Below, in pieces: positions 1 through 64,000 of a stretch of 64,000 nt of DNA. Each line of letters begins with the position of its first letter. Position 1 is the stretch's first letter. The translations under genes and the position numbers were made by a program. The stretch comes from Pomphorhynchus laevis (Eukaryota; Acanthocephala; Palaeacanthocephala; Echinorhynchida; Pomphorhynchidae). The notes under the pieces were generated by a model. It was not told the origin of the DNA. It saw nothing but the letters and a program-made list of their open reading frames with translations, and did no database searches. The DNA lies in the NCBI GenBank assembly GCA_012934845.2, contig WNNJ02000170.1, positions 1 through 64,000 on the forward strand, in the 5' to 3' direction.

Positions 1-11
1 AAGTTTCAGCG

Positions 12-668
12 ATGCAACGTCACAATCTTTTAAATATTCGCGAAAGAACACAGTCGAATGACAACATATTCAATTGTGCTGTCACCTTCCATCCAGCAAT
101 AATACGCATTCAGAAGGATATCAACAGTGCTGTCAATAATTTGTCAGCTGACCAACAACGGATCAACATTAGACCACGCATCGGTTTCAAAGGAGGATTA
201 TCAATTCACAATATTGTCGCTTCAACTCGGAAAGCAAACAGAATAACAGGCAACATCAGTGGAGCATGTTGTCGTGCACGCTGCAGATGCTGTCGCCAAA
301 TGAAAAGCACAACCACATTTAAAAGCTCAATCACAAACACGATGTATAGAGTAAAAGGTGAATTAACATGCCAGACAAAAGGCGCAGTATATATACACGA
401 GTGTGTATGCTGTCCCGCCCAGTATGTAGGTCAAACAGGATCATCGTTTAACATCAGGGCCAACAACCGAAGGGCAGACTTAACAGCTGTACGCTTAAAT
501 AACGACAGAGCTGTCAGACATATGATAGAAAATCCAAATCACAATATGGTCACAACATTAATCACTGCCGTGAGTGACAACTACGACCGCAGGAAAGTAG
601 AGCAATTTTGGATAGGTCAGCTCATGACCGACAAAAGTTTAAACACTGAACACGGTTTTAAACTGTGA
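12..668 (+). pseudogene. Penelope-like element C-terminus (linker plus GIY-YIG endonuclease)
   Basis: This open frame of 218 residues is the end of a Penelope-like retroelement protein. The RT part would lie to the left, outside the window. Residues 86-94 hold a tight cysteine cluster (CCRARCRCC) of the PLE linker. Residues 126-205 match the GIY-YIG nuclease: VYIHECVCC, then QYVGQTG at 138-143, an Arg six residues on, and a distal Glu-x-x-Trp-Ile at 197-201. In a PLE this nuclease makes the target nick used for priming. The frame is open and ends in a normal stop, so this part is well preserved, but the element is cut by the window edge. A hammerhead-like motif follows about 120 nt after the stop, as expected for a PLE end. 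Confidence 0.85.
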
Positions 669-784
669 CATCGTACTTTCCTGTTGTTCTGTCTTCTGAT
701 TTTATGTTTGCTTCTTTCGTGTACAATGTACAATATAAGTGTAAGCGGAAACTATTGTGAGTAGCACTGATAATAATTTGTAAA

Positions 785-808
785 CTGAAGAAGGGGAAAT
801 CCCGAAAG
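785..808 (+). ncRNA. Hammerhead-variant motif of the PLE end
   Basis: The order is CTGAAGA, one extra A, GGG, a loop, CCC, then GAAA. This is the core of a hammerhead with stem II GGG/CCC and no real stem III. Such reduced hammerheads are known from Penelope-like elements. The palindrome that normally follows GAAA (ACGT or ATAT) is changed here to GCTA, so activity is doubtful. Confidence 0.5.
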
Positions 809-921
809 CTATTTTTGCTAATAACAAATTAAATTTTCGTTTGCTCGATTTGAAAATCTATTAATATTTTGAAAGAATTGTCATCACGACAATCTCGAGC
901 AACGCCGATTTGACTAATCCT

Positions 922-923
<2 letters not shown>

Positions 924-1003
<80 letters not shown>
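924..1003. repeat. (TA)n microsatellite, about 40 units
   Basis: An uninterrupted run of about 80 bp of alternating T and A. The long Ile/Tyr frames across it are artefacts. Confidence 0.97.
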
Positions 1004-1005
<2 letters not shown>

Positions 1006-1102
1006 ATTGAGTTCAAGCTGCGTGCCTGGATCCATAAGGATACGATTATATACTTTAATGAAGTGTAGAAAACAGGCAAAGACACTTATAATTTATTTAT
1101 TT

Positions 1103-1134
1103 AAACGTTTCGTCCTTTATAGGGACTTCGTCAG
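1103..1134 (-). ncRNA. Hammerhead-variant ribozyme motif (PLE type)
   Basis: Read on the minus strand: CTGACGA, an extra A, GTCC, loop, GGAC, GAAACGTTTAA. The catalytic words are intact, stem II is a perfect 4 bp helix, and AACGTT after the GA is self-complementary, as expected if stem III forms between two RNA molecules. No PLE coding remnant adjoins it on this strand. Confidence 0.65.
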
Positions 1135-1139
1135 TATAT

Positions 1140-1935
1140 TGTGTGTTTAAGCTGTTAATTAATTTTCCTTTATAATAACTCTTAATGAATTTGTATGTTT
1201 GACTTGATTTATTAAAATATTGTTCTTGTTTATAGGTGTGCTATCGTTTAGTTTCTAAAATGTTTATCTTTATAGTTAATAATTTCATCTTACCTATTTA
1301 TCAAATGTCATTATGTAATTCAAAGAAAAGTTCAATTTATTAATTTCTATTCGCGGATATCCTTATATTTACTATTATATATGAAGGTTGCTTGTTGGAT
1401 ATTATTAACTTAAAAAATATATTTTAACCATAAAGAGTTTTAATCAGATGTCTAGCAAATCTCGAATTCGATTTATATAATGTTTATAATTATATTTAAG
1501 ATTTGATAATAAAAACCTTTATGATTAAGTTATAATATATTAATCTTAATTAAGAAAATAATAATGGCAAAAATTATAATCTAATAAGAATGAAGAATAA
1601 TAATGAATGATCAAATTTATATATTATTTTATTTTGACTTATTAATATAAAAAAATAAGTATTATTAAATATACGAAAGAGTTTAATATTTATTTTTTAT
1701 AAATTTGTTTATTAAGTAATATTATAATTAAATAAAAATTTCATGAATATTTATCAAATAAGAATATATAAAATATAATATCATAATTTAATAATTTATA
1801 TAATTTAGTATCATATTTAATATATAATTTTATATCATATAATTTAATAACATCTACAACATCTACAATTATATATATGTTGGATTTGTTTATTCATGTG
1901 TTAGTTTTTGTTTTGAGGTTGCTACTAGTCTGAAA
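1140..1935. other. AT-rich stretch upstream of the coiled-coil gene
   Basis: I see no coding, repeat or RNA feature here beyond very high AT content. It ends in the T-rich leader just before the first exon and may hold the promoter, but no element stands out. Confidence 0.6.
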
Positions 1936-2108
1936 ATGTCTCAAGAAAACAAAAATGCCAAGTCACAAACTGAAGTGTTACTACAACAAACTAAAAGAGT
2001 TATGACAAAAATCGAGGAGCAAAGAGATCACTTTGATCACCTTCGATATTGCGCAAAAAAGAATCATTACAAGCAACAAGAAGAACTAAATAAAATAATG
2101 AAAAAAAG
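1936..2108 (+). CDS. Exon 1 of the coiled-coil gene
   Basis: The ATG follows a T-rich leader and has A at -3. It codes 57 residues of charged, helical sequence and ends at AAAAAAAG before the donor GTATATT, phase 2. Exon 4 uses the same donor word. The frame continues only seven codons past the donor. Confidence 0.7.
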
Positions 2109-5100
2109 GTATATTGACAAACTGTAGACATTTTTATTGTTGCAAAATTCTCATTTTCGTTTTTAAATATTTTATATATTTTATATATACTTTATAACAA
2201 CTATCTGCGCCTTTAATACCTTTGTGTGTACAAAAATGTCCAAAGCAAATAAGCAACTGAATCTAATCGTATTAATATTTAACAAGTTCTCAGAAGAAAT
2301 TACATGCTCATATTCTAAATGTCGCATTTTTATAAAGCTGTATATTCACTAAATTTATATCAGTGAATATAAAGTAAAGTTGCTAAATATATTCAGTAAA
2401 GTTGGCAATTAGATTTTTAAATTAAAGAACTGATATATACATTTTTTGCGAGTGGTCCAATTATCATCCAAGAAAATGGCAAATACGATGCTGCTGTCCA
2501 ATTACAATTATTTATTAACGCCATAACAACTGATTTAATACATTAAAAGTAAAAAATATTTGGTATTTTATTGGTAATTGTTACAATATCATTCGGAAAA
2601 GTATGAAAAATGCATAATGTATTTTTCATTTAATATTAATGATATAATTAATGTGGCGCGCCACCCATGCCAGATGCGCCACCCTATGGATTTTTATGAT
2701 TTTAACTGGGTGAGTAATTTTTCATAGAAAAATGTTCATCTTGAAGAATCGAACCCGTGAATGTCAAACCCGAGATTTAAAGCATGACCATTAAACTAAG
2801 CATCTATGACAAAACAATAAATGTTATATAAAATTATAATCTGATAAATATATAATTTTTTTACAGATCCCCCTATGGTATCAGTAATTGCGAATGAACA
2901 AGAGTATAAGAACATCAAATTACTTTTAGAAGGAAAAACGAGCCAAGTGTATCTTTCGAAAGACATCAAAAAACGGTTGAAAAATAAAAGCGGAAATTTT
3001 ATAATTATAAACGGTTATATTTACTTGAAGGATGAACATGAAGGATTACATAAGCGAGCATTCCATAAAGATCAAACTGATATTATGGTACTCGAAGCAA
3101 AAAGGATTCATAAAGATAAGCACTATGAAATGAATAGGTTTGAAGACCTCTGTAATGAACTTTTCTTCAGAATACCTCGAACTATTCTTAGAATAGTGGT
3201 TGAGGAATGTGTGACATGTTCTCAATCACAGCCTTTAAAGACAAAAGAAAAGGCTGTTCATATAACAGCCAAACGACCTTTAGAAAGATTACAAATTGAT
3301 TTGGTTGATATGAAACAGTATAAACATTCCAATAATGAGTTTGTTTGGATGCTTACTGTTATAGATGTTTATTCTAAGTTTGCTTGGGTGTATCCTTTGT
3401 ATACTAAGACGGGAAAGGAGGTTGCAGAAAATCTAGAAACACTTTTTACGACTTTTACAGGACCTCCACAAATTCTTCAGTGTGATAATGGAAAGGAGTT
3501 TCTCAACAAGGAAATGGACAAACTTGTAAGTGATTTTAAAATCACCTACAAACACTCAAGACCCCGCCATCCACAATCTCAAGGACAGATTGAAAGGTTT
3601 AATCAAACCTTGACAAGATACTTGCAGAAATATATCTTTGAAGAAGAGGAAAGCCAAAGAAATGATTCCATCGAAAATTCTGTTCATACTGTAACAAATT
3701 CAAAAGAATGGCTTAAACAACTAAAAAACGGTTTATAATTATAATATTGCAAAACATTCAGCAACAAAAAATCCCCGTTTCGTCTTTTGCTCCAGCTTCC
3801 AGGGTTCAACACTGTTTCAGCCAGCGACGAAGATACAGAAATAGCTTCCATTGAACCAAAAGTTGAAAACCAAGCAAAAGATCTTGATGAAAATTCATCA
3901 GATGCATTAGATAATGAAAATGCCGTTTCTTCTATTTGCACTAAATATTTAGAAAGAATGGACAGGCATTCACTTGTACATAAGTCAAAATATGACATAA
4001 ATGTCGGTGATAGAGTATTGATTGCCTTGGATTTCGATAATAATCAGAAGACAAAAAAAGCTAAACTCTCCTCTTTTTTCAATACAAATGCCGAGGTTCT
4101 TGAAGTTTTGTCAAATAACTATGTCAAAGTTAAGATTGATAAAAAAGAAGAAACGATTCATCTTTCTAGAATTAAAAAAATATAATTTTACCGCCTTTTT
4201 ATTTATTTTTTTAAGGTGGCGCATCTGGCATGGGTGGCGCGCTGGGCGCGCCACAATTAATATATATTTTGTATATATTAAATTATAATTAATATAATTT
4301 TGATATTCATTTAATATTCATTTTTAATTTATCAAAAATAGCCATATTCGTTGATAACATTTTTGTATTATTAATTAACCTGATAAAATATTTATAAGAT
4401 GGAGGAGACTCAATGTTATTGCAGATAAAGCTTTAAATGCGAAACCGCTTAGTTATTTTTGATTTTATAAATAATGTTTCTTACCTACAAAAATGTTTTG
4501 AACAAATTAGCGAATTTGTTTTTGCTGATGAATTATCCTATTTTAATAGTTTACACTGTAATGGGGAAACTTACAACATTTTAATTGAACACGCCAATAT
4601 GCTAAAAGCTGCTATGGAGTGTACTAATAAAGATAAAGACAGTCTTGCTGAATTTCAAACACGCTTAGACCAAATTGAAACAGTCATCAAAGATATGCTT
4701 GCATTACGATCACGATATCTAAACGACGCTTTGCATGACCAATTTTCTAAAGAACCCGAACAGATAATCGATTCGGTATTTCCACCGTTAATGAGTTGTT
4801 TTTAAACATAGGAATGCTTATAGATCATATCAGAATTGTGCCATGGTCGTGAAGATTCAAAAAAGATGATGTCTGAATGTGACGAATTAGACACGTAGGT
4901 TTTAGAATATAAATGTAAATAAAGTCATATTTGTAAGTACTAAACTATTTAATAAAAATGTAACATTTTGAACTTTAACTAAAGTTTCTACTTGAATAAA
5001 ATTAGAAATCAAATCAGTTAATTGAGTCTGTATTTTGAAACTATTTATAAATTAAAAATAATGATAAAAACAAATTATTATAAATAATAAATACTTATAA

Positions 5101-8100
5101 GATTTTATATCATTTATATTTATATAAAGTTAATTTAAAATTAAAAATTCAATTTTTACGAATTGATTAATAAATACTATACCATATATGCGTTTACTAT
5201 ACCACGCGTTTAATATTACAGCGTTATGCTGCATTATTGATTACTTATTTATAATCTTTCCTGATAGGTTAGTGAATGAACCTTACTCCAAAACTAATAA
5301 AAAAAGTTTTTATATATCAAGGTCCATACTAGTTAATCAAATTGGGAAATTTTACAGCAACATAATTAATCAATTCATAAGAATTCTGAGGTATACAAAT
5401 TCTTTTTTATATAAAGATATATTCTTTTTAATTAATTGTACATAACATGTAACCTCAGTTATGTTAAGTGATAATCACTTAATCACTTAATCACTTAAAA
5501 TCATTTACTTTATATAATAAGCAAGTGATTATGACTTAATAACTTGCTCACAGTGAACACTGTATGCATATTTATTGGCATATACTTGTTGGCTTTACTA
5601 TCCCGAGTGATATGATAGTCTAACTGTAATAGTCTATACTATTACAAACAATAATGGTAGTCAATTATTATTCATCCGCCGTAGTAATATGATGTCCGTC
5701 CAAGTATATGCTGATTTCGTATATGATATTTGAATCAGTTTGTTTTATATTACTGTCTATGCTTTAAATCAACCAATATGAAACGTCTATAAAAACGAAC
5801 CGGAACGAATAGACTAATTTTTCCTTCGTATCCTATTTTTATGTCAATCTTCTATATTTATATTTTATCATTAAGTGGTTTTCTTGCAAAGCATCTTACT
5901 ATATTGTTATTTTTCGTATTTTTAAGTAACCTTGGACAATGCAAATTAGAGATTATTTCATTATCTTTACACGTGGATAGAATTATTAATTGCCAAATAA
6001 ATAATCGCACTATTCGTCATAATGAAGAAACAATAGCCGCATTAAGAAATCACTCAACACAAATAGATGATAGGTATATTGCTTGCTTTCCATCAATACT
6101 TTTTATCAGAGTTAATACTATCTGCTAGGTTGCAGGTTTTCGTCTTTTTAAAAGATCGGCAACTAAAAGCTTAAAACATAATTGCACTATTGTGTTAACT
6201 AATAGGATTATAAATAAAGGATGTATTCATTTTATTATTAACTAGATAATTATTAATAAAGCCAACATTCCCTATAATATATGCTATTTAGTTTATGTTA
6301 TAAAAACAGATTTATTTTAATGTGGCAAATGCGTGCCAGCGCACGCTTACATGACCGCAAGAAAAGAACAAAAATCTAAATCATGTGCCGAGAAGGTTGG
6401 TACGGAGGCAGTATTTGAATGTAATAAAGAAGGGAGCGCGGCGGAAGTCGAGAGGGAGTTGATTCCAGGCGAGTGGGGCGGCAACGAGGAAGGATCGAAG
6501 ACCATAGTTGTTGGAGTAATTGGGAACGTGGAGTAAGAGGGAATTACGGGAACGCCGTGATATAGAGGTGGGACGAGTGTCGTCTACGAAAGTAAGGTCG
6601 ATGAACGATGTGGAGCCGATAACGATGGAACGAAAAGTTACGATAAGAAGGCGGAGTTGTATGCGGATGTGGATGGTGGGGCAGGATAGTTGGGTAATAT
6701 ATGTAGATGTGTGGTCGAAGCGACGGAGACGAAAGAGCACTCGAACGGCGGAGTTGATTATTCGTTGTAGGGGTAGGATGATGGATTTTTGGGAATTGGC
6801 GAAAAAGCTAAAGCAGTAATCGATTTTAGGGAAAAGAAACGATGAAAGAAGAGACATACAAGAACGGAAGTCGATAAGGGGGCGGATACGGCGGATGTCA
6901 CGGAGAATTAAGTTAGACGAGCGGACCTTGTCACGGATGAAGGGTTTAAGGGAAAAGTGATCATAAAAATTGAATCCTAAGAAACTGAGATTGTGGACTA
7001 TTTGACTGATTGATTAGGCAAAAGATACAAGGGGAGGAGATATTTTAGGTTGATACGGGAGGATCCACAATATTTTGGACCTGCCTGGGTTTAGAACGAG
7101 ACGAAGATGGGAGATATGTTTTCTAGATAGAAGAAATACAGTCGGAGTCAGATATTGCTATATCGTATAATTATGATTTTAAGTTGATATACCTGTGCAG
7201 CCATTGCTACAATTAAAATTTTGATGACTATTTTTTATGTATTAATTCTTTTTATATTTTATTTGTTATTTTTTTATTAAATTTTTTAATTAATCGGACT
7301 AAAACGTGATACGTAGGTATTGGATCAGTAGTTGATGAGGTCCACCAATATTAAAATGTAGCTTACTGTTGCTGTCTTATATATAGGATTAAAGCAGCGT
7401 GCAGAATATAAAATAGTCATCAAAATTTCAGTAATAATTAAAATAATTTTATATAGATTAGGGAAAATATTGCTATTTGGATTAATGAAAATTGTAAAAA
7501 TATACAGCAATCAGATAGGGATTCGTGGTCAGAAAACAATAATGTATAAACAAAATATAAATAATTATATAGTTTATAAATTAGTATAAGTATGTAATAA
7601 GCATAGTTATTATCCATAATTTTTATTTCTTCGTGAATAAAGTTTACGTTTCAATGTCGAAGAACAATTGATTTTGATATTGATGAAATCTATTTAATAA
7701 TCATGGTTATATTTTTGACCAGTCAATTAGTAATGTTGCCATATTTATTTAATATATATATTGTATGTGACATTTCTGTGCTTACCAATTTGTGTAACAT
7801 TAAATATATTACAAATTTTACATTTTGACATTTTAAACAATATTAATATACGTTGATCAATGTAAGTATAAATACAACATAAATTTAGCAACTAGCTAAG
7901 CCACTAGCTAGTTGTACTAGCTATACTGTCCTTTTGTTTTCATTATTGTATCCATTCCCATTGTGGTTTTGTAGCCAGTGAATAGAATGCCTTATCAATA
8001 ATAATAATCAACACGATATGACTGCTGCTACTATTATTATGTTAATATCTAATTTGATATGCTGCTTTTAATTTAGTTTGCTCAATTCTTCATCCATTAA

Positions 8101-9847
8101 ATTCGATAGTATACACAAAACACTGAAAGCAGCACGAGAATTAACAAATACAGGCCGAACTCTAAAAAACACTATTTATCAAAGTGTATCCAAAGGCAAA
8201 GAAACACTGACAAACCTCACTGAGAAATGTAATTTGGAACTACAGAACCGAATATCTTCCGTTAATCAAAATGTGATTAGCGTTAATCATGCCATGAATA
8301 ATGTAAGTAAAATAATATATTAAGTTTAACGAAGCTGCTCTTTCGCTCTCATGACATCTTCTTTTCATGTTAATAATTATTCATCAATGAACAAAATTGT
8401 TTTGTTTGATACGAGCACAATTCTCTTTGTTGTATTTTAAGTACATAATAGATAATTATATTTTTATAGTTAAAAACGCAAATCGATCGTGAGTACAAAT
8501 CTCTTGCACATTTGGATAGTCGTTTGCGTGAAGAATCATCAGCTGCCGAAACACTCAAAGTGCAATTGGAGCAATTCGAGAATTATGCTCAAAGTGAATA
8601 TATAAACGAAAGATTCATTTGCAAGGACATTATAGCGTAAGTCATTTATGATTTCTTAACTTTCAATTTACAGATTTTAGTGTTGGTAAATTATATTTTT
8701 AGTTTAAATATATCTATAATATGTGTTCACTAAGCATTTGCTTACATGATCACAGTGTTGTCACTAATATTTCAAAATCATTTGACTAACAAACTTTATT
8801 GATTTATGCTTTGATATATCTGAATGTAATATCCTATACCTGGATATAGATATTTGACATGACAATATCGTTTAATACTCTTGATCGAATTTACAAAATT
8901 AATTTTATCTAAAATCTTGTGGATTTTCTTCATTTATTGCTTAACAGTGAGTAATTTAAATCTTTATAAGCTTAAGTAATCGTTAATAAGCAAACCTGCT
9001 ATCTAATTTAATGATTGTTCATTGTGCTCAACATTAAAAAGAATGATCTTGCTTATCAAATCTAAATTTAAATTATTTAATTTTTAAATTTTAATTAAAA
9101 TTTATATTTTGACAGCTGCTGCTATCATTTTCAGATTGTTTTTAAAAATTCTGAAGACGACAGTAGCTATCAAAATATCAATTTTCCAATGAATCTTTAA
9201 TTTCCCTACTTGGTTCCTCATGATTTTTTTAATTATTAGATCAGCTAACTGAGTCTACGTATTTTATACTATATATAAATAAAAAATCATGATAAATAAA
9301 AATAATTATAAATAATATTAGATTTTATATAATTTATTGAAGTTAAAATTTAAAATAAAAATCAATGTTTATAAATTGACTAATAAATAATATGTGATGT
9401 ATAAGATATAAGATATAATATATAAGATTAGAGGTCACCAGGAGAAACTACTATGTTTTCAGAAATATAAACTGAAATATTTGTTATAATGAATTTGTAA
9501 AAATTGACATACCTTCAATAATATACAGTAATATATAATATTAATAAATTACTGTTAATTTTATATTTTTTTGTAAGTCCATCGCTGAAAAGCGGCGGTG
9601 ATCTCATTAATTAATTTCAAATTACATTTTACTAACGAATATGCGTTGATTGCATTTCAGATTGAAAACTTCTCTAGAGTATCGAATGAAAAGTATTCGT
9701 GATTTGACGGAAGCAATTCAAAATGCTCAGGCTACGATAGATAAATTACATGATTTCAAGATTTCACTGGCTAAACAAATGTCATCTATTGAGGATTATG
9801 GGATTATGGACAAGCTATTGTCGGAAAAATTAAGCCTTCTTCTCTAA
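1936..9847 (+). CDS. Seven-exon coiled-coil protein, function unknown (411 aa)
   Basis: A spliced gene assembled from exons 1936-2108, 4511-4775, 4824-4894, 5927-6073, 8077-8302, 8470-8636 and 9661-9847. Each inner boundary sits on AG/GT, and the phases agree at all six joins (2, 0, 2, 2, 0, 2). The product is 411 residues, hydrophilic and rich in Glu, Lys, Gln, Leu and Ile with heptad-like spacing, so mostly coiled coil. No signal peptide, membrane segment or catalytic motif is visible. I do not recognise the family; I compared it from memory with tektins and saw no match to their signature. Intron 1 holds a Ginger transposon, intron 3 a family A tail, intron 4 a LINE fragment, and intron 6 a ribozyme foldback and another family A tail. 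The weakest point is the acceptor of exon 2. Confidence 0.7.
2674..2709 (+). CDS. Possible short first exon of the Ginger transposase
   Basis: ATG at 2674 gives 12 codons ending in FYDFNW, directly before a strong donor GTGAGT at 2710. A good acceptor TTTTTTTACAG ends at 2866, just before the main integrase frame. The exon ends in phase 0 while the main frame needs one base from the previous exon, so the two are out of frame by one. A base may have been lost or gained in the C run after the acceptor, or the model is wrong. Confidence 0.35.
2735..2812 (-). other. tRNA-like sequence inside the Ginger element
   Basis: On the minus strand there is an A-box-like TGCTTAGTTTAATGG and, about 35 nt on, a B-box-like GGGTTCGATTC. 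The spacing suits a tRNA, but I cannot pair a convincing T stem or acceptor stem and cannot assign an anticodon. It may be a decayed tRNA copy or a polymerase III promoter remnant. It lies wholly within the putative intron 2710-2866. Confidence 0.4.
2875..3738 (+). CDS. Ginger transposase (integrase), N-terminal and catalytic parts
   Basis: 287 residues. A zinc-binding HHCC is formed by His79, His83, Cys112 and Cys115. The catalytic triad is Asp142 (QIDLVDM), Asp204 (QCDNGKEF) and Glu240 (GQIERFNQT), with the 35-residue D-to-E spacing of retroviral-type integrases. The enzyme would cut and join the transposon ends in the nucleus. The stop at 3736-3738 comes too early: the usual C-terminal domain follows in another frame at 3787. 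The listed start may be internal, because the frame opens at the splice acceptor at 2866. Confidence 0.8.
   Translation: MVSVIANEQEYKNIKLLLEGKTSQVYLSKDIKKRLKNKSGNFIIINGYIYLKDEHEGLHKRAFHKDQTDIMVLEAKRIHKDKHYEMNRFEDLCNELFFRIPRTILRIVVEECVTCSQSQPLKTKEKAVHITAKRPLERLQIDLVDMKQYKHSNNEFVWMLTVIDVYSKFAWVYPLYTKTGKEVAENLETLFTTFTGPPQILQCDNGKEFLNKEMDKLVSDFKITYKHSRPRHPQSQGQIERFNQTLTRYLQKYIFEEEESQRNDSIENSVHTVTNSKEWLKQLKNGL
3787..4185 (+). pseudogene. Ginger transposase C-terminal domain, frameshifted
   Basis: Acidic linker followed by a beta-rich module: VGDRVLIALDF, then NAEVLEVLSNNYVKVKI and a final HLSRIKK. This resembles the small SH3-like tail domain of Gypsy and Ginger integrases. It follows the catalytic part after about 50 nt but in a different frame, so the transposase is interrupted by an indel or a lost splice. 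The element is probably dead or needs a helper. Confidence 0.65.
4511..4775 (+). CDS. Exon 2 of the coiled-coil gene
   Basis: Codes 88 residues after a shared Ser codon, with helical repeats such as LAEFQTRLDQIETVIKDML. The acceptor (AATTAG at 4505-4510) has a poor pyrimidine tract, but it is the AG that fits the phase of exon 1 after an in-frame TAA at 4434. The donor is TCG before GTATTT, phase 0. The open frame extends back to an ATG at 4437, so an alternative transcript starting there is possible. Confidence 0.55.
4824..4894 (+). CDS. Exon 3 of the coiled-coil gene
   Basis: Small exon of 23 codons plus two bases after a 48-nt intron (4776-4823, GTATTT to TTATAG). It ends at a good donor GTAGGT. 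The reading SECDELD is helical and runs in frame into exon 4. Too short for simple ORF finding; supported by phase on both sides. Confidence 0.55.
5008..5185 (-). repeat. Family A 3' tail, old copy
   Basis: Starts with a diverged form of the tail end (ATCAGTTAATTGAGTCTG on +) and continues with the AT-rich tail typical of family A, up to the remnant of TTAGTCAATTCATAAAAAT on minus. It lies in intron 3 of the coiled-coil gene. No RT or pseudoknot remains. Confidence 0.6.
5186..5926. other. Rest of intron 3
   Basis: AT-rich, no gene seen. At about 5472-5505 the octamer AATCACTT is repeated about four times. The intron ends with a strong pyrimidine tract and AAG before exon 4. Confidence 0.6.
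5927..6073 (+). CDS. Exon 4 of the coiled-coil gene
   Basis: 147 nt, phase 2 at both ends. The acceptor follows TTATTTTTCGTATTTTTAAG, a very good pyrimidine tract. The donor GATAG before GTATATT copies that of exon 1. The coded segment includes NEETIAALRNHSTQIDD, clearly helical. Confidence 0.7.
6330..7175 (-). mobile_element. CR1/L2-like LINE fragment, 3' part
   Basis: Minus-strand C-terminal part of a LINE RT protein: residues such as YCFSFFANS, INSAVRVLF, APLAWNQLP and a final FKYCLRTNL are typical after the RT core in CR1/L2/Jockey-type LINEs. From 6890 to 7175 it is homologous to 10070-10345 of the larger copy, so the two pieces overlap by about 270 bp. It is 5'-truncated at about 7175 and lies in intron 4 of the coiled-coil gene. 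Confidence 0.75.
6381..6857 (-). pseudogene. LINE RT C-terminal domain (158 aa fragment)
   Basis: The only long open piece of the 6330-7175 fragment. The frame is interrupted before the RT core, so it is a relic. Confidence 0.7.
7176..8076. other. Rest of intron 4
   Basis: AT-rich, with no gene, repeat family or RNA motif that I recognise. The end (GCTTTTAATTTAG) is the acceptor of exon 5. Confidence 0.6.
8077..8302 (+). CDS. Exon 5 of the coiled-coil gene
   Basis: 226 nt. The acceptor is CTTTTAATTTAG; the donor GTAAGT is perfect. One base completes a split Ser codon, then 75 codons of helical sequence (KFDSIHKTLKAARELTNTG). Ends in phase 0. Confidence 0.8.
8470..8636 (+). CDS. Exon 6 of the coiled-coil gene
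   Basis: 167 nt after a 167-nt intron. Acceptor TATTTTTATAG, donor GTAAGT. Codes DREYKSLAHLDSRLREESS, a strong coiled-coil. Ends in phase 2; the split Ala codon is completed by exon 7. Confidence 0.8.
9104..9179. repeat. Foldback of two hammerhead-variant motifs
   Basis: A minus-strand copy (9104-9134) and a plus-strand copy (9151-9179) face apart, separated by 16 nt. The plus copy reads CTGAAGA, C, GA(C)AG, loop, CTATC, AAAATAT; the minus copy has a CTGAAAA core. In both, GAAA has become AAAA, so they are probably dead. It lies in intron 6. Confidence 0.5.
9238..9470 (-). repeat. Family A 3' tail with pseudoknot remnant
   Basis: Begins on + with ATCAGCTAACTGAGTCTACG, the exact inverted form of the family A tail end, and runs back to the CATAGTAG arm of the pseudoknot motif. 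The 5' part and RT are missing. It lies in intron 6 of the coiled-coil gene. Confidence 0.75.
9661..9847 (+). CDS. Exon 7 (last) of the coiled-coil gene
   Basis: Acceptor GATTGCATTTCAG. Completes the split Ala codon, then 61 codons to TAA at 9845-9847, followed at once by TAG. Segment LTEAIQNAQATIDKLHDFK is helical. Downstream, AT-rich 3' sequence runs to the LINE at 10066; no strong AATAAA is seen. Confidence 0.75.
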
Positions 9848-10219
9848 TAGGACAACAATCCATAAACATCAAGAATGCAGCAACCAATTTGGAAGCAAAA
9901 CTAAAACTAATAACATATATTGTTTATCTCCATATTTTGAGTTTTAATCAACTGTTTTTGTAATGTTTCTTTGCAAAAAATAAGTAATTCGTCAGAACAA
10001 TTAATTTTTCCTAATTAAAACTTTTAAATTTTAATTTAAAAATTAAAATTTAAACTAACTTAATTCTCACGGAGAATTAAGTTAGACGAGCGGACCTTGT
10101 CACGGACGAAGGGTTTAAGGGAAAGGTGATCATCGGAATGGAAGCGTAAGAAAGTGAGATTGTGGACTATGGGGATGATCGATTTGGCAAAATATACAGT
10201 GGGAGAATATATGATTGGT

Positions 10220-12226
10220 TTACGGGGAAGGATCCACATAATTTTGGACTTGTCGAGGGTTTAGAACGAGATGGAGATTGGATAGACGTTTGTAGATAGA
10301 AGAAAGACAGTTGGAGGCGGAAATGCCGATATCGTGTATGCGATGTGAGGGTGCATGAGCATAGATGAGGATGTCATCGGCGTATTGCATGACGTTAAAG
10401 GAGTAAGGTTTGATAAACGGAGAGAGATCGCCAAGCAGAAGAAAGAAAAGCAGAGGACCTAGGACTGAACCTTGTGGAACCCCGCAAAAAATAGGGATGT
10501 GAGTGGATGATGAATTAGAGCAGACGCGAAAGGAACGGTCGGATAGATATGAGGCAAACGGTGCTACGGAGGAGGAAGAAAATCCATAATCATAACGAAG
10601 GCGAGAAAGGAGGACGGAGTGGTCGACAATGTCGAATGCAGAGGAGAGGTCGAGGGAGATGAGAACACTATATAGAGCCTTGTCTCGAGAAATGAGTAAG
10701 TCGTTGTACACTTTTATGCATGCGGTTTCTGTCGAGTGATTAGAGCGGAAAGCGGATTGGAAAGAAGGGTGGATATTGGATGAGGAGAGATAAGCGTTGA
10801 TTTGTATTAAGATGAGGCGTTCTAAGAGCTTAGAAAGAGTAGGGAGTAGTGAAATGGGGCGATAGCTAGAAGGAAGGGAGGGGTCGAGCGATTGTTTCTT
10901 AAGGAGGGGACGAACGATTGCGGATTTCCAGTGTGAAGGGAAGATACGACTGCGGATGGACGAGTTAAACAAGGTTGTGAGAAATGGGGATATCGATGAG
11001 CATATAGATTTTAATATGTGGGTAGGCAGGGGATCGGCAGGTGAGGTTTTGTTGGGCAAGGACATGAGGACATATGATACTTCTGTAGTTGAGACAGGGA
11101 GAAGATGAAAGAGTTCCGGAAGGATGAGGGTAGACTGGGCAGAGTGGGATAGGATGGAAACCGGGGTGTGAGAGAGCAACGTGGATACTTTAGTCTGGAA
11201 AAATGACGAATAATCATGGGTATTGATGTTGCTCGGCGAAGAGGAACGTGCAAGGATTGAGTTAAAAGTATGCCAGCGAGTTTTAGAGTTTAATGAAGCG
11301 ATGATTTTATGCTGCCAGGAGTTGCATTTGGTACGTAGTAGGTTGAGATAAGACCGGCGAAGAGCAAGATAGGAATCACGGAAAGACGGAGTGATCGAGC
11401 GGAAATCACGTCTGAGAGAGCGGTGATAGACTCGAAAAGCATGGCGGAGTCGACGCTTTGAGAGTAGGCATTGGATGTCAAACCATGGTGTACGGTGCAA
11501 GCGACGGTGTGGATGAGACTTGAAGGGCAAGAGAAGAGCGAGAGTGGATGTGAGTTCAGAGTCGAAACGAGAAGCGAAATCGTGAGGAGATGAATATGTT
11601 ATTGTAGGATAGGATAGAGACGATTTGAGGAAGGCAGAGCGGAGAAGGAAATTGTCAAGATTTCTCCAAGGGCGACGGAGGATTGTAGGTGTGTGAGGAG
11701 GGGTGTGGTTGTGAGTGAGATCAAGTGTGACGAGACATTGATCGGATAGAACCAGGACCAGAGATGGACCGTAAGGTGTAGGCAGCAAAATGATAGGAAC
11801 AGCGATGATGTCGAGTGTCCCACTAAGGATATGTGTAGGGGCAGTGGAGATTAGTTTGATATTGTAGTTGGATAGAATGTTGATGAAGCGGATAAAATCC
11901 GTGGAAGACGGGCTGTCTAGGCGGATATTGAAGTCGCCTAGAACGAGTGAAGGGATTGTGGACAAAGAACAATGAGAAAAGAGGTCAGCGAGTTCGGTAA
12001 AAAATAATGATGTAGGAGCTGATGAACCAGGACGGTATACAATGGCGAGATCTAGAGTGATCGTGTTAGAAGAATGACAAGTGAGTAATTCAAAATAGCA
12101 AGTACTGAAAGGGGGATTGATTTTGCGAAGAGACGCAGGGTGACGCGCGAATGCGACGATGCCGCCATGATTAGAGAATTTAGAAGGCATGAGCTGAGGG
12201 GGCGGGCGGATTCGACTAGGGAGCAA
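10220..12226 (-). CDS. LINE ORF2: endonuclease (part) and reverse transcriptase
   Basis: 668 residues open. The endonuclease part has LGDFN near residues 95-100 and THILSGTLDIIA near 130. The catalytic SDH is SDQ (LSDQCLV), so the nuclease is likely inactive. The RT has SYRPISLL, LDLSSAFDIVDH, GVPQGSVLGPLL and QYADD (YADD at 615-618) and looks intact. The closest type is the CR1/L2 group with its STETA box. The first part of the endonuclease lies in another frame upstream, and the frame stops soon after YADD because the element is truncated. Confidence 0.8.
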   Translation of the reverse strand: MLPSRIRPPPQLMPSKFSNHGGIVAFARHPASLRKINPPFSTCYFELLTCHSSNTITLDLAIVYRPGSSAPTSLFFTELADLFSHCSLSTIPSLVLGDFNIRLDSPSSTDFIRFINILSNYNIKLISTAPTHILSGTLDIIAVPIILLPTPYGPSLVLVLSDQCLVTLDLTHNHTPPHTPTILRRPWRNLDNFLLRSAFLKSSLSYPTITYSSPHDFASRFDSELTSTLALLLPFKSHPHRRLHRTPWFDIQCLLSKRRLRHAFRVYHRSLRRDFRSITPSFRDSYLALRRSYLNLLRTKCNSWQHKIIASLNSKTRWHTFNSILARSSSPSNINTHDYSSFFQTKVSTLLSHTPVSILSHSAQSTLILPELFHLLPVSTTEVSYVLMSLPNKTSPADPLPTHILKSICSSISPFLTTLFNSSIRSRIFPSHWKSAIVRPLLKKQSLDPSLPSSYRPISLLPTLSKLLERLILIQINAYLSSSNIHPSFQSAFRSNHSTETACIKVYNDLLISRDKALYSVLISLDLSSAFDIVDHSVLLSRLRYDYGFSSSSVAPFASYLSDRSFRVCSNSSSTHIPIFCGVPQGSVLGPLLFFLLLGDLSPFIKPYSFNVMQYADDILIYAHAPSHRIHDIGISASNCLSSIYKRLSNLHLVLNPRQVQNYVDPSP

Positions 12227-12420
12227 CCGGCAGAGAGCAGACGGCGAATGGAAAGGTCGTCGGAATCTGAGTGCCAGGATTCGGTGAGGCAGAAGAGATC
12301 GATGGATTGCTTGGTGAATAGGTTGATTATAAGATCGGATTTATTGAGAATAGATCTAGTGTTGAGAAGGCCGAGGCGGAAAACGTGTGTGATGGCGAAA
12401 GTGTCTAGTGGAGAAGACAC
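12052..12420 (-). pseudogene. LINE ORF2 start: APE endonuclease N-terminus, frameshifted
   Basis: Contains LLNTRSILNKSD and LFCLTESWHSD, the N-terminal Asn and the TE(S)W Glu motif of APE-type endonucleases. It overlaps the main ORF2 frame but in a different phase, so a single indel near 12200 splits the protein. Confidence 0.7.
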
Positions 12421-13324
12421 ATAGAGGAGATGGAGCGACCATCGAATTTTTGGACGGGTGTGGACAACTTGAAAATTTTTCGTCTATGTTTCGGATGGAG
12501 AGTGATGTTTCGCCGTTTTCCTCGCGACGGCGTTTTTTAATGCGGGCAGAAGAGTGTTGAGCGATTTCAGTAGGGGCGCGATCGGGGAAAATTCGAGTGG
12601 TTGAAGATGACATGAGTTTAAATCGTTGAGAGAGGACAGAAGACGCGTGAGAGCGATGCTTGAAAACAATTTTTAGGAGAGGGGGCTGGGAAGGATTAGA
12701 TTGAGAAGATTTGTTTAGACGAATGAATGCGACAGGAGAAATGTCCTTGAAAAAGGATGGTTTATCCGCAGGAACAATAGACGAGATGATGGATCTGAAG
12801 GCGGAAACATCGTGGTCTAGAGGTGAGATTACGATAGAAGAGCTGGCAGTTGATGATTTGGAGGGATTTTGTTTGACGACGGGAGACATAGAGGATAATG
12901 ATAATAAAGAGGGTGGCAAGCGATGTGAGAAAAGGTTATGAGTGGAAGGATAGTGCAGGATGGTGGAGGTGATTTTGATTGATGGATGCAAGGGATTGAG
13001 AAACGAGACGGGAAGGACGGGACGGGGTGTCGGGGAGTGAAGATGACATGGAATGGGAAGTGTATATGGTGGCAGGGTCGGTGGGTGGAGAAAGGACATT
13101 AGAAACGACGGAGGTAGTTTGAGTTGACGTGTTGGATGTTGATATGTGCTTATTGGAAATATTGCGGACTAGTTTGTTGGCACAAAAACCACATACGAAG
13201 TCTTCTTTAGACTTATTCTTATCGCAGGCGATTGTTGTGCAGACGCTGCAGTCGTGTATCGAGCACTGTACTTGCAGTTGTCCATAGTTGGTTCGGTCTT
13301 AGTTGTTTTCTTACGTCCTCCCAT
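12356..13324 (-). pseudogene. LINE ORF1 with cysteine-rich PHD-like start
   Basis: The ATG at 13324 opens MGGRKKTTKTEP. In a neighbouring frame the next 60 codons carry paired cysteines ending in EDFVCGFCANKLVRN, which looks like a zinc finger of the PHD kind found in ORF1 of some CR1-group LINEs. A Pro/Ser-rich middle and a basic end (IKKRRREENG) follow in the 247-residue frame 13099-12356. At least one frameshift separates start and middle. The likely role is RNA binding in the retrotransposition complex. Confidence 0.55.
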
Positions 13325-13356
13325 TAACTCTAAAAATTCTGCAAGAAGAGCGAGCG

Positions 13357-13578
13357 GAACTGGATTGATCTTGAACTGGATTGATCTAGAACTGAATTGA
13401 TCTGGAACTGGATTGATCTGGAACTGAATTGATCTGGAACTGGATTGATCTGGAACTGGATTGATCTGGAACTGGATTGATCTGGAACTGGATTGATCTG
13501 GAACTGGATTGATCTGGAACTAGATTGATCTGGAACCGGATTGATCTGGAACTGAATTGATCTGGAACTAAATTGATT
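13357..13578. repeat. 16-bp minisatellite, about 13 units
   Basis: Tandem units of GGATTGATCTGGAACT with few changes (some units read GAATTGATC). It begins just beyond the 5' end of the LINE. Confidence 0.95.
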
Positions 13579-13655
13579 GAATTAGCATTTATAAAGATCC
13601 TATCAAGTAGAATTGCTTTCTGGTCAAATGTAACTAATTGACTGAACCATTTCCG
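13564..13655. repeat. Direct repeat, left copy (about 92 bp)
   Basis: Sequence from ATTGATTGAATTAGCATTTA to ACTGAACCATTTCCG. It is repeated almost unchanged at 14098-14190, about 530 bp on. Both are preceded by minisatellite-like GGAACTGGATT. Confidence 0.9.
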
Positions 13656-13924
13656 AGAATATAAGAAACTGAATTTATTATTTTGATTTTTCGACCGTAT
13701 TTATAATAAATCTACTTGATTAGCGTATTATCAAACATCCAAGAAGATTGCCGATGAAGTACATTGCCAATTTGTAGTTTAACGAATAGAACAAAGCGCA
13801 TTGACTAATACGCAACTGTTTTAGCATTCGCCATATCATCGTCTTATATCATAAAAATTCTGAATCTGGCTTTTCATCAAAACCAGCAAACCGGCCATTA
13901 TACAGCTCTTCAACACTCATGATT

Positions 13925-14090
13925 ACCAAGTATACTATTGTGTGAGTATAGTGTATATATGTATTATGTATTATATATGTATTATGCATTATGTATATGT
14001 ATGATGTATTATATATGCATTATATATGTATGATGTATATATAATATTATGTGAGTATATACTATTGTGTGAGTATTGATATGGAACTGG
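13925..14090. repeat. AT-rich array of ATGTATTAT-like units
   Basis: Degenerate short repeats of TATGTATTATGTA type, bracketed by two copies of ACTATTGTGTGAGTAT (about 13933 and 14067). Confidence 0.8.
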
Positions 14091-14097
14091 ATTAATT

Positions 14098-14190
14098 GTA
14101 TGTGAAACTGGATTGATTGAATTAGCATTTATAAAGGTCCTATCATGTAGAATTGCTTTCGGGTCAAATGTAACTAATTGACTGAACCAT
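14098..14190. repeat. Direct repeat, right copy
   Basis: Second copy of the 13564-13655 sequence, abutting the LINE fragment at 14198. Together the copies bracket a 0.45 kb AT-rich spacer, so this block arose by tandem duplication or unequal exchange. Confidence 0.9.
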
Positions 14191-14197
14191 TTCCGGT

Positions 14198-14470
14198 TCA
14201 GTCAATTTTTCGGCAAGCTCTGAAATCTCTTATTGCTCTCGATAGGAGTCGTCCTAAGCCCTTAAGAAATTTAGGTGTTGCTAGGCCAGGGCAACTCAGG
14301 GTGTCGAATGCCACTGGTTGAAACATTATCGTAGATGGGTCTGAGCATGCGTATTTTGCTCGTTTGCGCTCCTCCGCGATGCTTGCGACGGTACATGGGC
14401 CCTGTAAAGAATGTGCGCTCCAGTTTGGACCCAAAGTATTTGGACACGTGAAGTCCCATACCATGCGCTT
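14198..14470 (-). pseudogene. RLE-type LINE, extreme C-terminus
   Basis: 88-residue relic: VWDFTCPNTL, AEERKRAKYA, FQPVAFDTLSCPG, then FLKGLGRLLSRAI. The same order occurs at the end of the 41-44 kb element (IWDATCVDTL, AEEQKRLKY, CPFGVETYGSLG). This is the part after the PD-D nuclease residues of LINEs with a restriction-like endonuclease. Confidence 0.7.
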
Positions 14471-14488
14471 ATCGTTGGTCCACGAGAG

Positions 14489-14575
14489 AAATACATCATT
14501 AGCATGTATTTGGCCCCGCTGCTATGTTGCGTCGATGAATATGGACCGAAACCTGATAATATTAAAATTCCTCCT
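14489..14575 (+). repeat. Family A pseudoknot motif, damaged copy
   Basis: Carries the hairpin and GGCCCCG plus CTGCTATG arms, but the partner arms have decayed (GGACC, and AATATTAAAA where CATAGCAG is expected). It joins directly to an inverted tail at 14576. Confidence 0.7.
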
Positions 14576-15292
14576 GATCAAATCAGCTAACTGAGTCTAC
14601 GTATTTAATATAATTATAAAATAAACAAAAATTGCTATATAACAACATTTAGTAGCCAAAAAATATCAATTTATAAACAGCGTTAAATTACAAAATTACA
14701 AGAATACATTAAATAATGAAATTTTAAGAATTGCAACAATATGTAATGATATTGGCTTTCTTCAAAATCATTTAAATAATTTAATAGATACATATTTTAA
14801 ACTAGGTTACTATAAAAATAACATCAAGCAGAAAATAGTAAAATATATAAATCAACACAATAATATAAAGAATAAATTTAAACTCTTAAGTGGCAAATTT
14901 TTATGGATGGATAATAAATAATATACTTTGCATTAGAATAAGATACTAGATAGTTATTTCAGAGGAAATACATCATTAGCATGTATTTGGCCCCGCTGCT
15001 ATGTTGGGTAGAGGAGTTAGGGGCCGAAACCTGATAGCATAGCAGTTCCTCCTGATGACCTCTTAATTCTTATTCTGATACAACGTCTGTTATTTATTAG
15101 TCAATTCATAAAAATGACGTTTATTTTAAATTTTATTTTTTATTTTTATTTTTTAACTTGATTTAAATTATAGAAAATCTAAAAACAATTATTAATTTTA
15201 TTATTTAATTATTAAATTTTGATTTAGCATTATTATGTTTTGTTTATTTTATGATTATATAACAATACGTAGACTCAGTTAGCTGATTTAAT
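14576..15292 (+). mobile_element. Family A element with inverted ends
   Basis: Starts with ATCAAATCAGCTAACTGAGT and ends with the inverse (CTCAGTTAGCTGATTTAAT), giving about 60 bp of inverted termini. Inside, a plus-strand RT tail (14700-14922) ends NIKNKFKLLSGKFLWMDNK and a stop, followed by the hairpin-pseudoknot motif and an AT-rich tail. The RT tail is nearly the same as that at 50142-50240 (minus). Only the last fifth of the RT is present, so it is a deleted copy. Confidence 0.75.
14966..15051 (+). ncRNA. Hairpin plus three-helix pseudoknot RNA motif (family A)
   Basis: Hairpin AAATACAT/ATGTATTT (14966-14973 with 14981-14988) abuts helix A GGCCCC (14989-14994)/GGGGCC (15020-15025). Helix B is CTGCTATG (14996-15003)/CATAGCAG (15038-15045). 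Helix C is GAGGA (15011-15015)/TCCTC (15047-15051). The order A-B-C-A'-B'-C' is interlocked. The same motif at 51787-51872 is identical in all arms, and that at 26931-26991 has pairing-preserving changes. Words CGAAAC and CTGATGA of hammerheads occur but in the wrong order for a hammerhead. Function unknown. Confidence 0.6.
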
Positions 15293-15747
15293 CTTCAATA
15301 CGTTATACAGCCATATTTACGTTCCCCGTAGATGCAACAAGCGCTCTAAGATTTGCATCACGGTTATGAAATCCCATTGTCTGCATTTAATCAGATGCAT
15401 AAAGTTGTTCTGAAGTTTAGTTTGGCTGTTGATTTATCGGCTGATGTTGCTGGGGATGAAGAAGATTTAATAGTTGAAACAACGAAGCAGTATAATCTTG
15501 ATTTGAATTCTGTAATTTTTGACATGATGTTGTTGCATAAGCTGTTCGTCTATTGCTAGGTGATTATACAGAATCCACATTAGATGAAATAGGTTGACTA
15601 TTCATTTGTGCTTCTAAGGTGAGTAATGCATTTGTGATGGGGTGAATTGTGTTTAACCGCCTGTTGACGTGTGATCTATCGTAATACTTGGTCTGCATTA
15701 GGATCTATGTTTCCTAGCGCATAAAACGTGAGAGGGTGAAATCCGGA

Positions 15748-16245
15748 TCACTCGAGTTTTGCCACTCGTTCAGCATATTTGGCTCGTTTTCTATTCTTAT
15801 GATAATTATGCGAATCGGTCATCCGTTGGGAATACGATGAGGCAAGTGGATTATAAACACAAACGTCCATGAAGGACCGCTCCACCGTTGTTCCGAATAG
15901 ATTATTGTATACTATGTCTAGTTGAGCCGACCTCTCCGTGGTTGTACTAATGTTATCAATTATCATTAAATCTGGCACTGGTAGGAGTGACGGCTCAATA
16001 ACAACATTGACACACACATAACGAAGTGCTAACGCAATCTTGTTTCTTATTGTGTTAGGTTGCATAAAATGTATTCCATCAACTTGACACGAGAGCGCAT
16101 GTCCAATGCTGAAGTTCTGTCCACAAATACATTTGGATTGGGTGTTTAGTGGTTCCCATCCATATCTTGCTGATATTGCGTCTTGAAATTGCTGCTTCGA
16201 TAAGTATCGGCCAGTTTGTGTAACAGGCAAATATCTGAGCCACAA
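15748..16245 (-). pseudogene. RLE-LINE C-terminus: CCHC knuckle and nuclease-like domain
   Basis: 165 residues. The knuckle CICGQNFSIGHALSC keeps the C-x-C...H-x4-C pattern seen before the nuclease in RLE LINEs, followed by VIEPSLL, a short gap, AQLDIVYNN and ERSFMDVCVYNPLA. The PD and D residues of the nuclease are probably in the ARLDI/FMDV stretch, but I cannot assign them with certainty. Ends with a Tyr/Lys-rich helix and a stop. Confidence 0.65.
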
Positions 16246-16686
16246 CGAGGTTCCAGAATTATTAGTGATATGTATTATATTCTCCTTTTCTATCCTTGTT
16301 AATCGTCAAATACCTGCATTTGCATTTCTTTGTATCGCAATTGTTTATCTTCATTTATATGCCGGGCGATTTGGGATTGAATAATTTTCCATTTTGAGCA
16401 ATCAAAGTCGTTCATAGGTGAACACATTCGTAATGAAAATGTGTATTCCTGTAGCGTATTTGAGCTAGATTTGTTTATCTTTAGCTCCCTAGTTTAATTG
16501 GTAGCTGAACAATTATCTTCCATTTCGACTGTAAAATACTTTGCCTGATTCTCTGTGGCAATAGATCTCTAAATAATAGTGAATCTAGTTCTTCTAGCCA
16601 TTGGGAATCGATCGGAGTTGTTCTTTTCACGTGTGCCCATCTGAACTGAAGACTCTTGATGAGCAGTATGAAAACTGAATGGCTAT

Positions 16687-17064
16687 CTATGACAGCTTTG
16701 ATCTGCTGTACCCAATCATCTGCAGTCTTCTTAACCATTTCTTCAATGTAGTCTGATTGACTGATGAAAGTATTTTAACCCCTATTGTCACAACTTGAAC
16801 ATTATTTTGCCTAAAGAATAATGCTTCTTTATGTCTATTTGTTGGGTGAATGAGAAGAGTGCATTTCGATGGATTGATGTAATATTCAAAGCCATGACTT
16901 ATCTCTTGCATAGTATTCAATAGGAAAACCAAATTTTCGTAGGATCCAACGCATATGCCATCGCCCGCGTACCACTGATGCATTATCTCGGGAACTTTCT
17001 CAGCTAGCTGTTTTGACTCTTTACCATGCTGTGTCAGTAAATCACGCCAAATCTTCGCATCCAT
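16687..17064 (-). pseudogene. RLE-LINE reverse transcriptase fragment with mutated YADD box
   Basis: 125 residues: HQWYAGDGICVGSYENLVFLL (motif C with Gly for the first Asp), then INPSKCTLLIHP. These are the RT motif C and D blocks. The enzyme would be inactive. Confidence 0.7.
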
Positions 17065-17999
17065 CTAGGATGGTCCCCCGGATCCTTGTATTTACTTGCA
17101 GGCAGCTATTACATCATCGTGTGTGATATCATAAAATATGATGTTATTGTACAAAGAGCATCCATTAAGCGGTGATCTAAGAATGCAACTTGGATCTACT
17201 TGAGGTTGTTTTGGGTGTAGATCCTTTAATTTATCAAGAACAGTATTTCCTTCAAATGATTCAGAAGTGTATAGTATTCTTGACGTTTGTCCGTTGGATT
17301 TCAGCAATCTTGCAGCGTTTACAAATTTTCCCATTCCGCGCGTTTAATTATGCTCTGGATCATAGCAAATCTGGTGTTTGATGTAGCCCTGGGTTGATAC
17401 TTGCTTTTAATTTGCAGGAATAGGGCCTCAGAGAAAAGTGTATATAGATGACCCTCCTTCCATAATTTCAGACGGCGAGTCAGCGCTTTTATTATAACAA
17501 TAACTTTATTTGAGCATAAACTTTGTAGTAATAGCTGAGATAGGATCATATCATCTTCAAAGCTATACATGCTTTTGATGAATTCGAATTGAATTCCTCC
17601 AGAAGTTCAGATATGATTAAGACAAACTGTTTTATAACGTTGCATTTTGGTAGGTGGATAAGGTTTGGTTTCCAGTGAATTACGATGTCGTATATTGCGT
17701 CTAGTATTATATATTCACTGGGTCGTTCTTGAGTTACACAGTCTGCAGCATCACGTGGTATGTGTTGTGATTAGGCTGTTGTTCGTCCTTTGAAACTAGA
17801 TTATGATTTTGTACAATGCAAAGGGGATTCAAGTCCTCCACTCTACTTACTGATTCCGCAGAAGTCAAAGACACCGTATGTGGTCCAATATGTACGCGAT
17901 TGTAACAATCGGGCACATGGCAATTCGCGCAAGAAACTCTTGCCTTCGCACATCTGCAACCTTTGCACTTTGCTGAAGGACCATTGCATCAAAATTTAA

Positions 18000-18125
18000 T
18001 AATTAAATAATAAAATAATGACCTCTAATCTTTATTCTGATACAACGTCTGTTATTTATTAGTCAATCCATAACAAATGTATTTTTAATCTCTATTTTAA
18101 ATTTTAACTTGATTTAATATGTATC
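18000..18125 (+). repeat. Family A tail fragment
   Basis: TATTCTGATACAACGTCTGT and TTATTAGTCAATCCATAA are diagnostic of the middle of the family A tail. Confidence 0.75.
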
Positions 18126-18127
18126 AA

Positions 18128-18225
18128 ATCAGTTATTTATATTCTGAAATTTCACTAAGTGAATATTCAGTTATTTATATCACAAAAATTTCACTTAGCG
18201 AAATTTCAGAATATAAATAACTGAT
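18128..18225. repeat. 36-bp inverted repeat (foldback)
   Basis: Arms 18128-18163 and 18190-18225 match at 35 of 36 positions and enclose a 26-nt loop. It begins ATCAGTTATTTATATTCTG. Probably a small foldback element nested beside the family A tail. Confidence 0.85.
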
Positions 18226-18448
18226 TGCATACAATTGAAAAGGACTGCTAAGTCCATTAAAAATAAAAACATTAAAATAAAAAATTAAAATAATTAAAGC
18301 ATTAAAATAATAAATTCAATATCTTGTATTCTCGGTGATGGTTAGCAGTCAATTATTTATAATGGTATTTTATATCTTTGGATGATATATGTATCATTCG
18401 AAGATTTTATCTATGCTTTAAGAAATATTATGCCGTTCTCAATAATTA

Positions 18449-18605
18449 ATCAAATCAGCTAACTGAGTCTACGTATCTAATATAATTATAAAATAAACAA
18501 AACATAATAATGCTAAATCAAAATTTAATAATTAAATAATAAAATTAATAATTGTTTTTAGATTTTCTATAATTTAAATCAAGTTAAAATAACGTTTTTA
18601 AAATT
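18449..18605 (-). repeat. Family A 3' tail
   Basis: Starts on + with CAAATCAGCTAACTGAGTCT and continues as a near-perfect inverse of the tail at 15150-15292. No RT or pseudoknot attached. Confidence 0.8.
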
Positions 18606-19129
18606 AGAAATGCTTAAATATAAATGTTTAATCTAGTGATCAAAGAAATTCATAAATTTTTTAATTTGTTATTTTATTGTGAATATTAAAAGAACAATTT
18701 TAATGTGTAACTTAAGCAACATATTTAAAATCATTAAATTAAATTTCGGAAATATCGTCGTTAGCTTGTCAACAACAATAGATCATGAATGAGGGTTTTA
18801 AAAATTTCATCTGAATTAATAGCAAGCCACACCATCGTTTACTATACTATAGATATACAACGTCGTTGTTGTTCACTATCATGTCTTCTTAATTTATTAA
18901 TTGCCTTTCCAAATCAGCTTAAATCTTACAGATACATTATTTATAACAGATTTAAGTATAGTTTTCTTCAAAGACGAAAATACAAAACGGTGAAATGTTT
19001 AATTCGCCACTTAGTGTTTCGCGCATACTCCTGACCGTAAACAACAATAATAAGGATTTCTTAATAAAATAAAACAGGCAAAAGGTCATTAAAGAAAAGA
19101 AAGAATCAATCAGAAACATTCAATTGTAG
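18606..19129. other. AT-rich spacer
   Basis: I see no supported gene or repeat. An 81-codon frame at 18789-19034 is rich in Tyr, Ser and Leu with no recognisable domain. Confidence 0.5.
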
Positions 19130-19158
19130 ACTTTAATGTTGTAAGTCTTCACATCTTC

Positions 19159-20790
19159 ATGGCCCCAGGTCCAGCGGGATCTGAGCCCTCCAACCAATCC
19201 AACACGCCGCCTTCCAAATAAACCACCCGGGGTCTTTTACCCCTCCCCCGAAAAATCCAATCGAGGCGAGCTATGCTGGATTAATTAGAGGCAAGGAGCT
19301 TAAGAAACCTTAGCCTTTGCTCCGGGGACGTCATCTAGGAAAGAAGACTAATCCCGAGATAGCCCAAGTACCACAGAGGCGCACTTAGGTTTTCCCATTC
19401 AACGACAGATGCTGAGCCCGTTTTAGAGCCCACCTAGCTTTCTTCAGAATACGTTTAAATGTAAACAAAAGGGAACTATTTCGTTCAAAAAACTGCGCTG
19501 GCTGTTTTATTAACTTTCATTAATCATTCACAATGTTAATGATAACCTGAATGCGAATAAAAAAACAAATCAAAAAATACACAAAAGCGAACAAGTGTCG
19601 GAGCATCAAAGCTTTTGCATTCCTGAAAAATCGCCTAATAACCAAGCAATTTTAAGCATGCATGTTAGTGGATTTTCATCTACTTTGTCCTCTAACACGG
19701 AGGGGGAACTACCCCCAGTGCCTAAATTGAGTAATATGGTAGTTATCAAGCCTACATAACATCTGGAAAAACATCAACTCTTCAACGTCTTCCTAAGAGA
19801 ATTTACAAACAAATATAATAAAAGAATTATTTTTAACACAATACGATATTTTGAAGCAGAGATTAGAGTTTCCTTCTGCTCATCCGGTTAAGCTAGAGAA
19901 TATCTAAGATACTTCAAAACTAATCTATCGAATTTAGCTAATATCACATACAAGCCTATACAGGCATTCTTAAAAGTTAACAATGATACACCCTTTTTAT
20001 CAGAAGGGGATATAAAGGTATTGGAGGATGAATTCGGGATTTTTGATTTCAGACAAATTATAGAGAAGAGCGGTGGTCCACTTCCTCTAGCATTATGTTC
20101 TGCCACTGGATCAGGCGGAGTGCCTGGAGAAGAAAGCGTGTAATCCTTTTTTGGGACACAACTTAAAGTTCTCTGTTGTAGGATTGGACAACTTGACGTA
20201 CCCCCATTGCAATGCATGTCATCAATAGGGGCATTGGTCCTCGAAATGTGCTCGACCCCGTTCCTGCGGGGTTTGTGGTTCATTGAAGGACTACTCTGAC
20301 AAAAAGTGTGTATTATCCCTAACAGCTCAAATTGTGAGGAAGTCCATTCCACTTGGCCCGTAAATGGTCCTTGAAAGATTATAAAAGAAGACACATTAGT
20401 TCTTCTGGTAAACCCGAAAACTTTATAGATGCCGTAGCCTTTAAGTCACCGTCACCAGTTGGTCTTTCTGAGGCTTACATTATTCTTGTGATAGAAGCCA
20501 GGCATCAAGCCCGTATTTAGAAGTTGAAAAATTAGTGATTTCCTAGTCTTCAAAATTTGCGAACCCCAAACCCCAGGCTGTATCCAACATCAATCCTTCT
20601 ATCAAGCCTTCCAAGATAGCGCCCTACACGAAAAAACGGAATGGGTCCTCCCAAAGTATTGCGGCATTGAAGTTGGCTCGGAAGAACAACTGGAATTTTA
20701 CCTCATTGGCAAATGATGATAATGCCGATGGGCCAGTGTCTTCTTCGAGAGGGGCTGAGAGTATGAAGGGGAAGCTTCTCTCTCCTGGCC
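19159..20790 (+). pseudogene. LINE ORF1 (gag-like) with CCHC knuckles, broken
   Basis: Several stops and frameshifts. Near 20200-20310 one frame reads YPHCNACHQ, a stop, then GHWSSKCARPRSCGVCGSL and SDKKC: a C-x2-C-x4-H-x4-C knuckle followed by a second one, typical of ORF1 in I/Jockey-type LINEs. Upstream, YLRYFKTNL and IQAFLKVNNDTPFL are readable. Confidence 0.6.
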
Positions 20791-20832
20791 CCTACTAAGA
20801 GTGGGCAATCCCACTCCAGCTAACTTAACTCA

Positions 20833-21583
20833 ATGCAAAGTAATCAAGAGCCTTTTTCACTTAATATCCTTCAGTGGAATTCAGGAGGTGCTTCTGCCCT
20901 TAGCCTTTTATCTGGTAGATATGCAGATGTTATATTCTTTCAGCAGACGCGGTTTAACCATCTCCCCAGAACATTACTCGATTTATCCCTAAGAGCATCT
21001 ACACCTACTATAATTTGTACATAACCCCTCCTCACTTCTCTTCATCTCAAGGTATTTTAACCCTAGTTAAATGCTCCTTAATATCGTCTCTCCTTTTAAA
21101 CTATTCTTGTCCAGCCCTGTCTTGTTTAGCTATATCACTCTGTAAAAACGGTAAACATATCAGTATAGCCAATATCTATATTAGGCCAGGGAAAATTCAC
21201 AAGAACCTTGAGCTCCTGAACTGTATTTTGGGTAGTGGCTATCACATGTTATTCTGTGACTTCAACGACAGAACTGGTCGTTGGATTAATGCAGCACTCC
21301 TAACAGCCAGAAACGACTACCCTATTTACAAACCACCGTCCCCACCTTTCATTGCTCAACAACTAATTCTCTCATCGACATATTACTGCTTCATAAGATG
21401 TGGTTGTTGAAACCCATCTATACGGAGCAGTCTAGATCAAAACAGACCACCTCTCATGACCTAATTCGCTGGTGGATTGAGGAAGATTCGTTGCTCAGAA
21501 GGAGTTTTACTTTGATCCTATCAGAGCGGCCTTCTTTCAGGCAGCGATCCAACTCTTCCCTAAAATTGGTAATGGAAATTTGA
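20833..21583 (+). pseudogene. LINE ORF2 endonuclease (APE type), frameshifted
   Basis: Frame 20833-21024 begins the endonuclease (NILQWNSGGASALS, then FFQQTRF, where Glu of the usual QET is changed). Frame 21015-21410 continues with ISIANIYIRPGK and MLFCDFNDRTG, the GDFN-like block reading CDFN. Frame 21398-21583 holds the start of the linker. At least two frameshifts. Confidence 0.7.
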
Positions 21584-22109
21584 CCAAATTTAATTCCTAC
21601 CTCTCACCGCAAGCTACCGTGTTGCTTTCGACTACCTATAAAGGTCGCATATACAACCCCACTCCAACAAAACTCAAGGTTCTGGCTTAAATGCTACACC
21701 TTCTCAATCTCTCTGTTTCTGCCAGACAGACCCTTTCGAGTGAATACTGGAGCTCTAGATATAGGTTCCAGCTAAGCAGGGGTAGAGCGAGCCTTGCTCA
21801 CCTTAACCCTTATCATTCAATCTTTTGAAAGATATTCAAGAAAGATGAGTTTGTCTCTTGAAGGGACAGAGCTGTGGGTTGGATTGAGAGCATTGCATTG
21901 ACATAGTTTTGGGAGAGTCACTATCCCTACACCACTATGAAGCCACTAATTCTCGCAAACCAAACTCGTATTGGGGTGACTACCGGAGCAGGGACTTATT
22001 TGTTACAGATATCCTTAACTCTTAGGGTCCACTTCCGGGCACCTCCAAATCCGTCGCTCCACTATTTTCTCGGGTCCGTCAGCTTCTGACAGCCAATCAA
22101 AGACGATAA

Positions 22110-22601
22110 GTGTCTGTCACAATTCTTTTAGCCTCACCATCCGATGTAGCCGGCATCAATATAAGTCGTAGAATTTTTTTACCAAAACGTAATCCGGTCT
22201 CATGCCCTAAAGACCTGCGGCCCATTTCGATTCAAAACTCACTAATCTCCATCTACGAAAAAGCGCTTGCGCGTAGAATTCGCGAGCATTTAAGTAGGCG
22301 TTACTTAATCCTACCGAGGTTTTATGGTTTTCTCAAATGGCGCACGGTCTATATAGCAATAGGTAAAGTGCATCAGTTTTGTCGGGATAACAGTCATCAA
22401 TTCGCTGTGGCTGTTTTCCTTGACTTTTCTGTTGCATTTGACCGCATCTTAATTCCCTTCGTTATCTCCTCTCTCAGGTCCCTCGGGCTGCCTGCAAGAG
22501 TTGTTAACAGGGTGGAGATATTGATGTACTCTAAGCGAATCTTCTATGAAGACGACTCTGATGCGCGTCAGTTCAACCGTATTACGGGTGTGCTCCAATG
22601 A
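22110..22601 (+). pseudogene. LINE ORF2 reverse transcriptase, fingers and palm
   Basis: 163 residues: PKDLRPISIQNSLISIYEKAL (RT block 1-2) and VAVFLDFSVAFDRILIP, where the catalytic Asp of motif A is present (FLDFSVAFD). The frame ends just before motif B. Confidence 0.75.
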
Positions 22602-22676
22602 TTCCCACTTTCTCCCATCTTATATCTTGCTGCCTCCATTGTACTATTCAAGAATTTTAAACGAGATCAACATCTA

Positions 22677-23099
22677 GTGGTATACGCTGATGATACCACA
22701 GCCCTGTTCTCTGGATGCAGGTGCAATGATGTAGCCTCGGACATCAGCGTTTCTTTATTCTTTCTTTATCAGCCGTTTCATCAGCCAATATCTAATATTA
22801 TTCTCAACTCCTCTAAATCGCATGGTGTTGTCTTTCATGGCGCCCCTGCAACAAAGAAAATATTAAAGAGACTAGCACTCTCAGCTCTATCTTCCATATT
22901 GACTAATCAACCACTCCCTACCTTCACAAAACGAGCAAAATACTTGAAGTTCACTGTTATGGTGAACTGGTCGGCGAATCCTGACCTACATATACTCAAA
23001 CGTATCTTAAAGAAAGCTAGGTGGGCCCTAAAACGGGATCATCATCTGTCATTGAATGGAAAAACCCAAGTGCGCTTCTGGGGTACTTGGGCTATCTAG
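22677..23099 (+). pseudogene. LINE ORF2 reverse transcriptase, YADD part and thumb
   Basis: 140 residues opening VYADDTTALFSG, so motif C is intact. Then ILNSSKSHGVVFHG and a thumb region. It follows the previous piece in another frame. Confidence 0.75.
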
Positions 23100-23300
23100 G
23101 GATTAGTCTTATTTTCGAGAGGACGTGTCCCTAAAGCAAAGACTAAGGTTTCTCAAGCTCCTCATCTCGCGATTTTCGAGCATGGTCCGCCTCGTTTGGA
23201 CTCTTCGGGGGGGGTGAAAGACCTCGGGTAGTTCAGTCGAAGAGCGGCGTGTTGGATTTGCTAGAGGGCTCAGATTCCGCTGGACCTGATGCCATAACAA
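23100..23300 (-). repeat. Inverted 5' end of the LINE (copy 2)
   Basis: The reverse complement of this stretch matches 19140-19360 of copy 1 (for example GGTCCAGCGGAATCTGAGCC and AGACTAATCCC). The rest of copy 2 continues in direct orientation after 23330, so this is a 5' inversion of the sort produced by twin priming. Confidence 0.8.
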
Positions 23301-23329
23301 AGTTAAAAGAAGAGAACAAATTTTTCAAC

Positions 23330-25560
23330 GAATGACTGTTTTCTATTGTTTTTCTTATCTACATGTTTCGTTTTTAATTATTTTTTATCAATTGTTAGTT
23401 ATTAAGAAAACCTTTATTATTATGAATTTCAAGAACACAAATTTTAAGAGCTTAAACACACAGATATCTGATACAAAAAACATGAACGTCAGAGGATCAA
23501 TCAATTATACTTTTCCAGCTATTTATATGAAATAGAAACGACTTATTTCTTTCAAAAACGAAGACAAGGAGAAGCTTCCTCTAATCAAGAAAATGGTTAA
23601 CTTAGTTACCTCAACTTCAGTAATTCCTATTGCTAAAAATCATTATTTTAATAAATTCCTTCGCGCTTTTTTTCAATTATTCTAACAGAGTTATCCTGAA
23701 CTCAGATTGAAATGTCGGTAATTCGTACCGAATCTCATTTGTTAACACTGAAATTGCAAAAGAGTACCTGAATTATTTTAAAGATAAATTTTCAGTCAAA
23801 TGTGGCACTGTTACATTCAAGCTATTCAGGCTTCAATAAAGATTTTCAACATTTTATCTAATCTGAATGAGTCACATCTTTGTGAATTGGAAAAACTTTA
23901 GAATATAACCAACGATCGTTTCATCAAGTGTAAGGTTGACATCCCCTACCAATAGCATTTGAAAACACGCCTGAAGACAATGTAGGTATCCTTGTAAACT
24001 CCGCTTGTAACCCCTTCATGGACTGTAATCCGAAGTTCACATGTAGCAGTGACGACCTCACTTATCCCCACTGTAACCAGTGCCATTGCTGGGGCACCAG
24101 AGATCAAATAGCAATCATTAAAAAACCTGTGGAATATGCTGGTCTGGTGAGGGCAATCATAAAGCGGAAGGTGGTCATGAAAATTCACGATACTCACACT
24201 GCGGTCAGAATCATCCAGTTTGATCACGGAGGTGCTCTAAGTTTACAACATACGCGAAGTGGTACCTTAATCTAAACGGAGTTCCTCGCTTCTATAATAA
24301 AGGTGGAAATAGATTTAATTATGTTATTACGACAGCTCCTAATCTAGGAGAAATCAAAAGTTCATTGATTTGAAAAATAAAAAACGACTTAGATTATGGA
24401 AGGCTTGATCTCCAAGCTTGTGGAAGTTTTTCTGACACATTCATCCACTGCTCAAGTTACTGCTGTCTTGAATAAAAGGTTGTTATCATCAAATGAAACA
24501 GTCGCACTGTTCTATTTGATAGGTGCAGCAGCAGTGACATGATTGTAATACTCCAAGCAAGGTAGGGCAAAGCGGTCCCTCTGTTGAGAATTGAGGATGG
24601 AAGGGCAACCTTCCTTCCCCTGGGCCTAATTAGAGGGTTTCACTTCCCTCTTTAGTGAAATCAACGCATGAAAAGTAGTCCCGAACTTTTACACTGAACC
24701 TCATTCAGTGGAACACGGTAGATGCTTCTACCCTAAGCCTTCTATATGGTCGAGATGCCGATGTTATAGTCCTTCAGGAGACTAGATCTAACCGGTCCCC
24801 CAGCATATTACTCGATATTTACCAAAGCATATAACAACCCACTTCACCCCGTATATCACCCATCCTCACTCCTCTTCTTCTCTAGATCTTCTAACCTTAG
24901 TTAAGAGTAACTCAAGATTTTCCCTCGTTTATAGTAATTTTCTGAAGATGATAGCAGTAGTTTGCGAAATATTAAAAACAATTTATTCTTTCCTTTGATC
25001 CAGCTCCGATAATTATTTATTTTTCATCTTACTGAGCTATTCTTATCTTGTTTTGTCTTGTTTAGCAATAACACTCTGTAATAACTGTAAACGTTTCAGC
25101 ATAGCCAATGTCTATATTCGGTCGAGAAAGATTCACAAAAACCGTACCTCCTGGATCGTATATTGGGTAGCAGTTATGGCATGCTACTTAGTGACTTTAA
25201 CGACATAACTGGTCGTTGGATTAAAGCAGCACTTCGCAGAGCCAGGAACGAATATCCTATTCACAAACCACCGTTCCCCACGTTCCATTGCACAAAAACA
25301 AATTATCTTCTCGACATACTACTGCTACATGAAATATGGCTGTTAAAGCCCTTTTGTATTGAGCAGTCGCGCCAACAGCTGTCCACTTCGCACGACCGAC
25401 TGTGTTGGCGGTTAGAGAATGATACGTTGCTAAGAAGGATGTTCCACTTTGATTCAATCAGATTGGCCTTCTTGCAGGCAGCGACCGAATCTTCCATGTT
25501 ATAGAAAATACGAGTCTGACCCTATTTAATTCTCCGTCCGATTTTGTATGAAGACTTTTG
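23330..25560 (+). mobile_element. APE-type LINE, copy 2
   Basis: Parallel to copy 1: knuckle remnant YPHCNQCHCWG near 24055, ORF2 start near 24690, endonuclease 25163-25504 (DFNDITGRWIKAALRRARNEY against DFNDRTGRWINAALLTARNDY in copy 1). No RT remains. Interrupted by a 100 bp ribozyme-bearing insert at 24930-25032. Confidence 0.75.
24930..25032 (+). mobile_element. Small insert carrying a hammerhead-variant motif
   Basis: Absent from the matching place in LINE copy 1 (near 21090). It reads CTGAAGA, T, GATAGC, loop, GTTTGC, GAAATAT, and ends in TTTGATCCAGCTCCGATAATT, the tail shared with 26679-26765 and with the 37.9-38.1 kb foldback. Stem II is imperfect. Confidence 0.65.
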
Positions 25561-25767
25561 GCTCGCATTAAAGTAGAACTCTTGACTGTTTTTGTTTTTA
25601 TTTTCTCTATCTATGTTTATTATTAGTTACATGTTTATTTTTATGACCCTATTCAATTCACCGTCCGTTTTTACATGAAGACTTTTGGCTCTCATTAAGG
25701 TTGAACTTTTGATTGTTTTTGTTTTTATTTTCTCTATATCTGTTTAATATTAGTTACATGTTTCTTT
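25516..25767. repeat. Two tandem 125-bp units
   Basis: Units at about 25516-25639 and 25640-25767, each starting TGACCCTATT(T/C)AATTC and holding GAAGACTTTTGGCTC and GTTTTTGTTTTTATTTTCTC. Probably the 3' region of LINE copy 2. Confidence 0.8.
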
Positions 25768-25789
25768 TTAGTAAAAGAATCTATAATTA

Positions 25790-26470
25790 TTTTTGGGCCT
25801 TTATTTAATCCACCGGAAGTTTCTCCAACATATTGGCTTCCGCATATCTGTCATTCAAGCACAATCACAATGTTTTGGCTTTTACATGTTTCGCTCCTAT
25901 CGTTGTTGAAGTCGTAATGTCTTGACAAGTTAAACATCTCTTATCATTGCAAGGCTGATATCCTAAATCATTATTGCTTTTTGCCAGATTCGTGGTAAAT
26001 ATCGATCTTACAATAGTCTTGTACTCCTTGTGGTACACGAAATTCATTTCGTGTTGTTGTAGCAGAAATACATAAATATTTCGCTATCTTCATTTAAATG
26101 TCCGCTCTAATATTTAACAAACAGGATTCCATTCAAATGCAACATATTTCAAAGCCTTCTTAATACTATCCTCGTTTTTTAAGAACAAATTTTCTCTTGT
26201 CTAATATCATGCTCGATTTATAGCTGCTTGTATTTAACGCCATTTGTATCCTCGGTTAAGAAATCTTTCTCTTAGTCTTTTAAATTTTGTGAAAAATCTA
26301 CTTTTCTCCGAGCGTATTTTCTTAGCTCACAAGACTTCATTGAATGTTATGTTTTGTTTTACATATGATGAATAGCAACTTGAAGTGTGCAAATATACAT
26401 GCATCCATGTAGATTTGTGTTACATCCTAGTACACAGCCTCATGTTTTCCCTTTTAAACAACTCATCGAA
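25790..26470 (-). pseudogene. Penelope-like element: RT end, linker and GIY-YIG remnant
   Basis: Minus strand, several frames. Near 26450-26330 is the RT end (KFTIEQTSTEGIHFFD with Asp-rich change), then a basic thumb. 26047-25865 gives the linker with CNDKRCLTCQDI, matching the C-x4-C-x2-C cluster of PLEs. Near 25830 one frame reads QICGSQYVGETSGGL, the GIY-YIG core. Frameshifts and stops make it dead. Confidence 0.65.
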
Positions 26471-26678
26471 AAAGTGAATACCTTCAGTGGAGGTCTGTTC
26501 AATAGTAAATTTTAATGGACTAGCATTGCTTAGCTTATAAGTCAATTATTCTAATTTATCTCTGCTACCCTTCTAAATGAGGAATATATAATCCACATAT
26601 TATACGTACATACATGGTCGTGTAGAGTTATTATCGCTTTATAATAATAAAGATCAAAAATTGTAAAATGTAATTTTG

Positions 26679-26712
26679 CTGAAGATGCTAACAGTATAGT
26701 TAGCGAAATATC
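26679..26712 (+). ncRNA. Hammerhead-variant ribozyme motif
   Basis: CTGAAGA, T, GCTAAC, loop AGTATA, GTTAGC, GAAATAT. Stem II is a perfect 6 bp helix, the core words are intact, and ATAT after GAA is self-complementary. Followed by the TTTTGATCCAGCTCCATTAA tail. One of the best-preserved copies in the window. Confidence 0.65.
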
Positions 26713-26859
26713 AAAAATAATTTCCCATTTATTTTGATCCAGCTCCATTAATTATTTATCAATAAAATGGCCCATTATCAAATATTTAAAATTATTAAAG
26801 TATTATTATAAATAAATTTAAACTATCAAATGAAAAGTGTTACGGATATACAATAATAT

Positions 26860-27055
26860 CTGTGTTAGAATAATATATTACACTAGGTAATCAAATTATA
26901 TTAAAGAAAATCCACTACTAGCATGTATTTTGCTCCGCTTCTATGTTGGGTCTAGGAATATGAGCCGAAACCTAATAACATAGAAGTTCCTCGTGATAAC
27001 ATCTAATATTAATTCTAATACATGATATATTATCTATTAATTAGTAGCAAAATTT
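26860..27055 (+). repeat. Family A 3' part with pseudoknot (diverged copy)
   Basis: Starts in the region after the RT stop, includes the pseudoknot (26931-26991) and part of the tail. Helix B reads CTTCTATG/CATAGAAG and helix A core GCTC/GAGC, both compensated relative to other copies. The hairpin in front is decayed. Confidence 0.7.
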
Positions 27056-27720
27056 TTTATAGTAAATCTAAAATGTAGAAAATTTTATGAATAACGTGTT
27101 TACATTTATTGCATTAAGTAATTTAATATTTATTAAATAATTAAATATTTATTATATTTAATAATTTTAATATATGAAGATAAATATAATTAGATAAAAA
27201 TTAAACACCTAAACCATTATTATAACATTTTTGCAATATATTAACATATTATACTACAAGTTTATAGCATTACTCATTGTGTCGATATTTCGAACCTATC
27301 GCTCAGAGAATATTACTACAACCGGCAATGAAATTGAAACCGATATTGGGAACTTACAACTTAAAGAATAGCGTGACGGCAATGAAATTCTAAACTTGAT
27401 ATTCAATAGAATAATTAAATTTATTCATCTTGTATAAATATTAGATATGATTATATTGTTTTTGTAAGATTATAAGATTACACATTAAATATTATATTTT
27501 CACATGCAATCTAGCAATAATTCCCAATCAATTACAGTAAGCAAATTGTTTTAGTATTAGCTATCAAGTCTTTGTAAAGGTAACATTCAATCAGCAAAAT
27601 ACGATAATACTTTTATAAATTATTAAATTAACAGAACAACATTAAGCAATCCTAATTTATTTGTTATCTCGTTAACTCTTGGTCAGTATTTTCAGAAAAC
27701 TTCAAATATTATAAAACGAA
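27056..27720. other. AT-rich spacer
   Basis: No gene, repeat family or structured RNA recognised. Confidence 0.5.
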
Positions 27721-27721
27721 A

Positions 27722-27897
27722 CACTAAAAACAAAGCATATTATTAAATTTTGATTTAGCATTATTATGTTTTGTTTATTTTATAATTATATTAAAAATAT
27801 TAAAAACAAAACATATTATTAAATTTTGATTTAGCATTATTATGTTTTGTTTACTTTATTATTATATTAAATACGTAGCCTCAGTTAGCTTATTTGA
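27722..27897 (+). repeat. Family A tail ends, two in tandem
   Basis: The block ATTATTAAATTTTGATTTAG plus CATTATTATGTTTTGTTTA occurs twice about 75 bp apart. Only the second runs on to the terminal ACGTAGCCTCAGTTAGCT. Confidence 0.75.
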
Positions 27898-28111
27898 TAA
27901 TTGTATATACAGATATATAATTAAATTAAACAGCAATATTTTTCCGATTGTTTTGTTTCCTCTTTATTTTCGATCATCTTTCGCACTGAGCTGCTAACAT
28001 AAAAGAAATTTATACATTTGCTCAGCAAACGTTAAAACGAAATTAAGACAATTATAATCTTTTAATACGGACAGTGAATTTACAGTGAGCGCTTTTTATG
28101 AAAGAACCTTT

Positions 28112-28296
28112 TTTTTATACATACGGTTATGCTGTCAAATAGCGGTTAATGTTTCATCAGTAAAGTTAGCGGTTAACGTTTCATCAGTGAATTGACTGCA
28201 GCTTTGCATTCGCCAGCATTTGAGAACAATGAATTATGACGAGACATAACAATACCATTAACAACGCATCCAGAAACAATTACATCGATTTAACAC
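28112..28296 (-). repeat. LTR (3' LTR of the minus-strand element)
   Basis: Direct repeat of 31905-32088. It contains an internal duplicated word AGCGGTTAA(T/C)GTTTCATCAG. Confidence 0.9.
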
Positions 28297-28326
28297 CTCC
28301 GCCTGATCTTCCAATCACGAAAATAA

Positions 28327-31140
28327 TTAACCAGTCGAACTTGCGGTAGGAGTATTATTATCAGATGGACATCTACGTAAATGCGAAATATGATGTGGAA
28401 CTCCATCAACATTTATACTTGTGTTACTATTGATTCCAGTGACGTTCCCTTGGATCCAGGGTTTATCACACCTACAGACTGCTGGTCGCATAAAAACTTG
28501 ATCTCCAGTAGAAAATTCCGATACAGATGACGACGACTCTCTATTCTCAATACGCTCCCATGGTAGTTTTGATTTATATTTATATATCTGATTGTGCGGA
28601 ATTGATGAATCACATAAGCCTTCTTTTGGCGAAGAATTATACCAATAAATTGCCTCCTCAGTGGTAATGTTACTTCTAGCCACGATTCGCTTAATAGTCC
28701 GGTGCGATCTTTCGACTATTCCGTTGCCACACGGTCTGTTAGCGCACCTGTATATTATATGTACGCCCCATAATGCACACCAATGAGAAAGGGTTTCCGA
28801 TCTAAAGGCCCTTGCGTTGTCCATCAATATCTCCGCAGGTGGACCACGTTCAAAAAATATCGTTTGCAGCGCTCTAGTAATTTCGTTCACCGTGCCTTCT
28901 TTCAACTTTTTCCAAATCATGAATCGAGATGGACCACAATCAATGCACGACAAATAGAGCGATCCCTTCACATGCACAGTATCGATTGATAACCTTGACC
29001 AATTTTTATTCACTCCTAATTGACCTGTGTCCCAACGTATTGGATGAGGATCAATTCGCTGACACTGAGTGCAGTTTTTGATATATTCGGCGACATTATG
29101 CCTACTAACCACCGAATTCGGATATTTTCGATTGATAAAATATATGGTTCTTTCAACTCCAAAATGATGTCGATTATGGACTGATTCGATTATCTTATTC
29201 GTATCTTGAGTAGACATATCAACAGAGACTGCAATGTTTGCGGATGAATTGTTTTTTAAATATTGTAACCAATTCTTTGGTACTCTTGTTAAATGGTCCG
29301 CTTTGTTTTGCGACGATGGAATAAGCTTCACTGTAATCGAAAGGCTAAATTCTGTTTGAATCTCTTTGAGCATCCGTAATCTTCGCTTTATAAGCATGTC
29401 CGAGAGTCCTTTCACACAAACATTCCTTTCGTCATAAAGAGTAGAACATATCCAGCTGTACACCGTGGCTGAATCTGTATAAAGGGTAATGTTCTTTAGA
29501 TTCCAATGGATTGATAAATTCAGACCCCGTATACATGCGTTGAGTTCCGCCATGTTGATGTGGTGTGGATCGTCTTTTGGTCTTAACCATGATGCGTCCT
29601 CTGCGATGATCCCATCAACCTCGATTACAACTCCCTCGGCAATACTGCTAGCGTCTGCCCATACACTTCCTGTATCACCAGGTGGTACTGCCCATCGACC
29701 TCGTGCTGGATCCTCCATGGACATTTTTGATTTTATTTCTTGAATAGATTTCCATATATTCTCCTGAACAGGTTCATCTAAATGTCCGCCGGTGAGTCGT
29801 TTCAGAAAACTACAGCAAGGTCTCAACCATCCAGCGATGGGATAGTGTCCAATTAATTTTCCAGTTAATGAAAACAATTGTCGTCGCGTTGGAAGACTTT
29901 CAGGCCAGCCGATTTCTAATACTCGTGACCAATTCAACCCTGTTGGTAGACTTTGAATTCTTAATCCAAGCACATTTGACTCACGAATATCCACAGGCTG
30001 TTTTGCTTCTAATCCGAATTTTGCAAGAAGCTTCAATACGTTGTCATTTGCAATTTTAGTATTGTCGACAATGATATCGTCCAAATAACTATCTGTGGAC
30101 TGAGCTACTAGCATATCCTTGCTGAGGACAAAATGTACAATAGCTTTAAGTATTCGCGGTGCAATGTTAAGTCCAAAACCCAATCTCGTAAGTACATATC
30201 GCTTGTTTCTATAAACGACCACCTGATACGGCCATAGAGATTCGTCGACATGAATTTGTAGATATGCGCGCCGAAGATCAATTAATGACAAACGATCTCC
30301 CCACCTCCGCCAATTCCTTAGCTTTGAAATACAGACGTCAGAATCTGCAGTATGGCTGGATATATACGAGTTAAGTAGTCTGAAATCCATAACTGGACGT
30401 ACTTTATTTTTGCTTTCTTGAGCAACCGCTAACAATGGAATCACTGCTTCAGCTTCCCCATTGTATTCTTTAAGCCATCCATTAGTAATCCAGGTCTCAA
30501 TCTCTGCCTCGTATTGAGATCTTAATGTAGGATTGACATGATATTCAGTTACACTATTATGAATAAATGCCGGTGTGCCAGTTAGCCATTTCCATTTTAC
30601 CAACCAAAAGTTACCATTGAATTGTGCATGAAAGTCAGCATCATCGATTACATTAGCGCTATCAGATGTACTCGAAATTTTTGTCACCGAAGTTTGCATA
30701 CTAACAGGATAACTCGAAGGAAACTTCACATCTCCGTTATCATTAATAGAAACACCTCCAATCTTTTTGATCACATCCATTCCCAACAACATCTGATATG
30801 GACCACCAATATCTGAAGATAGGCACGGTATATTCACCGATCTCGTTTCGATAGAAATTTCCATTTGTCCGGTTTCATAACATTTCACCGCATTTCCGTT
30901 CATCATTGTGACCCACGTGGCGCCATTAACATCCGGGAAAGGATGTTTAAATATATCTGTAACAAGTCGACGCGACACAATACTTCTCGAACAACCAGTA
31001 TCAACAAGTGCGACCGCAAGACGCCCATTTATTGTCACGTTAATTGTAGGTAGTGCATCATCAGAGGGACAGGGAAGACCAGCAGCACTTAATACTGTGC
31101 CTCCCCATCGATGTTTTTTGAATGTTCCTTGTTTGGGCAC
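28327..31140 (-). CDS. Gypsy-like pol polyprotein, intact (937 aa)
   Basis: Protease: LVDTGCSRS with Asp47. RT: SLIDLRRAY (Asp288), GFGLNIAPR and SYLDDIIV (352-355). RNase H: VWADAS (Asp496), MAEL (Glu532), LYTDSAT (Asp556). Integrase: a HH-CC finger ending NCTQCQ (Cys690, Cys693), then SIDTV (Asp720), LMDNARAF (Asp774) and GIVERSHR (Glu810). All catalytic residues are present and the frame is unbroken. The listed first codon is GTG; translation more likely comes by -1 frameshifting from gag at the CCCAAAC site just downstream of it. The product would process itself, copy the RNA and insert the cDNA. Confidence 0.9.
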   Translation of the reverse strand: MPKQGTFKKHRWGGTVLSAAGLPCPSDDALPTINVTINGRLAVALVDTGCSRSIVSRRLVTDIFKHPFPDVNGATWVTMMNGNAVKCYETGQMEISIETRSVNIPCLSSDIGGPYQMLLGMDVIKKIGGVSINDNGDVKFPSSYPVSMQTSVTKISSTSDSANVIDDADFHAQFNGNFWLVKWKWLTGTPAFIHNSVTEYHVNPTLRSQYEAEIETWITNGWLKEYNGEAEAVIPLLAVAQESKNKVRPVMDFRLLNSYISSHTADSDVCISKLRNWRRWGDRLSLIDLRRAYLQIHVDESLWPYQVVVYRNKRYVLTRLGFGLNIAPRILKAIVHFVLSKDMLVAQSTDSYLDDIIVDNTKIANDNVLKLLAKFGLEAKQPVDIRESNVLGLRIQSLPTGLNWSRVLEIGWPESLPTRRQLFSLTGKLIGHYPIAGWLRPCCSFLKRLTGGHLDEPVQENIWKSIQEIKSKMSMEDPARGRWAVPPGDTGSVWADASSIAEGVVIEVDGIIAEDASWLRPKDDPHHINMAELNACIRGLNLSIHWNLKNITLYTDSATVYSWICSTLYDERNVCVKGLSDMLIKRRLRMLKEIQTEFSLSITVKLIPSSQNKADHLTRVPKNWLQYLKNNSSANIAVSVDMSTQDTNKIIESVHNRHHFGVERTIYFINRKYPNSVVSRHNVAEYIKNCTQCQRIDPHPIRWDTGQLGVNKNWSRLSIDTVHVKGSLYLSCIDCGPSRFMIWKKLKEGTVNEITRALQTIFFERGPPAEILMDNARAFRSETLSHWCALWGVHIIYRCANRPCGNGIVERSHRTIKRIVARSNITTEEAIYWYNSSPKEGLCDSSIPHNQIYKYKSKLPWERIENRESSSSVSEFSTGDQVFMRPAVCRCDKPWIQGNVTGINSNTSINVDGVPHHISHLRRCPSDNNTPTASSTG

Positions 31141-31430
31141 TGAGGTGCCAGATGTCCAGGATCGTCACAAATATAGCACCGTCGCTCCTTGAAATGTGTA
31201 CAATAACGCGCTATATGTCCTGATTTACCACAACGGAAACATGTGACATCTTTACGTTGATGCGAGCGCAGTGCTCTTGGTTCAATATGCTTGCGAGAAT
31301 GTGTAGTTGTAAGAAAACAGGACCCAGCAGACGTATTGGCAGTTGTTATAAGCGTACGTGCTCGGCATAATATATCCGATAATTTCAGATTCTTTGACGA
31401 ACCGGCGTAATATCCTTGATAGTTGATGGC
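31090..31430 (-). pseudogene. Gag C-terminal part with two CCHC knuckles
   Basis: In one frame: CFRCGKSGHIARYC and CYICDDPGHLAPQC, the nucleocapsid RNA-binding knuckles, followed by PNKEHSKNIDGEAQY and a stop. It overlaps the pol frame by about 50 nt and reads one base ahead of it, so pol is in the -1 frame. The part between here and the gag start needs two further frame changes. Confidence 0.8.
31131..31137 (-). promoter_or_regulatory. Putative -1 ribosomal frameshift site CCCAAAC
   Basis: In the gag frame the codons are TGC CCA AAC, giving the classic X XXY YYZ heptamer C CCA AAC. After slipping back one base the pol frame reads CCC AAA CAA and stays open for 937 codons. It sits inside the short gag-pol overlap, just after the second knuckle. 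Confidence 0.6.
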
Positions 31431-31564
31431 AAACCGTATACAAATTTACAACGAATCCATGCAGGAATTGTCAACATTTCGGATTAACGATGTCTTGCAT
31501 ACCTTTCCAAAGCGGCCTATGCGTGCGATTCGCATTCTTGGTATTCTACAGATTATTGATGCCT

Positions 31565-31819
31565 TTACGAAATATAATAATCGAGAGTACCAAATGCTCG
31601 CAGCAAGGCCGCTTTGAGTTGAGAATAATCGGATTTTTGTTCCGCTGACAAATTTCTATAAATCGCATACGCCGGTCCGTCAAAGAATAGAGGAATAAAC
31701 TTTTCGAGCTTTTTAACAGCTTGCAAGTCTGCGATCATCTCCGCCCGCTCCAACCATGCTCCAAAATCGCATTCTCCGTTAAACGGTTTAATAAGGTCTC
31801 CAAAGCGCACTTTATCCAT
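31565..31819 (-). pseudogene. Gag N-terminus (84 aa open)
   Basis: Begins MDKVRFGDLIKPFNGECDF and includes FDGPAYAIYRNL and LKAALLRAFG, typical of Gypsy gag (F-x-G...W...A...LL...LxGxA). The frame stops at 31565; the expected continuation (FVYGLPSTI) is in another frame near 31440. Gag is broken while pol is intact. Confidence 0.7.
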
Positions 31820-31904
31820 AAGCCGAAATAGCTTGTTAAACGAGCAAAGACAAAATTTAACAATCGACGTTTTTTACTACTGCAAAACGACGGAACAAAA
31901 TAAG

Positions 31905-32088
31905 TTTTTATACATACGGTTATGCTGTCAAATAGCGGTTAATGTTTCATCAGTAAAGTTAGCGGTTAACGTTTCATCGGTGAATTGACTGCAGCTTTGC
32001 ATTCGCCAGCATTTGAGAACAATGAATTATGACGAGACATAACAATACCATTAACAACGCATCCAGAAACAATTACATCGATTTAACA
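31905..32088 (-). repeat. LTR (5' LTR of the minus-strand element)
   Basis: Pairs with 28112-28296; one mismatch seen (ATCAGTGAATT against ATCGGTGAATT). The outer flank begins ACATTTTAATAAAT. Confidence 0.9.
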
Positions 32089-33182
32089 ACATTTTAATAA
32101 ATAATCTTTTTATTAATAAATCTTTAATATTTTAAAAGATGCTTTTATTAAAGAATCTTTTATACTTTTTAATATTAAAACCCTTAGATTGAAATAATTA
32201 AAACCATTAAAGTAAGATCAGCATAATTTAAGTAATTAAATATATAAAATTATAAAGAAAATAAAGTTAAAGATAAAAATTTATTATAATTCAAGTTTAG
32301 GTTACAGTCGAGTTTATTATTTAACATTAAATAAGTTTGATAAATAAAATAGTATTTCTAAATAATTATGAAAATATATAGTTATTCCTAGATACTATAT
32401 ATGTTCTAGATAAATAAATTTTATGATTTAAATATGCAAAATGATAGCTGTTAGCCCTATCATACAAATAATGCATCATGATAACTCATATCAAGAATTG
32501 ATGAAAAAGGCTATTTGACATTTGTGGATAAGGCTTTTTTATAGATGCGATCAAAAATACTTTGCCAGAAATGAGCAATGTGACTTCTGTATTGACCTTT
32601 TTAATTTTACTAAGTAATATTTATGTTGAAATTAACAATTTGTGCTTAGAACATTAATACTTTTAAGCTTGTAGAGGTTTTATGCAAATGCAAGACGAAA
32701 TAATAATAAGAAGAAGCAAATTAGAAAGTCATTTTATTGAAAAAGAGCATTTTCAAGGTATCATTTTTCGTAAGCGTATTTTCTGTTTAAATTCACATCA
32801 GGATGAATTACGATGCTTTCCAAATCCAAACTACCACTTCTTATCGAATGACTAATTGTCTACTATTGAAAAGGTAAGAGTGTAATTCATAAAGTAAAAA
32901 ATAAAAGTAAAATAAGAACTTATAAAAGGCACTGACGTACAAAGCATATTTTGACCGGATATGAATTACTTTATTACAATATAAAATTGACTGACTAAAG
33001 CGATAAAGTTACTTGAGAAGGAACTTATTAAAGAGATGTCGACTTTGAAATACTCAGCGTCGTTTACATATATGAAAATGTTTAAACACAATGAATAGTA
33101 CTACATTTACCGATTAGCAACCTTTTTAATAATTCAACAACTAAGCTGTTTGTTTTGATACTATCACTTCAACCAAAAGAAA
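32089..33182. promoter_or_regulatory. Upstream region of the KLF gene
   Basis: About 1.1 kb of AT-rich sequence without repeats that I recognise. It ends CCAAAAGAAA before the ATG, a favourable start context. The promoter must lie here or further left, unless a 5' intron is present. No defined element can be named. Confidence 0.4.
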
Positions 33183-35174
33183 ATGCCTATGAGTGATAAG
33201 TTAATTTCGCTGAGACCAACATACTGTAAACTATGTTGCCATACTGTAGATACTGAGAACAACTATACAGCGGTTAACAACCAATATGTATTGACACCCT
33301 ATAACTTTGGCAACAATGTGAACGAATTTCGTAATTGTAGGGATGAGTCTGATTATTTACAGTCCCCGTTAATAATACCGCACCAGACAACCGGCAATGA
33401 CGCCGTACTATCGAAAAATGATCATCATGTAAGTTCTCCCTTCTTACCGACGACATCAGGACTAATCGATACTCTCGTGTGGAGATGGTCAAATGATTAT
33501 CAAAACGGTTCAGCACCTTGTATCGATTCATTATTCCCCTATTATGTTAGTCTTGTTTCACCTACTGATACCAGAACCACCGCATTTAAGATTATAGGTA
33601 ATCAATTAAATGGTAAATTGTCTAATAATTTTAACACAAATTCCTTACCTGGTTATGATCACATATCCGGTAATTACAATAATAACATCCGTAATCTATA
33701 CGACCCTGATCGCCATCCACATCAATATCAGCAAAAATCACGATCGCATGACCATCTAGGCTTATATGATAGTGACAATAATAGTGATAAGAGTAACATA
33801 AGTGATATTTGTGATAACATTGAAGGAAGGAGTGAAGAAATGAACGGATGTAGTGGAGGACTAAGTACCTTTAACCTTAATCCATTTCAAGATCGATACA
33901 ATTGTACTATAAATAACGACGAATTATTATGTAATTCCGGATCTAACAGTCTAGTTATGGATAGTCGTTCAGCAGCATTGTTGCGGCCATCAAGAAGTGT
34001 ACCACCATATTTGACATTGTCAAATCAAAATGAACTTCGACAGGAGGAAAGTCGAAATGCACTGGTTGAGTTTCCAAACTTGAAATGTTGTACTTCCTGT
34101 AATCGTGGAGAACCTGATGCGAATGTCAATGACAGTAATAGTAGCTTTGTTGATAATTCTTTTAAATCACTATCGTGCAATTCAATTGACACCTGGCCAC
34201 TTGACCAGAAACATCATTCGCAACAGAATTCTGAATATATAGACAGAAGGACAGCTTCCGATTTTTATGGAAATTTATTTAACTATGATGCTAAGTTTAA
34301 TCAGAATCAAGACACTAACAAAGATATAGTTAATAGCAAAAATCAAAATTGTTTAATAAATAATGGTGGATACAAGAACTTTATTGCAAATGAGAATCAA
34401 GGATGTTTTAAAATAGAAATGCTACCATCACTTATGAATAATGTATTACAAGATGAAGACGTGATAAATAAACAGAATCACGTTAATTTTTACTTTAATG
34501 ATAATCGTCAACACGCCGGAGAATTCGTGACTAATGACGATAACAAATTTAAATTCGTTCATGGGAAAGCAGGAAAATATGAGCTAATACACGATGCGAT
34601 ACACGACGAGAAGAACCTTTACACCTTGGATGGTAACTTGTCTGAGAATAAAATCGAATACAGCTTTAAAAATCCAGTTAGCACTTGCGGTAATGTAAAA
34701 AGTTTGCTTAATAATGATTTGATGGGCAGCAGTGCGACGCATTTAATAAAATCAAACAGACCACAAGTAAGCCAGGAACAGCTATCTTCATCAGTTATTG
34801 GTTGCCTAACTAATAAAATCGAGGGCATACATAATGGCGGTGTCGTGTCTATAAATGTGAAATGCCAGAAAAAGACCAAAAAACAGAGTTACAGGTATAT
34901 CTGCCCACATGCTAATTGTCGCAAAGCATATAATAAAAGTTCTCACTTGAAAGCGCATCTACGAATCCACACTGGTGAAAAGCCATACATATGCAATTGG
35001 GTTGGTTGTAAATGGAGATTTTCAAGATCAGATGAATTGACAAGACATTATAGAATTCATACAGGTGATAAACCATATAAATGTTTGGTTTGTAATAAAG
35101 CGTTTAGTAGAAGTGATCATCTCCTACTTCATAAACGAAAGCATATAACATCTGTATACTCTAATGGTCAATAA
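33183..35174 (+). CDS. Kruppel-like factor, three C-terminal C2H2 fingers (663 aa)
   Basis: A nuclear DNA-binding transcription factor of the SP/KLF type. The last 94 residues hold three C2H2 fingers in KLF spacing: finger 1 Cys574-His596 ([14 protein letters not shown]), finger 2 Cys604-His626 ([14 protein letters not shown]), finger 3 Cys634-His654 ([12 protein letters not shown]), joined by TGEKPY and TGDKPY linkers. KSSHLKA, RSDELTR and RSDHLLL are the base-contact helices that read GC or CACCC boxes. The 570-residue N-terminal part is rich in Asn, Asp and Ser with no known repressor motif that I can see. The coding region has no intron. The start is the first ATG, with A at -3. I cannot assign it to a specific KLF number. 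Confidence 0.9.
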
Positions 35175-35205
35175 TGAACCGTTCTCTTTAAATACTGATT
35201 TGATA

Positions 35206-35211
35206 AATAAA
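35206..35211 (+). terminator. Polyadenylation signal AATAAA of the KLF gene
   Basis: Canonical AATAAA 32 nt after the stop codon, followed by a GT-rich stretch (GAGTGAGGTGAGGT, about 35227-35240). This would give a very short 3' UTR. Confidence 0.6.
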
Positions 35212-35648
35212 GCAAAAAATTCGATTGAGTGAGGTGAGGTATTCACGATATATTTAAGATAAAAATAATTCGGTAAATTTACAATATTAAATTCAGTTAA
35301 AAATGATTCATTAGCTGGTTTTTTGCAGCTACAATAAAAAAACTACTATCGTACTAATCATGTTGATGATATATTATCTTAGATCAAAGAATAAAATCTA
35401 GTGCACGATGATCAGATAATGGCTATTTTACTAATTATCGAATTTATACTACTCTATATCTCAAGCATGACGTACTATTAAATAATTTCATCGTGTTCTC
35501 GCTTAATTGATTGATTATGTAAGATTCATTAGGGAAAATGGCCTAATTAGCCAAAGGAAATATTTGGCAATTACAATAATTGTTATCGTATACTCGACTC
35601 ATAAAATCAGTTAAATAATCAGTTATAAATTGAACATTTCAGGAACAA

Positions 35649-35799
35649 CCAGCAATAAGTCCAAAATATTAGTTTTTATTAAACGTTTCGCTCTTTTTTA
35701 AACTTAAAATCTTAAGGTTATTAAAACTTATAATGTGCTGACGAAGCTCAATAGGAGCGAAACGTTCAATAAAAACTAATATTTTAGACTTATTGCTGG
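35649..35799. repeat. Foldback with a hammerhead-variant motif
   Basis: Arms 35649-35693 and 35755-35799 are near-perfect inverses (CCAGCAATAAGTC at the outer ends, CGTTTCGCTC inside). In the plus direction (35738-35767) the motif is CTGACGA, A, GCTC, loop AATAG, GAGC, GAAACGTTC. The minus arm lacks the CTGACGA core. About 60 nt lie between the arms. Confidence 0.75.
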
Positions 35800-37860
35800 T
35801 AGTTATTATAAACCAAATATTATCATGAGTCCACAGCGGATCCCAGCCGAGAGCCAAATCAATCGCTATATATATTACAAATATAGAATAAATATTTTGG
35901 CTATGAAGAAGAACATTTAAATATTTAAAGTGCAAACGTTTCGGATCTTTCTGAATTTTAATTCAGTTTACGTTTTTCTATACTAAAACTGTTGCATCAC
36001 ACAAATTTATATTTAATCGATGACATATTTGATCAGGAAGAATTCTAGTTAAAGTTCCTTTACTGTATGATCAATGGTATTTAATGATTAGTCAGTTATT
36101 AGTTGACAGGCCAAATTGTTCATTTATCTTGCGCTGATTCTGATTGGTTATTATCGACTCGACTATTACAATTTGCATCTTGTGTTGGATTCTCCACCAT
36201 GTGAGTCACAGCGCCATCAGCGGTTATTCGTTTCTTTCTTACGTCATTTATACGATTGTTAGCGCGTAGGTTATAAATTGTTCCGGTTTGACCAACATAT
36301 TGAGATTATTTAAACAGCGATGTCAACATATGCAAAAAGTATATTAAATAGATGATCTCTTTAACGGCCGGTTTAACAATCATACCTAACTACCGTCTGG
36401 GACCATCGAATCCTTGTAGAACATTTAGACAAATTAAATATAACAAACGGCTTGCTGAGACAAGAAAATATATATGTTATTATTTACGTTTCACCCGCAA
36501 AGTGTTTCTTCAGAATTTTTGTAATAAGATAATTGTTATTTCAGTTAGGTAAGCTTAAGTTGCAGCTTATAACTTATCTTACTAAGCTTAACTTATATAA
36601 TACTAATATGTTATATATAACTGTCATTATCAGGAAATATACAGAAAATTTAAAAGTAGTGTGTTCAGTTTTTGTTATTTATTTTTTGCACATTTTTTTT
36701 ATATTTTTACTTTGAAAAATCAGTTGTAACACTTAGTTATAATGTTATAGTTCAAATTTTATCGCGTCTTGTAACATTAAATGGTTGCACTCATTTATTT
36801 ATAAATACTTGAAAATATCATTTTTGAATCTTCATTATGATATACCGTATATTATTTATTAATCATTTCATAAAAATTAAATATATCTTTTTATTTTATA
36901 TACAAATATATTATATTATATTTCTGTGTTAGAAAATCTTTAGAATTTTTATTTTTAAATTTATATATATAGTACAGAATACGTTATAAATTAACTGATA
37001 ATACTAAATTAGCTGATCTAACTTTTACAATTGATTTAATTGTTGTAGGGATTCGCAAAATGTTCGTGAAACGACCAACACGATAATTATATCACAACAA
37101 GATATTTGCATAAATTAGTAAAGTTCTACTTTCTGTTTCTGCAGAACATTTGAGCGAAAGAGCTCACCGCTACGACGAAATTTTATAATTTTAGTCATAC
37201 TTTTCTTACGTTTAAATCTAAAGAATTATCTCCGCAATATTTAAATAAGTGATTTACTGAGATTTAAATGTTAATAATAATATCTTATAAAATAAACAAA
37301 TAATCAGTGTAGAGGAATACACGGTTATTATCCATAATTTGATATTTATTAATATGTCTTATATTATAAATGGAAATAACAAAGGACTTAGTATGTTCAC
37401 TTTCAAAGCACCGATATCCTGCTTGACCTGGTCAGTTATTGACTAATAACACGTTAAATGAGCCGTTGACAATAATTTGTCGCAATGATGTGCTTCGTAT
37501 GTTACTCAACGCAGACTGCATATGCTTTGAGTCATTTGATCAGATAATTCGCATATGATCGCCAAAATAACTTGACTTTATAATTTATTTTAATAAATTC
37601 TCAGTTATCCGATTTGATTAGTAAGTTTGACAGCGAGAAGATTAGAAAGAAATCTAAAAGAATGATTCAACACGGTAATCCCTCTATAGGAGTTTAGCTT
37701 ATCACCTAGACCATTATCTTTATAAAGAAATCATTAATAAAAAGAATTAATAAATCGATAAAATAGTATTATAATAGCAAAATTTACAAATGGCTTAGCA
37801 AAAAATTGCATTAGTTTTATTTTTTGTATTTTAAATAGTTGATAATATGATCCATATTGA
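35800..37860. other. Intergenic AT-rich stretch
   Basis: No supported gene. On minus at about 35931-35985 there is another GATCCGAAACGTTTGC remnant with CTGAATT, a decayed PLE-type ribozyme end. Near 36960-37020 there are faint traces of a family A tail. Confidence 0.5.
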
Positions 37861-37864
37861 TAAA

Positions 37865-38124
37865 TAATTATTGGAGCTGGATCAAAGAAAAGAAAAAAAA
37901 TTATTATTTTTTGATATTTCGCTAACTATACTGTTAGAAAAATTCACCTAATTTTCCGAAGTTGCTAACAGAATAGTATATAACAGGAGTTGCTAACAGA
38001 ATAGCTAACATAATATTACAGAAAGTTGCTTTTCTGTAATTTTCTGAAGATGCAAACAGAGAAGTTAGCGAAATATCAATAAAAATAATTTTCTCTTTTC
38101 TTTGATCCCCAGCTCCAATAATTA
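37865..38124. repeat. Foldback with two hammerhead-variant ends
   Basis: Outer ends TTATTGGAGCTGGATCAAAG and CTTTGATCCCCAGCTCCAAT are inverse. The plus motif (38044-38076) is CTGAAGA, T, GCAAAC, loop, GTTAGC, GAAATAT with one mismatch in stem II. The minus motif (37913-37944) keeps GTTAGCGAAATAT but has lost the CTGAAGA core. The middle holds two copies of GTTGCTAACAGAATAG. Confidence 0.7.
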
Positions 38125-38129
38125 TTTTT

Positions 38130-39008
38130 GTGGGCTTTGAATTTGATGAAGATATTTTATAGCACATATTTATAATTCCGGCATGTAATTAGGCACATGT
38201 TGTATGTGATCTAGGAAGCGACGTCGTGACTCGAGAGGACAGTGATTCCACACGAAGACTTATAATCTTCTATTAAACAAATGTTGCATTTTATTTATTA
38301 GCAAATATATAATCCATAGATTTCGGATTCTTATTAGTTTTTTAAAACTGTGCAAACATGTTACATTGTATCAATTTACTAATTAAGCATTTAAAATAAA
38401 AGTTTAAGCTTAACATGTAACTTTATTTTAAAATGTATTATCTCCTTTAATATCAGCTAGGGGATTAAAACTTATTATGCAGCTAATAAACTTTAGGGGA
38501 TTTTAGAGACAGAAAAATATATTTTAACCTAACTTTGTATCTTCACACATATAAATTTAGGTTGTAAAGCAATGCTTCTAAATAAGATGAATTATTGTCG
38601 ATTATAACAATTATCTAAATATGCATCATCTGGAAGTTGATCGTTTTGGATAAAACAACTGCTAATCGGATCATATCAATCTAACTATTGAAAGAGTTGC
38701 TTATTTTGATAATTTACTTGTTATTTTATAATATGATTAGAGAATGAATATGTTAATATTTTATCTGATATTATTAGTATACAACGCTCTATTTATGGGT
38801 CCATGTTAGCAGATTTGCTCTTAGCAATAACCGAAAATAGCCTTCGCGGATCACAGAGAAAATAGATTTCCGTATCTTTCTCAGTATATTTTGTATGCAA
38901 GCAAATAAAATAAATTAAACGCGTACGTATAATAATGTATTTATTAAAGGTGTCATTAAACTTTACAAATCTTTCTATAAATGACAAAACATATATCATT
39001 GACTCCAT
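38130..39008. other. Intergenic AT-rich stretch
   Basis: No supported gene or repeat. It is downstream of the RING gene, whose 3' end must lie here. Confidence 0.5.
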
Positions 39009-39467
39009 TTATATATCGATAATTGTATATTCTGATGTAAGATAGTAGTATCTCCAGTTGCACTTGATAATCTTCACTGTAGGCCAAAATTGATTTTGCT
39101 TTGAATTATAAAGCATGAATCGGCAAATATAGTCCATTCGATCTTCGCCCTTAAGGATAAAATCTGAAGGTACCGCATAGTCAAATTTCCTTCTACACAG
39201 TGGACAGGGAATATGAATTGCTAACCCACCTTCTGCCGAGCGATCTACCCAGGTTTCTATACATTTTACACAAAAGTAATGATCACATGAATCAAGTAGC
39301 ATGCACTTTTGGCTTTCAGTTTCAAGAATTGGTAAAAGGCAAACTGAGCAAACATCGTCTATCGTTAGGTTCGTTCTGTGGGAAAATTTTCCTCCTTTGC
39401 GCAAACGGTATCCATGTGAGCCGCGTCTATGTTTGCAACTTTTTGAGAATGGGACTAAAATATACAT
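39009..39467 (-). CDS. Makorin-like RING-finger protein (152 aa)
   Basis: Probable E3 ubiquitin ligase domain. The RING runs CSVC, CDHYFCVKC and IPCPLCRRKF, i.e. C-x2-C...C-x-H-x3-C-x2-C...C-x2-C (C3HC4). After it, YAVPSDFILKGEDRMDYICRF parallels the segment that follows the RING in makorins. The N-terminus has CKHRRG...GGKFSHR, like a CCCH finger that has lost cysteines; no intact CCCH finger is seen. At 152 residues it is much shorter than makorins, so it could be a diverged small gene, one exon of a larger gene, or a retrocopy. Family assignment is inference. Confidence 0.6.
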   Translation of the reverse strand: MYILVPFSKSCKHRRGSHGYRLRKGGKFSHRTNLTIDDVCSVCLLPILETESQKCMLLDSCDHYFCVKCIETWVDRSAEGGLAIHIPCPLCRRKFDYAVPSDFILKGEDRMDYICRFMLYNSKQNQFWPTVKIIKCNWRYYYLTSEYTIIDI

Positions 39468-40700
39468 TTGTATGAATTAGTGAAATAACGATCATCATGA
39501 CTGAATGAGAAAGAAGCAATACGAACAAAGCAAATTAATAGTTGCAAAATAAATCCAAGTTTTAAACAAAATTTCAACGAATAATATTTAATACGCATGT
39601 ATTCAAAAAATATATGATTTCAATACTATTTCCACACATAATATTTAATATATTATATGCGTGATTTTTTGAAACCATATATGATTTAAAATTTGATTTA
39701 TTTCGAAAAGTTAATCTGTACTAGCCTTAGCTAAAACATTGTTTAAACATAAGTTTATTTGGAAATTTGTAAATATAAACAAAAATAAGCAATTAACGTA
39801 AACAGTAATGTAAACACGAAACAATTCACTTCAGGATGAATAGGATAAAATAATAGTCACTAATGTTGCGTTAATTATTATCATTTATGCAATTTTATTA
39901 ACGCACTACTGTCACTGATGGGGAAGTATAAAAAGTATATACAATTCGGGAAGTTGTTGTATTCACTCGCCTGAAATCATTTGCGGATCTTTTAGTTTAT
40001 ATACCGACTACGTCACGTTAAAGACTATTATAGAAGAATTATCACTATACGATGCGCATCGAATTCTTTCGAAATACTATTTCAAAATATATCAGAATAT
40101 TTCTTCCAGATCAAAACGTTGAATTTGAACTGCTGCATGTTGTATTAGATATTTAGTTTGAATGTTAGGATGATGTACAAAGGAAACGAGAGGAATGAAG
40201 AATAAAAAATAATTCATTGTTTAAATTATTCTTATGGGTTAAACGAAGATCACTGTGTCGAATATTGGTATATAACTTCATAAAAATAAGAGATTTTCAA
40301 GATTTATTAATCAAATATGATTAAGGAGATAATTTTATTAACAATATTTAAAAATATTTGTAATTTGTTATTGCGATTTTAGATTGAACAAGCCCAAGAT
40401 GGCAAAACGTCTTAATTTATTTCTGCTTGACGGTTATCGATAAAATTTAGTTATTATGACTGAATCTCTAAAAGATGCTAGGAAATAGTTTTCGCAAAAT
40501 GGCATATTAAAGTCATATTCAACTTTAAAATGACATTTAAGTATTGAAACGCAAATGTAATAGTGAATATATTAAAAACATTCTATGGTACCTTAGAATT
40601 TTCTTTGCTGGGACACGGCCATTAAATTTAACAGAATTAGGTAACACCAGCACGTTTTGTTCCAACTCAATTCCATATATATAGTTATTTATATATACAG
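39468..40700. other. Intergenic AT-rich stretch
   Basis: Upstream of the RING gene on minus. No gene, repeat or RNA motif recognised. Confidence 0.5.
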
Positions 40701-40716
40701 TTATTTATATAAATAT

Positions 40717-40850
40717 ATTTTTGTTAACGTTTCGGTCCCTCTAAGCCTTTTTCAAAATTGTAAGTATTTATTGTAACAAAAACAAGTGCCTTGGTTATAA
40801 TAAATACAATTTTGAAAAAGGCTTAGAGGGACCGAAACGTTAACAAAAAT
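40717..40850. repeat. Foldback with two PLE-type ribozyme-like ends
   Basis: Arms of about 45 bp (40717-40763 and 40806-40850), practically identical inverses, each ending CCGAAACGTTAACAAAAA. The CTGANGA core is degenerate (TTTTGAAAAAGGC), so these are relics or a derived form. Confidence 0.75.
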
Positions 40851-41092
40851 CTGCTGTTATTTTTCCCGAGATTTTTTTTAGAACAAAATATACACTAATT
40901 AACTAGTTTCAAATGAAGAGCATTTTTCTTTATGTATTTGTTTCTGTTATTTATTACTTAATTTGTCTTATTTCTCTAGTTGATATTATTTCTCTTTTTT
41001 CTATATAAGGTTTCCAGTTTTTGGAAGCCTAAGTAGTGGATGAATCATTCATGGAAAAATGCTGAAGCTCTCAGGTGGAAAATAGCTTAATT

Positions 41093-41151
41093 ATATATAT
41101 TGTTATATAACAATATATATCCTGGACCACATTATATAACTGTGGTCCAGG
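41093..41151. repeat. Two adjoining hairpins
   Basis: First, a perfect 28-bp palindrome (41093-41120) centred on TTATATAA. Directly next to it, CCTGGACCACA (41121-41131) pairs with TGTGGTCCAGG (41141-41151) around the loop TTATATAAC. It lies about 60 bp before the apparent 5' part of the LINE at 41210. Confidence 0.85.
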
Positions 41152-41556
41152 AGCCAAAAATGGCTACGATTGATTTTTAATCCATATTTGCTGCTAAATA
41201 ACTGGACTTCGATCATCAGCTCCATCAGTCTAATGTATCACTCCGAGACCCTTCTAACCACCCAGCAGTCATCGTCAGTCGGATGAAGTGGTTAGGATGC
41301 GTTTCGACTGATATTGTAATATATAACCATCAACAACGATTACAGTGCGTAATATTTAATATCCATCAACAACGATTACAAGTGCTTCAACAATTACCAG
41401 TGAGAAATCTCATTCAACAACTCTAAGTGGACACCACATCGACGAATCCAAGAAGGGCATAACAAAGTCCACAAGGCAGACTACGTAGATAAGCAGCAAA
41501 GTAACCCCAGATTCGCGACAAAATCTTCAACCGCCGCTGGATCGTCATACCCATAA

Positions 41557-41978
41557 ATGATAAGTGACCTGCATCCTGCCGAGTCTGCGCCTCCTCAGTC
41601 TGACGCTACCACTCCACTCAACCTGTCCCCTGTCGAGTTGGAATGTCCATTTTGCAAAATGCCTTGCAGGGTCACCAAATTGGAAAATTCCAGGTTTACG
41701 GGCCCCTTCGTACCAGGTGTGAGGGGTCTGGTCGTACACTTTTTGCATTACAACATCAACAAACTGCAAATAACCCAGCTCTTCATGTCGTACTCTCCTT
41801 AGATCAGCTGTCCCATCATCTCCGTAAATCGATTTTGAAAAGAATACCGAAGGGCGTTAGATACCATACAGCTAAGGCATTTATCCGCCTCTTAAATGAT
41901 TGTGCGGATGAGAACAGTCCAACAATCTGGCTTCGGTTGTTCACTTTATCTAGACTCATGCTTACATCAGGTGAATAA
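41557..41978 (+). pseudogene. RLE-LINE N-terminus with a zinc-finger start
   Basis: The 41557 frame has ELECPFCKMPCRVTKLENSRF, the start of a C2H2-type DNA-binding finger. The matching second half (RTRCEGSGRTLFALQHQQTA) is in the other frame that begins at 41643, so a shift lies between. Such fingers guide RLE LINEs to their target. Confidence 0.6.
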
Positions 41979-42230
41979 TCAGGGCGATCCATTACATCTA
42001 TCATCAAGGATATAATTTTGAAATTTGATGATAGCTTCCTTAAGAATACCGTAAAAATCGGACCCCTGTATACCAATGAAAAATAATGCCCATTCGAAGG
42101 CTCCGAAATCAAAAACTTTCTGCACCGAGTTTCTATCAAGCTTGCAGACTGTGATGTTTTTGGGGCTGTAGTCACATCATCTGACTCTTTTGCTGACAAT
42201 ATAGAGAGTTCCTTTCAGTCCCTTAAGGAA

Positions 42231-42764
42231 ATGCACCCTTCACACACCAGAGATAGTCTCATTCCTCAAAACTATTCCCCAGAAAATTCGAGTCGTTCCA
42301 ACTCTCAGATAAGAAGTGCCATATCGAGTTTCGCCAATGGTTCGGGACATGGAATGGATGGACTTAGCCCTCAACACTTGAAAGACATGATGTTCTACAG
42401 CGCTTGTGATGCAATTCCGTCTCTGAAACTCGCTCTTTCTCGTGTAATCGATGGTTTTATTAATGGCAATCTCATGGCGGAAGGAGTTCAGCTTTTCTTT
42501 TCGGCGTCCTTATGTGCACTGAATAAAAAGGATGGCAAGAGTCGCCCAATTGCAATCGGGAGCACACTCCGTCGCATTGCTGCCAAGATACTGTGTATAA
42601 GGATATCACAAAAAGTAGGTGATCACTTTCGTCCATACCAACTAGGGTGTTGTACACCATGCGGAGCAGAAGCGATTGTTCACGCAGTCCGATCATTCAT
42701 AATAAACCGCCAACAGCCCACAGTGGTTCTCAAAATAGACTTTCGAAATACTTTTATACCATAG
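42231..42764 (+). pseudogene. RLE-LINE reverse transcriptase, first part
   Basis: 177 residues: GSGHGMDGLSPQHLKDM, LCALNKKDGKSRPIAIGSTLR, CCTPCGAEAIVHAVRS and VVLKIDFRNTF. The last is motif A (Asp kept, but the usual KNAFN reads RNTFI before a frame break). Confidence 0.75.
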
Positions 42765-42873
42765 ATCGCGGTGTTCTTCTTGAAGCAATAAAAGAACATG
42801 TCCCATAAGCATATTTATATTTTCATTCTGCCTACGGCTCTCAGACACCTCTGGTTTATGAAGATCGAATCAT

Positions 42874-43179
42874 TTGGTAAAAACATGCGTTCAACAGGGT
42901 GATCCCCTTGGTCCAATTGGTTTTGCTCTAGCAGTAAATTCTATTTCGCACTCCCTTCAATCCGCGTGGTATTTGGACTTTAACGCGTGGTATTTGGACG
43001 ACGCAACGCTTGGAGGAGATTCATCTGTTGTGCTGCACGATTTGGAGACGATTTTGTCATCAGTTATCCGAATAGGTATGGAGCTTAATGCAGGCAAATG
43101 TGAGATCATGTTCCTTAATATTAGGGAACATGAAATCGAACAGATGACTACTACCTTTTCATCTGTAGCCCAAACATAA
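42874..43179 (+). pseudogene. RLE-LINE reverse transcriptase, palm part
   Basis: 101 residues. CVQQGDPLGPIGFALAV is motif B. AWYLDDATLGG is motif C with LDD intact; the word FNAWYLDD/YLDFNAWYLD shows a 21-bp duplication. LNAGKCEIMFLN is motif D. Confidence 0.8.
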
Positions 43180-43342
43180 AAGTGATTGGTCGGGAAAATT
43201 TGCAAATCCTTGGAAGCGTTGTCTTTGAAGAGAATTCACCGAAAGATTTGCTCAGAGTGAGGAGCAATTGGTATTAATGTGCACTAGGGTTTGAGAGCTT
43301 CGTGCTCACGAGGCACTTTTCCTTGTCAAAAACTGCCTTTAC

Positions 43343-44482
43343 ATGTTCAGACTGCTTTATAAGTCCCGTACAACTCCTTGCTTCAACATGTACGCGGAAC
43401 TCTATATGCTCGATGATGTACTGAAAAAATATTTATCCCACATCACAAATTGCGCGATAACGAACGATTCTTGGCGTCAAGCTTCATTGCCCGTGCCGTT
43501 CGGTGGTTTGGGGATCCGCAGTTTACCGGACATTGCTCTTCCGACTTTTTTATCGTCTGTAGTGGCAACGAATGACTGCGTCAACATTCTTTTGAATAAC
43601 TCTACACATTGCCCACATTTTGACGCTGGCTACTCAATTTGGTTGACCAAGACGGGTCTCAGTGAGGCACCGACTAATAGCCATAAACAATCCGCTTGGG
43701 ACACTCCCCTCGATAAACGAGCTCATGAATCTTTAATTGAAGGCTCGAAAGGCGAGGCATCTCGTGTGCGAATTATGGCGGTCTCCACAAGTATGTTTGG
43801 TGCTTGGCTAAACATAGTTCCGATTGGTGCCCTGGGAACTTTGCTCGATGACGAGGTTGTGAGATTGAGCATTGCCCTAAGACTAGACCTTCCTACATGT
43901 AATCCACACATATGTCATTGTGGAGCGTCTGTTGACGAGTCAAGACTACACGGATTAGCATGCATAATTTCGAGAGGCAGATTTCTCAGACACGCGGAAA
44001 TAAATTCAGTGATAAGCAGAGTCCTCAACACCGTCAACGCCCCAAACATTCTAGAGCCATCCAATGTATGCAGATCGGACGGTCGACGTCCTGATGGAGT
44101 CACCATTTTCCCTTGGCGTAAAGGGAAATGTTTGATTTGGGACGCTACCTGCGTGGACACCCTCGCAGCCATCAATGTTAGGAACGCAGCCAGAGGAGCG
44201 GGCAAAGAAGCCTCATATGCCGAAGAGCAGAAACGTCTGAAATATGGCGACTTGACCATGTCCCATATATTTTGCCCTTTTGGAGTAGAGACTTATGGAT
44301 CACTGGGCTCTTCCGCTTTGGCTCTTGTTAAGGATATAGGAAAAAGATTGAAGCACGTTACCGGGGATTCACGTGCTACTTCATACCTCCTCCAAAACGT
44401 TAGCATTGCCATCAAACGCGGAAATGCTGTCAGCATTCTGGCGACGGCTTCAAAGGGCAAGAACATGGTAGGCTGGTGGTAG
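43343..44482 (+). CDS. RLE-LINE C-terminus: knuckle and restriction-like endonuclease (379 aa)
   Basis: The thumb region contains PFGGLGIRSLPDIALP. The CCHC knuckle is CHCGASVDESRLHGLAC (Cys191, Cys193, His203, Cys207). The nuclease motif RRPDGVTIFPWRKG then LIWDATCVDT gives Pro250-Asp251 and Asp267. The tail has AEEQKRLKYGDL. The open frame is unbroken to the stop. The nuclease would nick the target for priming; without the upstream frames this copy cannot make a full protein. Confidence 0.8.
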   Translation: MFRLLYKSRTTPCFNMYAELYMLDDVLKKYLSHITNCAITNDSWRQASLPVPFGGLGIRSLPDIALPTFLSSVVATNDCVNILLNNSTHCPHFDAGYSIWLTKTGLSEAPTNSHKQSAWDTPLDKRAHESLIEGSKGEASRVRIMAVSTSMFGAWLNIVPIGALGTLLDDEVVRLSIALRLDLPTCNPHICHCGASVDESRLHGLACIISRGRFLRHAEINSVISRVLNTVNAPNILEPSNVCRSDGRRPDGVTIFPWRKGKCLIWDATCVDTLAAINVRNAARGAGKEASYAEEQKRLKYGDLTMSHIFCPFGVETYGSLGSSALALVKDIGKRLKHVTGDSRATSYLLQNVSIAIKRGNAVSILATASKGKNMVGWW

Positions 44483-44609
44483 CAGCCAGTCTTGCTAAAA
44501 GAATGACATTACTCTACGAAGAAGACAAACGTTCTCCTGTATCTATCTTTTTTATTTTAAATTTATTTGTATTTTAAAATATATATACAATGTCACACAG
44601 GCAACCGAA

Positions 44610-44665
44610 ACGACCAGTGAGTACTTCATTCTACTGATGAGTGTTGTCGGGTACTCATTGATCGT
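44610..44665 (+). ncRNA. Hairpin in the 3' region of the RLE LINE
   Basis: ACGACCAGTGAGTAC (44610-44624) pairs with GTACTCATTGATCGT (44651-44665) over 15 positions with one mismatch and one G-T pair. The loop is 26 nt and includes CTGATGAG. A structured 3' end of this kind is where LINE RTs bind their own RNA. The role is inference. Confidence 0.6.
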
Positions 44666-44814
44666 CTAGAAGTGACATGGTAACTGAAAGTCGTGAATCA
44701 AAGTCCAGTCTAACAAGCAACACCATTTTGTATATATAATTATAATGTGATACTAGTAAGCAATCACATTATATCACGTATATCACATTATATATATCAA
44801 AAACCTCATTAATA

Positions 44815-46135
44815 ATGCATAGGTAACATAAATATAGATAGACTTTTAAATAATTATAATAGTAAAGAAATAATAGGATCAAATTTACGTAAATATATTC
44901 ATAAAATAAGGTATAAGTTGTTACCGCTATTAGGACGAAAAATTTGTAATTATAATAAAGAATTGAAATCAATTTGTAACGATAATATTAGAAACGTTTT
45001 GGAAACAGAATGTAATTGTAAAAGTCTCAATTTTGATAAAAAAAACATCTATGTACCCATAATTTTAATTAATTGAAAATGGTGAATTAAGGGAAATATT
45101 ATCAGAAGAGTATAAACATTGATTAAATAATAACAATAAAAATAAAATTTACAATTCGTTATATAATGACTTCAATGCTTACTTTGGTAAGTGAATTAAT
45201 AACGAAAGCTTAAATATATCTAACATTAAAATTCGGAAAGATTTTATATTTGATGAAATTAAAAGGAAAATAAAAATAACAAACAATTATAAAAGGAAAG
45301 GTCAAATTAATAAAGATATGCATTTAGAACTTCCTAAATTAAAGCATAACTATATAATAACAACTATTGATAAAGCTAGTAATAGCTTTGTCTTCATATG
45401 CAAAAAGCTTTATTATGATATACCGATGAAAGAAGTTAATTATAATGATTTAAATGTAAATCCAGCATATGAACGTAGTGAGTTGAGTTTAGAAACAATT
45501 ATTACAAGTCATTGTTCTATAAAGGATAGAAAGGTTATAAAAATTAAATCAGATAATAAAACTATACCTATATTATATTGGAATCCAAAATTACATAAAA
45601 ATCCAATAAAACCTAGGTTCATATGTAGTGCGTTTAAATGTACATTAAAACCACTTTCTGTCTATATGAATAAAATACTTAAAGTAATTAAAGCACACTT
45701 TAAAAAATATTGCAAGGTAATCGAAATTAATACTGGTATAAAACACTATTTCAGTATTAATTCTACAAAAGAATTTTTAGAACAGACAAAAGGAATAAAT
45801 TTTCAAAATATAAATACATACGATTTTAGTACTCTTTATACAAATCTAGATTTAGCAAATATTAAAGATGCATTAGAAAAATTAATTAACGTTATATTCG
45901 GAAATAGATACATACATATGTTATAACAACTATAATGCCTATCTAATCAAAAATAAACCCATCAAATAAATACATATATATGGATAAAATCGAATTAATA
46001 GAATCCTAGAGTATTTTGATTAATCAAAATTATTAAAAAGTAGGGAAATATATTTTAGACAAATAAAAGATCTTCCAATGGGAGGTAATAGTAGCCCACT
46101 TATAGGTGACATATTTTTAAGATAAACAGAGATGT
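44815..46135 (+). pseudogene. Family A reverse transcriptase, 5' and middle part
   Basis: The open piece 45318-45926 reads NYIITTIDKASNSFVFICKK, LYWNPKLHKNPIKPRFICSA and NTYDFSTLYTNL: the fingers and motif A of an RT type widespread in invertebrate animals that resembles PLE RTs. In another frame at 46070-46120, LPMGGNSSPLIGDIFL is motif B. Upstream to 44815 a further N-terminal stretch (CNCKSLNFDKKNIYVP) is readable through stops. The YIDD part seen at 50.6 kb would come next, but the copy ends here. Confidence 0.7.
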
Positions 46136-46383
46136 CAATATCTGACATTATTTCTATTTTATTTCAACTTTGTTTTTGTAATGTGTTTCTAGATGGACTG
46201 GGGAAATTCTTCGGGAAGAAACGTATCAAAAACGCTTTTCCGGTGTACCGTTGTTTGCAAGGCAAATAGCGATACAATATAAATCGATATGATATGATTA
46301 CGGACGGTAATTCAATATCTAAGTATATATCTCTAAGTAGATGTAATCTTTTAGTACATCTATGCTTATAATTAATCGCAAAG

Positions 46384-46526
46384 TTGAACAAAGCTTATAT
46401 TTCGCACTTTATTCAAAAACGTTTAGGGTTTCCCTTCTTCAGTTTAACAAAATTTTCAAACTGAAGAATGAATAGAAAACCCGAAACGTTTTTCGAATAA
46501 AGTGCAAAATATACGCTTGGTTCAAC
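46384..46526. repeat. Foldback with two hammerhead-variant ends
   Basis: Outer ends GTTGAACAAAGC and GCTTGGTTCAAC are inverse; inside, CGCACTTTATTCAAAAACGTTT mirrors the other side. Plus motif: CTGAAGA (46461) ... CCC, GAAACGTTTTT, with the GGG arm lost. Minus motif: CTGAAGA, A, GGG, AAA, CCC, then TAAACG, so GAAA is mutated. The two halves carry different damage. Confidence 0.7.
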
Positions 46527-46529
46527 GTT

Positions 46530-47664
46530 GTGATTAATTTAAATCACTATAAATGAATCCGACAAGAACAAGGATCTCTCGATTGTTAAACTTAATATTT
46601 TTGACATCGTACATCAGTCATACATAAATAAGTTAATCAAGAAAATACTATATTATAACATTTATAGTAAAAAATACGTTCATAGACATGTTTAAAGAAT
46701 CTAAATTGACTTAAAATATTTTAATGTAAAATATGTTGTATACTTTAGTTATATATTGTTTTTATATTCACAAATTATAAGAGCAAACATATTTTCGTTT
46801 ATTTTAATTGCAAAAGAAATGTTAAGCTTTTTCGTTTGTAATAACCATTTTAATAATGTGAAAATGAAAATTTATTTGATAAATTGAATACATAACAAGC
46901 ACTATTTCCCCAGTAATTGTTGATAGTAAGATAATAGGGGTGATCAAATGACCACCTCAGTTCATATATGAGGAAATCAAATATTTTATAATTTAAAAAT
47001 CGATCAGCAAATTGGTGAAAGTAATTTAAAAGCATATGCGAGTAAGGTGTGTGTTCTGAAATCAGGTGATATTTAAACATGCTTGAACAGTGTATTTTCT
47101 TTGCATACTTCTTAAAACAATCTTCTGCATTTTAATATTTTAAGAGAGGAGGATGTTACTGCTATACCAATAGATACCAATAGATACCAATAGATACAAT
47201 GAATGTAAAATGTTAACTAAGGATATTTAAAAATCCGAGGAGACAAAAAGAACATCTTCGCTTTTAAATTATATTATGAATAATATGTTTAGTGTGTATT
47301 ATCTTCAGCATTCCTCTCTCTCTTTCTATTTTCCATTCTCACTCTAAATGAGAGAATGTGCTGAATGCACAAATTTATATACATTGAATACTTTCATTTT
47401 CAGTAGAACATCGTTCATACTGCGAATGTGTGACACACAATGCATTTACAGCATTATATTTCATTGCACTCTAAAATGCATCAAGGCAGTTCACACAATA
47501 TATATATATGTATCATCGTGCTGACAATTTCAGACGAAAGAGTTGTGTTGGCAGCTACTAAAATTTGAATATTACATACATATCATATAAGTGGCTTTTA
47601 AGATATTTTATTTTTCTCATGAAACAATTTCCATTTCTTTTTTAAAAAATAAATTACGGAGAAA
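46530..47664. promoter_or_regulatory. Upstream region of the PTB gene
   Basis: AT-rich. It has a short tandem array (about 47169-47203, unit TACCAATAGA four times), a CT-rich run at 47315-47345 and a mirrored TCTCAC...GAGAGAATG word. The promoter probably lies here, but I cannot point to a defined element. Confidence 0.4.
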
Positions 47665-49560
47665 ATGTTTAAATTTTCTGCTTTCAAAAGAAAGAACAAA
47701 CATCAATCAATCACACCATCAACAAAAGACAATAATGATGCATATGATGATGCTGGTGAGAACAATAATGAAGAATATATGTTTAGCTCAAATGTGACTT
47801 ATCTAGGGGCTTCTCGGGTTGATCCTGTGGTATTTGAAGATGCTGTAAATGCTTTGCAAGACGTTTTTATAAAATTTATACCTGACGAAAACGTCAGTAT
47901 TGGTGATCATTACACGTCCATTGTTGGTCATTCAGTACGAGCTCAACTGACTTACAGCGGATTGGAAATATCATATTTGGACGGTAATCAAGTACGGCTT
48001 TTCTTACCGTTAAAGTACCTAATCTATTGTGGAGCATTTAGAAAAGTTACTCCAGTATCACCTGACAATTCAAACGGTAAGTATCTGTCATTTAAAACTC
48101 TAAATCAGATTTCACCTAGCGATAAAGCTATGGATCCTGTTTTGGTTGCCGTCGTATTTAAAGGTATTGGAAACTTCATCGCTCATGTTTTAGCAATTGA
48201 CGACAATTACCATGCACTAAAATTGGTCAACACGATGATGCAATGCTATTACTCAAAGGAGTATTTGGCAATGCACGATGACAATTTATTCAAACCAGAA
48301 CTGACGAACACGACATTTCTCAGTGATCCCAATTCATCTGCTTTTAAACCGAATTTTTCTCTATTTCCGTCTGCTGCAAATACCAATATAGGCGATAATG
48401 AAAATATAAAGCAACAATCAGCAACTACTCCTTTTTCATTACCAAAGAAGACAATAGTACCTAACGAAAATGCCAAGTTCATTGAGCATGATGGCTATTT
48501 GATGGATGATTCTGTATCTCATCAGCAACCTAACGTCATGGCATCTCGCAATCCTTACCAAACACCAGAAATAAATAATTATCTATCAAATCACTTTAAT
48601 CCCAATGGCATTAAAGAAACATCAGGATATTTTACAGCAGTTGCCAACAATGACACAATGACATCAGCAGCGTTTCGACAACAAACGTTGCCGCCAATGA
48701 CAGCACTTGAAAACATAAAGTTTTTACGTCAGCCACAGCAACCAGGAATCATTGGTGACGTCATGCATGAACCAGCAGCTCAACATGTTAACGATAAAGA
48801 CATATTTAAACAATTTCGAATTACCTATGCAGATGGCCAAGAAATAACACAGGCAGATATTTCGTCAGATCCTAATCTTAGAAATACTTTAAGAAGTTTA
48901 GAATCTATCGATATAAATATAGCCAAAGGTTTAGGCTTAAATCAAGAGACAAACCATCCAGTCAATGACGAAGACGATTATCATCAACAACAGAAATACA
49001 AAGAATCTTTCAAAAATTATCACGATATTGTTGGTAATCCTTCACATAATTTAAACAAGCAACAACAACATAATTATTACAACCATGATCATAACAGCCA
49101 TCAATATTCGCAATCACCAAAGCAAAACGTTATCGTTCGGTGGCTGAAGCCTTCAGACAATCATAATACTGCTAATCCTGTTGTTGTTGAAGAACAGATA
49201 AGACAGGTTAATCCGAAAGATGTGAACACTATAATTAATGAAGAAATGCATCCAAGTATAAATCAATCGAACGGAATTAAAATGGAAGGAATGCATTGTC
49301 CGTCTCATACTGTCCATGAATCACCTCAAACCGTAATAATTGAAAGATGGCTTCCACCACCAGCAGCGTTACAAGCCCATCATCATGTGTGCATAAACAA
49401 GAAAGATAAACCGAGTAAGCTCTTGATACCGATAACAGTTAATGAAACAAAATATGTAAAGCCAAATCCAGTTTTAATCGAACATATGCAGCCAATATTC
49501 CGAACTCGTCGTCGAGTAATTGAATCACACAAAATGCCTATTTGTACTAGGCGTTGTTAA
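47665..49560 (+). CDS. PTB-domain protein (631 aa)
   Basis: Residues 41-196 look like a phosphotyrosine-binding (PTB/PID) domain: VTYLGASRVDP, then a helix (ALQDVFIK), strand SGLEISYLD, PLKYLIYCGAF, VLVAVVFKG, IAHVLAIDDNYHALKLVNTM as the C-terminal helix. Such domains bind NPxY peptides at membranes; which partner is not visible. The remainder is low-complexity, rich in Asn, Gln and His, as in many adaptor tails. Near the end, VIVRWLKP and VIIERWLPPP form a repeated motif about 75 residues apart. The last 20 residues are Arg-rich (RTRRRVIESHKMPICTRRC). No signal peptide or membrane segment. The PTB match is by pattern only; I do not recognise the specific family. Confidence 0.7.
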   Translation: MFKFSAFKRKNKHQSITPSTKDNNDAYDDAGENNNEEYMFSSNVTYLGASRVDPVVFEDAVNALQDVFIKFIPDENVSIGDHYTSIVGHSVRAQLTYSGLEISYLDGNQVRLFLPLKYLIYCGAFRKVTPVSPDNSNGKYLSFKTLNQISPSDKAMDPVLVAVVFKGIGNFIAHVLAIDDNYHALKLVNTMMQCYYSKEYLAMHDDNLFKPELTNTTFLSDPNSSAFKPNFSLFPSAANTNIGDNENIKQQSATTPFSLPKKTIVPNENAKFIEHDGYLMDDSVSHQQPNVMASRNPYQTPEINNYLSNHFNPNGIKETSGYFTAVANNDTMTSAAFRQQTLPPMTALENIKFLRQPQQPGIIGDVMHEPAAQHVNDKDIFKQFRITYADGQEITQADISSDPNLRNTLRSLESIDINIAKGLGLNQETNHPVNDEDDYHQQQKYKESFKNYHDIVGNPSHNLNKQQQHNYYNHDHNSHQYSQSPKQNVIVRWLKPSDNHNTANPVVVEEQIRQVNPKDVNTIINEEMHPSINQSNGIKMEGMHCPSHTVHESPQTVIIERWLPPPAALQAHHHVCINKKDKPSKLLIPITVNETKYVKPNPVLIEHMQPIFRTRRRVIESHKMPICTRRC

Positions 49561-49564
49561 CTTG

Positions 49565-49570
49565 AATAAA
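49565..49570 (+). terminator. AATAAA after the PTB gene
   Basis: Canonical hexamer only a few bases after the stop. A second AATAAA lies near 49799. Which is used is unknown. Confidence 0.4.
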
Positions 49571-49821
49571 TTCGAACAAAATTATACTAACGCTATGAAG
49601 ATAGCAAGTCATAAATAATCATTGGTAAACCTAATTTAGCATATGTACTTGGCTATGTCGAGCAAAAACTGGTTTTACTAGATCATTAAGTGTTCAGAAA
49701 TGTTAATTCCATTTCTCTGATTTTATTAATAACGCAACACTATAATTCATTCATTAACTACCTGTGAACATTTCTATTAAATATTTGCTACAACAATGAA
49801 ATAAAATAATTTCTTAATAAA

Positions 49822-50640
49822 TGAGATTAGCTAACTAAATCTACTTATTTTTTAATATATATAAATTAAAAATAAAGATAAATTATTATAAATAATAAAT
49901 AATTATGTAAGGTTTTATACAAATTATATTTATATAAAGTTAGAATTTAAAATAAAAGAAAATTGTCATTAATTGACTAATAAATAAAAGACGATGTATC
50001 AGAATAAGGACTAGAGATCGTTAGGAGCAACTGCTATGTTATTAGGTCAAAGCCCTTATTCCTCGAACCAATATAGCGGCGGCCAAATAAATGCTAATTA
50101 CGTATTTCCTCTGATGAAATTTGCTTATCTAGTATCTTATTCTAATACAAAGCATATGGTTTATAATCCATCCATAAAATGTTTCCGCTAATGATTTTAA
50201 ATTTATTCTTTATATTATTGTGTTGATTTATATATTTTACTATTTTCTGCTTGATGTTATTTTTATAGTAACCCAGTTTAAAATATGCATCTATTAAATT
50301 ATTTAAATGATTTTGAAGAAAGCCAATATCATTACATATTGTTGCAATTCTTAAAATTTCATTATTTAATGTATTATATTTTATATTATATGGTATGCAT
50401 GAATGCTCATGCAAAAATATGTTTCTTGTAAATTTAAATATGTCATCTTTACGATATAAATTAATAGTAGTTTTAGTTAATGTTAATTTAATGTTCATAT
50501 CTAGATATACACCTTCTTTATCATTAATATTGGTTTTGTTAAGAATAAGGCTTTCTGGATAAATGTGCTCACTAATTGAATAAAAATCATTAGAATTAAA
50601 TACACATATATCATCAATATATCGAAACATATATTTCATA
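49822..50640 (-). mobile_element. Family A element, RT end, pseudoknot and tail (minus)
   Basis: Minus strand: RT piece 50639-50142, then a diverged pseudoknot region (about 50112-50030) and the tail to about 49822 with its end AGATTAGCTAACTAAATCTA on +. It continues upstream at 50906-51130, the two parts being split by a plus-strand family A tail (50641-50905). Confidence 0.75.
50142..50639 (-). CDS. Family A reverse transcriptase, motif C and thumb (165 aa)
   Basis: Opens MFRYIDDICVFNSNDFYSI: motif C YIDD with both Asp. Then ILNKTNINDKEGVYLDMNI and a thumb ending YINQHNNIKNKFKIISGNIL. The stop is followed by the RNA motif region, with no GIY-YIG nuclease. It is related to PLE-type RTs by pattern. 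Confidence 0.7.
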   Translation of the reverse strand: MKYMFRYIDDICVFNSNDFYSISEHIYPESLILNKTNINDKEGVYLDMNIKLTLTKTTINLYRKDDIFKFTRNIFLHEHSCIPYNIKYNTLNNEILRIATICNDIGFLQNHLNNLIDAYFKLGYYKNNIKQKIVKYINQHNNIKNKFKIISGNILWMDYKPYALY

Positions 50641-50905
50641 TCTACCTGATAGCATAGCAGTTTTTCCTGATGAACTCTAATCCTTATTCTGATACAACGT
50701 CTGTTTTTTATTAGTCAATTCATAAAAATGACTTTTTTTAATTTCAATTTTTTATTTTAACTTGATTTAAATTATAGAAAATCTAAAAACAATTATTAAT
50801 TTTATTATTTAATTATTACATTTTGATTTAGCATTATTACTATGTTTTGTTTATTTTATAATTATATTAAATACGTATACTCAGTTAGCTGATTTGATTT
50901 ATATA
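50641..50905 (+). repeat. Solo family A tail inserted in an older copy
   Basis: Starts within the pseudoknot (CCTGATAGCATAGCAGTTTT) and ends ATACGTATACTCAGTTAGCT plus GATTTGATT. It interrupts the minus-strand RT between motif B (51030-50906) and motif C (50639). Confidence 0.75.
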
Positions 50906-51130
50906 AATTAGATTTAGTTTTTACACAGTTATGAACAAATTCATATTCTATAAAGCTTATAAATATGTCAGCTATAATTGGGCTACTATTACATCTCATT
51001 AGAACACGTTCTATTTGTCTAAATATAGAAGGATCGCCCCTACTTTTAAATAATTTTGATTAATCAAAATATTTAAATTAGCTATAATTGGGATACTATT
51101 ACCTCCTTTTATTTGCCTAAATATATATTA
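50906..51130 (-). pseudogene. Family A reverse transcriptase, motif B part
   Basis: Minus strand: FRQIERVLMRCNSSPIIADIFI, the counterpart of LPMGGNSSPLIGDIFL at 46.1 kb. MGG has become MRC. A second, shorter motif-B-like stretch follows near 51110-51060, suggesting a local duplication. Confidence 0.65.
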
Positions 51131-51159
51131 TTTTAAATAATGTTAATTTATCAAATTTT

Positions 51160-51314
51160 TTAATTGAATTTCAATTACATCTTATCGTTCCTGAATATTT
51201 AATACATTTTATTGTTATATAAATATTAATTGTATAAAATCTTTTAAAATTATTTATTTTTAATTTATTTATAGTATAAAATACGTATACTTCGTTATCT
51301 GATCTGATTTAATA
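51160..51314 (+). repeat. Family A-like tail, diverged
   Basis: AT-rich tail ending AAATACGTATACTTCGTTATCTG, a variant of the family A terminus. Confidence 0.5.
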
Positions 51315-51649
51315 ACTCCAGCAAGATATCTGCTACTTTAAGAGCGTTAAGTAATCTTAAGTATTAAAGGATGTGTCTTTGTGCAAGTAGCTTCAAGACA
51401 TTAATAACGGCATAAGCTTTATGTTGTAAAGACTTGAAGTAGATTATTAAAGTATTATTATGAATAAGAATAGTACTTGTTCATATGCACTAAGTATTGA
51501 ACTAGTGATATTACTTAGTGATATTATATGCCCTAAGTAATGAACTAGCGATAACTAATAACACTTTGTGAAGGATTGCATACAGTTCACAGGACGTTAA
51601 AGGAATATTTGCATATCTGATAAGATAATGCTGATAGATAATACTACAG

Positions 51650-52100
51650 AAAATAGTAAAATATATAAATTAACACAATATAAATATTTAAAATGAATTT
51701 AAACTCTTAAGTAGCAAATTTTTATGGATGGATAATAAATAATATACTTTGTATTAGAATAAGATACTAGATAGTTTTATTAGAGGAAATACATCATTAG
51801 CATGTATTTGGCCCCGCTGCTATGTTGGGTAGAGGAGTTAGGGGCCGAAACCTGATAGCATAGCAGTTCCTCATGATGACCTCTTATTCTGATACAACGT
51901 CTGTTATTTATTAGTCAATTCATAAAAATGAAGTTTATTTTAAATTTCAATTTTTTATTTTAACTTGATTTAAATTATAGAAAATCTAAAAACAATTATT
52001 AATTTTATTATTTAATTATTAAATTTTGATTCAGCATTATTATGTTTTGTTTATTTTATAATTATATTAAATACGTAGACTCAGTTAGCTGATTTGATTT
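51650..52100 (+). mobile_element. Family A 3' part, well-preserved tail
   Basis: RT end remnant (GGATGGATAATAAATAATAT), the full hairpin-pseudoknot (51787-51872) and the complete tail to GACTCAGTTAGCTGATTTGA. In all paired arms of the pseudoknot it equals the 15.0 kb copy. Confidence 0.8.
51787..51872 (+). ncRNA. Hairpin plus three-helix pseudoknot RNA motif (family A)
   Basis: Same arms as at 14966-15051: AAATACAT/ATGTATTT, GGCCCC/GGGGCC, CTGCTATG/CATAGCAG and GAGGA/TCCTC, in interlocked order. Confidence 0.6.
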
Positions 52101-53030
52101 GTTACGGAGTTCGCCTTTTTGGCCCTATGCATCCACTTTTCTCTGTCCATCGCGCATTCTTCCATTACCTCAACTACCATCATATTCCTTCTTATTGTGT
52201 CCAGGCTTCTCTGCTTAGGACGCCCAAGGGGTCGTTTTCATGATACAACCAGGTACATCCCACTCCTTATGAAGGTGATTGTGTTTGCGCGGATTACATG
52301 ACCAAACCATTGGAATAGTGATTCCCGTAATTTTTCTATAATTGGCTGAGCTCCTAATCATTTTCGGATATTATTATTTTTTATGTGATCGAGTAATGTG
52401 ATGGGCCCTTCCACCTCAGTATTCGCATTTCCATCACTGCTAACTTGTGTGAGGTTTCGTTTGTAGCAGGACAGCACTCTGCTCCATACAGTGCGACTGG
52501 GCGAATGACGGTGCGCTAAATCTTTGATTTAAGATTATCTGGTATTTTCTTTTCGTATATTACGCTAGCCATCGCGGGCAATTTTTCCTATGCACAGTTG
52601 ATCCTCCTAGTGATCTCAACTGCAATCGATTCGTATGATGCTACAGTGCTGCTCAGAAATGGAAAATCCTCTTTCGTTTTAATGCTAATACCATTAAAAT
52701 GGAACTTATCTGTTGCGGAATCTCCTGCGTTCAGCATAACTGTATTCTTAAAATTTAGGTTTAGGCCATATTTTTCCAACTGATTTTTCCACGTACGGAT
52801 ATACAGGAAGGATGATAAAACGGATCCTTGGTTATTTACTCCTACACTTATTTGGAATGACGTGACAGTCCAGCGGTGGATTTCAATTTACCCACCGAGT
52901 GCGTGTATGGGATCTCTACCTACTCAACCATCTCTTCTGGCACATAATGTCGTCTTCGTGCCAACCATATAACGTTCATGGGCACTCTATTGAACGCATT
53001 TTCAAGGTCAAGAAAGGCAATATGCAGTGG
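52100..53030 (-). pseudogene. RTE-like LINE RT fragments
   Basis: Minus strand, several frames. Near 53010: IAFLDLENAFNRVPMNVIWL, motif A with the second Asp changed to Asn. 52779-52588: GLNLNFKNTVMLNAG and VEITRRINCA, the region after motif C. Near 52540-52430: RPVALYGAECWPATNE-like and EMRILRW. The YADD part between is deleted. Close to RTE-type LINEs by pattern. Confidence 0.6.
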
Positions 53031-53039
53031 CAAGTTTAA

Positions 53040-54364
53040 AACATTCAGCTACTTAATTGTAGAGTTAGTGAATATGTTTAATATATCAAAAAGCTGGATA
53101 GAGTTTTGTAAAGATGGGGGATTGTCATTTCCAAAGCAAACTTTATAATCGCAGAAAGATGATGTTATTTTGGTATTATTTTAAACACTATCGGTACGTT
53201 TTATGACTAGCATGCGTCTCAAAACCAGTGTGGCATCCAAATAAATCTAAGTTTGAATGCGGCATTTTCTCGCTAGCTTGCGAAAAACAAAATCATCCAT
53301 ATAATAGAGTTCGTAGTTCAATTGAATTAATTGAACTTTCACAATACACTCCAAATTTATTAGTATTGCTCTTTCATTGTTACATTTTGACACTTATTAT
53401 AAAATAAGTATATATGATAATATTATGTTATATAATATTTACATAAAAATGGAAATAGCCAGTATATATTGTGACTAACAATTATAAATTCAGATAAAGT
53501 ACATTGTGTATTGCTAACATAATCGCGATTAAATTAACAGATTTAAAAAAGAACAATGGTTTCCTCACCCTTTAAATAATTTTAAATTGTTAGAATTAAA
53601 TTTAATTCAATTTAATTGACCTTATTTAATTTAAATGTAATTTGATTATTTTACATTTAGTACAACCATTTTATATAAACTTATAAAATAATAAATTTTA
53701 AATAATAAATAATAATTTTTAAATAATAAATTGTTTATAATTCTGAGATGTATCCAAGGAAATTTAACGTATTGATTTTCTAAAATTTTCGGCACTTGAA
53801 CTTCGCTATCCAGCAGCGTATGTAATATATTTTTTATAAAATAATATTGAAACGATACCTGCTGAAGTAATAATACGGAATTCTTTCATCACGAATTTAA
53901 ATCACGAATTTTTGGTTAAACACACTCTCGTCTTGGCAGAGTAAACTTCTTCTTTTAAAGTTTCGCTTGAGTAAACTTCTTTTAAAGTTTCGCTTTTCCT
54001 ATCTCTCAATATATACATCCTCTCTTTTTGGATGTATATGCATGCAATCAATTTAGTTTATAAAATTAGGTTGCGGCTATGTCATAATTTTTCGGCACGA
54101 TTGATTATATGAGCGGTTTTGTTGTTTAGTAGGACGCATAGCCTTGGGGAAAACTCAACCTAAAAAGCATTTTACAGATTTTAATCTCTAAAATTGAGAG
54201 TTTCATTTTTAATAGAAAAATACACACTTATATATATTCATGCAGGCAATTAAATTATTGGTTTGATCTAGTTAAAGATCAGGAATAATTAGGAAATAGC
54301 TAGTTTAATATGGGATTGCAATTACGTACACTTCAATATGTGTGTTGCATACGTTTAACCTAAT
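53040..54364. other. AT-rich spacer
   Basis: No gene or known repeat. A short tandem duplication, GAGTAAACTTCTT...AAAGTTTCGCTT, lies at about 53941-53996. Confidence 0.5.
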
Positions 54365-54402
54365 AAATGTGTTTCAATAAACGCGTTTATTGAAACACAT
54401 TT
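54365..54402. repeat. Perfect 38-bp palindrome
   Basis: Centred on ACGCGT, with arms AAATGTGTTTCAATAAACG and the inverse. There is no loop, so it is a true palindrome rather than a spaced foldback. Confidence 0.95.
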
Positions 54403-55724
54403 TCGATTAAAATCTTAATCCGTAGCAAATCGATACTGATTACGGCAAAAATGATGGTTAATGTTTGTTGCATTTAATGTTCATTAGCATTTTTTATTTC
54501 CATTTGCATCTTTATTAGAATTTGTGTAGTGTTTTGTTCATGTAGCATTTCGTTCATAACATTAAACAAATTGTAATAAAATATTTAGGCATCTGTTATC
54601 TGTATAGTAGTAAATAAAAACATTATCTTTTTTTGATATTTTCTTCAAAACTAAAATATCATATTTAGTAAACAAAGCAATCATCATCTTTTTTTAATCT
54701 AACTATTTTTTAAATATAATATTTTTTAGTTGAAATATAGCATTAACAGGTTCCCTTAAATGGGTCTAAAAATTTAAAGTCATTTACTAATAAAACCTTC
54801 GTTGGTTTAAAAAACCAATGAAGCAGAATGCTGGGCGAGGTAAGAATCCGATGTTGCGTTTGTAAGCGGCCGAATAGCTGTTTTTCTTATTGCTGAACTT
54901 GTCTATTTTGCGAGGGCAACTAAATAAAAATAATTTATTTAGTTGATTTATTTAATTTATTTTCGATTTTGCTCAAAATTTAAAATATATTACTAAATTA
55001 TAACAAATATCGAATTTTATCATCACATTTATTATAAAATCTAATTATAAAATAATTAATTATGCAATAAATTACTTAATTTAAATTTAAACGTAATTTT
55101 TTAATTTTTTTAAATTTTATCACCACACTAATTATTAACTTAATTATAAAACAAATATTTAATTATAAAACAAATATTTAAATTTTATCATCACACTTTT
55201 TTACGAATAAAAATATCTGATATAATGACAAATTCAGTGATTTTCGTTGTTACTAATTGATTTGAGCATGTCTATACACTGTGCTCTCTGATACTAATTG
55301 CAGTATATCTTAAGTTCGGGATCCATATCGTCTTCTCTGTAAACTAAACTCAAAAAGAGAAACCAATGTAAAATAAGTAGGAATATTGGATAGCAGCTTA
55401 GATCAAAAAATAAAAACCGTTATTGCAATTGTTGTTGTTCAAGTTAAATACATAAGGAAAGTTGATAATAATGATTAAGATAAGAAACTTTGTAAATTTT
55501 ATGTATTCTAAATATATTGCTAACAAGCATAACGGAACGATGTAATATACATCGATTTTATAAGCAATACTACAGACAAATAAGATACGTAAAGTATATT
55601 AAAATCGGCTATTATGCTATCCAGATATGTGATAATAAAGTATGTTCATATATAGATATAGATGGATTATATTGCTAAATTACTTTGATATCATAATTAC
55701 ATTGATCTAGTAGATACATAAACT
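54403..55724. other. AT-rich spacer
   Basis: No supported gene. AAACAAATATTTAATTATAA is repeated near 55150-55185. Confidence 0.5.
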
Positions 55725-56375
55725 CAGGTGCCAATGTCAATCCGGATTGGGGAAAAGGTTCTTCTTAATGTAGATGATTTCAAGTATCTTGGGTATTATT
55801 CTCAATGGACGGCAGGAACATCAAGGAGATTGAGAAGTAGATTTGTGCAGCTAACGCAGCAATGCGTTCTTGGTATAGGTCTGTCGCGGTGAAGCGGGAA
55901 TTGAGTCCTCTGGCAAAGCTTTCGGTTTACCACGCAATCTTCGTTCCTATCTTAACCAATGGTCATTAGCTTTAGGTTATGACTGAAAGGATAATATCTC
56001 GGATACAGGCGACCGAAATGTGGTTCCTTCGCGGTGTGACCGGTCAAGGCCTTATAGATAAGGTTAGGAATTCAATCACCCGGAATGGACTCGGAGTAAA
56101 GTCGCTGCTTCTCAGCATCGAAGAAAGTCGGTAGTGGTGGCTTGGACAAGTTCTAAGGATGTTTGGGAGTCGCCTTCCTTGGAAGGTTTTCCAGGCCGGA
56201 CTCTCTGGAAAGAGACCTCGAGGTATACCTCGATACCGGTGGAGAGATCAAATCTGACCGACGACCGTCTTGGGCTATCTGAAAGAGAACTCTGGTCTTT
56301 CGCCCAGGATCGCGATGTCTGGAGTAGTTTGGTTAGTGCACTGCCTCAACGACCCGACACCCGAACCAGTGGTTG
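55725..56375 (+). pseudogene. RTE-like LINE RT C-terminus
   Basis: Plus strand: ICAANAAMRSWYRSVAVKREL, LAKLSVYHAIFVPILTNGH, RIISRIQATEMWFLRGVTGQG, VRNSITRNGLGVKSLLLSIEE and GKRPRGIPRYRWRDQI. This is the post-RT region common in animal LINEs of RTE-like type, with stops and a frameshift near 56133. Confidence 0.7.
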
Positions 56376-57073
56376 ACAGGAAAAATCTGATGTATTATAA
56401 TCTGTTTTGTCTTGTCAAGAAATTGTTGTAGTAGATCCACAAACTCGATTACATATTACAGACAAAACAGAGAAAAATGCGTAGATAGGGTTTGATTGCA
56501 AACTTTCAAAGAGATTGTAACTTAAAACTATATAGATGAATTGTACATAGGATAATCATAATTGTATATAATGCGAACCTTTAAAGGAACAAATAAAAAA
56601 CTAGAAAATGCCTTTAATTGCTTAATGTGCTAAAAGATATGTTGATGATTTATGAAACCATACAGCCCATATTCTACGGAAATTTGCGTTTTTGTTCGAT
56701 ATAATTTCATCGCTGAGATTAAGATTCGTATTTTCAAATCATTGCTTAATCGTATATAAAGAGGATATATTGTGTTGACATGAGCGGGATCTGACGCAAA
56801 TACAACGAATACTTTTAGATAAATGAGTCATTTTCTTATTGCTTATTAAAATAAATGAAATAAACTAATATGAACATCGATTACTGTTTTTCTCGATTTA
56901 TATCATTCAACTGTGAACACTGTCAAGAACAGTTGATCAGTTATTATTAGAAATTATTACAATTTTGAATTAATAATTTTGAACAGAAAGTGATTGCGTG
57001 ACGAGTTATTGTGATTAGGCGAGAAAAGCCTTCTCGGCAAATCGTATCTATTAGAATAACAGAATATATTTAT
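56376..57073. other. AT-rich spacer
   Basis: Nothing recognised between the LINE fragment and the inverted-repeat element. Confidence 0.5.
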
Positions 57074-57124
57074 AGTTATTACAGGAACGAAGAAACAGAA
57101 AATATCCTTTATTTGATAAAAATT

Positions 57125-57157
57125 CTATATTTCGATAGCTCCTGCTATCATCATCAG
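57125..57157 (-). ncRNA. Hammerhead-variant ribozyme motif, left end
   Basis: Minus: CTGATGA, T, GATAGC, loop AGGA, GCTATC, GAAATATAG. Stem II is a perfect 6 bp helix with intact core words; ATAT is self-complementary. Confidence 0.65.
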
Positions 57158-57630
57158 GATTACAAAAAAAATGTTTCACAATTTGTTTCCCCCGTGTTTC
57201 CAACATTTATACAAAAATACAAGCATTGATGTGCCCCGCATTTCTACTTAAAAGAAAAAGAAAATACCGAGAAACAAAACAATCATCCACTAAAATTTTA
57301 CACACATTAAAAAAAAACAAAAAGAAAAAAAACAGAATCATAAAACAAAATAAAATTAAAATCATAAAATAAGTGACAAAAAATACGAATTTAATAATAA
57401 AAATAATTTAAAAGTAGAATAATAAATTATAATTTAATCTAAACCAAAACAAAATAATACAATTAGAAAAAACAAACGAATTGAAAAAAATTAAAATAAT
57501 GTAATATTGAAATAATTAATTATAATTTAATTTAAGGTTGTAATCGGATTTATTATTAAGCATTAAATTAGGTTCTTTTTTTTATAAAATACGCTTCTTG
57601 AATAATGCGAGATAACAAGTTACTTTCAAA

Positions 57631-57894
57631 TTATGAAATAGATGCATTTTCAAAATCAACCGAATGATTTAAACTCACAAAATGCTGAGCAACAGCACTA
57701 GAATTGGTCCATTTACGTACAACATTATAATTATGTTGTTTAATACGCTTAACCAAACCTTGACCCGTTTGACCAACATATACCTGTTCACATTCTTTAC
57801 AAGGTATTTCATAAACAATGGCATCTTTGTTAAAATCTGGTTTACGCTTAAAAATGTTGTGAAGTTTAGGTAATTTTCTGTTAAAAATGTGCAC
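57631..57894 (-). pseudogene. PLE GIY-YIG endonuclease (left, minus)
   Basis: 87 residues: AIVYEIPCKECEQVYVGQTGQ, RIKQHNYNVVRKW, SAVAQHFVSLNHSVDF. This is the GIY-YIG core with its basic helix. The RT-linker part continues upstream in another frame. Confidence 0.8.
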
Positions 57895-58013
57895 TTTGTT
57901 AATACAACTATTTTTTATGTTATTGTTAATAAACTTTGAAAATACTGAATTTCACTTGTTACTAATAAAAGGTATTTTTCTATATAATGTTATCTTTTTC
58001 AGGACCAAAAACT

Positions 58014-58555
58014 TTATTTTTTTTTCGCTAAAGATTTAAATTTAGCTTTCCTAATAGCCCAAAGCGGAAAACCACATTTTAGTAAATTATTTGTGATAGC
58101 ATTTTCTCTTTCACAAATTAAGTGATAGTTAGAACAGATAAGCCTGCAACGTAGGTAATGTGACGTAGCAGCGGAAATCAGCCAATTAGTTGGAACGTTT
58201 GAAGTCCAAGAAACAATATCTGGCCCTGTACCAAATTTTGTATAAACACATGTCTGAAGTATAGAAGAATTAACCCGCTTAACCAAGATATCAAGAAAAG
58301 GTATACCCACATGAGATTCAGAAGAAACGCACCATTGAATTCGATAATCCTTAGAATTTAGCGTATGGGTAAGGAAATCCTGTGTAACGCAATTCTGAGC
58401 AACCAAAAAAAACATCGGCAACATAACGAAACCACCTGAAAACTCCATCAATACTATTGACAAAATAATTTTCCCAATTCCTCATGTATAACTCGGACAA
58501 TACAGGATCAAGAGGGTTGCCCATTGTTAATCCATCGATCTGATCCCACATTACA
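58014..58555 (-). pseudogene. PLE reverse transcriptase, motif B to thumb (left, minus)
   Basis: The 58551-58351 frame gives GLTMGNPLDPVLSELYM (motif B) and FRWFRYVADVFF, where YVDD reads YVAD: the first catalytic Asp is Ala. The 58463-58014 frame continues through VGIPFLDILVKR and the thumb. A shift separates the frames. Confidence 0.75.
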
Positions 58556-58635
58556 GATTAAAAAAATTACGTATTTTGGTTGATTCGTATTTTTGAGAAT
58601 CAACCAAAAATAGTTGATATAGTTGAGACGTATTT

Positions 58636-59127
58636 TTGGTTGCTCAGAATTGCGTTACACAGGATTTCCTTACCCATACGCTAAATTCTAAGGATTATCG
58701 AATTCAATGGTGCGTTTCTTCTGAATCTCATGTGGGTATACCTTTTCTTGATATATTGGTTAAGCGGGTTAATTCTTCTATACTTCAGACATGTGTTTAT
58801 ACAAAATTTGGTACAGGGCCAGATATTGTTTCTTGGACTTCAAACGTTCCAACTAATTGGCTGATTTCCGCTGCTACGTCACATTACCTACGTTGCAGGC
58901 TTATCTGTTCTAACTATCACTTAATTTGTGAAAGAGAAAATGCTATCACACATAATTTACTTAAAAGTGGTTTTCCGCTTTGGGCTATTAAGAAAGCTAA
59001 ATTTAAATCTTTAGCGCATAAAAATAAAGTTTTTAGTCCTGAAAAAAGATTACATTATATAGGAAAATACCTTTTGTTAGTAACAAGTGGAATTCAGTTT
59101 ATTTTCAGTTTATTAACAAAAACATAA
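58636..59127 (+). pseudogene. PLE RT thumb (right, plus)
   Basis: 163 residues nearly identical to the left copy (for example VGIPFLDILVKRVNSSILQT). It starts later: homology begins near 58630, so about 230 bp with motifs B and C are missing. Confidence 0.8.
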
Positions 59128-59410
59128 AAAATAGTTGTATTTACCAATTGCCCATTTTTAACAGAAAATGACGTAAACTTCACAACATTTTTAAGCGTAA
59201 ACCAGATTTTAACAAAGATGCCATTGTTTATAAAATACCTTGTAAAGAATGCGAACAGGTATATGTTGGTCAAACGGGTCAAGGTTTTGTTAAGCGTATT
59301 AAACAACATAATTATAATGTTGTACGTAAATGGACAAATTCTAGTGCTGTTGCTCAGCATTTTGTTAGTTTAAATCATTCCGTTGATTTTGAAAATGCAT
59401 CTATTTTATA
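59128..59410 (+). pseudogene. PLE GIY-YIG endonuclease (right, plus), frameshifted
   Basis: The plus strand codes the same IPCKECEQVYVGQTGQG block near 59235-59290, linked to the thumb by a small shift around 59130-59190. Confidence 0.75.
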
Positions 59411-59648
59411 ATTTAAAAGTAACTTGTAATATCGCATTATTCAAGAAGCGTATTTTATTAAAAAAGAACTTAATTTAATGCTTAATAATTGTTATGTTTT
59501 AAACAAGAAACATTGTGAACACACAAAACAGTAGTTTCTTTTCACAAAACCAAAACGTTATATAGCGTTTTAAACAATAGAAATCAAATGGCGTTACATG
59601 AAAGTGTTAGCATGCAAAATACAGTGGCTTACGTATTAAATAGAAGTA

Positions 59649-60134
59649 TTACATTAGGGAATTTTCACAATTTTTGTCAATAAACTTAGAGTTTGTATCG
59701 ATAATAGGTGTGTAATCATCGTCTGTATCAGACTCATTGTGAATTGGAAGGGGTGTTCCGTTCAACTTTCTTAGTTGATCAAAATGCCGCTTCAAAAGTT
59801 TGCCGCTGGTTCGAATCAATACGGTCTTTGGACCTAGTACTTTGGTTACAATACCAAATATCCATTTAGTTGAACTTCCTAGTCTCAAGTCGAGAAACTG
59901 AACATTGTCTCCTTTGAAGAATGAGTAAGTTTTACCATTCGCCACACGCGGTTTATTTGTTTCATCTTGTTGAATGTTGACGTTTTTGATCGGGACAAGA
60001 GTATTAATTTTTGTTCGTATTTGTTTTCCTAATAGCAGTTCAGCTGGGTACAATCCGTTTATACCAGGTGTTCTCCTGTACTGCATAAGGAACTCGTTAA
60101 GTCTGCCTTGTGATGATCCTTCCGTTTTTCGCAT
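59649..60134 (-). pseudogene. Gypsy integrase C-terminal part
   Basis: RLNEFLMQYRRTPGI and YPAELLLGKQIRTKIN, then KGDNVQFLDLRLG and TVLIRTSGKLLKRHFDQLRK, the tail beta module of Gypsy integrases. Confidence 0.8.
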
Positions 60135-60301
60135 TGATTGTTTGAATGTTTGAATACATCATTCTGCCGTTCCATTCGTGGCTGGATGATACGGTGCTCC
60201 CTTTATTAACTCAATACCTCTCGACGCACAAAAACTTTAAAATTCTTGGGAAGTGAAGGATGTTGCATTGTCCGACACAATATATTCAGGATACCCAAAT
60301 C

Positions 60302-60782
60302 TTAAAAATTCGTCGTCCAGAATTCGAATCGTTTGGGCAGTTGATGTATTTGGCACCAAGGATACCGTAAGAGGGCATCAATCATTACTAGCCAATTTCT
60401 ACCTAGAAAATTTATAGTGTGAGCAATATGAATTCTTTCCCAAGGCTTAGATGGAACAATCCATGGATGTACTAGGGCCTTAGCAGGTCTGTTCAGATTT
60501 TCTCGACATTCAGTGCAATCTTTGCTTACTTTCTCAATGTCAAAGTTAATTCCTGACCAAAACACGACAGTTCTTGCTAACGATTTCATCCTATCCATAC
60601 CTTGATGACTTGTGTAGCATATCCAGAACTTTTCGTCGTAAATCTTTCGGTATAACCAATCGATCTCTGTAAAACAAGCAACCATCAGTTTCCTGCAAGT
60701 AATCGTTTAATGATTGATATTGACGCAATTCTCGGTTGTAATTACCTACCTTACATGACCACTTGCCATTTTGTAAACACAA
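60302..60782 (-). pseudogene. Gypsy integrase zinc finger and catalytic start
   Basis: Frame 60782-60591 gives RLVIPKDLRRKVLDMLHKS. Frame 60685-60302 gives HQGMDRMKSLARTVVFW, CTECRENLN and PWERIHIAHTINFLGRNWL, where the first catalytic Asp (HID) reads HIA. Dead. Confidence 0.75.
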
Positions 60783-61128
60783 CAGTACCGTTGAAATAGT
60801 AGGATCGGCTAAGGATAACTACCTAATGTCCTGTTGCATGTGTATGTCACCATGTATAATAGCTATGTATTCAGAATGTCCATCATTTTCATTGCTGTCG
60901 AATCTTATATCGTTGCCTGCAGGTAGTCTGCTTAACGCATCGGCATTGCCATGCTCCTGTGAAGATCGAAATTCGATTTAATAATTGTATTGATTAAGAG
61001 TAATTGCCCTGCGTCCAAGTCGATTAAGGCTCATTTTCGGAAGTGAACTGTTATTGCCAAATATTTGTAGCAAGGGTTTGTGGTCAGTCACTAATATGAA
61101 TTTCTTCCCATACAAGTACTGATGGAAT

Positions 61129-61527
61129 TTATGTAATCCAAATATAATACTTAGTCTCTTTTTGAATTTGGCTATATTTTCGTTGTGTCGATGTTAATGT
61201 TTTGGATACATTAGCAATAGGTCGCTCCGAATTATCTTCATAACGATGAAACAATACTGCTCCTATACTTACATTGGACGCGTCACATGAGATGCCTATT
61301 GGGAGATTTGGATCAAAATGGGCTAGTATAGTATCGCTGCATAGCATACTTTTCAGTTTGTTAAAGGCATCTTGCTCTATTTGTGTCCATTTCCAACTCA
61401 CTCCTTTTCGAGTCAATCTATATAGTGGATATATTACAGTTGAGAGATTCGTAAAAATGTTTCCATAGAATTGTACAGACCCCAACAACGACCTTAGCGT
61501 TGAAACGTCATGAGGTTCTGGCATCAT
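61129..61527 (-). pseudogene. Gypsy RT end and RNase H start
   Basis: LRSLLGSVQFYGNIF and WKWTQIEQDAFNKLKSML close the RT. ILAHFDPNLPIGISCDASNV opens the RNase H with its Asp, and SKTLTSTQRKYSQIQKE follows. Confidence 0.8.
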
Positions 61528-61584
61528 TTTAACGCCATCAACTAAATATCCCTTTGATACTCCCTCTAAAGATATTCGATGACC

Positions 61585-62104
61585 CTAATAGTTAACTGAC
61601 CACATGACAAATTGACACTTATTATAGTTACAATGTAGGCCGTTATTGCTTAGGCGTTCCAGAAGCTGTTTCAGGTTCTCAACATGATCACGTGCAGACA
61701 TACCGCTAACTAGTATGTCATCCATAAACACTAAAACGCCGGGTAGATCCTTGGTCAGATTATCCATTATGCTTTGGAAATATCCTGGAGCAGATGCAAT
61801 ACCGAAAGGTAGTCTTTTTTGTAACAATACTCCTTGAGATGTGCTGAGAGCCAAAACGTTTCTGGGATTCTGGAGATAGACACACCTGATTGTAGGCGTC
61901 GGCGAGATCAATTTTCGTAAACCCAACGTTACCCGATAATCTCGACATTAATTCGTTCACTGTTGGTATTGGGTGGCGGTGTGTCTCGAGCTGCTTGTTG
62001 ACCGTAACCAAATAATCTCCACATATTCTCATAGTAGACGTCGAAGTCTTATCTGACTTCTTGAGAATAGGTACAATTGGTGTACCGAAACCATTAAAAG
62101 GCAC
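61585..62104 (-). pseudogene. Gypsy reverse transcriptase
   Basis: Frame 62104-61760: STMRICGDYLVTVNKQLE and FTKIDLADAYNQV (motif A intact). Frame 61926-61585: LPFGIASAPGYFQSIMDNL and VLVFMDDILVSG (MDD intact). One frameshift separates them near 61890. Confidence 0.8.
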
Positions 62105-62251
62105 CTTTTTCCCAAATACCTAATTTTATTCCTCTTTCAATTGCTTTAGAAACTTCCGATTGTAGAGCAATTGGAACCACACGTGGTTTGCAAAAGATGG
62201 GACGACTTTCTTCGCGAAATTTAATATCAACTTCCATCCCTTTGATTCGTC

Positions 62252-62695
62252 CTAATTCTTGTGTGAAAAGAGATGGGTATTTCGCACATATTTCTTCACA
62301 TTCTCGCTTAATTGCAACATATCCCTGTTATCGTCTTTAGATTCCACGTGAACGACATTACACGGTTTCACGCATTTTACGAAACTTTTTAACAATTCAT
62401 CTGTCGATATTGACATCGACACTATTCCCTTTCTGCCAATTATGTTTAGACCGTACATATTAGCTACGATGAATTGTTCTTGACATCGATGGCTTGAGTT
62501 CAACTGACTGACTTCCAGTTTAACTGCTCCTAAAATAGGGATTAGATGTGAGGACGCTGATCGAAAAGTGTTATCTACTGACTTCAATATTGGTCTTCCC
62601 ATCAGTTTCCATACGTCTTTCGAAATAAAGTTGTAGCCTGAGCCGGTGTATATTTCAAACTGAATTTTCTTTCCGTTTAACATGATGTATACCAT
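62252..62695 (-). pseudogene. Gypsy protease region
   Basis: IQFEIYTGSGYNFI is the aspartic protease site with Asp replaced by Tyr (YTGS for DTGS), so inactive. The rest keeps the retropepsin pattern (NIIGRKGI). Confidence 0.7.
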
Positions 62696-63075
62696 AAGCT
62701 TAGTTGTCGATATCAGCTAAAGTATTAATACTATTGCGTATCGTCTGAACTTCATATGTTTTAGCAGTATCTTTTCTGCTTGTACATACTTTGGCTATGT
62801 TGCAGAAGCTTATTGCAGAAGTTGCAGTATTTTCTTCGAGCCCAGCACTGATTTGCTTCTTATTTTATGATTTTAATTTTATTTTGTTTTTTTTATTCTG
62901 TTTTTCTTTCTTTTTGTTGTTTTTAAAATGTGTTAAAAATGTTAGTGTATGATTGTTTTGTTTCTCGGTATTTTCTTTTTCTTTTAAGTAGAAATGCGGG
63001 GCACATCAATGCTTGTATTTTTGTATAAATGTTGGAAACACGAGGGAAACAAATTGTGAAACTTTTTTTGTAATC

Positions 63076-63108
63076 CTGATGTTGATAGCAGGAGCTATCG
63101 AAATATAG
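63076..63108 (+). ncRNA. Hammerhead-variant motif, right end
   Basis: CTGATGT, T, GATAGC, loop AGGA, GCTATC, GAAATATAG. Identical to the left end except that CTGATGA reads CTGATGT, which should kill activity. Confidence 0.55.
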
Positions 63109-63156
63109 AATTTTTATCAAATAAAGGATATTTTCTTCTTCGTTCCTGTAATAACT

Positions 63157-63580
63157 ATATATTTGAAATGGAAGAAGATTGTGGGTTTAGTATTTATTAG
63201 AATATAATTCAATTTAGGAAATCACCGCATTTAAATTTTAAAGGACTAATCAAATATACTTTTTTGTATAAACACAAATATCTAATTAACGAAAATTTAA
63301 AAATGTAAAAGCATATTTGAATCTATCCTGAAACTATCGGTAAAATCAATCGAATTTATCGGTAAATTTAAAACTGCAAGAATTGACACACATTGAGATA
63401 TAAACTGTAAATTTTGTTAAAATTTTAAACATAATAACTGGCACGAGGGTATTCGCTCGAGGCTAACAACCAACTATCATGATAATGATATGTACAATGT
63501 GATTGAATACAAAACAAGCTTAAATATTTATCTTTATATATCTTTATTTAGAAAAAATTAGTCTTACAGCCACCGTAGGT
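63157..63580. other. AT-rich spacer
   Basis: No feature recognised; downstream of the edge gene on minus. Confidence 0.5.
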
Positions 63581-64000
63581 TTAGATCAATTCCCAATCCA
63601 TACCTGTATATCGCTTTTTAAAGATATTTGCCGCGTGCGGATTGTAGATAACAGGATCAGATATTCGGTAAATGTAATAACTAACGGCTATACAAATAGA
63701 TTTTACAATAAGTGAATTAATTTCAAAAATAATAATATGCAATGTGATATATTTACATATAATCGAAGCGATTGTTCCAACTACCATGTGAGGAATTGTT
63801 TTCCAAGCGTATCTTAGTATACTAACACCCTCTAAATAGGCAAAACCAAACGTCAGAAAAATATGCAAATAATAACGTGTGTGATAAATAACATTTACTT
63901 TAATTAGAAATGCATTTCGAAAATACTCTAGTCTAATTAGAAGATTTGGGTTCATAAACTCCTCCTCATCCTTTTTCACGTAAAAATAAATAAGCTTATT
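63581..64000 (-). CDS. Possible membrane protein, cut by the window edge
   Basis: The frame is open from the edge to a stop at 63581 (about 139 residues visible). After a charged stretch (KKDEEEFMNPN) come three hydrophobic segments: IFLTFGFAYLEGVSILRY, MVVGTIASIICKYITLHIII and SLIVKSICIAVSYYIY. It ends KKRYTGMDWELI. I do not recognise the family. The first codon in the window is internal, and whether this is an exon or a whole small gene cannot be told. In AT-rich DNA a chance hydrophobic frame is possible, but its length and charged ends favour a gene. Confidence 0.45.
   Translation of the reverse strand, partial: NKLIYFYVKKDEEEFMNPNLLIRLEYFRNAFLIKVNVIYHTRYYLHIFLTFGFAYLEGVSILRYAWKTIPHMVVGTIASIICKYITLHIIIFEINSLIVKSICIAVSYYIYRISDPVIYNPHAANIFKKRYTGMDWELI

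Follow-up and report, generated by a model that had tools for sequence, protein, structure and literature searches.

For Penelope-like elements (PLEs), inverted pseudo-LTRs (pLTRs), tails and target duplications have all been described before. In the Pen families of Adineta vaga, the sections of the report drawn on here describe head-to-head inverted pLTRs, one of which can carry an optional 31-bp tail, together with short target duplications, palindromes at the junction and foreign sequence captured between the pLTRs (PMC3846280). For Poseidon of Anolis carolinensis (PAc), the portions of the in vitro study considered here report that the tail is set by a pair of adjacent internal RT start sites, that both DNA strands are cut and extended, that the ORF start carries a minimal hammerhead, that unprocessed RNA is the dominant substrate, and that the start site does not differ between strands (PMC11167929). 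Minimal type I hammerhead variants of PLEs, in which helix III is missing or minimal, are dispersed in animal genomes in the thousands and may self-cleave as dimers (Cervera & de la Pena 2014; Lunse et al. 2017; both as described in the review PMC7761336). The consulted sections of the last source also name PLEs as likely mobilisers of the animal retrozymes, which are small non-autonomous hammerhead elements.

We analysed a window of 64,000 nt from Pomphorhynchus laevis (contig WNNJ02000170.1, positions 1-64,000, forward strand) that contains several short foldback units with PLE-type ends. Inverted pLTRs, a one-sided tail and target duplications are found both here and in the Pen families; the Pen copies, as described in those sections, are mostly ORF-bearing and of low copy number, whereas the units described here are pLTR-only hairpins, present in the hundreds, with a countable one-tail rule. 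The PAc study found no strand difference in the portions considered, whereas the genomic pairs point to coupled use of the start sites, one per side. Minimal PLE hammerheads are presented in the consulted sections as dispersed or tandem, but here they form inverted pairs, and some families have U3-A8 in contrast to the C3-G8 of the standard core. Retrozymes, as outlined there, carry classical type I hammerheads in tandem repeats, unlike the window units, which are inverted pairs and do not score. Hammerhead matches of the retrozyme kind occur elsewhere in the genome. In the open literature searched, we found neither a foldback class consisting of pLTRs alone and occupying hundreds of places nor a published counterpart of the one-tail count.

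Foldback units and PLE sequences in the window

The features are listed below by window position, with strand where assigned.

9090-9180: relic pair similar to the PLE ends at 57/63 kb, family A; diverged match and facing motif copy
20966-21265 (+): LINE-like copy related to that at 24934-25018, without the insertion; 21071-21100 corresponds to 24905-25037
24934-25018 (+): solo untailed C pLTR within LINE-like sequence; sequence comparison
26670-26788 (+): solo tailed C pLTR; motif scan and sequence matches
35644-35804: foldback mini-element of family B with outward pLTR ends, left arm 35644-35693 (-), right arm 35730-35804 (+); repeat finder, tail extending to about 35873
35805-35873 (+): remainder of the long (tailed) B end; conserved across B copies, then diverging into unrelated flanks
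37832-37861 (-): left-end tail of the C mini-element; tail score 23 for L039 (identical copy, contig C2856)
37862-38127: foldback mini-element of family C, left arm 37862-37935 (-), centre about 37936-38035, right arm 38036-38127 (+); repeat finder
40717-40850: foldback mini-element of family D, TTGAAAA motif variant; repeat finder
45195-45926 (+): probably a fragment of PLE RT, with relatives in B loci L020/L036, L029/L030 and L035 and in some C loci
46363-46546: foldback mini-element of family E; repeat finder, second pair in L109
57068-63162: PLE copy inverted head-to-head, its outward ends bearing the motif; a gypsy-like pol remnant interrupts the right arm

Four of the five foldback pairs named by the original prediction were recovered by the repeat finder as clear inverted repeats: 35644-35698/35750-35804 (91% complementary), 40717-40768/40799-40850 (96%), 46363-46419/46490-46546 (84%) and 37862-37911/38078-38127 (76%). 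The fifth, at 9104-9179, is a weak relic, in which 9090-9127, matching the 57/63-kb PLE end with some divergence (84.6% over 39 nt), faces a CTGAAGA...ATATC copy. The units are pLTR-only hairpins of about 140-270 bp. No ORF of at least 120 aa lies between their arms, and they are non-autonomous, the ORF with RT and GIY-YIG that an autonomous PLE carries inside being absent from them. The B tail at 35805-35873 includes ATGAGTCCACAGCGG, which by eye is a possible ORF start.

The same architecture had been predicted to bound the PLE at 57-63 kb, and this was borne out by inverted arms at 57068-57373/62859-63162 (93.9%) and 57552-58409/58633-59489 (95.6%). A GIY-YIG domain in its right arm (59172-59408) scores 23.8 bits, barely above the Pfam cut-off of 22.6, and gypsy-like RT, RNase H and integrase domains also lie within the element. 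The fragment at 45195-45926, which we take as probable PLE RT on the strength of the family's sequence, and the RT fragment at 50142 match no Pfam family above its cut-off; RVT_1 was found in 5 of 33 relatives of the former, among the matches listed. PLE fragments occur both in B loci and in C loci (L044, L046, L049, L057 and L058), so proximity to RT carries little weight as evidence. We saw no intact autonomous PLE whose ORF continues from a pLTR of family C or B. A further RVT_1 domain, at 22110-22598, lies beyond the LINE-like copy at 20966-21265.

We use the putative label "hammerhead variant" on the strength of the motif. Rfam hammerhead models gave no match in the window, at either the gathering threshold or E<=10; elsewhere in the genome, Rfam Hammerhead_1 exceeded its cut-off in 62 of the 65 matches listed (73 of 40,608 candidates scored). 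Among eight matches in a mechanical motif scan, those at 785, 1134, 26679, 35738, 57157 and 63076 look like ends, the last with one core mismatch; the right arm of 35644-35804 (35738) is the sole representative of the five window units in that list. Core and stem II are present in a C end (26679) and a B end (35738), and after AUC stem I can pair at 6 of 7 positions in the C consensus end, and weakly in B. The predicted hammerhead-variant ends held up as a motif but not as demonstrated catalytic ribozymes: stem III has at most one base pair in the main family and some families have TTGANAA in place of CTGANGA. Conserved pairing of positions 3 and 8, including U3-A8, suggests that the fold may be kept as a signal for the enzyme even without RNA-trimming cleavage. 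Hammerhead processing as the source of the template 5' end was unsupported, since the arms start upstream of the motif and retain all of it. Retention of the whole motif agrees with the PAc report, in the portions considered, of unprocessed RNA as the main substrate.

Orientation, insertion sites and tails across the genome

Family C (the 37.9-kb family) gave 411 outward pairs against 6 inward ones at a spacing of 50-110 nt, with none of either for a reversed-pattern control, and CGAAACGTT ends at a spacing of 40-100 nt gave 107 outward pairs (control 0) against 3 inward (control 2). On these orientation counts we reject chance inverted repeats, in line with the claim that five pairs in 64 kb are too many for chance. 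Genome-wide, the pairs also agree with the prediction of repeatedly formed, PLE-derived, MITE-like units that are inverted and carry ribozyme-like motifs at both ends; their spacing and orientation are non-random and their insertion boundaries are shared. Single CGAAACGTT occurrences numbered 4,398, against 1,936 for the reversed control; these counts and those of the pairs are inflated by duplicate contigs in the assembly (C2856 repeats the window region). GTTAGCGAAATATC occurs at 3,466 places in the genome. Dividing 411 by the share of pairs caught by the pattern (11/32) gives, as a rough guess from a biased sample on which we do not rely, a total of about 1,200 C pairs. The L047 array is a separate exception to the inverted-pair arrangement.

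The units are insertions. A sample of 32 distinct C pairs was obtained from loci chosen because they resemble the window unit (40 of 1,758 candidates scored), and target duplications of 7-17 bp scoring at least 7 were found in 16 of them, against 1.3 expected from re-paired flanks; those scoring at least 10 were found in 7 of 32, against 0.1 expected. The original prediction had proposed this check, and also a search for empty sites, which within the genome was positive in part. The L049 insertion interrupts a repeat. When its flanks are joined, they align over the junction in at least 36 other places (by eye; 40 of 988 candidates scored), and each of four paralogues examined has the 15-bp duplicate once. 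For the solo C unit at 24934-25018, the related LINE-like copy in the window lacks the insertion and is an empty site. Among five paired insertions tested, L049 alone was positive; none was found for L048, L052, L055 or L057. The remaining 16 of the 32 C pairs have no defensible target duplication, the window C unit (37862-38127) included, where the candidate of 4 bp is unconvincing. L015 and L021 were rejected as mutual empty sites; their flanks are related, but the insertion points differ.

The predicted pairing of ribozyme ends is correct in that a motif stands at each end, but the two ends are not equivalent. With the tail taken as about 30 bp, exactly one end is tailed in 26 of the 32 distinct C pairs, both ends in 4 and neither in 2. 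This compares with 16.2 mixed-tail pairs expected, and 26 or more were reached in 116 of 200,000 shuffles. The one-tail count remained at 24-28 of 32 across tail thresholds from 10 to 16, and 42 of 2,000 shuffled flanks passed the threshold falsely. The mixture of tailed and untailed C ends matches the published pLTR and tail of PLEs. Long and short forms are both present among B ends. By eye, B and C tails include ATG and open codons, and no intact ORF continuing from the tails was seen.

In the 62 arms whose alignment begins at the query start, conservation becomes stronger at GTAA|TTTTCTG, and the same inner boundary was found in 16 of 20 unpaired arms, 7 of these 16 being units of one tandem array. 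Because paired and most unpaired arms share this boundary, each arm looks like a complete short unit, and the originally predicted "internally deleted" PLE products are not the best description. When two solo units were folded alone, one was better than shuffles (z -2.9) and the other worse (z +1.9).

Origin of the paired ends

We consider, with a rough probability of 0.6, that the units are pLTR-only non-autonomous PLE insertions, in which a short pLTR RNA was copied from both broken DNA ends, using two start sites, and the products were joined head-to-head. The RNA would start just upstream of the hammerhead-like motif, with GTAATTTT as a candidate 5' start of the transcript, run past the motif and extend into a stretch that possibly holds the first codons of the PLE ORF. 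Acting on this RNA in trans, a PLE reverse transcriptase/GIY-YIG enzyme would make a staggered cut of both DNA strands that later gives the target duplication. Each DNA 3' end would prime one cDNA, at the tail site on one side and about 30 nt upstream of it on the other; the two short cDNAs would then converge and be joined 3' end to 3' end, either flush or through filler of a few to about 100 bases, yielding an outward-facing inverted pair. The published PLE features, namely the two internal RT start sites, cutting and extension of both strands, and inverted pLTRs with target duplications and a tail on one of them, fit this account. The inverted pairs, their orientation, the target duplications in half of them, the two empty-site cases, the one-tail count and the inner boundary are observed; the enzyme in trans is inferred, and the two-ended priming and joining are deduced from end products only.

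Self-priming, in which one cDNA or antisense copy folds at its 3' end and copies itself into an inverted pair with a central palindrome, seems to us unlikely. It predicts an equal tail state at both ends, whereas 26 of 32 pairs differ, and the 0-nt gaps between arms in L065, L098 and L099 are too short for a hairpin turn unless they were trimmed later. It was nevertheless proposed from junction palindromes for head-to-head PLE copies in Adineta vaga, in the sections of the report drawn on here (PMC3846280), and many of the listed centres in our dataset are near-palindromic by eye. Partner arms are also somewhat more alike than random arms: in 21 C pairs they differ by 9.0% substitutions, against 11.0% for arms of different elements, with none of 20,000 re-pairings as low, and in 5 B pairs the corresponding figure was 333 of 20,000. 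The partner was the nearest arm for 8 of 42 C arms only, however, and in a second set 4 of 11 readable pairs have matching loop-II variants, a share no higher than after shuffling. The likeness of partner arms gave weak and mixed results, and we set it aside as proof of self-copying. The differing loop-II variants in the other 7 of 11 pairs, and arms that look of unlike type by eye at C134:235464, tell against self-priming, although later mutation could explain part of both.

It is a little less probable again that the pairs were inherited, a whole palindromic locus being transcribed and re-inserted as a unit. The window unit and L041 (contig C1118) have a common centre of about 100 nt at two sites, and common centres also recur in C161, C183 and C393, in C107 and C398, and in C136 and C159, although some of these may be duplicate contigs. 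Against general spread of this kind, L039 and L041 alone look alike by eye among 23 C-pair centres compared, and paired and most unpaired arms have one inner boundary. As some centres are common to several places, not every pair need be made afresh, and some of the units that we attribute to two-ended copying of pLTR RNA may additionally spread as units.

MITEs and foldback elements are short inverted-repeat units without genes, and the present units resemble them in their short inverted repeats, lack of coding sequence, target duplications and occurrence in hundreds of places. Movement as DNA-transposon MITEs by a transposase is nonetheless very improbable, and we rejected it on the unequal ends and on target duplications that vary from 7 to 17 bp, where a fixed length and equivalent ends would be expected; solo single-end insertions also exist, and similar PLE-type outward motif ends bound the GIY-YIG-bearing element at 57-63 kb. 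We give still less credence to ordinary microRNA-like hairpins or chance inverted repeats. Two units match microRNA families (mir-9261, 51.1 of 86 bits; MIR2934, 41.5 of 100), but these scores are below threshold only, and microRNA genes were rejected on that ground; dispersed insertions with target duplications and empty sites, and an orientation bias of 411 to 6, also stand against both. Small RNAs could still come from some copies.

Possible two-ended insertion and genomic hairpins

A broader reading, which we advance tentatively and at rather less than even odds, is that PLE insertion would be two-ended by design, with one cDNA from the tail site and one from the inner site, one per broken end. 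The pLTR hairpins would then be its minimal, SINE-like product made in trans, and the hammerhead fold would be kept as a signal for the enzyme. If insertion is two-ended by design, hundreds of genomic hairpins would record the start-site choice of single events. Mechanisms proposed in the literature include self-priming as well as target-primed synthesis that starts internally. With minimal, two-ended insertions numbering in the hundreds and tail states that can be counted, the question becomes a statistical one, open to study wherever a genome carries PLEs. The units are also a source of abundant genomic hairpins that could otherwise be annotated as MITEs, foldback repeats or microRNA-like loci.

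Foldback units in the window and their insertion

According to the original prediction, ribozyme-like ends face each other as inverted repeats at five places in the window, and a repeat finder recovered strong inverted repeats at four of these. The pair at 9104-9179 does resemble the ends of the Penelope-like element (PLE) at 57-63 kb, but it is a diverged relic with no strong inverted repeat. The CTGANGA / stem II / GAAA motif, or a relative of it, faces outward on both sides of the units, in which two outward pseudo-LTR (pLTR) arms surround a centre. The features considered here are:

9090-9180: family A unit, relic
35644-35804: family B unit
37862-38127: family C unit
40717-40850: family D unit
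46363-46546: family E unit
57068-63162: head-to-head inverted PLE copy
24934-25018 (+): solo untailed C pLTR
20966-21265 (+): related LINE-like copy without insertion
45195-45926 (+): probable PLE reverse transcriptase (RT) fragment
59490-62858 (-): RT, RNase H and integrase domains of gypsy-like type, within the inverted PLE's right arm
785-870 and 1060-1150: two more hammerhead-like ends, CTGANGA and GAAA intact

The end at 1134 has a stem II identical to that of an outward pair at C398:8163. Four window units recur at shifted positions and 100% identity on C2856, a duplicate or allelic contig of the window region with small length differences. The RT fragment has one named relative, from Pomphorhynchus laevis itself (72% over 19% of the query). 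The inverted PLE copy carries a GIY-YIG domain just above the Pfam cut-off. No LTRs were detected around its gypsy-like domains; these are either what is left of a truncated insertion or foreign sequence picked up between pLTRs.

Foldback pairs are insertions. From loci resembling the window C unit (the best 40 of 1,758 candidates plus 15 further C stretches), we assembled 32 distinct outward C pairs with <150 nt between arms, exact duplicates being removed and no near-duplicates left. Target duplications scored ≥7 in 16 of the 32 and ≥10 in seven, vs 1.3 and 0.1 expected when flanks were re-paired; the longest perfect ones measure 17 bp, 15 bp and, in three pairs, 12 bp. The other 16 pairs, including the window's own C unit, had no defensible target duplication. 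Searches with joined flanks found an empty site for one of five paired C insertions, L049, and none for the other four. The L049 insertion sits in a dispersed repeat; the insertion's flanks align across the junction at 36 other places (rows counted by eye), and its 15-bp duplicate is present once in each of four fetched paralogues. Within the window, a LINE-like sequence is broken at 24934-25018 by the solo C end, which is absent from the related copy at 20966-21265; divergence there is too high for a target duplication to be read.

Orientation genome-wide and the hammerhead-like core

Across the 249-Mb assembly, the family C core GTTAGCGAAATATC occurs at 3,466 places (reversed control 0). Pairs of this 10-mer at 50-110 nt face outward at 411 places vs inward at six, and pairs of CGAAACGTT, which several other families have as their core, at 40-100 nt face outward at 107 (reversed control 0) and inward at three (control 2). 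Among the first 100 of 4,398 CGAAACGTT places, neighbours 10-600 bp apart comprised eight outward, four inward and five same-strand pairs. All of these counts are inflated by duplicate contigs. Outward pairs are made by many families, since 34 outward CGAAACGTT places scanned at sequence level held 17 different core/stem-II strings, with near-variants among them, and no readable core in 24 of the 68 arms.

Because no Rfam hammerhead family gave a scoring match within the 64-kb window, "ribozyme" is a motif-level term for its units. Elsewhere in the genome, where the best 73 of 40,608 candidates were scored, there are at least 65 Hammerhead_1 matches, 62 of those listed lying above the cut-off and several about 296 bp apart. 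Full matches, many at this spacing, occur on contigs C2913, C2871, C2049, C1351, C2903 and C1798, with C2913 and C1798 carrying them on both strands; these runs are putative retrozyme-like arrays, some with inverted blocks. Dispersed minimal hammerheads are known in thousands, according to PMC7761336.

Stem II is possible in a C consensus end, as are six of seven stem I base pairs following an AUC triplet, but stem III is limited to one pair at most; pairing in the B end is weak. As RNA, the whole window C unit is predicted to adopt a single long hairpin fold (-101.7 kcal/mol, z = -9.4), which would compete with the hammerhead fold. Thirty arms selected from outward CGAAACGTT pairs yielded 19 readable cores, all distinct, with core positions 3 and 8 being C-G in six, U-A in nine, U-G in two, G-G and C-U in one each, and C-A in none. 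The two positions co-vary (Fisher P = 0.002 for the 17 cores whose position 3 is C or U and position 8 is G or A, uncorrected for relatedness). For an Anolis element, PMC11167929 treats C3 and G8 as partners, and the double exchange restores activity in part. This partnership, together with the co-variation, suggests that the fold is kept even in families without CTGANGA. Between families, positions 3 and 8 switch jointly from C-G to U-A. The TTGANAA families, including window D, would be an unusual, putative hammerhead variant.

Tailed ends, variable centres and the origin of the pairs

C ends come in two forms, a short one that stops at ...AATAATTATTT and a long, tailed one that stops ~30 bp further out, at ...ATCAATAATGGATCATTATCAACTATTTA; family B has the same kind of two stops. 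Of the 32 C pairs, 26 are mixed; both ends are long in four (L063 and L105 being borderline) and short in two. When these ends are paired at random, 16.2 mixed pairs are expected, and 26 or more appear in 116 of 200,000 shuffles; with tail thresholds between 10 and 16 the count stayed at 24-28 mixed pairs, a result reached in 197 to 1 of 40,000 shuffles. By eye, the extensions contain open stretches (ATG GAT CAT TAT CAA CTA TTT in C, ATG AGT CCA CAG CGG ATC CCA GCC in B), and no intact ORF continuing from either tail was found. RT fragments occur in B loci, and the tie between B units and RT is weak because some C loci also hold them. At L047 1528-2869 (G000:C2905) lies a tandem array in which a 175-bp unit, containing a tailed C pLTR and additional sequence, is repeated 7.7 times; the array may be a retrozyme- or satellite-like offshoot of the C end.

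PMC11167929 describes the Anolis PLE tail as the stretch between two internal reverse-transcription start sites, and an enzyme with which both DNA strands are cut and extended. We propose that both broken DNA ends would prime reverse transcription of a short pLTR RNA, one at the tail site and the other at the inner site, and that the two cDNAs would then be joined head to head. Plain snap-back copying could also make an inverted pair, but we consider it unlikely given the unlike tail states of those 26 pairs, the zero-length centres in L065, L098 and L099, partner arms that differ in look at C134:235464, and loop-II variants that differ between partners in seven of 11 readable pairs (35 typed). 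The four agreements are no better than shuffled. There is nevertheless some tie between partner arms, which differ by 9.0% substitutions vs 11.0% between arms of different elements over 21 C pairs, with none of 20,000 re-pairings as low; a C arm's nearest relative is its own partner for only eight of 42 arms, and the same test on five B pairs gave 333 of 20,000 re-pairings.

In 62 C arms aligning from the query start, the inner boundary shows as a step up in conservation at GTAA|TTTTCTG, shortly before the motif. GTAA also precedes 16 of 20 unpaired C arms, seven of the 16 being units of one tandem array; three of the other four align only partly. In L095, L100 and L106 this point comes after a longer common sequence that presumably represents the 3' portion of some longer element. 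Hammerhead cleavage as the definer of the template 5' end is disfavoured, and apparently does not set it, because the arms begin upstream of a complete, retained motif.

For PLEs, PMC3846280 already sets out pLTRs in inverted orientation, tails, target duplications, palindromes at the junction and uptake of foreign DNA. Our searches of the open-access literature found no foldback class built from pLTRs alone at hundreds of sites and no per-insertion count of tail states, although either may be in print elsewhere. The centre between paired C arms spans 0-104 nt and varies from copy to copy; one of ~100 nt is common to the window C unit and L041, on a different contig, and centres are also shared in a few sets of genome-wide GTTAGCGAAATATC and CGAAACGTT outward places. 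Since centres mostly differ, yet a few are common to separate places, the units seem mostly to be made afresh and may at times be copied as units.
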